Of a stretch of 64,000 nucleotides of DNA, positions 1-64,000 are shown one piece after another (positions within the stretch are counted from its first letter, which is position 1; each line of letters starts with the position of its first letter). The stretch is from Chaetoceros tenuissimus (Eukaryota; Bacillariophyta; Thalassiosirophyceae; Chaetocerotales; Chaetocerotaceae): NCBI GenBank assembly GCA_021927905.1, contig BLLK01000040.1, positions 1 to 64,000 of the forward strand, given 5' to 3'. The notes beneath the pieces are model-generated. The model ran no database searches. It had not been told where the DNA came from and saw only the letters and a list, made by a program, of their open reading frames with translations. The translations under genes and the position numbers were made by a program.

Positions 1-132
1 AACTTGTGTGGCTACTACAAAAAAAACGACAGTATCTTTTATTTTTCGGTAGTAACTAGTAAGTTAGTCAAATTTTGGGCAAAAATAAAAAAAAGTCATT
101 ATGTTCGTTGTTGAAAAATTTGGTGACCCTTG
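1..132. other. Unassigned AT-rich left edge
   Basis: No reading frame, repeat or structure could be supported in this stretch. It ends where the repeat that recurs near 25.9 kb begins. Confidence 0.4.
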
Positions 133-577
133 TTTATAGTGAAAATTCCCCGTACATAAATTTTAGGCCATTTTGCAATTTCTAACTTTTTTTCTCGATG
201 TCCGTTGGACTTCATTTTTGATTTTGTTGACTTGAAAATTAAAACCTATTTTTTGATATTCCAGTACTCTAGGGGTTACATTGTATTTTTTGACTCTGAT
301 TTGTTTTTGTGGGAATGTTGATGCATCATTTGAATGGTAGGATCGTAGGATGAGTAAATCGAGGACTCTACCAAAGAATAGGCTAATCACGTAAGGCCTT
401 CTCTCTCAACGAAAAATGGGACTAAAATTTGATGCCTCTTTCATCCATCTCACCGTGAAATACATATATATTTTATTCCAAGAAGAAGGAAGCAGTTGCT
501 GATGCATACAAATGACAATCACTACCATAGGTGGTTACATAGATGTTTCAGATCTTTACAATTAGGAAAAGTAAATA
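133..577. repeat. 445-bp dispersed repeat, copy A1
   Basis: This stretch recurs almost base for base at 25856-26331, and the two copies start and stop at the same points, so it is a discrete repeat. It contains no long reading frame and no obvious TG...CA ends. The right end abuts the TAA/TAAA-rich tail of LINE copy 1. Copy A2 differs mainly by a 35-bp hairpin-forming segment in place of 8 bp. It could be a solo terminal repeat or a non-autonomous element; the class is not known. Confidence 0.75.
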
Positions 578-582
578 ATAAT

Positions 583-1265
583 AATAAATAAGCGTTATAC
601 AGTTAATCAGTTAATCCGGATCTAGGATCAAAGGAAAGGACTGCCACCCGGCCCTCGAGAGAGTGGAGTGGAGGAGGCTACCTGCTGTTCCACAGCATGG
701 TAAGGATTTGTTTTGTTCAGGAAATTGGAGGTGGAAGCAGATGTCTAAGAAAAGTGAGTCGTGATCAGTGAAGGCTCAACGAACTTGCACACCATGCCAT
801 ATGATTTTAGCCAGTTCCGAATTCCTGATTTTGGGAGGCTGGCTAATGAATGATATGTATGACTGAAAAGGGAACTGAATGCCGGTATAACTGGGTGACT
901 TTTAGCAAAAGCCTCTTCGATTCTATCCAAAAGAGATTCTCATTTGTTGTGATAGTCTGTATCTGCCTGTTTGATGATGTATTTCGTTGCGGATTTGCCA
1001 TCTGTTGCGACTTATGTGCAGTACGTGACACAGTAATTTTGTGGTCCAAACTTTGGCTGTAAAATGTGGCCAAAGCAAGCTGCTTAATGGTCTTCCATTG
1101 CTTCTTTCAATTTCAAACTCAGGTTGCCAAGTAAGAAGTGAGTCCAGCCTATTTCCTCCTGGTCGCAGTAGGCAAGAAATGCTGCCTCTTCTTGTTCCGA
1201 GGAGCCGCAAAAGACAATCAGATTGCCATTGCACAGTATTGATTGAAGTCAATATCATATGGCAC
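583..1265 (-). pseudogene. LINE copy 1, 3'-terminal part
   Basis: This is homologous to 15215-15920, the end of the long LINE reading frame plus the 3' untranslated region. It encodes broken pieces of the region after the CCHC knuckle. The homology stops exactly at the left LTR of the copia element and resumes at 7481. Confidence 0.8.
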
Positions 1266-1528
1266 TGATTAAATATTGGTGTTGTCCTGTTTTACATGCT
1301 ATCGTAACGCTGTTTTGGTTAGAGCAAAGGTCTGTCTCCTGACTTAATATGGAAGGCTTCAGCAAAGCGCGTCATCACTTTCACATCAAATATAGGCTTC
1401 GGCTTCTTGATATCTTTGTATCTGCACAATCTAATAGTTTAGAATCTATCTAGTAATAACAAGTGTGTTTTCACCTATTCATAGCGATATCTTATTAGTT
1501 TACAAGTAAGTACACGAATATTTAGTCA
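1266..1528 (+). repeat. 5' LTR of copia element 1
   Basis: It is a direct copy of 7198-7480, 263 bp long with TG...CA ends. It contains a dinucleotide-poor AT-rich promoter-like stretch. The last ~75 bp resemble LTR remnants near 28.8 and 39.3 kb. Confidence 0.92.
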
Positions 1529-3179
1529 GTTTATCATATCCCATGATTCGCTATGAATGAAGGGTGTTGACACATCCTATTCTTTGATAATCTCAGAGTT
1601 TGTTGTGTTCTGTATTCTGATAGTCTTCACTGAGGATATCAGATACGACCCCATGGCATACCGAATGGCAGCCTCATCACATGGGTTATCTTCGTAATGA
1701 AGAAGAGAGTAAGCTTGATCACCAGCTACCTGTTGCAAGATATGTGTAGTTGATGACACATATACCATCACATGATGGAAGCACAGGAAAGACAAGGCCT
1801 TTATGTGCCTGCACAACTACATACAAGTCTATTTCTAACACTTTCCTCGCTCTTGCTGTATAGCTCTCATCATGGCAATTCCAGCGAACCAAGCAGCGCT
1901 CAACATGGATGCAGATCTCCTTGATTTCCTCACTCAGTCTCTCAACTTCTCTCCTGCTCTTTGTAACTGTCTTTCTTTTGACGGATACGACAACACCGTT
2001 GATTTTGTTGACTGGACATATGCCGAGATCAGCAAGTACTGTGAAGTCAAGAGCACCAAGGCAATTGCAAGAGGTGGCTGTAATTGGCCTGAGAGGAAGA
2101 AAAAGGACCTTCAGTGGATTTGCATTCCATATCACTCAGCGTCATTTGGAGGGAATTCAAGTGGATGTTGCTGAGCTTGATGCAAATGGAAATCATTATT
2201 GACGCTGGCTATTGTGAGAGACTTCTATGAAGCAGCAAAGATTTCGGAGGATAAGGGTGATGAAGTAGAGATGAAGAAGCAAAGCTGTCCATAAGTGGTA
2301 GGAAAGAGAATGGAGTTCAGCTCCAAGGTTATGACCACTTTTAATTCCAACAAAGAATTCTATGCTCTTACTCAGGATACTAGAGACGCAATCCTGAGGC
2401 CCGTAAAGACAACAATTGGGTTCCAGGACACCAAAACGATAGTACAGGAATGACGATGCGACTGCCACTAGCAACATTGAATGATGACGACATGTCTTCT
2501 TCGGACATTCACTCGCTGGTAAGAGCTCACAATGGATGCTGCAGTTCTTCGTGGTTAATGGGTGCCTCTGCTTCTGTGGTGATCAACAGCAGCAAGCTGT
2601 CCCACCTTCTAATGGCTCCCATGCTCGTTCCAGGGCTTCAGCCTCTGCAAAGAAGTACAAGGTTACATCTGACGCGAATGGGAATGTGTCCAATTGCTGA
2701 GTCTTGACTGATGGGAGGCTATCCAGGTTGCTAAGAGGATCTTTTGGGATGGACTGAAGGGCTGCAACTGGGCATTTCAAGCCTAGCTTAGAGGCCTATG
2801 ACTATGGCTTCAGAGACAAGGTTATGGAATGGGTTAACTTTGCATGGAATAATAGGAAAGTCATCAGGTATAGAACGTCTGTAGGATCAAGACAAGTGAT
2901 AGAAGAGCTTGTTCTTTCCAAGTCTCTCCTCTTTCTGCTGCATCACGTTATGAAACTGCTCTTCCACTGAAATGGATAATCACGCCGATACTCATTGCTT
3001 TGGCAAAAATTTTAATTATCTTGGAATATACTCGTCAGCAGTGCTCTGTGGCTCCTTTCCTTGCTGAGTATGATTAGACTCAGAATGTTGACATTGTACT
3101 GGTGCCACAGCGGTAGACCTTTGAAGATGGATCCACTATTGTTTGTGTATTTGGCCAAGGATTATGGTTTGGTGATCGT
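1529..3179 (+). pseudogene. Leader and gag region of copia element 1, decayed
   Basis: The stretch lies between the 5' LTR and the long pol frame, where the copia leader, gag and protease are expected. Only short open stretches remain (for example around 1872-2174 in two frames), so it reads as a decayed capsid region. No primer binding site could be assigned with confidence. Confidence 0.55.
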
Positions 3180-6100
3180 ATGGAAAAGTCACTTATCAAT
3201 CCAAATCAATGCAGACACTATGGTGTTTCACTTTGTGATGATCCTACCCCATGCAAATGTCCTCTTGCCATACGGAAAGAAAGATTTTCTATCCCCATGC
3301 AAATGTGCAATTCTAGCTGTGGCTTTGAATCTAGGCGCCCAACTATGGAGGAGTTAGAGTCTTGTCCACGTGTTACACTGTCTGATACACATTCTTGGAA
3401 TCCAGAAACAGTTTCGTTCCAAATCTCTTCTCTAAAGGAGGAGCAGCGTTCCATGCACGACTGGAGTTGGGAGCATTCCAAGCTTGACCTTCCGTTGACT
3501 CGGCTTGTTTCTCTAGTTGAAAGACCAAATGGTGTTCAAGTGCCTGTTTTTCGCGACGATACTTTCATCTCTGACTTCGATCGTGGACTCTGTCATGCAT
3601 CTTCTGGTTTAGCTCAGGATTTGGCTGTTGATTCATTAGTCAATTCTGTCAAGGTTCAGCTAGAGGATTCTGCTAGAATTGCACTTGCTTCTACGGAGAA
3701 GCGGCATCATGAGGTCACGAAAGAGTTGCTTGCAAAGAAGTGGGGTATCTCTATAGCTAGAGCTGAAGCAACCTTGAAAGCTTCAACCCAGCTGTCTGTG
3801 CGATCTGCTATTATGCCTCTTAGTCGAAGGTATAGGACTGATCTGCTGTCTCAGAGACTGCGTCGTATTTCCACCCGTGTGTATACTGACACATTGCTGA
3901 TGAAAAGTAAGTCATGTAGGAGTAATACTTGTGCTCAGGTGTTCACAGATGGAGCTTTAGCATATGTCTGTCCAATGCAAAGCAAGGCTGATGCTCATGA
4001 GGGACTGGCAGCTTTTGGTCAGGATGTTGGTATTCCTATGGAGATGATCTCAGATAACAGTAAAGAACAGACTGCATATGGATCCGACTTCATGAAGATA
4101 CTCCGTAAATGGAGGACATCATCTCGTAGCATTGAGCCGTATAGTCCATGGCAAAACTTGGCTGAAAATGTGATTGGTATATTAAAATCTAAGTGGAAGC
4201 GCAGGATGGTGCAAAGAAATGTTCCTGCTAAGGTCTGGGATTTTGGATTAGTATGGGAAGCTGAGATATACACTAGGATGGCAAAGCCTGGTGGTAGGAC
4301 TGGGATTGAGGCCGTGACTGGAGAGACCCCAGATATAAGTGAATGGCTCGACTTTGAGTTCTATGACCTGTGCTGGTACTGGGATTCACTGGAGAGTAAA
4401 AGAAAAATTGGCCGTTGGCTTGGAGTCTCCCATAGAGTAGGTTCAGCGATGTGCTATTGGATATTGAGCAATACTGGTAATGTTCTAGCAAGAACTACTG
4501 TTCAGCATGTGCTACAGAGTGAATGTAATCAAGAGGACATCCAGGAACAGATCTGTGCATATCATGAGGCTGTATCTGATGCATTTGGAGCTGACAACTT
4601 CGTCTCTGACCTTGATGGATTCGACAGGATGATAAATGATGATGTACCACTGGTAAAGGAGACTGAGACTGGTTATTCTATCCACGATGACATTGCGGTT
4701 CCAGAGATAGATGATGTTGTAGACCATGATGACGCTGTAAAGCAACAGGATACGTACGACATGTACATTGGTGCTGAAGTTTTGTTCCCTAATGCTGTTG
4801 GTGATGAACGAATGGGAAAGGTGGTGAAAAGGATCCGTAAGAATGATGGTGAACCTTCAAACACTGGTAGCTATAACCCGTTGCATGATACTGCACTTTA
4901 TCAAGTTGAATTTCCTTCTGGATTAACAGAAAACATACAAGCTAACATTATTGCTGAGAATATGTTCGCGCAGGTCGACAGTGAGGGCCGCCATCAGCAG
5001 GTTCTCAAAGAAATCTCTGATCATTCTTGGGATCACACGGCTATACCTAGATGGGATGGTTTCATTAAGACCAAGTCCGGCATGGTTCCGAAGAAGACTA
5101 CAAGAGGATGGGAGCTGCTGGTGGAATGGAAGGATGGTACAATGTCATGGGTGCCTCTCAAGGATCTGAAAAATAGTAATCCAGTTGAACTAGCTCAGTA
5201 TGCTGTTATGAATGCTCTGGAGGAGGAGCCTGCTTTTAAGTGGTGGGTTCCGTACACTCTGAAGAAGAGGGACGCAATTGTTGCCAAAGTGAAGTCGAAG
5301 TACTGGCGTACAACTCACAAGTTTGGTATACGGATCCCCAAGTCTGCAGATGAGGCTTACAAGTTGGATGCCGATTCGAAGACTACCTTCTGGACTGATG
5401 CCATTAATAAAGAGATGGAGAATGTCAGGGTTGCCTTTGAAGTGCTTGCAGGTGTGTCTCCAGAGGAGATGCGTACTGGGAAAGTGAGACCGGGGTTCAA
5501 GGAGATTCCTTGCCATATGATTTTTGATATAAAGATGGATGGCAAGTTCACCCGTAAAGCCAGACTTGTTGCAGGTAGACACGTCACTGATCCGCCCACA
5601 GCCATCACCTATTCCAGTGTTGTTTCTCGTGACAGTGTTAGAATTGCCCTGACAATTGCTAGCTTAAATGATCTTGATTTGTTTGCATGTGATGTGGAAT
5701 CTGCTTATTTGTGTGCTGACTGCCTTGAGAAGGTTTGGTGTGTTGCAGGTTCAGAGTTTGGTTCTGACAAAGGCAAGGTTCTTTTGATTGTACGCGCTCT
5801 GTATGGATTGAAGTCATCGGGTGCTGCTTGGAGAGCCATGCTTGCTAGAGTTCTCCGTGAGGAGATGCATTTTGTTCCAACTGAGGCTGATCCTGATGTG
5901 TATATCAGACAAGCATCTAAGGCGAACGGGGAGCTATACTATGAGATGCTCCTTGTTTATGTTGATGATATACTTGCAGTTTCAGAGGTTGCTGAAGAGC
6001 TAGTAGGTGTCATTGGATCAAAGTTCAAATTGAAGAAGTCTTCAGTAGGTAGACCTTCAAGGTATCTCGGTGGTGGCATTGAGCGAATTCAGACTGACGA

Positions 6101-6956
6101 TGGTAGAATCATTTGGAGTGCAAATTGCATTGAGTATGTGAGGTCTGCGATTGATACAGTTAAGAAGGACTTGTCTTCCGACCCAATTCCTCTACACAGG
6201 AGAGGGGATGGAAAACGCCCTTTTCCTTCATCTTATAGACCTGAGCTGGATACGTCACCTGAGCTTGAGGATATCTCCAAGTACCAGCAGTATATTGGAG
6301 TTTTGCGATGGGCATGTGAGCTTGGAAGGATTGATATCTTGACAGAAGTTAGTGTGCTTTCGCAGCACTTATGCAATCCACGTGAAGGGCACTTGGATGC
6401 TGTTTACAGGATATTCAATTACCTTGACAAGCGCCGAAAAGCAATTCCTGGGAAGCTTGGTTTTGATCCAGTCAGACCTGATGATGTAGTCAGCCCTTTG
6501 GATGGTGCCTCAGTTAGTAATGATGATTGGGCAGAGTTCTACCCAGATGCTGAAGAAGAACTGCCGCGTAGGATGCCTACACCTCATGGTGCAGCAGTTT
6601 TAACCAGAGCTTATGTTGATGCGAATCATGCTGGTAACTTGGCTAACAGACGTTCACACACTGGTATTTTGATTTATATTAACAACTCACCCGTTCTTTG
6701 GTATAGCAAGAGACAAAACACTGTGGAGACTTCGTCTTTTGGTAGTGAATTTGTTGCATTACGCATTGCTGTGGAGATGGTAGAGGCACTCAGGTACAAG
6801 CTGAGATGCTTTGGCGTTCCTATTGATGGTCCTACTGAGTACTCTGTGACAACAAGTCTGTTGTTACCAATTCAAGCGTGCCTGCATCGACTCTCAACAA
6901 ACGTCATAATGCTATCTGTTACCATAGAGTGCGTGAGGCACAGGCATGTGGAATGA
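3180..6956 (+). CDS. Copia element 1 pol region (integrase, RT, RNase H), fossil
   Basis: This is a single frame of 1,258 codons. In order it shows an integrase core (around VFTDGALAY, then ISDNSKEQ, then the NLAENVIG segment, nucleotides ~3940-4180), a C-terminal integrase/linker region ending near EPAFKWW, reverse transcriptase with KARLVAGRH, YGLKSSGAAW and the catalytic YVDDI (near 5958), and RNase H with AYVDANHAG and SKRQNTVETSSFGSEF (near 6610-6750). This order (integrase before RT) is diagnostic for Ty1/copia. The frame looks largely whole for a fossil. The annotated start is only the first codon of the open frame. Confidence 0.9.
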   Translation: MEKSLINPNQCRHYGVSLCDDPTPCKCPLAIRKERFSIPMQMCNSSCGFESRRPTMEELESCPRVTLSDTHSWNPETVSFQISSLKEEQRSMHDWSWEHSKLDLPLTRLVSLVERPNGVQVPVFRDDTFISDFDRGLCHASSGLAQDLAVDSLVNSVKVQLEDSARIALASTEKRHHEVTKELLAKKWGISIARAEATLKASTQLSVRSAIMPLSRRYRTDLLSQRLRRISTRVYTDTLLMKSKSCRSNTCAQVFTDGALAYVCPMQSKADAHEGLAAFGQDVGIPMEMISDNSKEQTAYGSDFMKILRKWRTSSRSIEPYSPWQNLAENVIGILKSKWKRRMVQRNVPAKVWDFGLVWEAEIYTRMAKPGGRTGIEAVTGETPDISEWLDFEFYDLCWYWDSLESKRKIGRWLGVSHRVGSAMCYWILSNTGNVLARTTVQHVLQSECNQEDIQEQICAYHEAVSDAFGADNFVSDLDGFDRMINDDVPLVKETETGYSIHDDIAVPEIDDVVDHDDAVKQQDTYDMYIGAEVLFPNAVGDERMGKVVKRIRKNDGEPSNTGSYNPLHDTALYQVEFPSGLTENIQANIIAENMFAQVDSEGRHQQVLKEISDHSWDHTAIPRWDGFIKTKSGMVPKKTTRGWELLVEWKDGTMSWVPLKDLKNSNPVELAQYAVMNALEEEPAFKWWVPYTLKKRDAIVAKVKSKYWRTTHKFGIRIPKSADEAYKLDADSKTTFWTDAINKEMENVRVAFEVLAGVSPEEMRTGKVRPGFKEIPCHMIFDIKMDGKFTRKARLVAGRHVTDPPTAITYSSVVSRDSVRIALTIASLNDLDLFACDVESAYLCADCLEKVWCVAGSEFGSDKGKVLLIVRALYGLKSSGAAWRAMLARVLREEMHFVPTEADPDVYIRQASKANGELYYEMLLVYVDDILAVSEVAEELVGVIGSKFKLKKSSVGRPSRYLGGGIERIQTDDGRIIWSANCIEYVRSAIDTVKKDLSSDPIPLHRRGDGKRPFPSSYRPELDTSPELEDISKYQQYIGVLRWACELGRIDILTEVSVLSQHLCNPREGHLDAVYRIFNYLDKRRKAIPGKLGFDPVRPDDVVSPLDGASVSNDDWAEFYPDAEEELPRRMPTPHGAAVLTRAYVDANHAGNLANRRSHTGILIYINNSPVLWYSKRQNTVETSSFGSEFVALRIAVEMVEALRYKLRCFGVPIDGPTEYSVTTSLLLPIQACLHRLSTNVIMLSVTIECVRHRHVE

Positions 6957-7197
6957 TCAAAGTATTGTGGATCGAAGGCAAGTATAACTTGGCTGATTTG
7001 TTCAGTAAGACTACTATCGCTGGAGATACTAGGTGGAATTTTGTCAATCAGATCTTTTATAAGTCAAATTCCGTGGATGAAGATTAGGTTAGTTGGAGCG
7101 TAGGTCCTTCTCTTTGCAGTTGTACCTCCTGGCATAGCGCAGAAACCAGGTCCCGTTGGAGTGTAAGAGTCCAATACGAGAATCGCATTGCGGGGAG

Positions 7198-7480
7198 TGA
7201 TTAAATATTGGTGTGGTCCTGTTTTACATGCTATCGTAACGCTGTTTTGGTTAGAGCAAAGGTCTGTCTCCTGACTTAATATGGATAGGCTTCAGCAAAG
7301 CGCGTCATCAATTTCACATCAAATATAGGCTTCGGCTTCTTGATATCTTTGTATCTGCACCTTTTTGTTTGTACTGGTGCATCTTATAGTTTTGAATCTA
7401 TCTAGTAATAACAAGTGTGTTTTCACCTATTCATAGCGATATCTTATTAGTTTACAAGTAAGTACACGAATATTTAGTCA
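7198..7480 (+). repeat. 3' LTR of copia element 1
   Basis: This 283-bp direct repeat of 1266-1528 has TG...CA ends. It is preceded by a purine-rich GCGGGGAG stretch that may be the polypurine tract, and followed by the GCAC target duplication. Confidence 0.92.
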
Positions 7481-8059
7481 GCACAAAGGTTGTGGGGTCT
7501 TATATCTTTGCAGGAATCTATCCAGTCGTCGGAGTTCTGTGTTAGATTTCAAGAAGCCTGGTTTACTGCTACAGGATAAAAAGTGATGAGTTTCGTCTGT
7601 GTCTCTGCAACCAAGTGGGCAGCTTTCATCCTTAAGTTCAAAATCTTCCTTTCCTTGCAGCTCAAAGATATTCCTTCTTTGGCGAGTGAACTGCCAGCCA
7701 TTGTGTAACTTATGTACATTGGTTCTAATCTGCTGAGATAGGCTCTTCATGTAAGCTTCTAAAGAATTCCAATCTATCTTCTCGAATATGACGTCGGTCC
7801 ACTGATATTTGGACTTAAGGTATGCTTTCATTGCTCTGCCTGTGATTTCAGACCGCAATGCAGATGAGACGTTAGAATACACTACTTCTCCCTTGATTCT
7901 GATTGTAAAGTCATGGTCTATCATGTCTGGCACTGGTGGTATTGGGGCTGGGCTGTCGCGGACTGCGTCTGCCATTCTATCCATCTCCACATTCATTTGG
8001 GCTTCATACGGAAGTTCTTCATAGGGAATCTTGTCATCTTGATGTGATTTGACATGCAC
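7481..8059 (-). pseudogene. LINE copy 1: end of RNase H and CCHC knuckle
   Basis: The frame starts with HVKSHQDD and continues with AQMNVEMDRMADAV, the last acidic motif of a LINE RNase H. About 100 residues later comes CPLGCRDTDETHHFLSC, a C-x3-C-x7-H-x4-C zinc knuckle like those at the C terminus of I/Jockey/R1-type LINE proteins. The matching region of copy 2 is 15930-16510. Confidence 0.8.
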
Positions 8060-8750
8060 AGGGATTTTCTGAAGGGGCCGGGAATGAGTGTGCTAGTGAA
8101 AGTCTTCTCAAGCTTTCGGTGTTGTCGTAACAAAAGACTAGTCTTGAATCCGAAGATGTTATATTGTAGACAGATAGTACTGCTTGAATAACTGATAGTG
8201 CTGCGACTATGGAAAAACTCTCAGGACGAAGAGAGACGATGCCACTTCGATTACTGCTTGTCTTCATGCCGCCATGTAAACATAGGTATTTTGGGTTCTC
8301 GCAGATAGCTGGTTTAATGGAGTAATAATGAGCACCTTTACCTTTTGACACTGTGCCATCGCCATAAATTTCTATATCTTGTCCATCTTCTAGACAGCCA
8401 CGAATGCAATCAATATCCTCCTGTGGCCACAACTCGTGCATCGGACCGATTACATCTTGGATAGATGATGGTTGTGAAGAAAGATGGGCACTGATTGATG
8501 ATGGTTGCTGTTCTTGATTCGCTGGGGTGGCAGAAGGAATCGGATGTAATGATGGAAGGACTTGTCTATCCCCTGTGATGAATGCTCCTTGGAGGCATGT
8601 TTGCCATGCTTTGATTGCTGTCTCATTTGGTCTACTTCTATTCAGATATGACTCTTGAGCCAAACGTGGAGCTGTAGCTTCATACATATCTAATCTGATG
8701 CAATTGTTCTCATCAATAATATCACTCAGGAATGTGCACTTGAGATACAA
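8034..8750 (-). pseudogene. LINE copy 1: RNase H domain
   Basis: It contains IEIYGDGTVSKGKGAHYY (first catalytic Asp), LRPESFSIVAALSVI (Glu) and VFCYDNTESLRR (Asp), the D-E-D series of RNase H. The last Asp motif lies in the overlapping frame at 7478-8059, so the domain is split by a frameshift relative to an intact frame. Confidence 0.75.
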
Positions 8751-8792
8751 ACGTACTTCGTTGGCATTGTGGATTTCATTTGTAGTGATTCT

Positions 8793-9885
8793 TTAGGGGG
8801 TATTCTTACGTCTCTTACGCAGATCCAAGAAGGCGTCCATGAGATTCGAATCATTATCGAAGTCGGAAATAGGTATCCAGAAATGTTTGCTGGAGATAGA
8901 GATGTCATATTTGTAAAGTTTCTCCCACAGATATACGATCCTAGAGTTACTTAGTCGATACTCAAAGTCCAAAGGCGGTAGTTGGAAGAACTGTGTTGAT
9001 GTTCCCAGGAAGCGCTGATGGGCTGCAATCAAGTAGATGTATTGTTCACCGATGATATTGCGTTTCCTGATGGCTGTCATCAAGTCGGTCAATTGAAGGA
9101 CAAATTGTTCTACCTTGAGGTCTATCATCTGATGTCCACCAAGAGCAAATGGACCATGCACAACCGCCCTTGGGAAGTTCCTATTGTAACCTAACTTTGG
9201 TAGCAAGGCTCGTAATGGTGGGCTCTGCAGCTTATCGCATTCGTTGTCGGAGAATGTCGTGTGATGCAGCGGATAACAAATTGTTGGCTTCTAATTGGAC
9301 GAGTATAATGTGTAGGCTGTATTTCTATCAATGGTACTATGGTGAATTCTAGAAGCCATCCCTTTCATCTGTTTGACTCGATATTTGTATTCATCTCTCC
9401 AATTCCCATTACCTGATGCACGGACTCCTAGGTATCTTTCCCCTTCTTCTGGACTAATTCTCCTGATATTGATTCTCTCAGCCTCCTGGTCAAATGGCTG
9501 GAGGCTAATGTCTCCCGGCTCTTCAGCAACTGACTTTAAGACTACCACACTTTTCCCTTTCTGAAAAATGGTCTTGTACAACAGGAATATGATCACACAC
9601 TTGTCAATTGCAATATCTCCGCCTGAAGCGTTAAGTAAGTTTTGCCATAGTTGCAATTTGCAAGTGATGGTTGGAACCGATGCGGTGAAGCAATTGCAAG
9701 TAAGCATCACAAAGTGGATGATATCATCTATAAATGCATTACCATCTCTGGAAGTCGAGTCTGTACCATTAGGATGGATAAAGGTATATGATTGGGTTTC
9801 TCTTGCTAGAATATCCTTATTGATTCCATTTGTATCGTTACCATGTTGTGGTCCATTACCAGAGCCTTGTCCAATGCCACCGTAA
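8793..9885 (-). pseudogene. LINE copy 1: RT thumb and linker region, frameshifted
   Basis: Two overlapping open stretches (8793-9206 and 9291-9710) match the region of copy 2 at 16900-18350 that joins the RT palm to the RNase H. Motifs such as ISPEEGERYLGVRASG and LPKLGYNRNFPRAVVHGP are shared between the copies. Several frame breaks separate the pieces. Confidence 0.75.
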
Positions 9886-9888
9886 TTG

Positions 9889-10185
9889 TTCTATTATACG
9901 GAGTTTCATGTAATAAGGCAGGTCTTTCTTTTGGAGCATGGCCTGTATGGATTTGAGCCATCTATCATAGATGAATCCCTCCTTGAACGCTGTTTCCAAC
10001 AATGCTGCGTAAATTTTGCATAATTTGTTGTCTTCACAGATTGCCTTCCAATATATCATTGGTAATCCCAAGAAGCCAGGAGCAGTGTTATTACGTGCTT
10101 TGCTAAAGGCAGCTCTGAATTCATCCTTTCCAAACTTCCAATTCATAACCACTGGTTTACCTGCTTCATCCATCCTACGTCTCAT
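9889..10185 (-). pseudogene. LINE copy 1: RT N-terminal fragment
   Basis: It encodes the NNTAPGFLGLPMIYWKA segment, which corresponds to the LINE RT motif before the palm, and matches copy 2 at 18734-19031. The element is truncated at 10185, directly against the 20-bp target duplication. Confidence 0.8.
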
Positions 10186-10205
10186 GAAGAAACCGATGTT
10201 TCCAA
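10186..10205. repeat. 20-bp target duplication, half 1
   Basis: It is identical to 15187-15206. Here it lies at the 5' (truncated) end of LINE copy 1, and there it lies at the 3' tail of LINE copy 2. Twenty bp is within the normal range for LINE target duplications. Confidence 0.85.
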
Positions 10206-10893
10206 TGCTGAATTGCTTAGTTCTTGTCATCCTTCTTCTGACACCATTGACTGTTGTGTACTTTGGTTTGGTGTATTCCCCAACACGAAGGAGATAGTAG
10301 AAAGTAATTAACGCTAAATCCGCCTTAGCTTTTTCAACCTTACAAGAGGTGGCATAAGCTGTTTGAAATGCAGTGTGAGGTACTTCAACTGGGACTGCTA
10401 ACTGAGGAACAACTGGAGGGTCCTCTCTTCTATATCCTTCAAGCATCCAAGCTATCGGTGTTTTAAAAAACCAGGCGTCTAGGTATGCTGTGTAGTGAGG
10501 ATATTCTGCTACCAGCAGAGATATGTCAGTTGGATTTTTCATCATATTTTTCAGTATGTATTTCCAGTCTTTGAGACATTCGAGAAGTGCAGGATTGAAT
10601 TGAATGAATTTTGGAGAGCCTTCCATTACTTTCCAAATAGGAGAGAACATTGCTTTGCCTCCGACTAGACCAAAGGATGCATGCATAAGTGAGCCCGCCA
10701 TCTTTTGCCATTTATTTAGAGGCATTCGTTGTTTTCGCTTTTGCCTTCTGTTTGCAACCTTCTTAAACTTGTTAATTTCTGCAATGATCTTTTCAATTTT
10801 CTTCTCCAGTAAGCTGATGGTATAGGCTTTGCCATCAAAAATCCAACCCAGGATTTCTTTGCAATCTTGCCACAATCCTTCCCCCTCAAGCAT
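10206..10893 (-). CDS. YR element 1, post-RT region and recombinase Arg-box, fossil
   Basis: The frame carries the region after RT (HASFGLVGGKAMFSP, LDAWFFKTPIAWM) and then KADLALITFYYLLRVGEYT. The latter matches the hydrophobic helix plus R-x-G-E pattern around the first catalytic Arg of YR retroelement recombinases. The frame runs into the 20-bp target duplication and then into LINE sequence. Confidence 0.65.
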
Positions 10894-11777
10894 CTTCCAA
10901 TTTTACCTGCATGCCCAGTGATGTCGGGAGGTGGAAAAATGGAATGTATTCCTTGCAACATAGCTCTGCTGGTGTGAAGGAGTTGTTGTTTGGTTGGAGC
11001 ATTGCTGATGGCAATGTAATCATCCACAAATACCTCAATCAAATTTACAAATTCTTCTGGGGAAATGATGTCTGCATAAGTGTCATCGAACATTTGATTT
11101 TCAAATTTGTGTTCTGGAAGGGAATCTTGCTTGAGTAGTTCAGCAATCACGTCTCTGCCTGTTTCAGACGCTGAGCAGAATAAAGGAGGGGATTCGCACC
11201 ATCCCATTTGCAGCAAATTTGGGACTACTATTTCAATGTCATCAATGTTTTCCACTTCTGTTAAGGATGGTAAGACATAGCAGAAGTTCCATGCATCTTC
11301 ATCAGACACACCAAGCCTCCAGAAACCATCCTTGATGTCTAATTTTGCAAAACGAAATGTAGCATCTGCATCCTTTTTCCTTGCATCAGCCATAATTGCT
11401 ATGATTCTTTTTAGAACTTGTCCCAATTGAGTCATTGACTGGTGTTTGGACTGTACAGAAGTTGCTGAATTTACCGAAGGTAGTTTTTTGCCGTTCCATA
11501 GTAGTTGGAAGGACAAATCAAGAATCCATCGAAATCGTCTGCTTTTATGCGGAACTCCTGCAATTGGTGATATTTTTAATGAAGGAGGGAGTAAGACCCG
11601 AATGTCCCCATAACGTACAACTCTTGCAAAGCCTGCTTCAACCTTGGCTGCTGTTTCCTCACGTAGGACAGTAATTGCTTCACTTGACTTGGCTGAAATG
11701 TGTGGTCCCCGCAATAGAGCAGCTTCAATGTGTTCTCGTGACCAATTCTCTCCACAATGGACAAACGTTCTCTGCAT
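10716..11777 (-). CDS. YR element 1 reverse transcriptase, fossil
   Basis: RT motifs in order are RFRWILDLSF, FAKLDIKDGFWRLGV (motif A, first catalytic Asp), GWCESPPLFCSAS (motif B) and VFVDDYIAIS (motif C, the Asp pair). This style of palm (LDIKDGFW, FVDDY) is found in DIRS-like and Ngaro-like elements rather than in LINEs or copia. No RNase H core was picked out with certainty downstream. Confidence 0.8.
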   Translation of the reverse strand: MQRTFVHCGENWSREHIEAALLRGPHISAKSSEAITVLREETAAKVEAGFARVVRYGDIRVLLPPSLKISPIAGVPHKSRRFRWILDLSFQLLWNGKKLPSVNSATSVQSKHQSMTQLGQVLKRIIAIMADARKKDADATFRFAKLDIKDGFWRLGVSDEDAWNFCYVLPSLTEVENIDDIEIVVPNLLQMGWCESPPLFCSASETGRDVIAELLKQDSLPEHKFENQMFDDTYADIISPEEFVNLIEVFVDDYIAISNAPTKQQLLHTSRAMLQGIHSIFPPPDITGHAGKIGRCLRGKDCGKIAKKSWVGFLMAKPIPSAYWRRKLKRSLQKLTSLRRLQTEGKSENNECL

Positions 11778-12780
11778 AATCCAATAGCATGTCGCTTGCA
11801 GGATGATCCAGAGCTGGGCCAGATGGTCTCATTAAAAAAACATTTTTCTTACCTATATTGTCTTTGATGCCTTGTACATCTGTGGGAATGGCTGCTTCCT
11901 CTTTTACAAAACATTTAAGTTCTAACTCCACTTCTCTTTTGGTAATTGGACATTTTTCCATGGAGGAGCTTACAATGTTTGAGAGTACTGAACAATCTGT
12001 ATCAGGTGGAATAAGAACAGCTGTTTCCGTTGAAGTTGCATGGACTGCTTTTAACTTCTTTGGTACTACAGTGTTGTAGAAAGAAGGAGTGGACTTCCGT
12101 CTGGAAAGAGTGAGGTAGAATGTAATGAGTGAATTGGAAAAAGGAGAAAATCATAGAGAAATAAAGCATTGGGGTCTGAGTTGAATCAGAGGAAGCCCCA
12201 AGAACGGAAATTGCTTTTCTACTTCCTTGAAATGTACTGCTCATAGGTCTGGATGACCGTAGGCATATGTGCACTTATAATGAAGATTACAGAGTGCAAA
12301 AGTATGAGTGATTAGTTTACTTACTTGTTCTTTGCCACCATGGTAGGCTCATCAAGAAAAGGCTTGAGCTTTGTAAGATAACGAGTTACCTCATCTGCAG
12401 TGGCATCTTCATGCTTTTTCATGCAGCTTGGCTGACTGCATTTTCCCAAGACTTTGTAATTCCCGCATATTTCCGCATTTCCAATGAGTTAAGGCAACTA
12501 TTGTACCTGCATTTGACCTGCTTAAATTGCATCAGACAAAGCCTTTCTTGAAAGGAGGAAATGTTGCATGGATGCCATCTCATATGACAGGGAGGCAGAC
12601 AAGTAAAGAAGTGGAACAGAGTAGGAGATGGTTGATTTATACAAAAGAACAGAAGAAAGAGGACGACGAATGATTTGATGTGTGAGTTTCATTTTTCAAG
12701 CGTTATTCCTATATAGAATATGGGATGAGATACTCATCTTTTAGAGTTCATCATTTGATTAAAAAAAATTCAATTTACTT

Positions 12781-13776
12781 TTATTCATAAAACTGAAAAT
12801 GTCCTTCATCTTTTTCATCTGTAATTCTAAATTCTTTTGAGAGTTTGAGAAAACTAAATTCTGAAATTGGCAGATTTGGATACTGGATATTATGCTCTTT
12901 ACTAAACATGACATAACCTGCACTTAGAAATGAATCAAGAAGAGATGACATTTCCTTAGCTGATTTTCCATGAATTTCAACAAGTACTTGATGCAATGCA
13001 GGATGTGATTCATCTAACCATTCCATGTAAGTAGAATGCTCACAGCCCTCACAATCAATTTTAAAAATGTCAACAGCTTCCATTTCAAAATGATTCAGTT
13101 CTTGCATTGTTTCTTTAATGGTTTTGAAACTTTTTCCTTTTTCGTTTTGCCATGTTTTTGAATCGATGCCCCAGTGATGGAAAAATATGTTCATGTTTTT
13201 TGGTACTTTATTACTGTAGTCATCAATGTCAAATGTATGCACTTCACAGGTTTCAACGCCAAGCATTTTTTGCATAGATATTTCAAAACTAAAGTCACCA
13301 CAAGAACCAATACTGTAGATTAAGCATCCTGGGATTTTGTTGTTTTTCTTTTTTCTCTTGTTTGCTTGCTGTATTATCCGATGAGGGTCACATACCCATT
13401 TAGGACCATCACCTAAACCATTTCCACCAACACGTTTCCTGAACATACAGCTAAAGTCAGGCTCATAATGAGACTGAAACCACGCCAAAGGAACTCTTTG
13501 ACCTTCGGCTTTTTTTTTTTCCTTACCAACAAAAAATGTTTTTTCATCGTTTGGAATTACATGCTTCTGTCTGCTAGAGGCAATGCTTCTTAATATTTTC
13601 CAGTTTTCGTTGGTAATATCATCAAAAAAGCCAAATGATTGTTTTGTTGCCAATGTATACTGTTCACTTTTGTCAAATGACTTGAAAAGAAATCTTAAAT
13701 TTCTTCTTTGTAAAGTCGAAAAAATGCAAATGCAGAAAAAAAGAAATCTTAGATTTTGTGTTTTTTTTTTCATCAT
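12781..13776 (-). CDS. FkbM/Methyltransf_22-type methyltransferase, probable membrane-anchored
   Basis: The predicted 331-residue protein probably uses S-adenosylmethionine to methylate a small molecule or sugar in the secretory pathway; the substrate is unknown. What shows it: an N-terminal hydrophobic stretch (residues ~11-22, FLFFCICIFSTL) like a signal anchor, a SAM-binding-like loop YSIGSCGDF at ~154-162, an acidic HTFDIDDYS at ~180-188 and IFKIDCEGCEHSTY at ~237-250. The last motif is the hallmark of the FkbM/Methyltransf_22 group. The length fits a complete protein. The frame is intact and has no visible intron. It is sandwiched between two YR-element pieces: the element terminus ends about 40 bp upstream of the start codon, so its own promoter may be lost. 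The class is fairly sure; the substrate cannot be judged. Confidence 0.8.
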   Translation of the reverse strand: MMKKKTQNLRFLFFCICIFSTLQRRNLRFLFKSFDKSEQYTLATKQSFGFFDDITNENWKILRSIASSRQKHVIPNDEKTFFVGKEKKKAEGQRVPLAWFQSHYEPDFSCMFRKRVGGNGLGDGPKWVCDPHRIIQQANKRKKKNNKIPGCLIYSIGSCGDFSFEISMQKMLGVETCEVHTFDIDDYSNKVPKNMNIFFHHWGIDSKTWQNEKGKSFKTIKETMQELNHFEMEAVDIFKIDCEGCEHSTYMEWLDESHPALHQVLVEIHGKSAKEMSSLLDSFLSAGYVMFSKEHNIQYPNLPISEFSFLKLSKEFRITDEKDEGHFQFYE

Positions 13777-13817
13777 GTTCTCACTGTTTTGTACTCAAAG
13801 GATTCATTTCTGGTGAG

Positions 13818-13959
13818 GCCTACAGTTGTATGCCCCAAGCCAGCTGCTATCCTTGAAGACTAAGGAGAGAGTAAAGACAACGCTAGTGTGTGAGTGTGCC
13901 GAAAAAGAGTGACTTAAAATACTTTTTCGGACCCTCGATCTTGTGTCGAAATCTAACCC
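13818..13959 (-). repeat. YR element 1 terminal direct repeat, outer copy
   Basis: By eye it is identical to 14191-14332 over 142 bp, in the same orientation, with a 231-bp spacer. It lies just 3' of the recombinase piece. A repeat-spacer-repeat end of this kind is typical of the split direct repeats (B1-A2-B2) of Ngaro/PAT-type YR elements. Confidence 0.8.
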
Positions 13960-14190
13960 CAGGGTGGTAGTGGGAGGGTCCTTTTTAAATTATTTACTTA
14001 TTGTTTCTAAAGTCCTCTATTAGACTTTACTACAACTCCAAAAAATATGAACATGTGTGCAACTTTGTGTATTGGCGGTTTGTGCAAACGATCGCCAATT
14101 CAAAAGTTGCTGCTGCGTAGCCATGTATACTAACGTAACTAGTCGTCGTCATAGGTATCTTGTCTATCCGTATCCAACGCTACTTGTCGA
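13960..14190 (-). repeat. Spacer between YR direct repeats (candidate A2)
   Basis: In the split-direct-repeat model this 231-bp spacer should have a copy (A1) at the 5' end of the element. No such copy was found in the window, so the 5' end of the element is missing or lies elsewhere. Confidence 0.5.
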
Positions 14191-14332
14191 GCCTACAGTT
14201 GTATGCCCCAAGCCAGCTGCTATCCTTGAAGACTAAGGAGAGAGTAAAGACAACGCTAGTGTGTGAGTGTGCCGAAAAAGAGTGACTTAAAATACTTTTT
14301 CGGACCCTCGATCTTGTGTCGAAATCTAACCC
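14191..14332 (-). repeat. YR element 1 terminal direct repeat, inner copy
   Basis: This is a 142-bp direct repeat of 13818-13959 with no visible difference. The identity suggests the end is young or was copied during replication. Confidence 0.8.
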
Positions 14333-14397
14333 AAATGTGTACAGTAGCTTACTGTACGCGGCCCCCAAACACATAAGAGGATGCAAGTATATTTTGC

Positions 14398-15186
14398 TTA
14401 TGAGCCTGTTTTTGGAATAGGAAATATCATTGGTGGTAGCATTACGCCAGCAATGGTGTTTCTTGTGGGCCTGAAAGCAGAATGTGCTTGGAAATACAGC
14501 GAGACGCCGTATAAGAGAAAAAGAGGAAAGGATGAAATGAGATGAAATGATATAACATGGCAAGGAAACTGAGAATGTCTTAAAGATATGCTTCTTGGTA
14601 CCTGTGGCACTAGAGTTATGCAATGCCTTATGCCAACCGCTGCGATGTTCACATACAGTAACGGAGTGCTCATTGCAGAGGATATCCCCGCAGACAGGTG
14701 TGCAATTTGTGTGTGGATGTACATGGTGAAAGTTAAAGAGCTCCATCTTCCCATCTTTTTGATTGTGATATCATCTATGCCATGTAATTTTAGTGCCATG
14801 GCTCCGCCGGAGCGAAGAGAATGTGAACCCACAAGGTCAGCCGTGATGCCCTTTGCTTTTAAGTCAAGCTTTGTGACTGTGTTTTTTATCACCTATCGCA
14901 TCTGATCAGCCGTAATTGAAAACCATTGTTCACTGTCAGTGTCAAAATAATCGCACAGAAGACTGCCCTTTGATCCCCCATCAGCTAGAATTTGGTGTAC
15001 CCTTCTTGTCAATGCTTTCACTGGGGATGTGTCATGTCCTGTGCATTCATGATGGATGGTTTCTCCCATTCTACCATTTTTCTGATTTGTGATTTTGAGT
15101 GTGGCTGAGGTTGCTTCTAGTAATTCTTCCAATGACAGCAGAAGATTTCCGTCTTCATCTACAACTTTCATAAGAGAATCACCCTT
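14398..15186 (-). mobile_element. YR element 1, recombinase catalytic piece, fossil
   Basis: The minus-strand frame contains GSHSLRSGGAMALKLHG, then IKKMGRWSSLTFTMYIHTQI. This is the H-x-x-R box followed by GRW and the catalytic Tyr of a tyrosine recombinase, in the form seen in DIRS/PAT/Ngaro elements. The upstream part (14893-15186) carries DEDGNLLLSLEELLEAT. The piece begins directly at the 20-bp target duplication next to LINE copy 2 and ends at the terminal repeats. It is the complement of the piece at 10206-12700. Confidence 0.8.
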
Positions 15187-15206
15187 GAAGAAACCGATGT
15201 TTCCAA
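15187..15206. repeat. 20-bp target duplication, half 2
   Basis: It is identical to 10186-10205 and adjoins the 3' TAAA tail of LINE copy 2. Both halves border YR element 1 sequence, so they were made by one LINE insertion into that element. Confidence 0.85.
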
Positions 15207-15372
15207 ATAAATAAATAAGCGTTATACAGTTATTGCAATTAATCCGGATCTAGGATCAAAGGAAAGGACTGCCACCCGGCCCGCGAAAGAGTGGAGTGGA
15301 TAGGTATACCTGCTGGTAATCAGCATGGTAAAGGTAAAGGTGTTTCAGGAAAATAGGATTGGTAGCGGATAA

Positions 15373-16382
15373 CTAAGAGAAGTGTGTAGTGATAAGGGAT
15401 GGCTCGACAAACCTGCATACCAGACCATATGATTTTAGCCAGTTCCGAATTCCTGAGTTCGGTAAGCTGGCTAATGAATGGTAGGTGTGACTAAAGAGAG
15501 TACGGAAGGATGGGTTGCTTGGATGACTTTTCAAGAAGGCCTCTTCGATCTTGTCAAGTAATGATTCTCGTTTGTTACGGTAGTCAGTATCAGTCTGCTG
15601 TGCATGGTGGAGTTCATTACGGATTTGCCATCTGTAAGGCTGATGTGCAGTACGTGGCATAACAATTTCTTGGTCCAAACTTTTGCAGATAGGTGCCGGG
15701 GAAGTTTATCGTCCGATGCTGCAGCCATGGCAGCGTAATGATCTTCCATTGCCTCTTTCCATTTTAAACTAAGATTGCCCAGTAAGAAATGTTTCCATCC
15801 GATTTCTTCTTGATCGCAGTAGGCTACAAACTCTATCTCTTCTTGTTCCGACGGGCCACAAAATACAACATGGTTCCCTTGACATAGGACTGAGCGAAGC
15901 CCAGTGAGTATCATATGGCACAGAGGTTTAGGAGTCTTGTATCTTAGTAGAAACCTGTCCAATCTCCACAGTTCTGTATTTGATTTTATAAATCCAGGTT
16001 GGCTACTGCATGATAGGAAGTGGTGAGTGTCATCTGTATCCCCACAGCCGAGTGGACAGCTTTCATCCTCCAATTCTAAATCTTCCTTTCCATGGATTTC
16101 AAATAAATTCTTTCTTTGACGAGTGAATTGCCATCCGTACCTAAGTTTGTGAACATTGGTGCGGATCTGTTGTGAAAGGCTTTTCATGTATGCTTCGAGT
16201 GATTTCCAATCTATCTTTGTAAAGACTTCATCCGACCACTGGTATTTTGATTTCAAGTAAGTCTTCATTGCTCTTCCAGTAAGTTTGGACCGAAGTTCAG
16301 CTGCAACATTGGAATATACTATTTCCCCATTAATTTTGATAAGAAAGTCATGATCATCCATTTCAGGAACAGGTGGTATCAA
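15373..16382 (-). pseudogene. LINE copy 2: post-RNase H region with CCHC knuckle
   Basis: A 283-codon frame (15531-16382) plus an overlapping frame to 15373. CPLGCGDTDDTHHFLSC is the zinc knuckle and YGWQFTRQRKNLFEIHGKED precedes it. At ~16383-16620 the frame is broken between the knuckle part and the RNase H part. The region binds nucleic acid in related LINEs. Confidence 0.8.
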
Positions 16383-16616
16383 GGTAGAGCCATCTCAAAC
16401 TGCATCTGCTTTCAGATCCATTTCCACGTTCATTTGCGCTTCGTAAGGGAGCTCTTCATATGGAACTTTGTCATCCTGATGAGACTTGAAATGGATAGGT
16501 ATCTTCTGTAGTGGAATCAGGTTACTTGCTTGTGCCATCATCTCCCAGGAGTCTCTGTCGGTAGCATCAGCTCCCGCCGACAGTGGGAAATCACGTGCCA
16601 GAGAGAGTCTGTGTTA

Positions 16617-17855
16617 TCATAACGGAATATCAGCCAGCCTTGACTCGGAAGATGTAATATTGTAAACCGAAAGGACTGCATGGATAACTGATAGTGCTGC
16701 TACTATAGAGAAGCTCTCAGGACGGAGAGATACAAGACCGCTTCGGTTGCTGCTTGTCTTTGCTCCTCCATGTAAGCAGAGATACTTGGGATTCTCGCAG
16801 ATATCTGGTTTGATGGAGTAATAATGAGCACCTTTGCCTTTTGACACTGTGCCATCGCCATAAATTTTGATATCTTGTCCATCTTCTAAACAATCTCTGA
16901 TGCAGTCGATGTCCTCCTGCGACCACGATTCATGCATTGGACCGACTACGTCTTGAATCGGCGATGGTTGTGAGGAAAGATGGGCACTGAGTGATAATGG
17001 TTGCTGTTCTTGATGCACTGGAGTAACAGATGGAGTTGGAATGAGAGATGGAAGTACTTCTCGAGTCCCTGTAATGAAAGCTCCTTGCAGACATGTTTGC
17101 CATGCTTTGATTGCTGTCTCATTTGGTCTACTTCTATTCGGATATGACTCATGGGTGGGACATGGGGCAGCAGCTTCATACTTATCTAAGCTGATGCAGT
17201 TGTTTTCATCAATTATGTCGCTCAGAAATGTGCACTTGAGATAAAGTCGAACTTCGTTGGCATTATGGATTTCATTCGAAGTGATTCTTTGGGGGGTATT
17301 TTTGCGTCTCTTACGCAGTTCCAAGAAGGCGTCCATGAGATTCGAATCATTATCGAAGTCAGAAGTAGGTATCCAGAAATGTTTGTTGGAAATGGAAATG
17401 TCGTATTTGTGGAGCTTCTCCCACAAATATACAATCCTGGAGTTACTAAGTCGATACTCAAAGTTTAGATGGAAGAACTGTGTAGATGTACCAAGGAAGC
17501 GCTGATGGGCTGCAATCAAGAAGATATATTGTTCACCTATGATATCGCGATTCCTGACGGCTGTCATCAAATCAGTCAATTGTAGCACAAATTGTTCCAC
17601 TTTGAGGTCTATCATCTGATTACCACCAAGGGCATATGGACCGTGCACTACCACTCTTGGGAAGTTTCTATTGTAACCCATCTTAGGCAATAGGGCTCTC
17701 AATGGTGGACTCTGCAGCTTGTCACATTCATTGTCGGTGAAAGTGGTATGATGGAGCGGATAACAGATAGTAGGCTTGTAGTTTGATGAGTAAAGGGAGT
17801 AAGCTGTGTTTCTATCGATATTGCTATGATGGATCTTAGAAGCCATTCCCTTCAT
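16617..17855 (-). pseudogene. LINE copy 2: RT thumb, linker and RNase H
   Basis: A 412-codon frame. IKIYGDGTVSKGKGAHYY and LRPESFSIVAALSVI supply the first two acidic RNase H positions. Upstream lies the conserved linker LPKMGYNRNFPRVVVHGP. The frame is separated from the RT palm frame by a break near 17860-17915. Confidence 0.8.
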
Positions 17856-17914
17856 TTGTTTAACTCTGAATTTGTATTCGTCTCTCCAATTCCCATTGCC
17901 TGATGCACGGACTC

Positions 17915-19675
17915 CTAGATATCTTTCACCTTCTTCTGGACTAATTCTCCTAATATTGATTCTCTAAGCCTCCTGGTCAAATGGCTTTCATCTACTAATT
18001 TGAGGACTACCATTTTTTTTTCTTTCGAAAAGATGGTCTTGTACAATAGGAATACAATAACACACTTGTCGATTGTTAGATCTCTGCCTGAAGCGTTAAG
18101 TAAGTTTTGCCATAGCTGTAATTTACAAGTGATGGTTTGCACTGATGCGATGGAGCAATTGCAGGTAAGCATCACAAAGTGGATAATGTCATCAATGAAT
18201 GCGTTACCGTCTCTAGAAATAGAGTCAACCCCATTTGGATGCTTAAACTCATTAGATTGCGTCTCTTGTGCTAGGATGTCTTTGTTGATGCCGTTGGTAT
18301 CATTACCATGTTGGGGACCATTGCCAGAGCCTTGCCCTATGCCTCCATAATTGCTATATCTTTTGCTAAATTTCAAGCTTCTTTCAGTGATGCCTCCTGC
18401 TGTACAAATGTGTCTCTCCATGTTATGTAGAACTTTTATATTACATTCAGTAGCTTCTTTATTCATGCCCTTAGCCTGCTGGATGATTCCTGTCTGCTCT
18501 GGACGTATGAGGTCAAAACAACCAGTAGCATCCTGAGGCGAAGCTGTCATTGGAGTAGCTGTTACTCTACTATGTTCGTAAACTATCAATGCGCTGTTGA
18601 GTGCTTGATGAGCTGAACGGCCTTGGACAGCTCCATAGCTTTCACAATTCTGGAAACCTTGGGATTGTTCAAATCTTACAAATACCTTGCCAAACAAAGA
18701 CTTGAGCACTGCATTGTAATCTAGTTCAAAGAGTTCTATTATACGAAGTTTCATGTAATAAGGCAGGTCCTTCTTCTGGAGCATGGCTTGTATGGATTTG
18801 AGCCATCTATCATAGGTGAATCCCTCCTTGAACGATGTTTCCGACAATGCTGCATATATTTCACATAATTTGTCATCCTCACAGTTTGCCTTCCAGTATG
18901 TCATTGGTAATCCTGAGAAGCCAGGAGCAGTGTTATTGCGTGCTTTGCTAAAGGCAGCTCTGAATTCGTCCTTTCCAAACTTCCAATTCATAACCACTGG
19001 TTTACCTCCTTCATCCATCCTACGTCTCATTTCTTTGAGTAGCAGAGTAGTAGCATCTTCCAAGTGTCCATATTCCTTCGCGATTCTTGCTATATCAATA
19101 TTCTTTAGCATTGCAAATATGTCTTTAGCATTGCAGCAATCCTCTCCTAGTAGTTTGGAGATTGGTCCTCTTGCAAATATGGATACTATAGACTGAAGAA
19201 GATGGCGATGGTTCTGACGGAATAACACATCCTCAATATCTTTTGGTTCTACAACTGGGCACCAAGTTATTTTATCAGGATCCTTGTCAGTAGTCTTGGT
19301 TGGTTGCGGAACTACTATCTTATCCAGTGCACCTGTTCTTGGGTCCTTTAGAGTAGCTTTGATATGAGCATATTGGCGCGTCATTGTTTCGTGATTGACT
19401 ATTTGATGAATAGCTGAAGTTTCTGCGCATTTATACCTGTCCATAGCGTCAAGGCTTTTCCCATTGGCCATTGCTAGTCGGTACTTGTTTGAGTACTTCT
19501 TGACTTCAGAATGTTTTGTTGCTGCTTGCTTCTGGGCTTCCTTCAAGTCTGGATTATCAGTATCTTTTGAAAGCAAGTGGTTAGCATGCCTCATAGCACT
19601 GCCTGCGTTGGACAATGCGTCAGAGTGATGGTATTTAAACTTTGATACTGGTTGAGCAGCAGCTGCATTTGCCAC
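17915..19675 (-). pseudogene. LINE copy 2: reverse transcriptase
   Basis: A 586-codon frame with classic LINE RT motifs: NNTAPGFSGLPMTYWKA, DATGCFDLI (motif A), YGGIGQGSGNGP (motif B) and NAFIDDIIHFV (motif C). It copies the element RNA at the target nick. No ATG-based boundary with the endonuclease is clear, and the frame is probably part of one large ORF2 that is now broken. Confidence 0.87.
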
Positions 19676-21359
19676 TCACATGAACTCTGTTGACCTCTTT
19701 TCAATGTTCTTCATCTTTGTGATAGCCTCTTCTCTCGACATTGGACCATTCATAGTACCACTTGCTTTGTGGAGATCATTCAATGTTTTGATATAAGTCT
19801 CACACTGCTTTCTATTCTTGATATTGAAATGCCGATGTTGCTTCTTGTGATCTATATCATTTCCAAACAATACCCAATATAGAGTACAAACATGCCTCCT
19901 CCTAATGTCTTGGTCATTTTCCATCCGCTCAAATGAATCATAGTGACAACTAATATTAACATCACCAAGAGAATTATTATTGATCGAGTCATTCCTTTTG
20001 TTTCAATCTATGACAGCTGTTAGGATCGAGCACATAAAATACAATGCAAATACTGCAAATTGTTCTCACCGTAATGGCTTCCTCTGGGTTCATCAATTGA
20101 AAAATCAGCCAAGGTATTGCAGCAGATCTCCAGCAGTCTGTGATCACTAGTGCTATCAGAATAGAAGACCCTTCCTCCAGCGCTCAGTAATGCTTCTGAA
20201 AATTTGGATGTTCCTAAAGCAAGGTCTATGGAGCCTGAGTCCTCTGCTGATCTTGTGCAAGAAGTCGTGGTGACCAAATCTTCCCCTTCCAGTAGATTGT
20301 GAAGAGAGCATGTCCGCATGAACTCTTGAATGTCCTCGTCCAAAATGCAGCTATTAAAGTCGCCCCCCACAAAGACGGCTCTGTTTGACTGTCTTTCATT
20401 CCTAATCACATTGCATAAGTCAGAAAGGAAGGCTTCACGTGGCTTGTTCCATAGTGGATGCTTCGGACTTCCCGATCTGTGATAGTGTTACCGGCTAGAT
20501 CAAATGAATTAGAGCAGACCCTGTATCCTATGATAATACTACGCACTGTCGACTGTCCTCTCAATCTAACTATTGTCCATCTCCTATGTTTATCCTTTTC
20601 AACAGAATGCTTTCTGCCAGTAGTAAAAGACGGTAGTAGACATAAGTCTCCGCCTTTGTGATAAATGGAGTTCTGAATGGTTGGTTTACCAAGAGGATAT
20701 GACTGAATCAGTGTGGAGCTGCGATCCAACTTCCTACACACATCAAAGAAAGGAGATGTAGCAGCTGCAGTGACGTTAACCTCGGTGATGCCGGTGAAGG
20801 ATGATTCTGCTGCCATTTCAGACGTGACAAAATGCTCAAAGTCTTGCTGCAAGAATTTAATATTGAATCCATTCCTATTCTGTAGTCGGATATGGAAGGT
20901 GTCACTTTTACTTGGAGTGGAGGTGAGACCCATGAAAGTGCCTGCCTCCCCTTTCTGCCATGTATGTAATTTCTTATGAATTTCTTGGAGTCTGTTGAAG
21001 TTGTGTTGGAGAAAAGAATCATATCTCTTTTTATTCGCATTGGAAGAGATGCTGTTGATGAATTGGAAGCTCAAGTCAAATGAAGATTGCTGTGTTTTAA
21101 AGTAATTTGCTGTTTGAAGTGTTCTTTGGAATGGCTGGTTGGAGCTGAGTCAGTGCTACATTTTGCTGTCCACATATTACCAGAGGTGTGGGGATGGGGG
21201 AAAGGAGACATACGTGACGCACAAACATTACAATAGTCCGGCATATTCACACATTTTTTGGATAAAGCACTTTCAGTCAAAAATTTCCTGAGCTTATGAT
21301 TCTGCCGCAAAGGATGAAAGGATCCCTTGTTGTGGAGATAAATGACGGTGTCATTCTCA
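19676..21359 (-). pseudogene. LINE copy 2: AP-type endonuclease region
   Basis: Three overlapping frames (21373-21071, 21074-20406, 20409-20020) and a linker (19924-19676). GGDFNSCILDEDI, SGSIDLALG and DSTSDHRLLEI match the apurinic-like endonuclease active-site blocks (GDFN, ID, SDH). A cysteine-rich DYCNVCASRM segment precedes it and could be the end of an ORF1. There are frameshifts between the blocks. Confidence 0.78.
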
Positions 21360-22859
21360 CCCCGTACTACCAAGTTTGTCAGGGATAAACTATGATACGC
21401 GAGAAAGATGACGTATTAAAGGATTCTAAGTTTGAGCCATCTTCAATGGATATGCTTTGTGTAGCAACTGATGATGCAACAAATCTTATCTCAAGGCTTT
21501 GCCATAAAGTTAAGTTTATTGCAGTAGGTTTCGGAATAAGGTACCCTCCGATCACTTATTGGTAGATTTTTCTTTCAATATTTCATATTATACATCTAGT
21601 CGAAAATGTTTTACCATCACGTGTTCCTCGCTTCTGCTTGCTTTTACTTCTTGCATCGGCAGCTTGCCTTCACATCGTGTGCTCTCTGCTCTCCTTGTCT
21701 TCTTTTTCTCGTTTTGGGGGGTAGGGATCTGAAGATCCGTTCATCTGTCGCTCCGCTCATTGTGGGGGGTAGGAGATGTGTTAGCTTATGTCTGTATGGC
21801 TCTGTGCCATCATATGCTGAAAGGAATGAGTAGTAGTCATGATGATAACCTTCAATGTGTATGGCATCGATCTAGAAACAACAATGTTGAACTGTGCAGT
21901 CGTCTCTTAATGGTTTGGAATAAAAGGCAACGAACCAATGGCTATCACGTTTGGTGGTCTTTATCTGCTTCACTATCACCACCTAGACTGTGCGTCTGGA
22001 AATGGATTAGAAAAAAGAGGATGGAATATCTCTTGTTTTCAAAAATTATTTACTTTACAAAATGTTTTGGATTGAGCAGCAGAATGACCATTACTCTGAA
22101 ACTGAATTAATTACAGTTGGTGCAAACCTGGTCCAATGGAGTTTTAAAGTCAAAGTGTCATGGTGAGAAGAACTGATTGCTCTTGCTCATTGGTAATGCG
22201 AAAGGCATTGTTTTGAAGTAGAGTCGCACATGATTTTGAGTTGATCTTTGAATGGTCTCCCCTATATTTACAATTCTTAATCTGCGGAATAGGATGATTT
22301 AACAGATTCGGACTTATCGGAAATAGCAGGCTGTTGCGAATAGCGATATCTTGAGGTGGGCTGTGCAAGAGTCTCCATCTTCATTTGGAACTCTAGGTTT
22401 GGGAAATGCGTCACAGGTTACTTCGACAGAGTTTACACATTTCAAACATCGGTTCAACAGCTTTGAATTTCTAAACATGGCTATGTCACGTGCATATGAA
22501 GATGTATCCTTGGCATATGTCACAAAATATTTCAGCATCAATACTCGGATTCGTTGACTTCGGAGCTAAGGATTGAGTTGGCTATGACCTTGTTGTAGAC
22601 ATTATTTCGTTTGGCTGTTTCTCGAAGATGAGGAGAGAACAGAAGTCCTGATGTGTTGCAATATAAAAGTTCTTTTGTCTGCATCTGAAGCGTTGCAATA
22701 CAGAAGCTCCGTTGTCGGCTACCGAATGAAGGGCAGCCAAGTTGGGAGAATATCTCTTTTGTTGCGATGAATAAAGGATTCTCCTACGGCAAATGAAGTT
22801 TAACTGAGTTGCAAGAATATCTCTTGTTTTGTCATGAGTAAAAAGAATTCTGCTCAAAT

Positions 22860-23150
22860 GAAAGTTATCTAATCTGGGAGAATGCTTTTCTCTCACGTCC
22901 TGCCGACTGATGGATTGCATCGTGAGAATGGTCTGTACATTCTCTCCAATGAAGGTTATCTGTTCTACAAGAATGTGGTGATAATGGTCTATACTTCCTG
23001 CTCCAATGAAGCTTATCTAATTTGCGAGAATGCATTTCTCTCGCTTCCTGCCGATTAATGGATTGAGATGTGATAATGCTTCTGATTTGTGAGAATGTTT
23101 TTTCTTTCGCTTCCGTTCGTTTGGCGGATTGAATTGTGATAATGGCTTGT
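22860..23150 (+). repeat. Imperfect tandem repeats inside YR element 2
   Basis: Motifs of the type TGAGAATG...CTCTC(G/A)CTTCCTGCCGA and AATGAAG(C/G)TTATCT recur several times with drift. No protein-coding meaning is evident. Confidence 0.45.
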
Positions 23151-23281
23151 ACTTCATTGTAACTTTTGTTGGACGATCTTATTGGATTGAATCTTTCGTC
23201 CAAGTTCAAGTTAGAATTGTCGAAACTTTCATTGATGAGATCCAATGCGTTAGTCACACGGATAGTGTCTCATATGCTTTA

Positions 23282-23659
23282 AGATGTGGACGTTGCAAGT
23301 TGTGAGCTTCGGATTGAATCTTTTTTATTATTTGATCCAATGTGGTAGTTTTTGGTGGATTGTGAGCTTCGGTTCGAAACTTTTCTTGATGATTTCCAAT
23401 GCAGTAGCTTCATGTACAGTGTGTCATACGCGAAAAGGTGTATTGATTGAATTTGAAGTATGCAATGTGATTATGCTTTACACTTCGGAGAGAATTTGGA
23501 TGCAGAGACGGAAGATACAATCTTGGCTGTCGTTGTACCATCCAAGTTAGATCTGACGGTTTAAGTGTTTGCCGTTAAGATGTGGACGTTGCAAGTTGTG
23601 AGCTTTGGATTGAATCTTTTTGATTAGATCCAATGTTGTAGTTTTTGGTGGATTGTGAG
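23282..23659 (+). repeat. Two ~83-bp direct repeats in YR element 2
   Basis: 23282-23366 and 23578-23659 are near-identical, both starting AGATGTGGACGTTGC and ending GGTGGATTGTGAG. A degenerate third version lies between them (about 23350-23400). Confidence 0.7.
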
Positions 23660-24004
23660 GTGGATGCGCCAAGTTTGTTACCACCAATTCTTTTCTTGTC
23701 TCAGAGTATCAAGCATCAAGTTTTGTTCGTACGTAGCGTACAAGCTTCGTTATCACCATCAATCATGAGATCTGACTACCTTCATAGACAGGTGGATGCG
23801 CCGAGTTTGTTACCACCAATTTTTTTCTTGTCTCAGAGTATCAAGCATAAAGTTTGGTCTGTACGTAGCGTACAAGCTTTGTTATCACCATCAATCATGA
23901 GACCTGAGCTTCGTTGTCACCATCAATCATGAGACCTTCTCTTGCCTCAGAGTATCAAGCACCATACATAGAGTACAAGCTTCGTTATCACCAGTAATCA
24001 TGAG
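23659..24004 (+). repeat. 132-bp tandem repeat, about 2.6 units
   Basis: Units start at 23659 and 23791 with GGTGGATGCGCC and share TCAGAGTATCAAGCAT and TATCACCATCAATCATGAG. Partial units follow to about 24004. Each unit contains the palindrome GTACGTAGCGTAC-like core. Confidence 0.75.
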
Positions 24005-24801
24005 GCCTGAAGGGCCCAGTTTCTTTCGGTTTTCATAACCATCGGCACTAGTTACGACGTGAAGAAGATTTGGAATTGCATTTAGCTGTTACAAACGAGA
24101 TAATGAGTGCAAAATCTGGGGGAGCTGATTTCTCACTTACAAGACTGAGGGACCAAGTTTGTCATCTGTGAAGAGACTTTCTTTTTCGTTACCCTCCAAG
24201 TTCGCCTTTCTTGCCCTTTTTGACATTGATATCTATTTGCTTTTGGGAAGTTGCGAAAGTTGCCCTTTTCATGACCTGCTCCAACAAAGGCCATATCCAT
24301 CTGCCTTCGCAATGCCTCAAATCTGTCACTTTCCTCGCCGTAACATTGACCTATATATTTCTTGATGTAGATATGATCGCACTTGGGCTTGGGTCGATTA
24401 GTGGAGTCAATTCAATCTGCATCTAGCTTTGAAGCTGGTGGTTCACTTGAAAAATGAAGCAGTGCAGGAAAATTCACAGTTTGTGCATGACAAAAAGCTA
24501 CGTCACCGGGATCTCTGCTTTACTTGTTTACTTGCATATTGAGTCTGTGGAACCTTTGAGAAGGCAAAGTCGACACCAGTATTGACTCCTGACTATTCTC
24601 CACAGTTTATCACCAAGTTTCTTTCAATGGAAGAAACATCAGAACTATAATGCGAGGGATGGATCAAGTGATCACTGTTTCTATTGTACTTTTCGTTTCA
24701 TCTATGTCGACCTAACAACTTCAATCTTTCGATTTCATCATGTACAGGTACAGAACGATCTCAATTCTATTTTGTTATGGTTCCTGTTGCATCATCATCT
24801 C

Positions 24802-25353
24802 ACTAATCTAAGTCTTTGGCACTACCGGTTTCCTTGTTGGCAAATGGCATTGTCAGCTGATAAGTTAGTCCGTGCCGCTAGTTTTGTCTAGTAGAGGGAT
24901 TCTAGTAATAAGGGGGGTTTTGTGCTTTGATGAAGACATGGCTTCATCTACCGCTGTACTATTGCTGTTCTAAACCAAACTATCCTTGATAGCTTTGGAG
25001 GGGCACATTGAGAAGGTAAAAGAATAGAGGAGGGGAAGTGGATAGTGCAATCCATGCTTGACCGACAGCCTCTATTTCTAGAAGATGTTTATAAGGTTTA
25101 ATCACCTTAAACTCGTAGGATCATACCTCGAGTTAAAGTCTCGCCAGTCTCCCTTAGCTTACAGCCGTAGATCGATGTCAGAGCCTTTTATCTCAGTATA
25201 CCCCGAGTTACTAGCCAGCTGATGATCCTGGTTAATATTTCTTTCTGGGATCAACTTAAGGCTAGGAGGGTGAGCCTGCTCACCCCCCCTGCTTTGTAGA
25301 GGTTTACCTCTCGTTGGACTATCCTAATATTGGAACCAAAGACTTAGATTAGT
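24802..25353. repeat. YR element 2 3' structured end with 18-bp inverted repeats
   Basis: An 18-bp sequence at 24802-24819 is exactly reverse-complementary to 25336-25353. Inside are smaller hairpins (AAGGTTTAATCACCTT, GGTGAGCCTGCTCACC, AGAGGTTTACCTCT). The same block closes the 8.5-kb YR element (48578-49122), so it is a conserved terminal structure of the family. Confidence 0.7.
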
Positions 25354-25415
25354 TGAGTAATACGTAATCCTCTGAACTACCGTTATATTTCTTTAGTAGC
25401 TACTCTGCATCCCAT

Positions 25416-25789
25416 TTTTTCTACAGTGATCATGCAAAAATATAAGTGTTTCTTGTTCATCTCCATGACTATCATGTACAAGGCGTGTTGTGTTTTCGAT
25501 CTGAAATTTGACTCCAATTGAACGAACGTAAACTTTGTACTCTGGAAGCATTGATCTCATTTGCTCTCTAACAATATCTTTTGAATTAAGGATCATTTCT
25601 GTTGTATTTTTTGTAAAAACATTGTAAAAAACAACAATTTGTTCTTTCTGTGTATTTTTTTTTAAACAGTTTTTGTTGCTGTGTTATTTCTCTTCTCCCA
25701 AAGTAATTTAAATTCAGAAAACAAGTTGCAAAAACGAGGAAAATTGTACAGAGTCTGCCTGTTTCTCTTTGTCGAGAACAAAGTGGCAT
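25416..25789 (-). pseudogene. Truncated host gene, signal-anchored protein of unknown function
   Basis: The N-terminal frame starts at 25789 with a hydrophobic anchor (TIFLVFATCFLNLNYF). A frameshift in an A-rich run (~25655) then moves the reading to a frame giving QIVVFYNVFTKNTTEMI, IVREQMRSMLPEYKVYVRSIG and ETLIFLHDHC. Proteins with an N-terminal FYN(V/I), an EQ..YVRSIG block and a G-E-x-x-TL..L segment are common hypothetical, possibly glycosyltransferase-like, proteins in diatoms; this is from memory and not checked. The gene is cut off by the right end of YR element 2. Confidence 0.5.
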
Positions 25790-25855
25790 TTTTGGTTGTG
25801 TTTGTATGTACGATAAATACTTTGACTACGTTTTAGGGTTGGGGAAATATGTACC

Positions 25856-26331
25856 TTTATAGTGAAAATTCCCCGTACATAAATTTTAGGCCATTTTGCA
25901 ATTTCTACTACTTTTTTTCTCGATGTCCGTTGGACTTCATTTTTGAATCAGGCAATGCATAAGATTACACTGCACTGCCTGACTTGAAAATTAAAACCTA
26001 TTTTTTGATATTCCAGTACTCTAGGGGTTACATTGTATTTTTTGACTCTGATTTGTTTTTGTGGGAATGTTGATGCATCATTTGAATGGTAGGATCGTAG
26101 GATGAGTAAATCGAGGACTCTACCAAAGAATAGGCTAATCACGTAAGGCCTTCTCTCTCAACGAAAAATGGGACTAAAATTTGATGCCTCTTTCATCCAT
26201 CTCACCGTGAAATACATATATATTTTATTCCAAGCAAGAAGGAAGCAGTTGCTGATGCATACAAATGACAATCACTACCATAGGTGGTTACATAGATGTT
26301 TCAGATCTTTACAATTAGGAAAAGTAAATAA
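25856..26331. repeat. 445-bp dispersed repeat, copy A2
   Basis: It matches 133-577 along its length. A 35-bp segment near 25947-25981 replaces 8 bp of the other copy and has 12-bp arms that are inverted repeats with one mismatch (TCAGGCAATGCA / TGCACTGCCTGA). Confidence 0.75.
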
Positions 26332-26373
26332 GTAAGGCTACTCAATACTGGAGCCTAGTTTAGAAAGATTTTT

Positions 26374-26754
26374 CAAGTTTCAGCATCTCCCCAAAACCTA
26401 TCTGGAGTTTCAGGATCTCTTTCAAAACCTATCTGGAGTTTCAGGATCTCTTTCAAATCCTATACAGAGTTTCAGGATCTCTTTCAAAACCTATACAGAG
26501 TTTCAGGATCTGTTTTTAAACCTTTACAGAGTTTCAAGATCTATTTCAAAACCTATCCGCAAGTTCCAGGATCTCTTCAAAACCTACCTCAAGTTCCAGG
26601 ATCTCCTTAAAACCTTTACAGAGTTTCAGGATTTCTCTTCAAAAACTTCCCACAAGTTTCAGAATCTGTTCAAAAGCCAAAACTGAGTTTCAGGATCTCT
26701 TCAAAACCTATCCATGAGTTCAGGATCTCTTCAAACCTATCCACAAGTTTCAGG
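26374..26754 (+). repeat. 31-bp tandem repeat array, about 12 units
   Basis: The unit is approximately GAGTTTCAGGATCTCTTTC followed by AAAACCTATC and a variable base or two. The units vary by a few bases each. The array is not in an open reading frame, so it looks like a minisatellite. Confidence 0.85.
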
Positions 26755-28287
26755 GACAAATCCTCATAACTTTCTTCATGAAGTTGTAGCTTTCGCCTCA
26801 CTTATCATATAGCTCATATTTTGCTTGACTATTGGTCCAATTGAAAGACCACCACTACTCTTTCCTTTAAGTTGTAGCTGTCAAGAACCGAGTCTACTAG
26901 GAACTCTGTATTAATGGAGCTTAGCTTAGAGAGCATAGCATCACTCTCAAGCTCAGTAAGATCTAAATTTGAAAACTCTAATTTCTTTTAAATAATATTC
27001 AACATATCATATCTTCTATCTTCTTGGATTCCTTGTCATAATTTGGAACTTTGAAAATCCATGGAAATCTACATTATGTTTGATATTATTACGATAGATT
27101 GTTTCATTCTAACATGCATATCTATCAACCAAAGATGAAACAAATCTTTGGTCAAACCAATTACACAATGCTCAACAAAATCTTAACGGGTTTTCAGTTA
27201 CGCAAATTCTGCAATTACCAGAAAGTCCACTACAGTCAAATGGCTTCAAATTTTCTTTAGATTCCCTCATAAAGTTTTTCCTTGTAGAATAGATTTTATC
27301 AAGACTACATGATCAGTTTATAAAGCATCACAAGCAGAATTGTTGTTTGTCCATCTACCTTCTTGGACACCATAGCTCCAATCTGAAATTGAAAATTGTG
27401 TTCAACTTTGAATACAATGTCTTCAATATATTGCCCTGCTTTCTTAATTTGATGTTTATTATCCTCACACAACTTGATTTCATCAATCTTTGACTGTGAC
27501 TCTACGATTGGATACACATCTTATAAAGCTTATCACTTTTTATCAAAGAAGCGCATTCACGTCCTCTGTTTGATCTCACAATGTCATAGTGCAGCTGCTT
27601 AGGAGCAAATGTATCTAGGAATTCTAATAATTTGTATCAGAACTGACTGAATCGGACCAAGCATTGATATTCCCATCTTCACAAAATGCGTCTGTGAATG
27701 CCATTGACAAATATTAGTGGTACATCTCTCAAATGCACATCTATATCTATTGCATTTGTATACCTACATCTTTCAGCACTATCGCCAACATTTCTCTTAT
27801 ATGAAAATACATTCTTCAACACATCCCTCACTACGCCTTTTAGAATGTTCTATTGCTCCTATAGGAAACCTGCATAGCAAAGCAGGAAATCACCAGCTAA
27901 ATCTACATTTTGTAGAAGAAAGCCATGACAGAAATATTAGCCCCCAAGCCGTAGAGATCCATCATTCTGAAACGAATGGCATAACTTGTTCAATACAACA
28001 CAAAAAGGGATGCGAAAGTCAATTTAGCAATGGCATCAAGTAATGCAGAGGAAACCATTACAAAGAATCACACAATGATATCATAACAAGATGCAGCTTC
28101 ACCAAAGACTTCTACTCTTTTCTTAACTTAATAATCATCTTCTCTAATGAAAGTAGGAGCAGTACAGAGATTACCATCACGATATGCCTAATGGTATCCT
28201 TTGCTCCCATTATTATCTCAAAAAGTTTCATGTTTATAAACAGCTGTTGAGGACATCATACTCTATCGCTAAACACCGTAACCTGGA
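26755..28287. other. Unassigned AT-rich stretch
   Basis: Only short open stretches are present (for example 27305-27517 minus and 27717-28043 plus), without recognisable motifs. It may be the remains of an old element or non-coding DNA. Nothing firmer can be supported. Confidence 0.4.
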
Positions 28288-28288
28288 A

Positions 28289-28706
28289 TCACATATTTCA
28301 AACACTTATCCATCTCCATATTGGTAATTTCCATCAGCTCTAAAACGTTAAAAACATGGTCTATACAACCAGATCCAGTCATTGTTTCATATTTTCACAG
28401 ACCAAAAAAAACTGACCAACACTTAAATTTATGTCTCTTTGCTAAACAAATGCACCAAAGACGTGATGTTGCTCTTTACATTCAAATAAACCAACCATCA
28501 CATATTTCAAACACTTATCCATCTCCATATTGGTAATTTCCATCAGCTCTAAAACGTTAAAAGCATGGTCTATACAACCAGATCCAGTCATTGTTTCATA
28601 TTTTCACAGACCAAAAAAAAACTGACCAACACTTAAATACATGTCTCTTTGCTAAACAAATGCACCAAAGACGTGATGTTGCTCTTTACATTCGAATAAA
28701 CCAACC
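28289..28706 (+). repeat. 209-bp tandem duplication
   Basis: 28289-28497 and 28498-28706 are near-identical (start TCACATATTTCAAACAC, share ACCAAAAAAAACTGACC). Only a handful of substitutions separate them. Confidence 0.85.
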
Positions 28707-28744
28707 TCCAGTCACTTTCAACGGAGCTATGCCTACCAAACATC

Positions 28745-28861
28745 TAATGTCTATTGGATCTTTCTATGTTCAAAGTGTCAATTCATATAATAAGAACAAG
28801 TGTGTTAGCATCTTTTCATAGCATTTTCTTTCTAGTTTACAAGTAAGTACACGAGTATTTA
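28745..28861 (+). repeat. LTR-tail remnant, copy 1
   Basis: The stretch with AACAAGTGTGTTAGCATC and TAGTTTACAAGTAAGTACAC resembles the last ~75 bp of the LTRs of copia element 1, but ends TTTAATGA instead of TTTAGTCA. It is probably a relict of a related LTR. Confidence 0.55.
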
Positions 28862-28946
28862 ATGACTCCAACTATTCTCAACATATTATGTCTTGAGTTT
28901 ATAAAATTAAAATAAAAAGTACATTATACAAAATGATTTTTTTTTT

Positions 28947-30071
28947 TTAATCAAGATTTGATAGAATTTTCTCCCAAGCAATACCTTCTTTCCACCACTG
29001 TACATGAGAAAAATCAGAACCAATTTTTCCTGCATTGATCAATGTAATTACATCTTCTGCAGTTTTGAAAAGATTGTCTTGTTTTGCAAAAAAAGAATGA
29101 GCACATTGACGATACTGATTAATTCCAATTTTATCCGAAAAATCTTCCATGACAGGAATACATCCAAATTCTGCAAACTCGGTGAGTCGATGATATTCGC
29201 CTCCAGAAACATTGGAATAAGAGTGAGCAATGATACATACTTTAGCTTTTTTATAAGCATTTATCATGTATGAGATTTCCCGAGGTCGTGTTTTCATAAC
29301 CAATACTGAAGAATTAGGATGTGCTGCCATATATTTTTCGGATTCAGCGAGAAGAAACCTCCTTCGCTTTGTTATTAATCCAAAAAAAACTATGTCAAAT
29401 GGACGATCAGCAAGGGATACTTGACTTTCATTATCTGATGCTGCTACTATACTTGTAAGCCGACTTGGACTCTGATGCATAATTGGAAGTAATACTAAAG
29501 AATCTGTCAAATTTTTTTCTGTTGATGCAATTCGATAGTTATAGTCCGAAAATTCGAAAATGATACAATTTGGGGAATGATGACAAAGGGATAAATAATC
29601 CTTCAGATATTGTTCAGTTTGTAATATTATTCGTGATCTGTTTTGGCAATGTTCGTCTATTAATGGACATGATGACTTTCCAAAAATTGTTTCAATCAAT
29701 GTTATATTTTCCTGATAGTAACTTGGTCTTAGCTGTGTACGTTTCAACCCGTATCCTTCCAGAGCTAGAGATATTGTATTTTGGATGCTTGAAAAGATAG
29801 GGGGTCCAAGGTCAATAAAAAAATTAGAATTTTGACTCAAAATATAGTTTAATTTCTTTCTCGAGGGAGAGCCAAATGGGCTTGAAAAATTCAGCATCGT
29901 AATTGCAATTTGATTAAGAGAATTCTCTGGTGCGTTACAAAATTTTTGTTTTGTTTCAATTTTGAAAATATCTTGTCTAGACTTTGATTTATAGACTATC
30001 AAAATTTGTCTGAAGAGAAAATATACTGCAAAAACATAAGTGATCTTTTGAAAACAATTTACATTCATCAT
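28947..30071 (-). CDS. Glycosyltransferase-like protein (GT-B-type C-terminal domain), membrane-anchored
   Basis: A 374-residue protein with an intact frame. Residues ~10-27 form a hydrophobic signal anchor, so it is probably a type II Golgi/ER membrane protein. FDIVFFGLITKRRRF at ~225-239 and EYHRLTEFAEFGCIPVME at ~292-309 resemble the start of the second Rossmann half and the nucleotide-sugar-binding E-x-G-C-I-P-V segment of GT-B transferases. Several N-x-S/T sites suit a secretory protein. It lies within a recent 1.3-kb duplication; the second copy (39449-40517) is broken. Donor and acceptor are unknown. It might also be an exostosin-like protein. Confidence 0.65.
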   Translation of the reverse strand: MMNVNCFQKITYVFAVYFLFRQILIVYKSKSRQDIFKIETKQKFCNAPENSLNQIAITMLNFSSPFGSPSRKKLNYILSQNSNFFIDLGPPIFSSIQNTISLALEGYGLKRTQLRPSYYQENITLIETIFGKSSCPLIDEHCQNRSRIILQTEQYLKDYLSLCHHSPNCIIFEFSDYNYRIASTEKNLTDSLVLLPIMHQSPSRLTSIVAASDNESQVSLADRPFDIVFFGLITKRRRFLLAESEKYMAAHPNSSVLVMKTRPREISYMINAYKKAKVCIIAHSYSNVSGGEYHRLTEFAEFGCIPVMEDFSDKIGINQYRQCAHSFFAKQDNLFKTAEDVITLINAGKIGSDFSHVQWWKEGIAWEKILSNLD

Positions 30072-30203
30072 ATCTAATTTTAATAATTTATATTGCGCTT
30101 TCAGAACTCTAATTTTTCGAGATTATGGCAGTTTTTTACCAGTTTAAGTTGTGCCAGTTTTTGTACACATAACCCGTTTCATTGAGAAAATCCCACTGTT
30201 AGG

Positions 30204-32312
30204 TTGGTAGATTTTGAGAACCCGAACACTAAAATAGATGTTCCATTTTTCACCGCATTTGTGCAGAATATTCTAGGCGTAGCTGTTGCTAGAGCTCCAA
30301 CAAAATTGATTGCTTATATCCCAACATTTAGACGGTTGATGACAATCTCAGAAGAAGACATTGATAGATTCATTTCACAAGTCCATTCTTCTAACTCTGG
30401 ACGCGCTGCTGCTCAGCGTATCGTGTATGGACCTGCTTTGGCTGCTAATCTTAAGGCATTGTCTTTCACCCTTAAAGATAGAGCAAGTTGTAATGCTCTT
30501 TATGATGCTGCAGGTCTTGCTGCCTTGGATCAAGCTCAGTTAGCTCTCATGCAGACTTATCGTGACCAAGCACTACAAGATGAAGATAATGATGATGCCG
30601 CCTTTCTAGATGAAGATAATGATGATGCCGCAACTCTACCAGATATTGATGTGCCAAAATTTAATACAGACAATTATGATGATTTTATGGCAAAATTCCT
30701 AACTGTCGTTTCACGTACAAAAGGTGTACATGGTGTGTCTATCGACTACATTATTCGTCAAGCTGATGGAAACTTCAATGATATCCATCCAACTCAAAAG
30801 TTGAAGTTGAGAGCATGTCTATCAAGAAGAGGTCCGAAATTCCAAGAAGATTCCAAGACACTCTTTGGACTATACCTCCAATATACTGGAACGACAGAAC
30901 ATGGCGCAAACCTTGTGAAACAGTTCCAACCTCGTAACCAAGGCTTTCAGCTGCACTTTGCTTTTGTCAACCATTTTACAAATGATACATATCTTCAAAA
31001 TAAGGCAGCTCAAGCGGCAACAGATTTGACTAAATTGAATTACTCTGGAGATAAACCTCGCTTCAAAATGGAAGACTACTATAATCATATGCCACAGTGT
31101 TTCAATGATCTAGCAAATGGAGGTGCCCAGTATGCTATGAATGATCACCAGAAGATCCAAGCTTTCTCTCAAGGATTGAAGAATGCTACTGCGGTTAGAT
31201 ACCATGTGGATGCAAAGCAGGCATGGGATGCCATTCAAGGACCAAAAGATTTCGACACTTACTACAATTTGTTCTCGTCTAAACTTCAGCAATATTGTAC
31301 TTTGATGGGAGATGGTACACATACTGATAATAGACAAATCAATAATGTTGATACAGGAGGCAGAGGCAGAGGACGTGGTGGACGATTTGGAAGAGGAGGT
31401 GGTAGAGGTCGTGGTCGTGGCCGTGGTAGAGGTAGAGGCTCTTACCACAATAACAGATCTGTGTTCTCTACTTCATCAAGTATCCTTGATTCAGTGCAAG
31501 ATGATCCAGTTGGATCCTCTCTCATGTCACTGCATTTGCTATCTGCTGTGCAATCTACTGCTGTACTTCATCCACATGAGGATACCTTTAAATCACTACA
31601 AGCTATGAATTCGTATAAGAGCAAAGAAAGTATCAGTCCTGAGGAGATGGCACGATTGCTCAAGATCGGGTTGAAAACCACCCAAAGGACTTTGCAGGCA
31701 ACTACTTCAAAATTCATCAGAACTACTGGTGCTCTCTCTCGGCGTTTCAAGACTGATAAGGCTCAGCTACGATATAAACAATTGTCTAGAATCTTCCGCA
31801 AGTTTTATTGCGACTATCTCAAAGTCAATGCTACTTCGATTCGTGGATACAAAGGAGGAGTCATCTATACTAATGGACTCGGTTTCTATAAGTTTCTTCC
31901 ATGTGAGAATGAGACTTCTGAAACTACTGGTAGGACCCTTAGGTACTTTTTGCATGTCATAGGTCTGCCGTATAGCTTGCATTCTGATAACCATGGTAAC
32001 TTTAAAGATGGACTCTTCAAGAGATTAATGAGGAAATTCGGAATTTATCAGACCTTCACTGAGCCACACTCGCCATGGCAGAATAGGGCTGAGCCGGCTA
32101 TTGGAGAGGTCAAGAAATATGCTAGAAAGATTATGATGAGTACTGATACACCTATTCCCCTTTGGTGCTTTTGTTATGAGTATACTGCTGACCTTTTATC
32201 ACTTCTGGCAACTGGACGGTTCGATCTCCAGGGGAGAACGCCGTACGAAATGATCATGCACTATACTCCGGATATCTCAGAATATGTTTCATTTGGTTGG
32301 TTTCAGTGGTGA
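30204..32312 (+). CDS. Copia element 2 gag and integrase region, fossil
   Basis: The first ~370 codons are gag-like, followed by a glycine/arginine-rich stretch (GGRGRGRGGRFGRGGG), which replaces the usual CCHC knuckle. Integrase core motifs then follow: GGVIYTNGLGFYKF (Asp), SLHSDNHGNFKDG (Asp) and SPWQNRAEPAIGEVKK (Glu). An acidic direct duplication (DEDNDDAA twice) lies near 30580-30640. Confidence 0.8.
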   Translation: MVDFENPNTKIDVPFFTAFVQNILGVAVARAPTKLIAYIPTFRRLMTISEEDIDRFISQVHSSNSGRAAAQRIVYGPALAANLKALSFTLKDRASCNALYDAAGLAALDQAQLALMQTYRDQALQDEDNDDAAFLDEDNDDAATLPDIDVPKFNTDNYDDFMAKFLTVVSRTKGVHGVSIDYIIRQADGNFNDIHPTQKLKLRACLSRRGPKFQEDSKTLFGLYLQYTGTTEHGANLVKQFQPRNQGFQLHFAFVNHFTNDTYLQNKAAQAATDLTKLNYSGDKPRFKMEDYYNHMPQCFNDLANGGAQYAMNDHQKIQAFSQGLKNATAVRYHVDAKQAWDAIQGPKDFDTYYNLFSSKLQQYCTLMGDGTHTDNRQINNVDTGGRGRGRGGRFGRGGGRGRGRGRGRGRGSYHNNRSVFSTSSSILDSVQDDPVGSSLMSLHLLSAVQSTAVLHPHEDTFKSLQAMNSYKSKESISPEEMARLLKIGLKTTQRTLQATTSKFIRTTGALSRRFKTDKAQLRYKQLSRIFRKFYCDYLKVNATSIRGYKGGVIYTNGLGFYKFLPCENETSETTGRTLRYFLHVIGLPYSLHSDNHGNFKDGLFKRLMRKFGIYQTFTEPHSPWQNRAEPAIGEVKKYARKIMMSTDTPIPLWCFCYEYTADLLSLLATGRFDLQGRTPYEMIMHYTPDISEYVSFGWFQW

Positions 32313-32357
32313 TACTACTTCGATGAGGACTCTAAGAGCAAGAAGATCTGCCTTTGG

Positions 32358-34817
32358 TTGGGTCCTGCTCATAAAGTAGGACAATCCTTCTGTCACTGGG
32401 TACTTCTAAGCAATGGAAATTTTATAGCTCGATCATCTGTCATTCCTATACCGGATCATGAGCTAGAGTCTGATGAATTGAAGCGTTGTACCAACATCTT
32501 CATGGACTGTATACATGAGAAAATTGGAAATACCAAGGTACCGATCTATAACAATATCTACCCTCAGCATGTTTACTATGATGCTTTTGATGACCCTGTT
32601 GAGGATGATGAGAGTCAACTACCGTATGGCAAAGAACAGCATGAAGCTAAGCTTGAAGAGGTTAATGATAGATATCTGGAGGCACTTGACAATTACATTA
32701 ATTCTGAAGTAATCATGCCTGACAAGGACGGTACTGCTGTACTTACTAAGGTGAAAGGTCGTAAGCGTGATGCCGCAGGTAATCCTGTAGGAGAGGCAAA
32801 TGAAAATCCTATTCTTGATACCAGAGTGTATGAATTAGAATTCCCAGATGGTAGGATTGAGGAATATGCAGTTAATATGATTGCAGAGAACTTATTCGAG
32901 CAGGCTGACGAGGATGGCTGGGATTCTGGTATCATTGAAGAATTCTTAGATATACGCAAGGATGCTTCTATAGCTGTACCCAAAGAACAAGGCACGTATT
33001 TTAATAGTGCTCGTGGTGAGAGGAACGTTGTAACCACCAAAGGGTGGGAAGTCCAAGTTAAATGGAGAGACAAGTCTACAAGTTGGATCTCACTCAAAGC
33101 CGCAAAGGAGGGCGATCCACTAGGTCTAGCTGAGTTGGCTGTAGCATTGAAAGTACAAATTGAGCCTGCTTTTAAGTGGTGGATCAACCATGCCTTGAGA
33201 CAACGAGCCCGACTGATCTCAAGATTGAAATCAAATGTCATTAGAAAAGGCAAGACTAAGTTTGGGATACAGGTTCCTGGCTCATGGGAGGAAGCTATCA
33301 AGATTGATGAAGCAAATAATTACACGCTTTGGTATGACGCCATCAAGAAGGAAATGGTCAACGCTAAATGTGCTTTTAAGTTACTGGCTCGTGGAGATAA
33401 GCCTCCACCTGGATATAACGAGATCTTATGTCATTTGGTATTTGATGTCAAGCTGGATATGACCCGAAAAGCAAGATATGTTGCTGGAGGACACTTGACT
33501 AATGTTCCCGCAAATATGACATATTCTAGTGTTGTTTAAAGAGATACCGTTCGAATCGGATTCCTAGTGGCTGCTCTTAACGATCTTGATATACTAGCTG
33601 GTGACATCCAGAATGCTTTTCTTTCTGCTCCTACTGAAGAGAAAATATTCTTCTATGCAGGAGATGAATGGGGTGCTGATAAGGACCGCGTAGTTGTTGT
33701 AGTCCATGCCCTATACAGTCTCAGATCTAGTGCTCTACAATTTCGTAATCATCTTGCTGCAACGCTTGGTAACAAGCTTGGTTTCAAGTCCTGTCTTGCT
33801 GATCCTGATCTATGGTACAAACCATGTATTGATTCCAATGGAAATGAGTACTACTCATACATTCTCGTATATGTTGATGATCTGTTGATTATTGATAAGA
33901 ATCCGAAGCGATTCATGGAACGGATCCAAGGTGACTTTACTGTCAAGAAGGAGAGCATTGGACCCCCTGACAGATACCTAGGAGCTGACGTCAGAAAGGT
34001 CGACGACGATGGTGCCAAGTCATTTTGGACTATGAGTTCTAATTCTTATCTTGACAAGGCCATTAAGAATCTTAAGGCTAAGTTCAAGGAGAGTGGTTTG
34101 GAATACAACAAGAAACTCTCTGATCCAGAATACAGACCAAAACAACCATTTACTACTGCATCTTATCGACCTGAACTCGATACTTCTGAAGAATGTACTG
34201 ATGACCAAGTTACTCTATTCCAGAACCTAATCGGGATATTGCGATGGACGGTAGAACTTGGTAGGATCGATATTGGATATGAGGTATCAGTTTTGTCTAG
34301 ATATTTAGTTTCACCAAGGACTGGTCATCTCTTACAAGCAATTCATGTATTCAAATTCCTCGATATTCACAAGGATAACGAACTGGCTTTCAGACCGGAG
34401 TTACCAAATCTGGGCTTCAACTATGAGGAAATTGATAAGCAGACAGAGTTTATGAAGAAGGCTTACCCTGATGCTGTTGAAGATTTACCTCCAAATGCAC
34501 CTGTTCCAAGAGGGAAACTGTTGTCCATGTATGTATTTGTGGATAGTGATCATGCTGGTGATAAGGTAACTAGGAGATCCCAGACTGGTATTTTGCTATA
34601 CTTGAATTCCGCTCCGATCATTTGGTATTCCAAGAGGCAAGCGACTGTTGAATTCTTTAATTCTGGATCAGAATTCAGTACCGAATTAGACATTGTTATG
34701 GTATTATCAACGAGTCGTCTGCAATCACCATCAACCTACTTTAAATTTGATGGTGCATTATATGAGTGTCGTCATAACAGCACTGCTGTTAATTTTCACT
34801 TCATCATCATCATGTAA
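32358..34817 (+). CDS. Copia element 2 RT and RNase H region, fossil
   Basis: Two large frames. The first has EPAFKWWINHALRQRARLI and KARYVAGGHLTNVPANMTY from the RT fingers. The second has ALYSLRSSALQFRNHL, ILVYVDDLLIID (catalytic Asp pair) and an RNase H with FVDSDHAGDKVTRRSQTG and IIWYSKRQATVE. It is similar to, but clearly distinct from, copia element 1. Confidence 0.85.
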
Positions 34818-34846
34818 TTAAAAATTTTGTAATTGATTCAACAGAT

Positions 34847-36113
34847 ATGAAAAATTCAATTCTTTCATTTGAACAGGAAGAGGAAAATAGAAACATAGAT
34901 GACAGTGGTATCTTTAGTGCCAGACACAGACTAGATGGTCCAGGTAGGAAAAAACAAAGTATAGATGGCATAGCCATGTGTCTTTTGATTAAAGATGAAA
35001 ATGAAAAGCTACCAGAATGGCTTGCATACCATTACTTGAAATTACCACTTCAATATCTTGTTGTTAGGGTGGATAGCGAAAGCACAACGTCGCCCAAATA
35101 TATATTTCGAAATGAAACAGGTATGGATATTGTTCTATGGAATGATGCTAATTTTCGGTTAGAAATTGATACTTCTACGGTAGATCCCATCCAACAACAT
35201 CGTATCAGACAGCGAAGATTTTTTTCAGAATGCATGAAGCATCAAAAGGCCAGAGGACGAAAATGGCTGATAATGATTGATACAGATGAATACATTGCAA
35301 ATAATGTGTACGGTGGTCATGAACCTGTGTTGAGTGACAATCAAACTTTATTGGACTATATAAATTGAAAAGAAAATGAGATTTCCACGAGTACAGCAAT
35401 TGATAATACCAACACAAGCTTCATTCAGGGAGGTTGTCATTTAATGTCCAGACTTACCTTTTCTGCTGTAGATGAAAAAGATGCATCTTTATTACATCGT
35501 AAACTTCCCGGAAGACAATTTAAACCTATGATGTTCAATACATTGCGATTCTTCCGCCATGCTAGTCCAAATGCTGGTAAAGGTGATTATGAATCTAGAA
35601 AAGATAAACTTTGATCAGATGTTTCATGTGAAAAATGTACACCGACCTGTGCGTGATGTATGTAAGCATGCAAATATTGTCTTTGAGAACAAACCATTGA
35701 TGGTTCATCACTACATTGGGTCTTGGGAACATTGTAAGTGCAGTAGCAATTTTGGTTATCAACCATTGTCTCATTTTTTCGTGATTTTATTTACATATTT
35801 CATATCTTGGACAGACAATGCTAGAGAAGATGCTAGACGAACAAGAGCTAAATTCAACAAGAAAGGGCTTTTAGACTATGGAAAGCCGATATATCATATG
35901 CAAGGATGGTTGAATGAATTTGTTGATAGAATAGGTTTGAGCCAGAGTCAAGATTTGTTACGTGATGTTGGCGTGATAAAAGTTGGAAAGCTAAAGATCC
36001 GGGAGTCTCCGTATTATCCAAGAATAAGTGATTTTGAAAAATTAGATGAAAATATACCCGTTGAGAAACGATACTTCGGTGTGAATGGGGAGATACTTCC
36101 TACAAATGCCTAG
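34847..36113 (+). pseudogene. GT92 (DUF23) family glycosyltransferase, broken and N-terminally lost
   Basis: GT92 enzymes are Golgi type II proteins that add galactose or related sugars to glycans. Seen here: IAMCLLIKDENEKLPEWLAY and FFSECMKHQKARGRKWLIMI followed by DTDEYI (the D-x-D-like metal site), then in a later frame FHVKNVHRP and PLMVHHYIGSWEH. At least two frame breaks (around 35368 and 35590-35620) separate the parts. The open frame starts at an ATG 2 bp after TTCAACAG, a plausible intron acceptor, so an upstream exon with the membrane anchor may have been lost when copia element 2 landed. This is a host gene, probably no longer functional. Confidence 0.7.
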
Positions 36114-36397
36114 AATGACAAAGAGGAACAAATATACTTTTTAGATTTTAGGTTGCTTTGATCTAATTGTATAATGTTGTATATTGGCTTCCTGTGTCAT
36201 TGCTCAGTTAATTGCAGTAACTAATTTTGAACAACTTTGCAAAATATATGTGGAATACCTCCTTGTGTCTGCCTCCCTTTATCAAAATCAGCGACTGCAT
36301 CAATTGGCTCCCAATTTATGCTTATGAGAGGTCAACAAATATTCCCATAACATCTATGAGCATTGAACCTTATATGATCTTTTCCTGTTGGTAACCC
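36114..36397. other. Intergenic, 3' flank of GT92 and DUF268 genes
   Basis: A tail-to-tail interval. It contains AT-rich possible polyadenylation sequence and nothing else recognisable. Confidence 0.4.
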
Positions 36398-36483
36398 TTA
36401 TAGCAACTGCCCTGTAAGACGAAACCTTTTTAGGTATTCATAATCTTAGTAATCTTGTGTTATATATTTATAGCAACTGCCCT
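36398..36483. repeat. 16-bp direct repeat around a 54-bp segment
   Basis: TTATAGCAACTGCCCT occurs at 36398-36413 and 36468-36483. It sits at the C-terminal end of the DUF268 pseudogene and could be a small duplication or the target duplication of a lost or short insertion. Confidence 0.6.
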
Positions 36484-37686
36484 CCCTCTTTTGTGGTACA
36501 CCATGCCCTTGCCAAGGAAAGAATATCACCCCATGGATTTAGCGCATCCCCATACCTTCCGAGGCCTGAGTGCTCAAGCGATGAATAGCTCAAAATAACA
36601 TCAAATGTTGATAAAGATCCATTTAGGTAAGCACTACGAAATTCATCAGGAGTATATGTATCAATGAGAGGACGTTGCGAGACAATTCTCCCATATTCAA
36701 TGTGATCACTTTCAAAACACCTGCATACAGTGTAATGACTTCCAGCCATGGTCTTTCACTGCCTATGATCAGTACAGATTTACCACTAATATCCATCTTG
36801 GACTTGATAAGATCTCTCAATTCTTTTGCGACATCAACCCCATATGTACCTTTCGTAGTGCTGTTACTGAGAGATTGGAGCATTTCATGTATTGTTTCTT
36901 TAGTCCAAACATTCTCCATTGCTGCTCCTCCTACGTAGCAGTTTGCCACCATTTCCTATATTGGATTGGGTTTGTTCCATTCAAAGTGAAGAGAGAAACT
37001 ATCTCTTCAGGAATCGGTTAAGGAAATGTTCTATCTCCAGCATCAAGCTCATTCATTTGAAATAAAGATTTACAATCAACAGAAGCTTGGAGTGTAACAT
37101 ATGCTTTCTTGATGGAATTTGTTGCTAAATTATCTTGCCGATCTTTTGTATTAGTAAAAGTATCTACAACTATTGCTTTTTGGGTATACTCATCCATATT
37201 ATTTATAGTACACAAGGATTTGCACTTGATACTAATGTTTTGAAGTCTTGCTAAAAGATCTAATTTCCACTGATCTTGAATGGTATAATTCTTTTCTTGA
37301 TTAACTAGTGGTAACAGAGGAACAGCATGAGGCTTTAGTTTACTACTTTCACTTGTACTTTTAAGTAACAGTGAGCGGTTCCATCTTCTTTTTTTCTCCT
37401 TCATGTTTGCCAATTGTTGCAAGTACGTATCAATGGACAATATAGCACTCCGGCAAAACATAAACATACCCTCTGATTCGATCGTGACAATAATTTTGAT
37501 TCGCAAAATCCAAATCCTTTCTGGGGTCCATGGTCCATATTTACACAACACAACCTGGAGTTTTGAAGTATTGTGTACGTAGTTGAAGTAGTAGAATGGT
37601 ACATGTATGTTGTTGATGGTCTCTTCAGTGTGAAATCTCCCTATCTGGCTAGCTAGCAGAGCTCGGCAATCGCCACAGACGGCCAC
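36398..37686 (-). pseudogene. DUF268-family protein, frameshifted
   Basis: DUF268 proteins look like SAM-dependent methyltransferases; their substrate is not known. Reading from 37686, the frame gives HVPFYYFNYVHNT and ends at DAGDRTFP. A second frame has IPEEIVSLFTLNGTNP. A third has AMENVWTKETIHEM and SVLIIGSERPWLEVI (SAM-loop-like). A fourth has FDVILSYSSLEHSGLGRYG and DALNPWGDILSLARAWC, the most conserved DUF268 block. At least three frame shifts split it, so it is a recent pseudogene with all blocks still in order. The stop at the end lies in a short repeated sequence (36398-36413 and 36468-36483). Confidence 0.7.
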
Positions 37687-37840
37687 CTATTCTCTGATAC
37701 TTGATACTACTACTCAAATTTACATAAAATACACCACGAAAAACAGTGTCTGTAGAAACGAAAGAAATGAAAGAAACGTGAATTTATCTACATAAGAAAT
37801 GCATTCTACAAAGTTTCAAGGAAGCTAGTATTATTTTGTC
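37687..37840. promoter_or_regulatory. Divergent intergenic region
   Basis: The DUF268 gene runs left and the next gene runs right from here, so this ~150-bp interval probably holds both promoters. No specific motif can be assigned. Confidence 0.3.
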
Positions 37841-39108
37841 ATGACTTCTCTTGTTCGTCTTATAATTTTTTGTCTAGTTGTATTTATTACAAGAGAAATT
37901 TATTCCGACCAAAACTATCTTGGATCTGCTTACACCACTGAACTAAAAGCTTCAAATGCTCCAGCAACCAAAGTGTATAAGTCCTTTCGGAAGAAAGATT
38001 CTACAAATTCGTCAAGGATCAATACAAATTTTGACAATCGTTCCAAATTGATCCTCGCAAATAAGATTTCTAGAGCTGTTGGGTCCATCAATTCAAGTTT
38101 GAACTCAAGGGATAATTTCAATATCACAATCATTGGTCAACTAGGAGGAGAAATTGGAAACCATTTATCATAGTAAGTGTGACTGGTAAAGCGATTACTT
38201 TTGTCTTTTTGCCACCATAATACTGATACGCTTGAATGCATATTTCTTCATACGTACTTACCTAGCATTTTGGGAATGTATACAGTGTCACATAGATTAA
38301 AGGAAAAGTTCAACATAACTTCACATATAAGATTTCGACATCAAGATCGCAGGAAATGGGTAAATGGTTACAATAGTATGCAATCATGTTTCCCAAAGTT
38401 TAGAGGAGTTGATTTTTCTTTCTTCAATTCTCCAAATTTTAAACCATTGATGGATTCCCAGCCGATATCACCAATGGAAGATCCAGATGAAATTGTCAGA
38501 TTTGCTTTGGATCATTCCTCAACATTCAGATCATCTACTGGGACTCATCCTTCTTCACCATTTATTTATCTCAAGAATGCAATGGTTTCCTCGAATGATA
38601 TCAAGAAAGCTCAGATTATCCGATTTCAGAATTTATTCCAGTTTGACATGGACAATCCTAAATGCTGCAATCCAGACATGTCGCCCTATGCAAATGAAAC
38701 AGTCTTTCATTTCCGTAATTTCAAAAGAGAAATGCCACGAAGATACAAATCATTGTGCTTTGCTGAAATGGGAGCAAATGAAACCTTTATTGAACTTTTT
38801 AGTGATGCAAAATTTGGGGACAATGTTGCAATGACGAAGAGACCAAAAATATTGCAAATGTCTTGAAATCTAATGGATTAGGGGTCCGCATTATAAGTGG
38901 ACAAAGTGGTGAACAGGACTTCTGCTTTCTTCTCAAAACAAAGAAAAAGATTGTAGGAAGTGTACGATCGACATTTTTCATTTGGGCTGGCCTGTTGGGG
39001 AATACTTCTTTGGTGCACTCGTATGCTATTGGTAATCAAATTGAGGGGCTAAATATAACTCGTTTCATGAACAAAACCTTTGTTACAACGAGACATGATA
39101 CTCATTAA
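37841..39108 (+). CDS. GQLGGEIGNHL-type glycosyltransferase-like protein, one intron, one frameshift
   Basis: A secretory-pathway protein of a family that is abundant in diatoms and distantly resembles GT11-type fucosyltransferases (GQLGNQ motif). Exon 1 (37841-38172) has a signal anchor (LVRLIIFCLVVFI) and ends in ITIIGQLGGEIGNHLS. A 93-bp intron with GTAAGT...CTTACCTAG follows at 38173-38265, and exon 2 resumes in frame with YILGMYTVSHRLKEKF. Later blocks are IRFRHQDRRKWVNGYNS and, after a one-base frame change near 38830, VRIISGQSGEQDFCFLL and STFFIWAGLLGNTSLVH. The frameshift makes it a likely young pseudogene, unless it is a sequencing error. The family assignment is from memory of diatom proteins. 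Confidence 0.65.
38173..38265 (+). other. Predicted 93-bp GT-AG intron
   Basis: It starts GTAAGTGTG and ends CTTACCTAG. Removing it keeps the frame and gives a continuous conserved block, whereas reading through it does not. Confidence 0.75.
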
Positions 39109-39246
39109 ATCCAATGATATTTGATTGAGACTTGTTTCATCGCGTCCTTGCAAGTTTCCAACGCTCGTAGATTGGAAACATTTTAATTGAACAGATTCAA
39201 TTCTTAGTTCTTTACCTTCTGATTTTATTTCTGAATTCTCAACATA

Positions 39247-40532
39247 TAATGTCTATTGGATCTTTCTATGTTCAAAGTGTCAATTCATATAATAAGAACA
39301 AGTGTGTTAGCATCTTTTCATAGCATTTTCTTTCTAGTTTACAAGTAAGTACACGAGTATTTAATGACTCCAACTATTCTCAACATATTATGTCTTGAGT
39401 TTATAAAATTAAAATAAAAAGTACATTATACAAAATGATTTTTTTTTTTTAATCAAGATTTGATAGAATTTTCTCCCAAGCAATACCTTCTTTCCACCAC
39501 TGTACATGAGAAAAATCAGAACCAATTTTTCCTGCATTGATCAATGTAATTACATCTTCTGCAGTTTTGAAAAGATTGTCTTGTTTTGCAAAAAAAGAAT
39601 GAGCACATTGACGATACTGATTAATTCCAATTTTATCCGAAAAATCTTCCATGACAGGAATACATCCAAATTCTGCAAACTCGGTGAGTCGATGATATTC
39701 GCCTCCAGAAACATTGGAATAAGAGTGAGCAATGATACATACTTTAGCTTTTTTATAAGCATTTATCATGTATGAGATTTCCCGAGGTCGTGTTTTCATA
39801 ACCAATACTGAAGAATTAGGATGTGCTGCCATATATTTTTCGGATTCAGCGAGAAGAAACCTCCTTCGCTTTGTTATTAATCCAAAAAAAACTATGTCAA
39901 ATGGACGATCAGCAAGGGATATTTGACTTTCATTATCTGATGCTGCTACTATACTTGTAAGCCGACTTGGACTCTGATGCATAATTGGAAGTAATACTAA
40001 AGAATCTGTCAAATTTTTTTCTGTTGATGCAATTCGATAGTTATAGTCCGAAAATTCGAAAATGATACAATTTGGGGAATGATGACAAAGGGATAAATAA
40101 TCCTTCAGATATTGTTCAGTTTGTAATATTATTCGTGATCTGTTTTGGCAATGTTCGTCTATTAATGGACATGATGACTTTCCAAAAATTGTTTCAATCA
40201 ATGTTATATTTTCCTGATAGTTACTTGGTCTTAGCTGTGTACGTTTCAACCCGTATCCTTCCAGAGCTAGAGATATTGTATTTTGGATGCTTGAAAAGAT
40301 AGGGGGTCCAAGGTCAATAACCAAATGGGCTTGAAAAATTCAGCATCGTAATTGCAATTTGATTAAGAGAATTCTCTGGTGCGTTACAAAATTTTTGTTT
40401 TGTTTCAATTTTGAAAATATCTTGTCTAGACTTTGATTTATAGACTATCAAAATTTGTCTGAAGAGAAAATATACTGCAAAAACATAAGTGATCTTTTGA
40501 AAACAATTTACATTCATCATATCTAATTTTAA
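39247..40532. repeat. Segmental duplication, copy S2 (1,286 bp)
   Basis: Direct copy of 28745-30083, minus 53 bp (equivalent to 29819-29871). The first 116 bp repeat the LTR-tail remnant. Its right end lies ~120 bp from the start of the 8.5-kb YR element. Confidence 0.92.
39449..40517 (-). pseudogene. Second copy of the glycosyltransferase-like gene, disrupted by a 53-bp deletion
   Basis: Nearly identical to the gene at 28947-30071. A 53-bp deletion at ~40318 (not a multiple of three) separates the N-terminal anchor frame (to 40517) from the main frame (39449-40324). The remaining 291-codon frame could start at an internal Met just after the deletion but would lack the membrane anchor, so it is unlikely to act at the same place in the cell. 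Confidence 0.85.
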
Positions 40533-40886
40533 CAAGGCAAGCAAAAATCGGATTGTTAGTTTTTTTAATAGTGAACGATGTAATGCGATATGTACTGAAA
40601 TTAAGTGGTACTAGTTCCAAAAAAAAGAAAAAATAAGAAAGAAGCAAAGTACAACCCGTACTACCTAGTTCGTCAGGGATAAACAATGATACGCCAAGAC
40701 AAATGACGTAAGAGAAAGATTCAAGTTGAACCAAACATACAATGGATATGCTTGCGTAGGAATCTCTGTTTGCAACGAACTTTCATCTCAAGGCTTTGCC
40801 ATAAAGTGAAATCGAATCAAGTAGGTTTCAGAATAAGGTACCCTCTGATCACTGAACGATTAGTATTTTACTATCTATCTCTAACA

Positions 40887-43157
40887 ATGCCAACTACTCC
40901 ACTCCGCTCCCTTGCCTCTGCTCGCGCTCGTTTTCGTGAACTAGCCGCTTCTAATGGTGAGTTTACTACTCCTTTGCGTCCTGGGTCTGAATTGGGGGGG
41001 AGAGATCTGGAGATCCATTCGGTTGCTCCTGCTATCAAGGTAGGAACCGAGGTTGCCTATGTGCGCGATCCTTCTGGCGTATGCCTCACGTACATAGGAA
41101 GTGGTAGTTCATTGTGCCTTAATGCGCATGAATGCCCTATTGCTTCGCATAAGGCTGGCAATAAGTTTGAGGCTGGTACAAACCCTTTTTTCATGGAACT
41201 TCATCAAGGTGTGAGTGCTAAAGGCTACCGCAGGGGTTACACTATGTCATGTCTCTTGCTTTCTGGTGAACCAGACAATACGCTAGTTGAGAGTTTGTTG
41301 AAGGAAGAAGGTGTAGAATGGAAGTCAAGATTTGAGTTTCTCCAAACCGTGCCAGAGGAAGAACTGACTTGTTCTGTCATCAGTCATTTGGATATGTTGC
41401 AGCGCACTGCTATCAAGAACAGACCTGTCTTGAAAGAGAGAGATCCAGATGATGTTGACTCTCCGTCTATGGCTCAGTTGCTAGTCAAGGAGATGGATCG
41501 CGTGAGCTCCATTACAAAGCAGATGCTTGCTGCGTGTGCTGAGGGTTCCTCTAGTACTCTGCCAGATGGTTTAAAAGACTTGGTAGCAAGTGATAAGTCC
41601 ATGAAGGCTGTGAGCGATGAGATTTTTATGCAGTTATATAAGCTATTGGATTTGGTGGGATCCTTGTCTTCTGTAGTAGCAGTGCTTCAGGAAGACTCTG
41701 CAGATGCAGAATCTCTAAAGGAGTTAGTGGATGGTTTGTCTCTTGTGATGCGTGGAATCAAGACCTCTATTGGCCAACGCCCTGCAACGTCCACTCTTGA
41801 GCCTGACGTTTGGTCTGCACTTGCTGAGTTGGAGGGAAAGATTGATGCAGAGCACAACAACTTGTCTCAGAAGATTGAGAATGTGGATGCTAAAACTGCT
41901 GCGTTTGTCAAGGTTTTAGAAGCTGATGAAGACGAGGACTCTGAAATGAGTGGCTGTGGGCACACTACACACAAAAGTCACAGTTCCTGCGAACACGAGT
42001 GCTGTCCAAGTTGCACAAAAAACTTCCAATATATTCGCGAACTAGTTGACGATTTAAAGAGGGACAACACTTCGTTGAAGCGCAAGTTGGAGGAACTAGA
42101 CAAAGAAGATGTTACTAGTGATCAGGTTGGAACTTTCTCTATTCAAAAGTCTGTTATCACTGGCCGTCATGATGTTGCTGCTCTGCTTCTACAATGGTTT
42201 CCAGATGCATCAGATCTAGAGCCAGCCTTCTTTGTTACTCCCCATCTCTTGTGGAACTTGGTCTGGAGTAAGGTTCTGAACAATCCTAATGGAATGAAGA
42301 TTCCGTTCAGCGATAGTGATTTGATGAGAGCTAAAATCAACAAGAGATCTGCTGAAGCTTTTTATTCTACACAGTCCTATCTTCCCCAGTTTATGACTGC
42401 CGATGCACTGCCTTCTAGTTTTTCTGCTAAGAGTTCCAAGTCAGACAGAGCTTCCTCGCAGGCTTTCAAGAGCATCCCGACCGCTTTGGACTTTGGAAGA
42501 AGCGGCGACGCGGATTACCTGCACGGGAAGTTTCGTAAGGCTCTCAAAGATGTGACTAGCCAGTACAATAACTATCTTTCTCAGAAGTTGCTCAACCATC
42601 CAATTAAGGAGTGCTATCTCGCTGCGAAGCAATGCTTGGACGATGCTGTAGATCATATCTCACATGTGCTAGAGTTCATGGAGGATCAAAACTATCGTAA
42701 CGTGAGCTCGTTTGGAGAAGAGAAGAAGACACTTGCCTGGAACCTCGTGTGTGCATGTGTAAAGGACGTTTACGAAGTGCATTTTAAGGGATGCATTGAC
42801 CTGGTAGTTGCTACGGATTTGTCTGACTTGAATGAAGTCTCAGTGGATGTAACTTATGGTGCATTTGCGGTGAACCAACTTGTGAAGGAGCTTAACAGGA
42901 TGGGTCTGAAGCACCACCCATCCGTGAATACCAGTCAACTAAGGTTCATGATGGAGTCTTATGCCGAGTCCAGTGACGATTCAGCTAAGATTAAGAAGCT
43001 GGAGAAGGCTCTGGATACTCTTACCAAGGCACACGAGAAGCAAGAAGAGGATATGGCAACTCTGAAGCGTAAGCACGACAACTTGAATTCAGTAGTGAGC
43101 AACATGAAGAAAAACAAGAGATCTAAACGCAATGGCGGAGAGGACGATGAGGAGTGA
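40887..43157 (+). CDS. YR element 3 gag-like protein
   Basis: About 757 residues from the ATG at 40887 (the open frame extends a little further upstream). It has a basic, serine-rich start, long helical stretches, a Cys/His cluster around CGHTTHKSHSSCEHECC and CPSCTKNFQYI, a coiled coil near the C terminus (KIKKLEKALDTLTKAHEK) and a basic tail. The position before RT and the Cys/His cluster fit a Gag role in packaging element RNA. No known Gag fold can be named. Confidence 0.6.
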   Translation: MPTTPLRSLASARARFRELAASNGEFTTPLRPGSELGGRDLEIHSVAPAIKVGTEVAYVRDPSGVCLTYIGSGSSLCLNAHECPIASHKAGNKFEAGTNPFFMELHQGVSAKGYRRGYTMSCLLLSGEPDNTLVESLLKEEGVEWKSRFEFLQTVPEEELTCSVISHLDMLQRTAIKNRPVLKERDPDDVDSPSMAQLLVKEMDRVSSITKQMLAACAEGSSSTLPDGLKDLVASDKSMKAVSDEIFMQLYKLLDLVGSLSSVVAVLQEDSADAESLKELVDGLSLVMRGIKTSIGQRPATSTLEPDVWSALAELEGKIDAEHNNLSQKIENVDAKTAAFVKVLEADEDEDSEMSGCGHTTHKSHSSCEHECCPSCTKNFQYIRELVDDLKRDNTSLKRKLEELDKEDVTSDQVGTFSIQKSVITGRHDVAALLLQWFPDASDLEPAFFVTPHLLWNLVWSKVLNNPNGMKIPFSDSDLMRAKINKRSAEAFYSTQSYLPQFMTADALPSSFSAKSSKSDRASSQAFKSIPTALDFGRSGDADYLHGKFRKALKDVTSQYNNYLSQKLLNHPIKECYLAAKQCLDDAVDHISHVLEFMEDQNYRNVSSFGEEKKTLAWNLVCACVKDVYEVHFKGCIDLVVATDLSDLNEVSVDVTYGAFAVNQLVKELNRMGLKHHPSVNTSQLRFMMESYAESSDDSAKIKKLEKALDTLTKAHEKQEEDMATLKRKHDNLNSVVSNMKKNKRSKRNGGEDDEE

Positions 43158-43250
43158 AAGATTGGGTCCGTAGATGCTGTTAAGGTAGTTGATAAGCTAA
43201 AAACTACTACATCTACGGACGAGTCTAGTTACAATAATATTCAGATTGAA

Positions 43251-44099
43251 ATGGGGATACTACGACAGTTGAAAATTGATTATGATATTTTAGTGGTAGC
43301 TGACGGATGGCCGTCTTGGTTCTTTGCTCTTGAGGGTTTTAATTACAAGAGTATCAAGCTCTTCATGAAATCATCGCTCTCAGTCAAGGAAGAGTTTAAA
43401 GCTGTAGGAAGCCCTGATTGCATATTGAAGGAAGAAGAACTTGAGCAGTGGTTTGGAGATCATCCGGCTGGTCTGGTTTTGGTTCAAGGATCTAAATCCT
43501 TTGCAGAATGGCTCCACAACGGTTATACAATCAGTAGAGACAACAAGCAAATCACCATTATTAATGATCTGGAATACACAACGGCTGATGGTTTTCAAGT
43601 GTCTCATGCCGAAGTGGGTGGTGTAACTTCAGGGAAATGGTCTGTCTACGGAGAGAAGATGAATGTGTATTTAGACACCAGTCTTCATGTTCGGCGCCAA
43701 CTCAAACATGTTTTGAAATCTACGGAGAAAGTGAGCTCTCTGAGTGATCTTAGAAAAAGCAGCACACCGCTATTGCTACCTCATCAACTACTACCTGTTG
43801 GCTGGAAGCACCCTACTGTTAAATTTCCATCTGTCTTCAATAGAAATAAGGACGTTCTAAGGCTGCTTTCAAAAGATGAGCTTATGGAGGCTTATGATTT
43901 AGAACTGGGTTCACAATCAGCTTTGCGCAAATACTGGTCTTCATCTCAATCTGTTCCTACTCTCGCCTTTACGGCTCAGGCTCCATTAAAGGTTTTAAGG
44001 TGTATCTTGGAGGCTGCCTTTCAGTCGGTTATTCATTTGGGAAACAATGAGACTGTAAGGGACCATCTTTTCCCTTGTGATGCCAGTGCTGCACTTTGA
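43251..44099 (+). CDS. YR element 3 ORF2, unknown protein
   Basis: A 282-codon frame between gag and RT: DILVVADGWPSWFFALEG, AEWLHNGYTISRDNKQI, HAEVGGVTSGKWSVYG and PSVFNRNKDVLRLLSKDELM. No domain is recognised with certainty. Some YR elements of algae carry a methyltransferase at about this place, but I see no clear SAM motif here. Its stop overlaps the first codons of the RT frame. Confidence 0.6.
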   Translation: MGILRQLKIDYDILVVADGWPSWFFALEGFNYKSIKLFMKSSLSVKEEFKAVGSPDCILKEEELEQWFGDHPAGLVLVQGSKSFAEWLHNGYTISRDNKQITIINDLEYTTADGFQVSHAEVGGVTSGKWSVYGEKMNVYLDTSLHVRRQLKHVLKSTEKVSSLSDLRKSSTPLLLPHQLLPVGWKHPTVKFPSVFNRNKDVLRLLSKDELMEAYDLELGSQSALRKYWSSSQSVPTLAFTAQAPLKVLRCILEAAFQSVIHLGNNETVRDHLFPCDASAAL

Positions 44100-47000
44100 A
44101 GCACAGCAATTTGGACCGTGATAGAAGAATCACTCTTGGAGACAAGGATTCAGTCTTAACAGATTATACGGAAAAGGCTGCTAGACCTGATGATCCAGAA
44201 GCTGCAGTCGAGGATTGGGATGTTTACAGTGTTGAAAGTTTTCATTCTAGAATGACGGTTGGTAGTCAGTTTGCTCCTTTAGTGTGCACTGGAACTTATG
44301 ATGCTGAGAATCACTCTAGACTTTTTAATGCGCTGCGAGGCATGCTTCACAGGAGATACCGTAAGAATGTCACAAGGAGTCTTCTCAAACATCTGCGATC
44401 AGAGTATGACAACCGTAAGTCTACGGTATTCAATTCAGAAGCGCTCACACTGAGAAAATGCCAAATTGTAGAAAGTATTGAAAGGTTGAAAACTAAAGGA
44501 TTGATCTTGGAATGTGAAGATGAAAAGGCTATCTTGGATAGATTCAATTTCAATGATGCAGATGAGTTGGCTGTTCCTATACAACCTTGGATAACGAGGA
44601 GGAATGAAGTACTGAAGCAGAATAAGAGCAAGGTTCGAAAGAAGAAGCGTAAGAAGGAAGATACGTTGGGCCAGGAGCTCTTGACGGATATCGAAGTAGG
44701 TAGTGATGCAGTTGGTAGAGCAGCTGAATCAACCTGGTGGGAATGGTCAGCAGGATCTACTCTTTTCTTCTGGAGATGGCCTAAGAGGCTGTGGAAATCC
44801 ATTAGAGATGGTACTAAGGTATTTGTAGACAAGAGCAAGTTACCTAAGTACCGCAAGGAGCCGTCTTGGCCCAAGGACGAAGATCAACATGAAAAATTGA
44901 AGTCTAAGCTGAGAAAGGTCCGTGACAGGAAATATATTAGACTGGGCTATGTTACTAGTCTTACTGGATACTTTGCAGTACCAAAAGCTGGTACAGATAT
45001 TCGTGTAGTCTATGATGCTACAAAGTGTGGTCTGAACGATGCAGTGTGGGCTCCAAACTTTTTTCTTCCCACAGTAGACTCCATTCTGAGAAATGCTTGT
45101 TCTTTAACATGGTTCGGAGATATAGACTTAGGTGAAATGTTCCTTAACTATTTTCTTGACGAAGAGATTCGACCTTATGCAGGAGTTGACGTGTCTGAGC
45201 TTGAAGGTGGTAACAAACGGATTTTTGAACAATGGATCCGTACCTTAATGGGATTTCGCTGCTCACCATATATTGCTACTCAAACTTTCGCTTGGGGAGA
45301 GGAAATTATTACTGGAGATTTAGCAGATGATGACAATCCATTTGCGTGGGACGAAATGAAATTGAACCTACCCGGTTCTGAAGGTTATGACCCGACTATG
45401 CCTTGGATGTATAAGTGGAACTCCAAGCACAAGCGTATGCCTGCCTTCTTTGGAACGTATGTGGATGATGTCAGGACTGGAGCTTGGTCTGAGGCTAGCT
45501 GTAGAAGTGCAACGCGTACAGTCGCATCTGTAGTTAATTATTTGGGCCAGCAAGACGCTGCTCGAAAGAGACGTCCACCTAGCAAGGTCCCTGGTGCTTG
45601 GGCTGGATCCATGTGCATTTCTGTTGATGGCGTGGGTTTATTTGTATTGTCTACTCAAAGCAAATGGGAAAAGGCAAAGGGCATCATAGAGAAATGGGCG
45701 GAGGAATTAGGCAATGATGCTAGAGTGCAAGTGAATCACAAGGAGATGGAACAGGATGTTGGCTTCTTGTGCCACATCAGTAGGACTTACCCTAAATTGT
45801 TCCCGTATTTGAAAGGGTTCTACAATACACTTAATTCCTGGAGGTTTGGAAGAGACGATGACGGTTGGAAAATCACGTCTAAGACCGCGTTGGTGGAATT
45901 AGCTAGTGAAGATAGGTCCAAGGATGACGATAGGGTGGTCGTTACTGAGTCTTCTGCTTCTAGGACTTATCATGGAAGAAAGAAGTCTCAGGCTGACGAA
46001 GATCCTCCTAATAAGGTGCAGACAGTGGGACGCTTTAAGTTTGACGTGGAAGCGATGGGCACTTTGTTGAAAGGAAATACACCCTCATTGAGATTGATTC
46101 GTGGTGAACGCATTTCAAAGGTTACTTACGGCTTTGGAGATGCCTCTGGCGGTGGTTTTGGAGGATCTTGGGTTCATGGAGATGCAATCATCTTCAGGTT
46201 TGGAATTTGGGGATCGGATATGGATATGGCTTCCTCTAATTTACGCGAGGCTACCAATGATGTTGCCTCTCTTGAATCAATGGGAGAGCAAGGTTTGCTT
46301 GATGGAGTAGAAGTGTTTTTCTTCACAGATAATTCGACGGCGGAAGCTGTATTCTACAATGGAAACTCAAAGAATGAGGCACTCTTCCGGCTGGTACTTC
46401 GCCTACATAAGTTGGAGATGATCTACAGCTGCAAAATTCATTTCATCCATTGCTCGGGGAAAAGAATGATTGCACAAGGCACTGATGGTCTTTCGAGAGG
46501 CAACTTAACTGCGGGAGTTATGGCTGGAAAAACCATGACGTCTTTCATCCCTATACATCTCAATGCTTTTCAAAGATGTGATCTGCTCAAATCTTGGCTG
46601 CTAACGTGGTTGGGCAAAGAGACTGAGTTTTTAGATCCTATTGATTGGAGTGTCAGAGGCCACGACATTGTGAAAGGCAAATTTGAGATCAACATCGATG
46701 GAATGAAGGCACCTGTTGTGAAGAACGGTTCCTTTGTTTGGTGTCCTCCTCCATGCTTGGCAGAAATAGCTGTGGAAGAATTGAGAAAGGCTAGACATAA
46801 GAGAACCGGGTCTCGTCATCTGTTTGTTGTTCCTCGCTTGATGCAACCAAAATATTTCAAACAGCTTCTGAAAGCTGCTGACTTAGTAATCTCTCTCCCA
46901 GTTGGACACCCTGCTTGGCCTGAAGAAATGTATGAACCACTAACCCTTGCTTTCGTTTTCCCTTTCCTTCCATACAGACCTTGGCAACTCAAAGGATCAG

Positions 47001-47248
47001 AAGGATTGCTTTCTGTGGGAAGGCAATTGCTATCTATGTGGAAAGAAAACTCGTGGACCGACCGACATCTTCTGCGGAAACTTTGGGGCTTCGAGAGATC
47101 ACTTCTTGGTATGCCGGAAGAGCTGGCATCCAAAGTGCTACAAGGCGACGGAGATGAAGTTTTACATCAACGAACCAGAAAACGACGAAGGAGTGATTTG
47201 GAAGAAGAAGAAGGATGTAAACAGATTCCTCACAGCAAGAAGAGGTGA
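44096..47248 (+). CDS. YR element 3 reverse transcriptase and RNase H
   Basis: Motifs in order: AGTDIRVVYDATKCGLNDAV, WFGDIDLGEMFLNYF (motif A), MGFRCSPYIATQTF (motif B) and FFGTYVDDVRTG (motif C). The RNase H follows with YGFGDASGGGFGGSWV (Asp), SSNLREATNDVASLE (Glu), VFFFTDNSTAEAVFYNG (Asp) and GTDGLSRGNL (Asp). This RT-RNase H arrangement without integrase or protease is the DIRS pattern. The frame has no early ATG near its start. Confidence 0.85.
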   Translation: MKHSNLDRDRRITLGDKDSVLTDYTEKAARPDDPEAAVEDWDVYSVESFHSRMTVGSQFAPLVCTGTYDAENHSRLFNALRGMLHRRYRKNVTRSLLKHLRSEYDNRKSTVFNSEALTLRKCQIVESIERLKTKGLILECEDEKAILDRFNFNDADELAVPIQPWITRRNEVLKQNKSKVRKKKRKKEDTLGQELLTDIEVGSDAVGRAAESTWWEWSAGSTLFFWRWPKRLWKSIRDGTKVFVDKSKLPKYRKEPSWPKDEDQHEKLKSKLRKVRDRKYIRLGYVTSLTGYFAVPKAGTDIRVVYDATKCGLNDAVWAPNFFLPTVDSILRNACSLTWFGDIDLGEMFLNYFLDEEIRPYAGVDVSELEGGNKRIFEQWIRTLMGFRCSPYIATQTFAWGEEIITGDLADDDNPFAWDEMKLNLPGSEGYDPTMPWMYKWNSKHKRMPAFFGTYVDDVRTGAWSEASCRSATRTVASVVNYLGQQDAARKRRPPSKVPGAWAGSMCISVDGVGLFVLSTQSKWEKAKGIIEKWAEELGNDARVQVNHKEMEQDVGFLCHISRTYPKLFPYLKGFYNTLNSWRFGRDDDGWKITSKTALVELASEDRSKDDDRVVVTESSASRTYHGRKKSQADEDPPNKVQTVGRFKFDVEAMGTLLKGNTPSLRLIRGERISKVTYGFGDASGGGFGGSWVHGDAIIFRFGIWGSDMDMASSNLREATNDVASLESMGEQGLLDGVEVFFFTDNSTAEAVFYNGNSKNEALFRLVLRLHKLEMIYSCKIHFIHCSGKRMIAQGTDGLSRGNLTAGVMAGKTMTSFIPIHLNAFQRCDLLKSWLLTWLGKETEFLDPIDWSVRGHDIVKGKFEINIDGMKAPVVKNGSFVWCPPPCLAEIAVEELRKARHKRTGSRHLFVVPRLMQPKYFKQLLKAADLVISLPVGHPAWPEEMYEPLTLAFVFPFLPYRPWQLKGSEGLLSVGRQLLSMWKENSWTDRHLLRKLWGFERSLLGMPEELASKVLQGDGDEVLHQRTRKRRRSDLEEEEGCKQIPHSKKR

Positions 47249-48497
47249 TTTGATCACTTCCCCGTTTCAGTGTGACTTTTGCTGGGCTGTCAATATTACT
47301 GGAAAGGAGGTTTCTCAATTCAATCAACAGCACAAGGTGTTAATGAGTTACATTCGCAGAGTCAATTTGGATATGATGTGGTCCAAGGAACCTAGTACAG
47401 TCTCTTCTACGATGAACAACCTAGTCAAAGCTAGAAAGAACAGTGCAAGATTGGGTTTGGATCCAGTGGTGATTCCTCAAGGTCCTTGGGAGTTAAGGGA
47501 CAATGCAGGCATGCAAATCGCGATTGAAATCTTGATACAGTCACAAGGAAAGGGAAGAAATGCAACAGGCTATCAGCAATTCGATTCGATCAGGAAGATA
47601 AGATCCAGCTATTCAAATGCTATACGTGGTAGTGCAGTTGGAGCCATCGATACCAAATTGAAGACTAATCGAGGAGTAACGTTTGGATTTGTTGGAGGTC
47701 CGACCGAATCTATACTGTTTGAGATGTTTATGCTTGGTCTAAGAAAAAGGATGGGAAAGGTTACCTGTCAAAACTTGGGTATCTCTTTTGAAGTGCTATC
47801 AAAATTGTTAGAGCTGTATGATGAAGAATTGGCTAGCGAGGACATTGGAAAAGATAGATTTCGTGAGATCATTGTTTTTGGCGCTGCTTTCGTGACTTTG
47901 TATGCTGCAGCATTAAGAGGAAATGAGGTCTTCTTCATGGAAAGGTCGGAACTTGTGAGAAGAAGAAACATGGGAGTAACTATTGATAAAGCATTGGAAC
48001 ATATTGTGGTTCCGCTGATGGGCAGATTCAAAGGAGAACATGGTGAAAGAAATTTAATGCTTGTAATGGCTCGCATATCTAGATCGGGTCTAGCTATAGG
48101 AAGATGGATTTCACAGCTCTCTGACCTGTTGCTCCAGGAAGGAAAACATATCGGAGTGGGGCCAGCGATATGTCATGAGGATGGTACTCCGTATAACTCA
48201 ATTGAATTGAATGGGGAGTTAGAATCTATGCTACTTCAAATTCAAGAGGAGTCGCCTGAACTTATTGACCCTAAGATTGACGTGAGAGCAAAGTTCAGTA
48301 TTAATAGATCTTTCCGAAGAGGAGCCACTACGAGAGTCAGAGAGAATGGAATAGATAGTCAAAGTTTGGAAATGAACAACAGGTGGAGAAAGCTACAAAA
48401 TGCTGGCGGTAGTGTGTCGTGTCTATCCATGAAGGATTTATACCTTGAAATTTCTCAAACCTTAGTCTCACGGTTAAAGTTTTCTCAGCACATCTAA
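46947..48497 (+). CDS. YR element 3 zinc finger and tyrosine recombinase
   Basis: The frame overlaps the end of the RT/RNase H frame by ~300 bp in another phase. A PHD-like Cys/His finger (CYLCGKKTRGPTDIFC ... CRKSWHPKCY) comes first, then a tyrosine-recombinase-like core: FGAAFVTLYAAALRGNEVFF (Arg-box), VPLMGRFKGEHG (mid Lys/His region) and SFRRGATTRVRENGI followed by NNRWRK (second Arg box and W). A catalytic Tyr would fall near DLYLEIS. The recombinase would join circular element DNA to the genome. The fold call is moderate because the second box lacks a textbook H-x-x-R. Confidence 0.65.
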   Translation: MLSFSLSFHTDLGNSKDQKDCFLWEGNCYLCGKKTRGPTDIFCGNFGASRDHFLVCRKSWHPKCYKATEMKFYINEPENDEGVIWKKKKDVNRFLTARRGDLITSPFQCDFCWAVNITGKEVSQFNQQHKVLMSYIRRVNLDMMWSKEPSTVSSTMNNLVKARKNSARLGLDPVVIPQGPWELRDNAGMQIAIEILIQSQGKGRNATGYQQFDSIRKIRSSYSNAIRGSAVGAIDTKLKTNRGVTFGFVGGPTESILFEMFMLGLRKRMGKVTCQNLGISFEVLSKLLELYDEELASEDIGKDRFREIIVFGAAFVTLYAAALRGNEVFFMERSELVRRRNMGVTIDKALEHIVVPLMGRFKGEHGERNLMLVMARISRSGLAIGRWISQLSDLLLQEGKHIGVGPAICHEDGTPYNSIELNGELESMLLQIQEESPELIDPKIDVRAKFSINRSFRRGATTRVRENGIDSQSLEMNNRWRKLQNAGGSVSCLSMKDLYLEISQTLVSRLKFSQHI

Positions 48498-48577
48498 TTT
48501 ACAGGTAGTTCAGTTGGTTACGCGCATTACGACTATCTATGAAAAGTCAAGGTCCCTGCTGCAACAGAGTCTCGCTT

Positions 48578-49122
48578 CTCTAAGTCTTTGGAACTATTGG
48601 GTTTCTTGTTAGTAAATGGCATTGCAAACTAATGAGTGAGTCCGACCTGATAGTATTGTCTGAAATGGATATATTTAGTAATGAAGGGGGGTTTTGTGCT
48701 TTGATGAAGACATGGCTTCATCTACCGCTGTACTATTGCTGTTCTAAACCAAACTATCATTGATAGTTTTGGAGGGGCACATTGAGAAGGTAAAAGAATA
48801 GATGGAGGGGAAGTGGATAGTGCAATCCATGCTTGACCGACAGCCTCTATTTCTAAGAGATGTTTTTAAGGTTTAATCACCTTAAACTCCTAGGATCTTT
48901 CCTGGAGTTAAAGTCTCGCCTTATCCCTTAGTATCCAGCCGCAGATCGATGTCAGAATCTTTTATCTCAGTATACCCCGAGTTACTAGCCAGCTGATGAT
49001 CCTGGTTAATATTTCTTTCTAGGATCAACTTCGGGCTAGGAGGGTGAGCCTGCTCACCCCCCTGCTATATAAGAGGTTTACCTCTTGTTGGACTATCCTA
49101 TTTCGGAACCAAAGACTTAGAT
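48578..49122. repeat. YR element 3 3' structured end
   Basis: Bounded by inverted CTAAGTCTTTGG (48580-48591) and CCAAAGACTTAG (49109-49120). It contains the same small hairpins and >85% the same sequence as 24802-25353. Its retention in a copy that lost all genes argues for a cis-acting role in replication or integration. Confidence 0.7.
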
Positions 49123-49185
49123 TAGTTGAGTAATACGTAATCCTGATCTACTGCATTTATCTTTAGTATCTACTTTGCATCCCAT

Positions 49186-49473
49186 GTACGTAGATTGATA
49201 CTATATATGTATAAACATCATTTTGTCCATTTGTTAAATATATATAAAAAAAGAACATAATGAGGACGAAAAAAAGAAAACATTTTTTCTGGACACATAA
49301 TTCCACCGCGTCATGTTAAATCTATGTACGTACAAGGCTACATATCCAAGGAAAAAAAAGGCGCGAAAATCAAAAGGGAAGACATTTTATATTCCCACTT
49401 ACTAAAAGGAAGGAAAGAAGCCTAACATATGTTTTTACAGCGAATGAAGAGTGAAACGAGAGAATCTATCTAC
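49186..49473. other. AT-rich spacer upstream of module M1
   Basis: It contains TATATA-rich stretches and a sequence near 49380-49430 (GACATTTTATATTCCCACTTACTAAAA) whose pattern recurs before M2 and M3. No gene is seen. Confidence 0.45.
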
Positions 49474-49724
49474 ACACAGATGTTTCCTTTGAAGTGCTGT
49501 GGTGCAGAGCTTGAGAAACTCTCCAACCACTAGTTGTCTCCGTGGACAGCGAGCCACAAAGGATAGTCTGTACATTCTCAGTGTTTATTGTTACCGAAGA
49601 ACGGAAGAGCTAGCTAGAAAAATCCTGCTGTACTTCTTGTGGAAGTGTACCTCTGAGCCATGTCGTCGTCGGTTCATGTACCTCTTATGGATGAGGAGCA
49701 GGTTCATTCAACTCCCTTGAATGA
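49474..49724 (+). repeat. Module M1 (251 bp), head of unit 1
   Basis: Nearly identical to 52375-52626 and 56467-56718, all in the same orientation and all ending at TTGAATGA. M1 lacks one T of a GGTTTCATG present in the other two, so its ATG (49660) stays open into the downstream gene. It could be a promoter with first exon, or a mobile-element end. Confidence 0.88.
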
Positions 49725-52124
49725 TCTGACATATGAAGCCTTTAGAAAACGCATTGCAAATTCAGCCTTTGCTTATTTGGATATGAGACAGTCAAGAGCA
49801 GAAGGAAATTTTTCCATGTTACACCTTAGTAAAAATGGAAAATTTACTGGATGTAAATTCCCTTCCAATGTGCGAGTGTATGGACGCAACACAACTGTAG
49901 ATGATGATATATTCTTTGTTGAGTGTCGAACATTTTCCAATTCGAAGCCATCCAGTATTGCAGCAATATTTATTGGATCCAACAACAAAGGATTTAGAAG
50001 ACAAAAGATAGGACTATACACAAATCCACATCTTGTATTGATTCAAGATATCATCTATGAAAATAATAGATTCCATTTATGTTTTCACTCACTCCGAGAA
50101 AATATAGATCTTCGAAACTCATTTCAGAAGAAAGAAGAGGAAGAATTAGATACCAGACAACTGAAAATACCAAGAAAAGAATTAAACAAACGTCCTAAAC
50201 ACCGAGAATATATTCAAGATGGTAAAAAGATTTCCATCAACATTTGGAAGGATGCAGGAATCCATAAACTATCAAAAGGAAATGGCGTGGATAAAGAGTC
50301 ATTCAATTTGGTCAATTCAATATTTAAATTGGAAAAAGTCGAACGGGTCCCAGTAGACAATGTGGAAGTCTTTCATTTAAATGGAATTTTTGGCATCGGT
50401 AACCATATCATTGCGAATAATGCGGAGAATCAAATGAAAAATTTGGATACTCTTGGATTGAATGGTTTGAAGAAACCAAGCACTTGGATGAATCAATACT
50501 CTCCGTCTTTTAAAGTGTTTGTTGAAAAGAGAACCACACTAAGAGTAGGCGAATCATTGTTGAGAAATTCTAAGGAAGAGATTATCAAAAAAAGAAGACG
50601 TTCAAAACAAAGATCACAACTCTATCCAAATGTACGAAAAAGCAATCTCAGTAAAGATACAACGCATTACATATGTAAACCATTTGCATGGCCTCCCAAT
50701 GTAGAACTTTTAGCAATTCCCTTCATGTCAAGAGATTGGGAAGAAGACGAGTTCGTAAGGTTTGCTTTCATAACCAAAAGACAGCTTTCTAAACTAAGGA
50801 AAGATTTCAAAAGTAATGGCATCCCTATGATAGAATACAACAAACAATTGAAGCAACTACATCAAGAAACTGCTAACCAATTTCAAATCAATTGGCCGAA
50901 AGATTTGAAATATAGAAAAATGAGTTGCAAAAAGGAGAATAGAATGACTGTGAGTGTGACGAAGAATATGTCTACTACATCATTTGAAACAGTAATTGAA
51001 AAAAGAGTTCAAAAAATTCGTTCTGACGATTCAAAAGGAGACTTTTCAATTGCAAATGGCTGTGTTGTATTCCGAGGCTATGTTTGGCCTTATCAGATGA
51101 CCGACAAAATGAAAATTGCAGAGAAAGCAATTGAAATATGCTACAGTGGATGTCAAACAGGACGACATTTTCCAGTGTATGGTATGTTTAAACATCATGG
51201 CAATAGAAAATCCAATCAATCCAATGCATCCGGCTTGGAACAGGAAGGATCTCAATGTAAACATGAATACTATGAACAAAACATCACATCAGCTTTAGCT
51301 CCAATTTGCCGAAGCTACATTAGTAGGCTTCATACTCAAGCGGTTGAGGCAGGAAGTCATTGTGGTGAGGTATTCATGCCTCAATTTTTAAATATATCCC
51401 ATGAAAACCACATGACAAATGTATTGGACATGATGCTAGTGACAACCCAAAAATTCTTCAATGGATTTCATGTCGATGGAGACCAAATGACAACAGCTGT
51501 TTACAAGGAATTTAAAAAACACCTCTTGAGTTTGTCGGATGAAGAGACCAAAGAATAGCAATTCGTAGGGAGTTGAGGAAATCAAACATTGACTACAACA
51601 ATGTACGAGGAGATGGCAATTGTTGGTTCAGATGCATTTCATTCCAATTACAAGGAACTGAATCAAATCATTTGCTTTGGAGAAGCATTCTATGTCAATG
51701 GATGATATTTCTAAGACAAAAGAAGGAGATGGATAAAGAAAAAGCTCTTGATTGGTTCGATGTAAATTTTGATTGGTATGATCAGTCCATGTTAGATATG
51801 AGTGAGAATGGTTCCTATATAGATGGATATGGTATGCAAGCTTTAGAGCTACTGTTACAACGACGTACTATCGTATTAAGTGAAGGTGATGAATTCAATG
51901 TACACTCAACGTCTGGTATGAAAAGTCTCGATGGTAAAAAACGACGTATTTTATACATGGTACTTACAGATCTTGAAGCAGAAAAGATAAGGGCCAGTGA
52001 AAAATATAGAATGGATCTCGCAGAAGCAAAAAAGATAAGTGATGATGCAGCCGAAGAAGTAAGACGTTCTGCTGAAGTGAACAATCATTACATTTGTATT
52101 GTACCACAATATAAAGTTGATTAA
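49660..52124 (+). CDS. Unit 1 protein: large unknown region plus C-terminal OTU cysteine protease, one frameshift
   Basis: Two frames overlap at ~51543-51558. The first (632 codons) starts in module M1. It includes GCKFPSNVRVYGRNTT, several basic stretches and, near its end, FFNGFHVDGDQM, whose H-x-D could be a metal-binding pair of a dioxygenase-like fold (weak). The second frame (51543-52124) lacks an ATG before its core: GDGNCWFRCISFQLQG gives the OTU Asp and Cys, and NNHYICIVPQY the catalytic His. A single frame change joins the two, so this is probably one host or transposon gene with a recent frameshift. OTU proteases cleave ubiquitin; OTU domains are also known in Helitron proteins, as in unit 3. 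The gene is followed by an AT microsatellite. Confidence 0.6.
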
Positions 52125-52374
52125 TTTTATAAATATATATACAATATATATATGTATATTATATATATCGATGAATGAAAATGAATTGTCTTCAACAGGA
52201 GGACTTAAAACAGAAAATTTGAAATGATTGAAGAATAGAGCTTTTGGAAAAAGGCACGAAAACTAGAGAACAAGACATTTTCATTCCACTTACTAAAATG
52301 AAAGAAGGAAGTCCAAAAAAAAATAAAAGTACACTGGATGGCTACGTTCTGTTCTGTTGGGCAGTAATAGAAGT
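52125..52374. repeat. AT microsatellite and spacer before module M2
   Basis: TATATATA-type repeats at ~52130-52170, then GACATTTTCATTCCACTTACTAAAA (in part), the same pattern as before M1 and M3. Confidence 0.5.
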
Positions 52375-52626
52375 ACACAGATGTTTCCTTTGAAGTGCTG
52401 TGGTGCAGAGCTTGAGAAACTCTCCAACCACTAGTTGTCTCCTTGGACAGTGAGCCACAAAGGATAGTCTGTACATTCTCAGTGTTTATTGTTACCGAAG
52501 AGCGGAAGCGCTAGCTAGAAAAATCCTGCTGTACTTCTTGTGGAAGTGTACCTTTGAGCCATGTCGTCGTCGGTTTCATGTACCTCTTATGGATGAGGAG
52601 CAGGTTCATTCAACTCCCTTGAATGA
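52375..52626 (+). repeat. Module M2 (252 bp), head of unit 2
   Basis: Matches M1 and M3 with a few more substitutions (for example GAGCGGAAGCGC). Unlike M1 it is not followed by an open frame on its own strand; the first gene after it runs the other way. Confidence 0.88.
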
Positions 52627-52761
52627 AGGGTAGTTATGGATATGTATATGTAGAGAGGTATCGATGGTGTAGTAACATGTGGAGTATGAATTGAGATGTA
52701 TCTTAAATGCAAGGTTGGACGTTGACATACAGACATGCAAATGAATTATGGAGAAGTCCAG

Positions 52762-53583
52762 TTATGGACCTTGATCACCTTCACCTGGAAGAACGAAAGT
52801 AGAGTATTGTGTTTTCAAAGTAATCAACATATTCTTAGCTTGTTCCAACGGAGTATTACTTCCGTAAATCATTTGCAAGGTGTCAGTATCTTCTAGAATA
52901 AGGTACCAATTGTTCAAGTTATTCTCAAAATCAAAGAGTAATTCCAAGATATTCCAAATATCGCTATCAAAGTAGCAGATGTCATTTAAACACAGACCTT
53001 CAGGAATACTCAATGGAAGAAGAACCCATGGATTGGATGGAAATTGATTGCCATTGTTTCTATAAGCTTCATTCATTACATCGACGAAGTCTTTTGCAAC
53101 CTTTTCAGCAAAGCTTCTTTCATCAGGAACATTTTCATCGATAGTACCAACTAATCCAATAAATTTTGTTATATAAACTGGATCGTCTGAGTACCAAATC
53201 TTGTCTCTATTATTAGATGCTAGAAAGTTCTTCATGGAAATAAGATGCAATTGAGCAGGATTTGATTCTCTTTCTAAAAACCCTTCAAAGTCATCACTGA
53301 CAGGCTTCATAAAAGGAACCACATGATTAGGTAAAGCATTTCCTTTCAAAGGAATACCAAAGAAAACTTTAGTATCATTTTTATTGTCAATAGCAAAGTA
53401 TCCCAAATGAGTCGTGCGCTTAGTTTGATTAGGAGGACAAACCTTTTTAACAATGCGACGATGACTTTTAATTTGGGATGGATGTTTTTTGGATGGAGAA
53501 GCAGAAGACGAAGGAGAAGAAGTGGATTGGTTAGTTGAGGAATTCTTTTTAGGGCGAGCCGTGTTTGTATAATCCTTAGTTTC
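52762..53583 (-). CDS. Hypothetical protein with Ser-rich N-terminal linker, spliced
   Basis: I do not recognise this protein. The 214-codon frame from the Met at 53406 extends upstream without a stop to ~53583 (ETKDYTNTARPKKN, a Ser/Pro/Lys-rich linker, then HRRIVKKVCPPNQTKRTTH). Just before that lies CTATAG, a plausible intron acceptor, so a first exon should lie at about 53.6-53.95 kb. The body has FGIPLKGNALPNHVVPFM, WYSDDPVYITKFIGLVG and ICYFDSDIWNILELLFDF. It is acidic at the end and has no membrane segment. It is the first gene of unit 2 and may be a passenger. Confidence 0.55.
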   Translation of the reverse strand, partial: ETKDYTNTARPKKNSSTNQSTSSPSSSASPSKKHPSQIKSHRRIVKKVCPPNQTKRTTHLGYFAIDNKNDTKVFFGIPLKGNALPNHVVPFMKPVSDDFEGFLERESNPAQLHLISMKNFLASNNRDKIWYSDDPVYITKFIGLVGTIDENVPDERSFAEKVAKDFVDVMNEAYRNNGNQFPSNPWVLLPLSIPEGLCLNDICYFDSDIWNILELLFDFENNLNNWYLILEDTDTLQMIYGSNTPLEQAKNMLITLKTQYSTFVLPGEGDQGP

Positions 53584-53670
53584 TATAGATAAGATTGAAT
53601 AGAATAATAAATGGAAAGAAAAATAGACTTATACGGAACATAGTTAAAATGTAAATTTCTAAAATGCCAT

Positions 53671-53745
53671 AGAAATAAGGAAAATTACCATCAGAAATAA
53701 GGACAATTGCCATCAGAAATAAGGAAAATTGCCATCAGAAAATAC
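53671..53745. repeat. 24-bp tandem repeat, three units
   Basis: AAATAAGG(A/G)(A/C)AATTGCCATCAG-type units in the interval between the divergent unit 2 genes, possibly within an intron of the left gene. Confidence 0.7.
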
Positions 53746-53972
53746 TTGGAAAAACCGTATACCAAGTAATGTATATGTAGCAAGTACCATAGCCACATAA
53801 CGTTAGAGCCATTTCAAATAATGGTATTGCCAAGAAGCGAAAGTTAAAGAAACACTCCACAGCACAAAACACAAAACGTATCTTTTTACCTTCTCAGGTG
53901 TCAACATATCTTTACCTTACATAGGTATCAATATCATATCTTAATGTAAACAATCTTGGTTTCAATTCTAAT
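53746..53972. promoter_or_regulatory. Interval upstream of the LRR gene
   Basis: Divergent interval with no identifiable motif; it may also contain the first exon of the left-running gene. Confidence 0.3.
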
Positions 53973-54884
53973 ATGGATATTCCAGAGTTGGTAGTAGCAA
54001 CCTTCACATGGAAAGATAAAAGTTGTGTGTATAAAACGTACATTTATACAAACTCCAAGGGAGAGCAACTGAAGACGTTGTACTACGATGGTGTCAATTC
54101 TATTCCGGGCACAACAGTATTCAATGCACATCAAGATATACAGAGAGCCACTCCTCATTTTAGGAGACCAAATGATTGGATTGATCCAGTCATTCCTAAT
54201 ATTCAAGAGGAAAGAGCAAGTTGGAGGAGAATTCATATTCCTTCAACAGTGACCAACATTCATAACGCTGCTTTCTATCAGTGTAGGAATGTGCTTGAAG
54301 TAGTATTTGAAAATGAGGAAGAGTCTCAATTACAAAGGATTGGCCAAAATGCATTCAATGGATGTGGAGTGAAGAGAATTAAATTTCCAAGACATGTCAA
54401 TTTTAAAATTGGAGCGAATGCATTTTGGAATTCTCATTTGGAGTCAGTGTTTCTTCCAGAGAACTGTGTTTCAGTAGCACCAGGATGTTTCTTTTTTTCC
54501 AATGCTCTAAAGATTGTTCATTTCCATCCTACTCTTGAACTAGGAAGTATGAATGATCAATCGGATGCAAGATTTGGAAACTGTCGTCATTTTCGTCCAA
54601 TTGATAATGGTCATATGAATGGGGTTTGGAATCAAAACATTGACATTATTTTGAGAATCAAACATAATAGATATGAATTGCATAGAAATTGCACAAGAGA
54701 AAATCCTTCAATTGAAGTAATTGTAGATTCAATGGTGGAGAATAACATGAATGAGTTACGTTCTGAAGATTTATTCCATGCATCTGCAGTAGAATACTTG
54801 TCCACGAATCCCTACAAAGAAGAGCAGTTTGAAATGAAAGTTATCAAGAAGTACATTCTAAGAATGATGGGTGAAGTGGAATAG
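53973..54884 (+). CDS. BspA-type leucine-rich repeat (LRR_5) protein
   Basis: A 303-residue protein with an intact frame. Several LRR_5 repeats are readable: WRRIHIPSTVTNIHNAAFYQ, LQRIGQNAFNGCGVKRIKFP, IGANAFWNSHLESVFLPEN and VAPGCFFFSNALKIVHF. Such proteins are very numerous in diatoms and some other protists and are thought to mediate protein contacts; the actual function here is unknown. No signal peptide is obvious. It converges with the next gene (35 bp between stops). It sits between modules M2 and M3. Confidence 0.8.
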   Translation: MDIPELVVATFTWKDKSCVYKTYIYTNSKGEQLKTLYYDGVNSIPGTTVFNAHQDIQRATPHFRRPNDWIDPVIPNIQEERASWRRIHIPSTVTNIHNAAFYQCRNVLEVVFENEEESQLQRIGQNAFNGCGVKRIKFPRHVNFKIGANAFWNSHLESVFLPENCVSVAPGCFFFSNALKIVHFHPTLELGSMNDQSDARFGNCRHFRPIDNGHMNGVWNQNIDIILRIKHNRYELHRNCTRENPSIEVIVDSMVENNMNELRSEDLFHASAVEYLSTNPYKEEQFEMKVIKKYILRMMGEVE

Positions 54885-54919
54885 AAATCGAGATAATATT
54901 CATTGGTTTATCATTAACT

Positions 54920-56242
54920 CTATGGAGGCTCTTCATCAAATAGATCTTTTAAATGCATTAAAAATAAAATGTAGTCATTCACATCGTCTACTGATGCTCT
55001 CGAATTGACAAGCAGATAATCCAAAGCTGTGTGTCCAAAGTGATCTTGAGCCAAAGCATTGATGTCGTAGTGAAATTTGAAGGTATTCAAAAGCAGATTA
55101 GAATTGAATTGAGATGAACTGCATGTCGAATGAAAAGGTAAACTTAATTCAGTACTATGAAAGCATTCAATAGTACATTTCTCTTCCTCATCAGGTAGAC
55201 CATCGTAGTAATCATCATACATGCTAGTATCCTTATCATTGCTAGAACTGGATTTCTTGTCTTCAGTTACGCTGGTATCCTTATCATTTCTGGAATTGGA
55301 TTTCTTGGATTTCTTATCTTCAATAAGCACGACTTGAAAGTTTTGATGAAAGATTAGAGGCATATATCTCAACCGTGTTTGCACATACTGTAGTGACAAT
55401 ACCTTTGAGGGCCTTTTCATAAATAGAAGGGGATCGGGACATATATAATTCAAACTCAGTTGTGAAGACTTCTTCAAGATTCGCAACAAAAGCCTGGCAT
55501 TGTTCGTGACGACTATATTTGGTTCAATGATAGCTGTTTCAATGAATTTCTGCATTGAGTCTAAACAACATCGATGAATACAATGTGGAAAGTATCCTTC
55601 GTCTAGATTCTTATCAATAAATTGATGAAATACTTTGGGTTTAGTACCAATTTCATATCCAGCACATACACAATTGACATCGAATGTTTTCAGTAAGTCT
55701 GGTAATGAAATGTACCTATTCATTAAAATGAAATTGATACGTATATTGGAAAGTCTCATTGCACAACATGATGGTAAATCATTCAGTAGTTTCTGATTTG
55801 CGTAAAAAAAGTCATTCAACTTTGAATATTTACAAGAAACAATCTTTTTCATTGGTAATTCTTTGTACTTGTCCATTTTAGATAAAGACCAATCATATCT
55901 TTGTATCATGATTGGAAATACTGGTGTTCTCCTCTTTTTCTTGATTATTTTTTCAACAGGTATGTAAAAAAGATCTATATCATTGTAAAACGTTGACGAT
56001 AGATTGGTTTCCAGTTGTGAATGAATTTGTAGATGCTCTTTTATATATGGATCGTGTCGAATCATAGTATGAGAAGCAAAGGAGCCAGCAACATATACTT
56101 TAAACTTCAACTTTTCATAAAATGGTAATTGAAACCAATGAGGTCCCCATTTACATACTTCCTCTATCAGTTTTCGGAGTGAAAGTGGTAAGAATTGATT
56201 TGGATTGTGGATTAGAGTTGATTCTTTCATGATTAGATTCAT
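54920..56242 (-). CDS. Possible nucleotidyltransferase-like protein with ankyrin-like C terminus
   Basis: A 440-residue protein with an intact frame. KFKVYVAGSFASHTMIR followed ~35 residues later by FYNDIDLFYIP resembles the G-S...D-x-D signature of polymerase-beta-like nucleotidyltransferases. INFILMNRYISLPDLLKTFD followed by a cysteine-rich VNCVCAGYE is a block I associate with poorly known protist and giant-virus proteins of this kind. Near the C terminus a Ser/Lys/Asp-rich linker is followed by ALAQDHFGHTALDYLL, which looks like a single ankyrin unit. The function is a guess; the frame itself is clear. Confidence 0.5.
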   Translation of the reverse strand: MNLIMKESTLIHNPNQFLPLSLRKLIEEVCKWGPHWFQLPFYEKLKFKVYVAGSFASHTMIRHDPYIKEHLQIHSQLETNLSSTFYNDIDLFYIPVEKIIKKKRRTPVFPIMIQRYDWSLSKMDKYKELPMKKIVSCKYSKLNDFFYANQKLLNDLPSCCAMRLSNIRINFILMNRYISLPDLLKTFDVNCVCAGYEIGTKPKVFHQFIDKNLDEGYFPHCIHRCCLDSMQKFIETAIIEPNIVVTNNARLLLRILKKSSQLSLNYICPDPLLFMKRPSKVLSLQYVQTRLRYMPLIFHQNFQVVLIEDKKSKKSNSRNDKDTSVTEDKKSSSSNDKDTSMYDDYYDGLPDEEEKCTIECFHSTELSLPFHSTCSSSQFNSNLLLNTFKFHYDINALAQDHFGHTALDYLLVNSRASVDDVNDYILFLMHLKDLFDEEPP

Positions 56243-56466
56243 TTATGACACCTTCAATTCCTTGAGTATAAACTTATACTAGTTTTTTCTAGTGGGAATG
56301 TAGATAGTGACAATTCAGAAATGTCTTTAACATCTGTCAAAGAAATTGAATAGAAAGGACATTTTTCATTCCCACTTCTTTCCAGAAAAGAAAGAAGAGG
56401 AAGGCAAAGAAAGACAGTACTCGCTAACTAGTTGGCAACTAGAAAATAAACCCAGCAACAATCTAC
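56243..56466. promoter_or_regulatory. Interval between unit 2 and module M3
   Basis: Contains GACATTTTTCATTCCCACTT and the hairpin CTTCTTTC...GAAAGAAG at ~56375-56400. The first pattern is shared with the sequence before M1 and M2. Confidence 0.4.
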
Positions 56467-56718
56467 ACACAGATGTTTCCTTTGAAGTGCTGTGGTGCAG
56501 AACTTGAGAAACTCTCCAATTACTAGTTGTCTCCGTGGACAGCGAGCCACAAAGGATAGTCTGTACATTCTCAGTGTTTATTGTTACCGAAGAACGGAAG
56601 AGCTAGCTAGAAAAATCCTGCTGTACTTCTTGTGGAAGTGTACCTCTGAGCCATGTCGTCGTCGGTTTCATGTACCTCTTATGGATGAGGAGCAGGTTCA
56701 TTCAACTCCCTTGAATGA
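56467..56718 (+). repeat. Module M3 (252 bp), head of unit 3
   Basis: Nearly identical to M1. It ends in TTGAATGA about 150 bp before the Helitron reading frame. The small frame starting at its ATG stops soon after the module. Confidence 0.88.
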
Positions 56719-56871
56719 AGAGTAAATAGGGTATGAGACATTTCTATTAGAAACAAGGAAAAGGACTATTTAATAGATTCAGAAATACAGAAAACATATC
56801 ACACAACTATATCGTAATGAGCAATTTTGAGTATACAATCTCTTGCTTCATTCTATTATCAAAGACTAAAT

Positions 56872-59800
56872 ATGAATAGTAATTATGGAAATAAAATGCC
56901 ACATCCATTATTTAATCCACATAGATATGATGGTTTGGCTATACGATGGAATTGCAAACTATTCCTATTAAAAGAAGTAGATGGAGATGGAAACTGTTTC
57001 TATCGATCCATTTGTAAACATCCCTATTTTTCTAATCAAGGAATCACCCATGAAATTTTACGGGAAGATGCAGTTGCAAGACTCTCTTCCCTAATAAGAA
57101 ATGATAAAGAATTGGAAAAAGATTTAAGGAGTTGTGTAAGTAAGTATTCAGATCCATCCAATCATGATCGGGATACTTTAGAAAAATGCATTCTTGAAAT
57201 GGGTACAGATAAAAAAGAAGCGGGAATGTTTGAAATGGTATCTTTAATGGTTATTTACAAAATCAATATCATTTGTTTAATGGCAGATGTACAGAAAACC
57301 AATGCTTCATCAAGTTTAATACTCAGAAATATGTCTGAATTTGATATTATCACAGACATATTAGGAATGCCAACAATAGAGAAGCAGTATAGACCTTCCA
57401 AAAATTACAATGTATACATTCTTCATCATGCATTTACATGTGCAACGGAAGCAAATATAGACAATAATCATTATCTGTATTTAGAAGAAATTGATCCAAA
57501 TCAAAGCAATGGCCTTACCATTATTAATGAGGAAGCACATGATACTAGAAAAAAATTGCAAATGAAAGTAGCCCGCTCCATGGCAGGGCAATTTCAACGT
57601 GAAATTATCAAAATAAAAGATAGAAAGAGGAAACGCAATATATCCAAAAAATTGTCAACACAAGAAAGCAGAGCAAGGGATGCTCAGAGGAAGCGTACAC
57701 CAGAGAATAGAGCAAGGGATGCTCAAAGGAAACGTACACCACAGAATAGAGCAAGGGATGCTCAGAGGAAGCGTACACCACAGAATAGAGCAAGGGATGC
57801 TCAAAGGAAGCACAAAGCTCCATCAACCGAAGAAAGTAGAGCAAGGGATGCTCAGAGGAAACGCAACTGTCGAAAGAAAACCAACAAAACATTAAATGTA
57901 TCCTTCAAGACACCTATAACAGAAGACCTCACTCAATTTACAGAAGAGATTGATGCTAACTTTGAACAAAATATTGAAACAAATGTGATGTTAAATTACA
58001 TCAATGCTGGATATCACAAGTTTCCTAAGCATGAATTATCCAAGTCAAAAATTCTTGAAGAATTGAGTAAGGAAATGGTATCTGAGGAAGAATGCGATAA
58101 ATTGATAAGCTCAGTCCGATCAAAACTGGGCATGACCTATCCAGAAAAAGCTCCAGAGATATTAACTTGTTCAGTTTGTGGAATCAAGGATATCAATCGA
58201 GAAGATACTCGTTTCCATCGATGTTCAATTTCAGAGTTTGGTAATATACTTCAATGTAAAGAAGAAGAAGTACAATTATTTCAGAATAGAAAACAGAAAT
58301 TATCAGGAATAAGATTACCAATCAATGAAAAAGGAGATACAGATAAATTTGATTTATGGAAGCTGTACTCTCGATATGAAACTGAGGATAGCAATGGGCA
58401 ATATGCTCTCTACTATTTACATCCAGAATTTGTTGAAATTGATGAAAATAAAAAAGAATGGATCCAAATTTGTACGGGATGCTATTCTGATTTAAAACAG
58501 AACATAGTTCCATCTTTTAGTATTGCCAAAGGTATTGACTTTGGGGATTTGAATAGGTGTAATTTGACATGTCCCAACAATATAGAAACAATGTGTACTG
58601 CCATGTATCGACTCTTCATCAAAATAGTGAGAATCAAAGAATCTCTGATTACCAAGAAAATGTCAGGACATGCTATTTGTATGCAACAGGATGACATAAC
58701 ATACAATAGAAGAGACAACAGTCAATGGCATATTCTTGATTTATTACGAGATAATATATTCATTCTCTTTCTTAGTCCAAATGGTGATACGGATAAAATG
58801 ATGGATTGGTTTTATGGTTCTTCAGAAATGAAAATAAGATCCCATGTTTTATTTCAACAGCTTACAGTTCAAAAATATGTCAATGCTCTTGCTCAATCAA
58901 AGAAGTTCCATTATCCTACTTATGAGGAAATTGAATCTCAACTGCGTAACTTTGATTGGAAAAAACTCAAGGATCTTCAGACTTCATATGAAAATAAACA
59001 AATGTATTTCACAGATGAAAGTTTTGATTACAATCATGTATCTGAAATCATCGATGAAGAATCAACTAACAATGAAGAAACACCTTTGCAAATGAGTTAC
59101 TCAACAGTACTGCCAGATATTGATATTTTGTCAAATGCATCATCACATTCAAGTAATGATGATGAGAGTGACAGTGATAGTGACAACAATGAAATTCTTC
59201 AAGATAGAGAAAATCCAAACATATCTTCCATTCGAAATTATTTACGTCAAGTGCAAGAAGCACTTATACAACCAAAACCTTTTCCAATGAAAAGAGGATC
59301 AAAACTAGCCAATGAATTCATAGAAAATGACAAATTAATAGCAGGCTGTTTTCCAAAAGTCTTTCTATTTGGACGTGCTTATGGAAAAAACAAAGGAGCT
59401 TTAAGTACAAAGCAAACTCATCACCTTCTCCTTCAATATACAATGCATGCAAGTCATTGCAAGGAACTTCTAATGTTCCTTTTCAATCAATTTCTTCGTC
59501 ATAATAGTATGCAAGCGATAGTAGCTTCTTTAAAAGATCACAACACAAGTGAAGCTTTGTCAGAATTCAAAAAAATTGTTGGAAGTCCAGATTTTGAGGA
59601 CCGTTTGGCAGCAGCAATTGAAAATCCTACAAGTCCAGAAGCTAAACGTTTATCAAAAACTCTCTTAGATGTTTTGCTCATTCATAAAAGTGATGTTATC
59701 AGTGGATTGATGACAAAATTGAGAAATAAAAGCAATCAATATTCTCTCATGAGAAAATATGGACCTCAGTCTTGCTTTGATACAATAAGTTTAGATCTAT

Positions 59801-60900
59801 ACAACAATTTCAATATAATACGAGCTTCAATGGAATCCTACAACAATACAAAGTTTCCATCAGTATGCAGTAATCCATCTGAATTGGTAGAAGCAGCAAA
59901 AAATGGCGCATCATATGAAGGTCATGATTTATCATATCCTTCAAGAATGAATTATATCAATTCAAATCCAGTTGCAGTAGCCAATGAATACAATCATATT
60001 TTGGATACATATTGCTTGGAGTTGTTTGGACTGAGGTTCAATGATACTCAAAGTACTGGTGAAAAGGTAAAGAAAACCGACAATATTCTGAACCGTGCCA
60101 AAGGAGTTTATGGCACTATTTATGAAATGTGTGGTGCAACGGATGTTACTAAAGGGGGTAAATTGCATGCACATTTATTGCTATGGAAGGCTATAAATTC
60201 AGAAGTTCTTACAAGATTTTCAAAAGATGAGAAATTGACCCAAAAAATTAGTGAAATCATCAATTCTCAATTTAATACACACTACCATCCAGCGGTTCTA
60301 ATTTACTTTCTCTTGGACAATTTTATCAGGGAAATAGACCCATTTCATACCAAGTATCCTCATCTACGAGCAGGTCATCTAATTACACCTCTTTTAATGA
60401 CAACACCTCTTTCTCTACAAACAAAAGAAGGAAAACAATTCTGTGAAATTCATTCTTCTCGAGCTCAAATGCATCTACATAAATCTCGCTGTGAAGAAGG
60501 AAAGCATGGCAAGGATGGATGTGCAGGAAATTATCCTCGACCAACCAAAGATATCTATGGACCAATTGTATTAACTGGAAGTGAAAATGATAACGGTGAC
60601 TTGGAAGTTTCTATTCATGCATTGTATCCAGATACATTGGACTCCGAAGAAGAGAATTCAGAAGAACAATTACCACCATCCAATAAAACTCCAATAGAAA
60701 TTTTAGAAGATATTTTTACCAAAAAGGATGAGGTAGTTAAGTGGGATACTTATCGACCACAAGTGGAAAATTTACCAGCTACAGATGACACTAATGCAAT
60801 GATAGACAATATAATGAACATTGTCAAAGAATTTCCCATGATATCCACCATTGTTGAATCTATTCTAAAACAAATGAAAACCAATGAAGACTTACTCTGA
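56872..60900 (+). CDS. Helitron Rep protein, N-terminal OTU protease and HUH endonuclease
   Basis: 1,342 codons from the ATG at 56872. The OTU domain is at residues ~35-220: KEVDGDGNCFYRSICKH gives Asp/Cys, NNHYLYLEEID gives His. Five copies of a 13-residue basic repeat (RARDAQRKRTP-x-N) follow at 57660-57870. A Cys-rich segment (CSVCGIKDI ... CTGCYSD), then the DUF6570-like CNLTCPNNIETMCTAMYRL and KMSGHAICMQQD. Helitron_like_N blocks follow: LIAGCFPKVFLFGRAYG, RMNYINSNPVAVANEY and KGGKLHAHLLLW with the H-x-H metal site (60163-60174). The protein would nick and join transposon DNA. An in-frame TGA at 60898 ends it, but the homology continues in the same frame. Confidence 0.75.
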   Translation: MNSNYGNKMPHPLFNPHRYDGLAIRWNCKLFLLKEVDGDGNCFYRSICKHPYFSNQGITHEILREDAVARLSSLIRNDKELEKDLRSCVSKYSDPSNHDRDTLEKCILEMGTDKKEAGMFEMVSLMVIYKINIICLMADVQKTNASSSLILRNMSEFDIITDILGMPTIEKQYRPSKNYNVYILHHAFTCATEANIDNNHYLYLEEIDPNQSNGLTIINEEAHDTRKKLQMKVARSMAGQFQREIIKIKDRKRKRNISKKLSTQESRARDAQRKRTPENRARDAQRKRTPQNRARDAQRKRTPQNRARDAQRKHKAPSTEESRARDAQRKRNCRKKTNKTLNVSFKTPITEDLTQFTEEIDANFEQNIETNVMLNYINAGYHKFPKHELSKSKILEELSKEMVSEEECDKLISSVRSKLGMTYPEKAPEILTCSVCGIKDINREDTRFHRCSISEFGNILQCKEEEVQLFQNRKQKLSGIRLPINEKGDTDKFDLWKLYSRYETEDSNGQYALYYLHPEFVEIDENKKEWIQICTGCYSDLKQNIVPSFSIAKGIDFGDLNRCNLTCPNNIETMCTAMYRLFIKIVRIKESLITKKMSGHAICMQQDDITYNRRDNSQWHILDLLRDNIFILFLSPNGDTDKMMDWFYGSSEMKIRSHVLFQQLTVQKYVNALAQSKKFHYPTYEEIESQLRNFDWKKLKDLQTSYENKQMYFTDESFDYNHVSEIIDEESTNNEETPLQMSYSTVLPDIDILSNASSHSSNDDESDSDSDNNEILQDRENPNISSIRNYLRQVQEALIQPKPFPMKRGSKLANEFIENDKLIAGCFPKVFLFGRAYGKNKGALSTKQTHHLLLQYTMHASHCKELLMFLFNQFLRHNSMQAIVASLKDHNTSEALSEFKKIVGSPDFEDRLAAAIENPTSPEAKRLSKTLLDVLLIHKSDVISGLMTKLRNKSNQYSLMRKYGPQSCFDTISLDLYNNFNIIRASMESYNNTKFPSVCSNPSELVEAAKNGASYEGHDLSYPSRMNYINSNPVAVANEYNHILDTYCLELFGLRFNDTQSTGEKVKKTDNILNRAKGVYGTIYEMCGATDVTKGGKLHAHLLLWKAINSEVLTRFSKDEKLTQKISEIINSQFNTHYHPAVLIYFLLDNFIREIDPFHTKYPHLRAGHLITPLLMTTPLSLQTKEGKQFCEIHSSRAQMHLHKSRCEEGKHGKDGCAGNYPRPTKDIYGPIVLTGSENDNGDLEVSIHALYPDTLDSEEENSEEQLPPSNKTPIEILEDIFTKKDEVVKWDTYRPQVENLPATDDTNAMIDNIMNIVKEFPMISTIVESILKQMKTNEDLL

Positions 60901-61716
60901 TTTTACAGTTACCTTCGAAATTCCTTGCCAGACTGTAATGGATTGGTTGTGGCCCATAACAACACTATAAGTCTTGCATTTGGAAGTAATTGTGCCAATT
61001 ATGTTCTCGGGAATACTACAGATAGTATTAATGCTTCATTTTATGTGGTACCATATCCAGTTGAAGGCAGTAAAGATATCAAACATGCACTTTCAATTTT
61101 AGCATATGCACATGAGATGTATGAAAAGCATGGGAGTCAAGGTACAGACAGTGGATTAGATCAAAAAGTTCGTGTATTACTTGAGAAAGTATACAACAAA
61201 ATAACATCCTACATGGAATTTTCTGAATTCTTAGTAGCTTCGTTTCTATTGGGTGGTACACAACTTCTCTGTACTCAAGAATTCAGAGGCATCAATGTTA
61301 AAGATCATGTTGTATATACAGCTCGCTGCAAAGATTTTGATTCTAATAGACAAACAACAAAAGGCACACTAGCTATAAGAAAGGAGAGAGATGAATATGC
61401 TGGTGAACCATGTAATTCTGCTGTATATAGAGTCTATAACCCATCCAAGGACTCTGATTATGACCTTTGTTCCTCACCTTATCCAAGCATTTATTCTTTT
61501 AGAGGATTTGCACTTCGGAACCTCAGCCGAAAGGAACTCACTGAAAATACTCAATTCAAACAAATTCCAATTTATAAAGAAACAAAGAAAAATACAATTG
61601 GTCGCTCATCAAACAAATGATACCAATTAGCTCAAGGACACAAATTGAAATTTTCCCATGAACTACGATTAGCATCAAAACAGGTAGTAATGAGAGTCAC
61701 AGGTAGAAGTACTGGA
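60901..61716 (+). pseudogene. Helitron Rep continuation with catalytic tyrosine region
   Basis: In the same frame as 56872-60900, after one TGA. YLRNSLPDCNGLVVAHN and SNCANYVLGNTT are followed by INASFYVVPYPVEGSK, where the Y-x3-Y spacing fits the two catalytic tyrosines of Helitron Rep. FSEFLVASFLLGGTQLLC follows. A second TGA lies at 61618-61620, and the same frame goes on with YQLAQGHKLKFSHELRLASK to the copia insertion at 61717. Two TGA codons in one frame mean decay, or, less likely, small in-phase introns or recoding. Confidence 0.65.
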
Positions 61717-62040
61717 TGTTGAGATGAAGGCGCCCGGTCCAAAGACTAAATTAGTACAGATGAAGAAACTTTACCGGGATGCCGTTATGGCACAGAATTC
61801 AGTGGTCCACGAGGAACTGAGAGAAAGTAGAGACTTGTACTGAATGAGTCCATGAGCTCATTCAATAGAAACAATCCTGTTTCGATAACCTAAATATACG
61901 ATATACGAAGACCAAGTATTGTCTAGTCCTATAGAGCTTAAATAGCACCGTTATACGGGTAGTGACAAATAGACCTTATTTCCAACATTGTTTCTATTGA
62001 AATTATTCATTAGACAATCTTCGTACACAACTCATAACCC
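61717..62040 (+). repeat. Probable 5' LTR of copia element 3
   Basis: Begins TGTTGAG and lies directly before the coding part. The right limit is a guess, since the matching 3' LTR is outside the window. Confidence 0.5.
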
Positions 62041-62058
62041 AATACACATTCACCACAC

Positions 62059-62355
62059 ATGATTGAAGACAAGGAATCTACTGCATTAAGAAAAGAGATC
62101 AAAGAACTAAAAGAAGAAATTGCACAACTTAGCAGAACCATCAAAGACCTGAGCATCAGTGTGAACAAACAGGTAAAGGAAAGTCCAAAACTCAAAGTTG
62201 GATCCAAAGTCAGACTCTTGACGAAAGGAAGAATCGGGAGGAAAGGAGACGTTGGTGTTGTTACCAACTGCGATATTGGAAAGGCGTTCATCCACATACA
62301 ACTAAGTGACAAACAGATAGCGACCAGAAAGCAAAAGAATATCGAGCTATTGTAA
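62059..62355 (+). CDS. Small ORF upstream of gag in copia element 3: coiled coil plus KOW/SH3-like domain
   Basis: 98 residues: a helical coiled coil (LRKEIKELKEEIAQLSRTIK), then KVGSKVRLLTKGRIGRKGDV and GVVTNCDIGKAFIHIQLSD, which look like a small KOW/SH3-type barrel. It stops 5 bp before the gag ATG. The other two copia elements show no such frame, although the leader of element 1 is decayed. The role is unknown; nucleic-acid binding is plausible. Confidence 0.6.
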   Translation: MIEDKESTALRKEIKELKEEIAQLSRTIKDLSISVNKQVKESPKLKVGSKVRLLTKGRIGRKGDVGVVTNCDIGKAFIHIQLSDKQIATRKQKNIELL

Positions 62356-62360
62356 GCAAA

Positions 62361-63860
62361 ATGAGCAGTCAAGGCAATCAGGAGACCGACACTGCAGCAC
62401 CGAACAACGCGAGTGAGACAAGTGATAATAACGTGGTGGATAGCAGACGTTCACAACGTGATCAAGACGTGAGGAGACAGCCTACTTACAACAGGTCATC
62501 AACCAAATTCAAAGGTAAAATTGAAGACATAGAATCCTTAACAACAAAGGATGAATCCAGAAAGAACAACTTCACGAAGTTCAAGTCAGATGTTTTGCAG
62601 TATGTGTTAAAGCACTTCACCCATGCTGTTGATATCGTACCAGCACTTAAGGCCGGCAACGACCCAATAGCTGTGTTCAACAAGACAGCACCGTCTAAGA
62701 CTTCCATCAAATCGAGATTGGGACTGTCCATCATCGCGCCACCATCAGATGCAGAGGGAGAAACTGAAGCAGCGAAATTCATCCGTGAGGGAACGAATAG
62801 AGACACTGAGGAAACTATAGCAGCGATCTGGCAGGCAGAGATCAAGATGTTTGTGCAGAAGACAAATGAGCTTCACACCAACATGGCGAAATTGTGGTCC
62901 ATCATCAAAGACCAATGTTCACATTCACTTCAGGAGGAATTGAGGGCCGAAAAGGATTTCGATCAAAAGGAAAAAGACTATAATGTCTTGTGGCTTCTTC
63001 AGACCTTGCAGCAACTAACTTCTGGTATCAATGATACCAGTAACCGCTACTATTCACTCTACCACACAATTAAAGACTTTTACAAGATCTGTCAAGGGAA
63101 AGACGAAACTCTAGCTTCTTACTTTGAGCGTTTTGAGACTGCCGTAAATCTAGTGGACATGACTGGTGGTTCCGTGACTAACTTCGAGCTCATTCACGAT
63201 GAAGAGGTTAAGACCAAGCCCCACATCACTCTTGGTATTGCTTTCCTTGAATGTGCAGATTCACATCGTTACAAAAACTTATGGAAAGAACTACGCAATG
63301 ATTTAGCCAAAGGTGTCGACAGATACCCGACTTCTCTAGCAAAAGCAAACACTTTACTCCGATGCTGGACGGATACCAAGCCTTCCAGTACTCCTAACCC
63401 TCGCAATTTACAACTGCTACAAGATTCAGGTGGTAGAGGTGGTGGTGGTAGAGGTACAGGAGGTCGAGGTACTGGTGGTAGAGGCTCCGGTGGTAGAGGT
63501 GGTAACCGTGTACGGTCCAATCATAATGCTGGCAGTACCCTAGCTGGTACTGATGGACAGACTCACGATGGTATTACTTGTCATGCATGTGGCGCAGAAG
63601 GTCATTATGCACCTGAGTGTCCGAATCCTACACCAGTAAGTCGTTACATCTTTCATCAAGATCTTCATAATTTTACTTTGCAACAACTCCGTAAACTACT
63701 CATCCTCGATACCGGCTCAACTTTTAATTCCTCTTGCAACCCAGACTTAGTTGAAAACATTAGAGCATGTGAGGATGGAGAAGGGATACGTGCATACTCG
63801 AATAGCGGTAGTACCGATTATAATCATGATGCTGACGTCACACTATTACCAGCCATGTGA
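62361..63860 (+). CDS. Copia element 3 Gag and start of protease, fossil
   Basis: 499 codons. Gag helices come first (LWSIIKDQCSHSLQEEL, QTLQQLTSGINDTSNRYYSL), then a glycine/arginine tract (GGRGGGGRGTGGRG), the zinc knuckle CHACGAEGHYAPEC (C-x2-C-x4-H-x4-C), and LLILDTGSTFNSSC, the D-T-G active site of the aspartic protease. The order is normal for copia. Confidence 0.85.
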   Translation: MSSQGNQETDTAAPNNASETSDNNVVDSRRSQRDQDVRRQPTYNRSSTKFKGKIEDIESLTTKDESRKNNFTKFKSDVLQYVLKHFTHAVDIVPALKAGNDPIAVFNKTAPSKTSIKSRLGLSIIAPPSDAEGETEAAKFIREGTNRDTEETIAAIWQAEIKMFVQKTNELHTNMAKLWSIIKDQCSHSLQEELRAEKDFDQKEKDYNVLWLLQTLQQLTSGINDTSNRYYSLYHTIKDFYKICQGKDETLASYFERFETAVNLVDMTGGSVTNFELIHDEEVKTKPHITLGIAFLECADSHRYKNLWKELRNDLAKGVDRYPTSLAKANTLLRCWTDTKPSSTPNPRNLQLLQDSGGRGGGGRGTGGRGTGGRGSGGRGGNRVRSNHNAGSTLAGTDGQTHDGITCHACGAEGHYAPECPNPTPVSRYIFHQDLHNFTLQQLRKLLILDTGSTFNSSCNPDLVENIRACEDGEGIRAYSNSGSTDYNHDADVTLLPAM

Positions 63861-64000
63861 ACATACTATAATAGTTCTGGTATTGCAAATGTCCTTTCAT
63901 TCTTTGAAGTTCAGAAGCTCTATCACGTAAAATTCGACTCAAAAGTTAAAAATGAGTTTTATGTCAGAATGGATGTCGATACCTGGCTACGGTTCAAATG

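What the first reader, a model, noticed from the sequence alone, without database searches (positions are those of the whole stretch)
49474..56718. Three near-identical 251-252-bp modules heading three gene units
M1, M2 and M3 have the same orientation, the same sharp right end (TTGAATGA) and a similar preceding motif (GACATTTT...TTCCCACTT). They head an OTU gene, a set of three unrelated genes and an OTU/Helitron gene. This looks like a family of units with a shared promoter/first exon or a shared Helitron end, arranged in tandem. It is the best candidate here for an undescribed system: large Helitron-related units carrying passenger genes.
Basis: partly seen in the sequence, partly recalled or inferred. 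Interest (0 to 1): 0.75.

Follow-up and report, generated by a model that had tools for sequence, protein, structure and literature searches.

The report
Three-copy gene-head repeat, origin unresolved
A 251-letter stretch occurs three times in the same direction within about 7 kilobases, each time about 100 letters after a short conserved motif, and most likely is a copied promoter-and-leader region of a gene rather than the end of a rolling-circle transposon; it is a real but modest finding.

Summary
Three same-strand copies of a 251-252-bp module (M1 49474-49724, M2 52375-52626, M3 56467-56718) are 97-99% identical over aligned positions, sharply bounded, and end on the palindrome TTCATTCAA-CTCCC-TTGAATGA(A). 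Each follows a weaker conserved box A (GACATTTT..ATTCCCACTT) whose core starts 93, 101 and 109 bp upstream; the spacer between is not alignable. The window holds no other copy.

Best reading: box A is promoter-like and the module is a transcribed leader plus first codons, a gene head copied or homogenised recently. It fits M1 best, M3 only if an intron is assumed, and M2 poorly, since the next listed ORF is on the other strand.

The Helitron reading is not supported: units 1 and 2 share no right end other than box A, CTRR follows the hairpin in M1 only, and the Helitron-like ORF lies behind one copy. SINE and TIR tests were negative, and a structured RNA got no support. A module GC of 45-46% in a 34% block keeps a mobile or TE-derived origin open. 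No genome was held, so copy number and expression could not be tested.

The parts
49355..49420 (+). Box A of M1, with GACATTTTATATTCCCACTT at 49381-49400
   Evidence: BLASTN 78.8% to 52248-52311; 0 of 500 shuffles as good; exact match
49474..49724 (+). Module M1 (shared with M3 from 49468)
   Evidence: GC 0.462
49703..49725 (+). Right-end palindrome of M1 (one mismatch to the 9-bp arms)
49660..51558 (+). 632-aa ORF of unknown family; possible starts 49660 and 49687 lie in the module, the next in-frame ATG is residue 42 (49783)
   Evidence: two sub-threshold Pfam matches; no PDB match up to E=1
51573..52124 (+). OTU-like ORF, out of frame with the 632-aa ORF
   Evidence: PDB OTUD3 4bou E=1.9e-4; Pfam Peptidase_C65 0.0028 and OTU 0.015, below cut-off
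52248..52311 (+). Box A of M2
52375..52626 (+). Module M2 (similarity to M3 runs to 52632)
52605..52627 (+). Right-end palindrome of M2, perfect 9-bp arms
52762..53406 (-). 214-aa ORF, no family; opposite strand, between M2 and the LRR ORF
53973..54884 (+). BspA-type LRR (LRR_5) ORF, 303 aa
   Evidence: Pfam PF13306 E=1.8e-17, above cut-off
54920..56242 (-). 440-aa ORF, no family
56342..56397 (+). Box A of M3, with GACATTTTTCATTCCCACTT at 56358-56377
56467..56718 (+). Module M3 (shared with M1 from 56461, with M2 to 56724)
56697..56719 (+). Right-end palindrome of M3, perfect 9-bp arms
56827..60900 (+). 1357-aa ORF: OTU-like start, Helitron Rep-like C-terminal part
   Evidence: Helitron_like_N E=0.0089 whole ORF, 0.0011 for 58900-60900; Peptidase_C65 0.0069 and OTU 0.043 for 56872-57540; all below cut-off; no OTU-named PDB match up to E=1; GKLHAHLLLW read directly
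60925..61620 (+). Continuation ORF in the same frame after one stop; Rep-like by eye only
   Evidence: no Pfam support

Best explanation
The three places are copies of one gene head: a promoter-like box A about 100 bp upstream and a transcribed leader (the module) that carries a 5' untranslated region, a 17-residue upstream ORF and the first codons of a protein. In M1 the head still runs into its ORF. In M3 it would be joined to the OTU/Helitron-Rep-like ORF by a short intron, and in M2 it heads nothing obvious and may be a decayed copy. The near-identity of the module beside an unalignable spacer means that the module was copied recently or homogenised by gene conversion, while box A is older or held by selection. 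Shown: copies, boundaries, box A, the in-frame ATGs. Inferred: transcription, splicing, promoter role, conversion.
For: Box A is conserved before all 3 copies (0 of 500 shuffles as good for each pair) and has no other match in the window below E 0.86 (nhmmer). Identity is 0.63-0.78 in box A, 0.30-0.42 in the spacer, 0.97-0.99 in the module and 0.37-0.45 downstream, on the alignment. In M1 the 632-aa ORF has in-frame ATGs at 49660 and 49687, both in the module, and then none before residue 42 at 49783; MDEEQVHSTPLN is read from the same ATG in all 3 copies. In M3 a donor-like GT at 56722 (AGA|GTAAAT) is phase-compatible with AG sites inside the Rep-like ORF, for example those ending at 56864 and 56879 (phases matched by hand).
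Against: No listed + strand ORF stands directly behind M2. The M1 ORF could start at residue 42, outside the module, and would then say nothing for it. M2 and M3 have one T more than M1, so the frame of the ATG that starts the M1 ORF ends after 11 codons there; without splicing the MDEEQ frame ends after 14 residues in both. In M3 all 4 AG sites listed after 56827 happen to have the right phase (7 of 15 in the stretch examined), so the phase match discriminates little. Module GC (0.448-0.462) is far above the block: 3 of 513 overlapping windows reach 0.448, mean 0.342, odd for a local leader. No transcript data.
Confidence: 0.42

Rival explanations
1. The module is a short mobile or TE-derived repeat that was inserted, or is targeted, about 50-70 bp behind box-A promoters, and has been co-opted as a leader in M1.
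For: Sharp edges on both sides beside unalignable spacer and downstream DNA; GC like that of the window's retroelement-like ORFs (0.41-0.46) rather than the surrounding 0.34; low divergence between copies; a palindrome at one end.
Against: No target-site duplication beyond chance: longest shared k-mers near the two ends are 6 nt (M1), under 5 (M2) and 5 (M3), where 88-97 of 300 random pairs reach 6. On M3: no terminal inverted repeat (715 of 1000 shuffles as good) and no Pol III B box with fewer than 2 substitutions; an A-box consensus match exists only on the minus strand. No A-rich or simple-repeat tail by eye. All three copies share orientation and box A.
Confidence: 0.28
2. The module is the 5' terminal region of Helitron-like elements, or one composite element with three 5' ends, carrying passenger genes.
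For: An OTU-like plus Rep-like ORF follows M3; A|TCTAC can be read at the left edge of M1 and M3; box A before M2 and M3 could be read as a shared right end of units 1 and 2; Fusarium FoHelis with repeated 5' ends are described (PMC5148889, passages seen).
Against: M2 lacks the TC start; CTRR within 30 nt after the hairpin in M1 only; box A has no sharp edge, also stands before M1, and ends 53-69 bp before the next module; inverted matches to the left end are at chance level and there is no exact 12-nt one; repeated 5' ends in FoHelis are typically under 200 bp.
Confidence: 0.1
3. The module is a small multicopy non-coding RNA gene with an upstream promoter element.
For: The profile fits such genes (recalled): conserved upstream box, free spacer, conserved body, abrupt end at a hairpin, high GC in an AT-rich block.
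Against: No Rfam match at E up to 1 in 49000-57200 and none at gathering score in the whole window. RNA folding is not better than shuffles: z -0.34 (M2), -0.09 (M3), 0.18 (M3 reverse strand). Substitutions do not spare the structure: 0.41 (M2) and 0.81 (M3) of random placements were as good; no compensatory change on a structure folded from M3. No T run at the end by eye. Box-to-body distance varies by 16 bp.
Confidence: 0.12

Closest known systems
Duplicated gene heads (promoter plus first exon) kept alike by gene conversion
   Same: Same strand, conserved upstream box, ATG inside, unrelated downstream DNA
   Different: Leader far better conserved than the promoter region; one copy heads no + strand ORF directly. 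General concept, recalled; not compared with a specific case.
Pneumocystis UCS/CRJE expression-site head
   Same: A conserved leader sequence joined at a defined junction to variable genes
   Different: UCS is single-copy and its junction element is present in the donor genes (passages of PMC2743713); here three heads and no shared downstream element
Helitron2/FoHeli with multiple 5' termini
   Same: Repetition of a 5' segment; a Rep-like ORF behind one copy
   Different: No matching termini and no common 3' end beyond box A; see membership test (PMC5148889, passages)

Membership tests
Helitron (canonical) | 5' TC at an A|T insertion point in all copies | tested here: not met
   M1 and M3 can be read A|TCTAC; M2 cannot
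Helitron (canonical) | 3' hairpin followed shortly by CTRR, same in all copies (distance and motif recalled) | tested here: not met
   Hairpin at the module's right end, but CTRR within 30 nt only in M1
Helitron2/Helentron | Asymmetric inverted repeat of the 5' end near the 3' end | tested here: inconclusive
   Only chance-level inverted matches in the window, but the 3' end may lie outside it
Helitron | Rep (HUH) plus helicase protein | tested here: inconclusive
   Rep-like part below Pfam cut-off; no helicase family listed for the 30 of 43 ORFs scanned at E up to 0.1; a gag-like ORF follows at 62361 and the window then ends
SINE | Internal Pol III A and B boxes, tail, target-site duplication | tested here: not met
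   (boxes tested on M3): no B box with fewer than 2 substitutions, no duplication beyond chance; an exact A-box consensus only on the minus strand; no tail by eye
TIR/MITE element | Terminal inverted repeats | tested here: not met
   Best end-to-end match on M3 is 5 nt, 715 of 1000 shuffles as good
Known RNA family | Covariance-model match | tested here: not met
Gene head (promoter and first exon) | Transcription start at the module's left edge | not testable with these tools
   No transcript data; no genome held
Gene head (promoter and first exon) | Reading frame running from the module into a gene | tested here: inconclusive
   Met in M1 (unless that ORF starts at residue 42); in M3 only with an assumed intron; not in M2

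The most novel reading that the evidence does not exclude
The module is a graftable expression head: a promoter-leader cassette that is placed in front of unrelated genes by recombination at its palindromic right end, used as a junction element, giving new genes a ready promoter, leader and start.
Probability: 0.06. Interest if true: 0.65.

Novelty: new member of a known kind. Interest (0 to 1): 0.27.

Why it matters
If the heads are expressed, this is a compact natural case of one leader serving different genes, useful for seeing how new genes gain promoters. If the module proves to be a dispersed repeat, it is ordinary repeat biology of a repeat-rich, eukaryotic-looking genome.

Tried and rejected
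Other copies: none in the window by BLASTN or nhmmer (next best nhmmer match E 0.13); no BLASTN match in the phage collection; exact 50-, 22- and 23-mers gave nothing in viral contigs; the 50- and 22-mers gave nothing in prokaryotic genome contigs. These collections are of viruses and prokaryotes, so the negatives say little about a eukaryotic source genome.

Relatives of proteins in viral contigs: none confirmed for the 632-aa ORF, the 1357-aa ORF, a 109-aa Rep piece or the LRR ORF. Structure of the 632-aa ORF: single-sequence AlphaFold model with mean pLDDT 33.7, too poor to search with. The 632-aa and 1357-aa ORFs are not related to each other by BLASTP (best E 0.07).

Coding exon across the whole module: a 78-aa frame of the majority sequence has no Pfam match up to E 10; reading the substitutions of M2 and M3 by hand, each changes that frame's residues, one of them to a stop, so coding constraint there was rejected.

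Helitron, SINE, TIR element and known RNA: see the membership test. Literature: searches on Helitron with OTU and diatom (3 papers), Helentron with OTU and hairpin (3), BspA with diatom and three more terms (1) and Helitron with diatom and rolling-circle (9) showed, by titles and starts of abstracts, no paper on this arrangement; a search on HLE2 terms found none. The organism is not known; a diatom is my guess from recall and rests on no call.

Full report
Observation. The three modules are real and in the stated places. Lengths are 251, 252 and 252 nt. BLASTN identities are 98.4% (M1/M3), 97.6% (M1/M2) and 96.5% (M2/M3). Against the majority sequence, M1 differs only by one missing T, M2 by five substitutions and M3 by three, a star-like pattern with M1 nearest the centre. 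No further copy was found in the 64-kb window: besides the three copies, nhmmer's best match has E 0.13.

Edges. The left edge is at ACACAG in all three copies and at ATCTACACACAG in M1 and M3. The right edge is TTGAATGA in all three and runs on to AAGNGTA in M2 and M3. It coincides with a palindrome TTCATTCAA-CTCCC-TTGAATGAA, perfect in M2 and M3 and with one mismatch in M1. Searched with up to 3 mismatches it gave 4 window matches, the fourth (3 mismatches) inside box A of M2, against a chance mean of 0.24. DNA downstream of the three copies is unrelated: local alignment scores were reached by 70, 406 and 174 of 500 shuffles.

Upstream box. Box A is conserved before each copy; 0 of 500 shuffles were as good for any of the 3 pairs. 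Its core GACATTTT starts 93, 101 and 109 bp before the module (positions). On the MAFFT alignment the identities for M1/M2, M1/M3 and M2/M3 are 0.78, 0.75 and 0.63 in box A, 0.30, 0.40 and 0.42 in the spacer, 0.98, 0.99 and 0.97 in the module and 0.37, 0.45 and 0.37 downstream. Spacer local alignments were matched or beaten by 994, 726 and 130 of 1000 shuffles. So the copies cannot be one uniform recent duplication of box A plus spacer plus module.

What follows. After M1 comes a 632-aa ORF (49660-51558) without a confident family, then an OTU-like ORF (51573-52124) in another frame (PDB OTUD3, E 1.9e-4); the two may be one gene broken by a frame change, or two ORFs. After M2, among ORFs of 120 aa or more, comes an opposite-strand ORF, then a BspA-type LRR ORF (E 1.8e-17) and another opposite-strand ORF. 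After M3 comes a 1357-aa ORF with an OTU-like start (Peptidase_C65 0.0069, OTU 0.043) and a Helitron_like_N match (0.0089 whole, 0.0011 trimmed), all below Pfam's cut-offs; its start has no OTU-named PDB match up to E 1. The motif GKLHAHLLLW was read directly and its meaning as an HUH motif is from recall. The same frame goes on past one stop to 61620. A gag-like ORF with a zinc knuckle follows at 62361, so any helicase part and the element's end would lie beyond the window.

Gene-head reading. In M1 the ORF's in-frame ATGs at 49660 and 49687 are both in the module, and the next is residue 42 at 49783. The ORF could also start there, which would remove this support. The frame MDEEQVHSTPLN is open to the module's end in all three copies. 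M3 has a donor-like GTAAAT right after the shared segment and phase-compatible acceptors, for example those ending at 56864 and 56879; but all 4 AG sites listed after 56827 have that phase, and 7 of 15 in the stretch examined, so the match is only suggestive (phases matched by hand). Unspliced, the frame ends after 14 residues in M2 and M3. The reading therefore holds well for one copy, possibly for a second, and poorly for the third.

Composition. The modules have GC 0.462, 0.456 and 0.448. Of 513 overlapping windows of 252 nt across 49.2-61.7 kb, none overlapping a module, the mean is 0.342 and 3 reach 0.448. The retroelement-like ORFs of the window have GC 0.41-0.46 and the ORFs of the 49.6-61.6 kb block 0.33-0.36. 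This keeps a TE-derived or RNA-gene origin of the module open.

Tests of rivals. Target-site duplications beyond chance, terminal inverted repeats, a good Pol III B box and a CTRR common to the copies were not found. An exact A-box consensus match on the minus strand of M3 stands alone. RNA folding gave z -0.34, -0.09 and 0.18 and single-stranded DNA folding of M3 z -1.79, with 10 of 200 shuffles as good. The substitutions do not spare a structure and show no compensatory change. No Rfam match was found. For a Helitron reading, box A is the only thing shared by the right-hand parts of units 1 and 2; it is not sharply bounded and stands before M1 as well.

Verdict. Copy number in the source genome, which decides between gene head and repeat, could not be measured because no genome is held.

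Noticed in passing
40652-49185: A long element with an RVT_1-like ORF (E 0.034, below cut-off); its two ends recur at 21358-21556 (79.6%) and 24779-25415 (88.2%), so a second, shorter copy seems to lie at 21.4-25.4 kb. Its right end is 170 bp from box A of M1.
   Followed up: partly
52280-52302: Box A of M2 holds a 3-mismatch version of the module's right-end palindrome, and the box-A profile has faint matches to the right ends of M2 and M3 (E 7.2 and 7.8); box A and the module's end might be distant versions of one site, or this is chance.
   Followed up: no
28739-30086 and 39241-40535: Direct duplication of about 1.3 kb at 95.6% identity, each copy overlapping a minus-strand ORF without a confident family.
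   Followed up: partly
8140-9894 and 16636-18359: Direct duplication of about 1.75 kb at 82% with further similar blocks around it (7481-8077/15918-16514; 9888-10185/18733-19030).
   Followed up: no
57658-57899: 39-bp-spaced repeat inside the OTU/Rep-like ORF, coding a repeated RARDAQRKRTP motif.
   Followed up: no
61717-63860: What looks by eye like the start of a long terminal repeat, then a gag-like ORF with a zinc knuckle (62361-63860); it separates the Rep-like ORF from anything to its right.
   Followed up: partly
51540-51580: The 632-aa ORF and the OTU-like ORF are in different frames with almost no gap, so the M1 gene may be broken or be two ORFs.
   Followed up: partly
49359-49368: GGCGCGAAAA in box A of M1 resembles an E2F-type site (recalled, not tested); M2 has one change there and M3 lacks it.
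   Followed up: no
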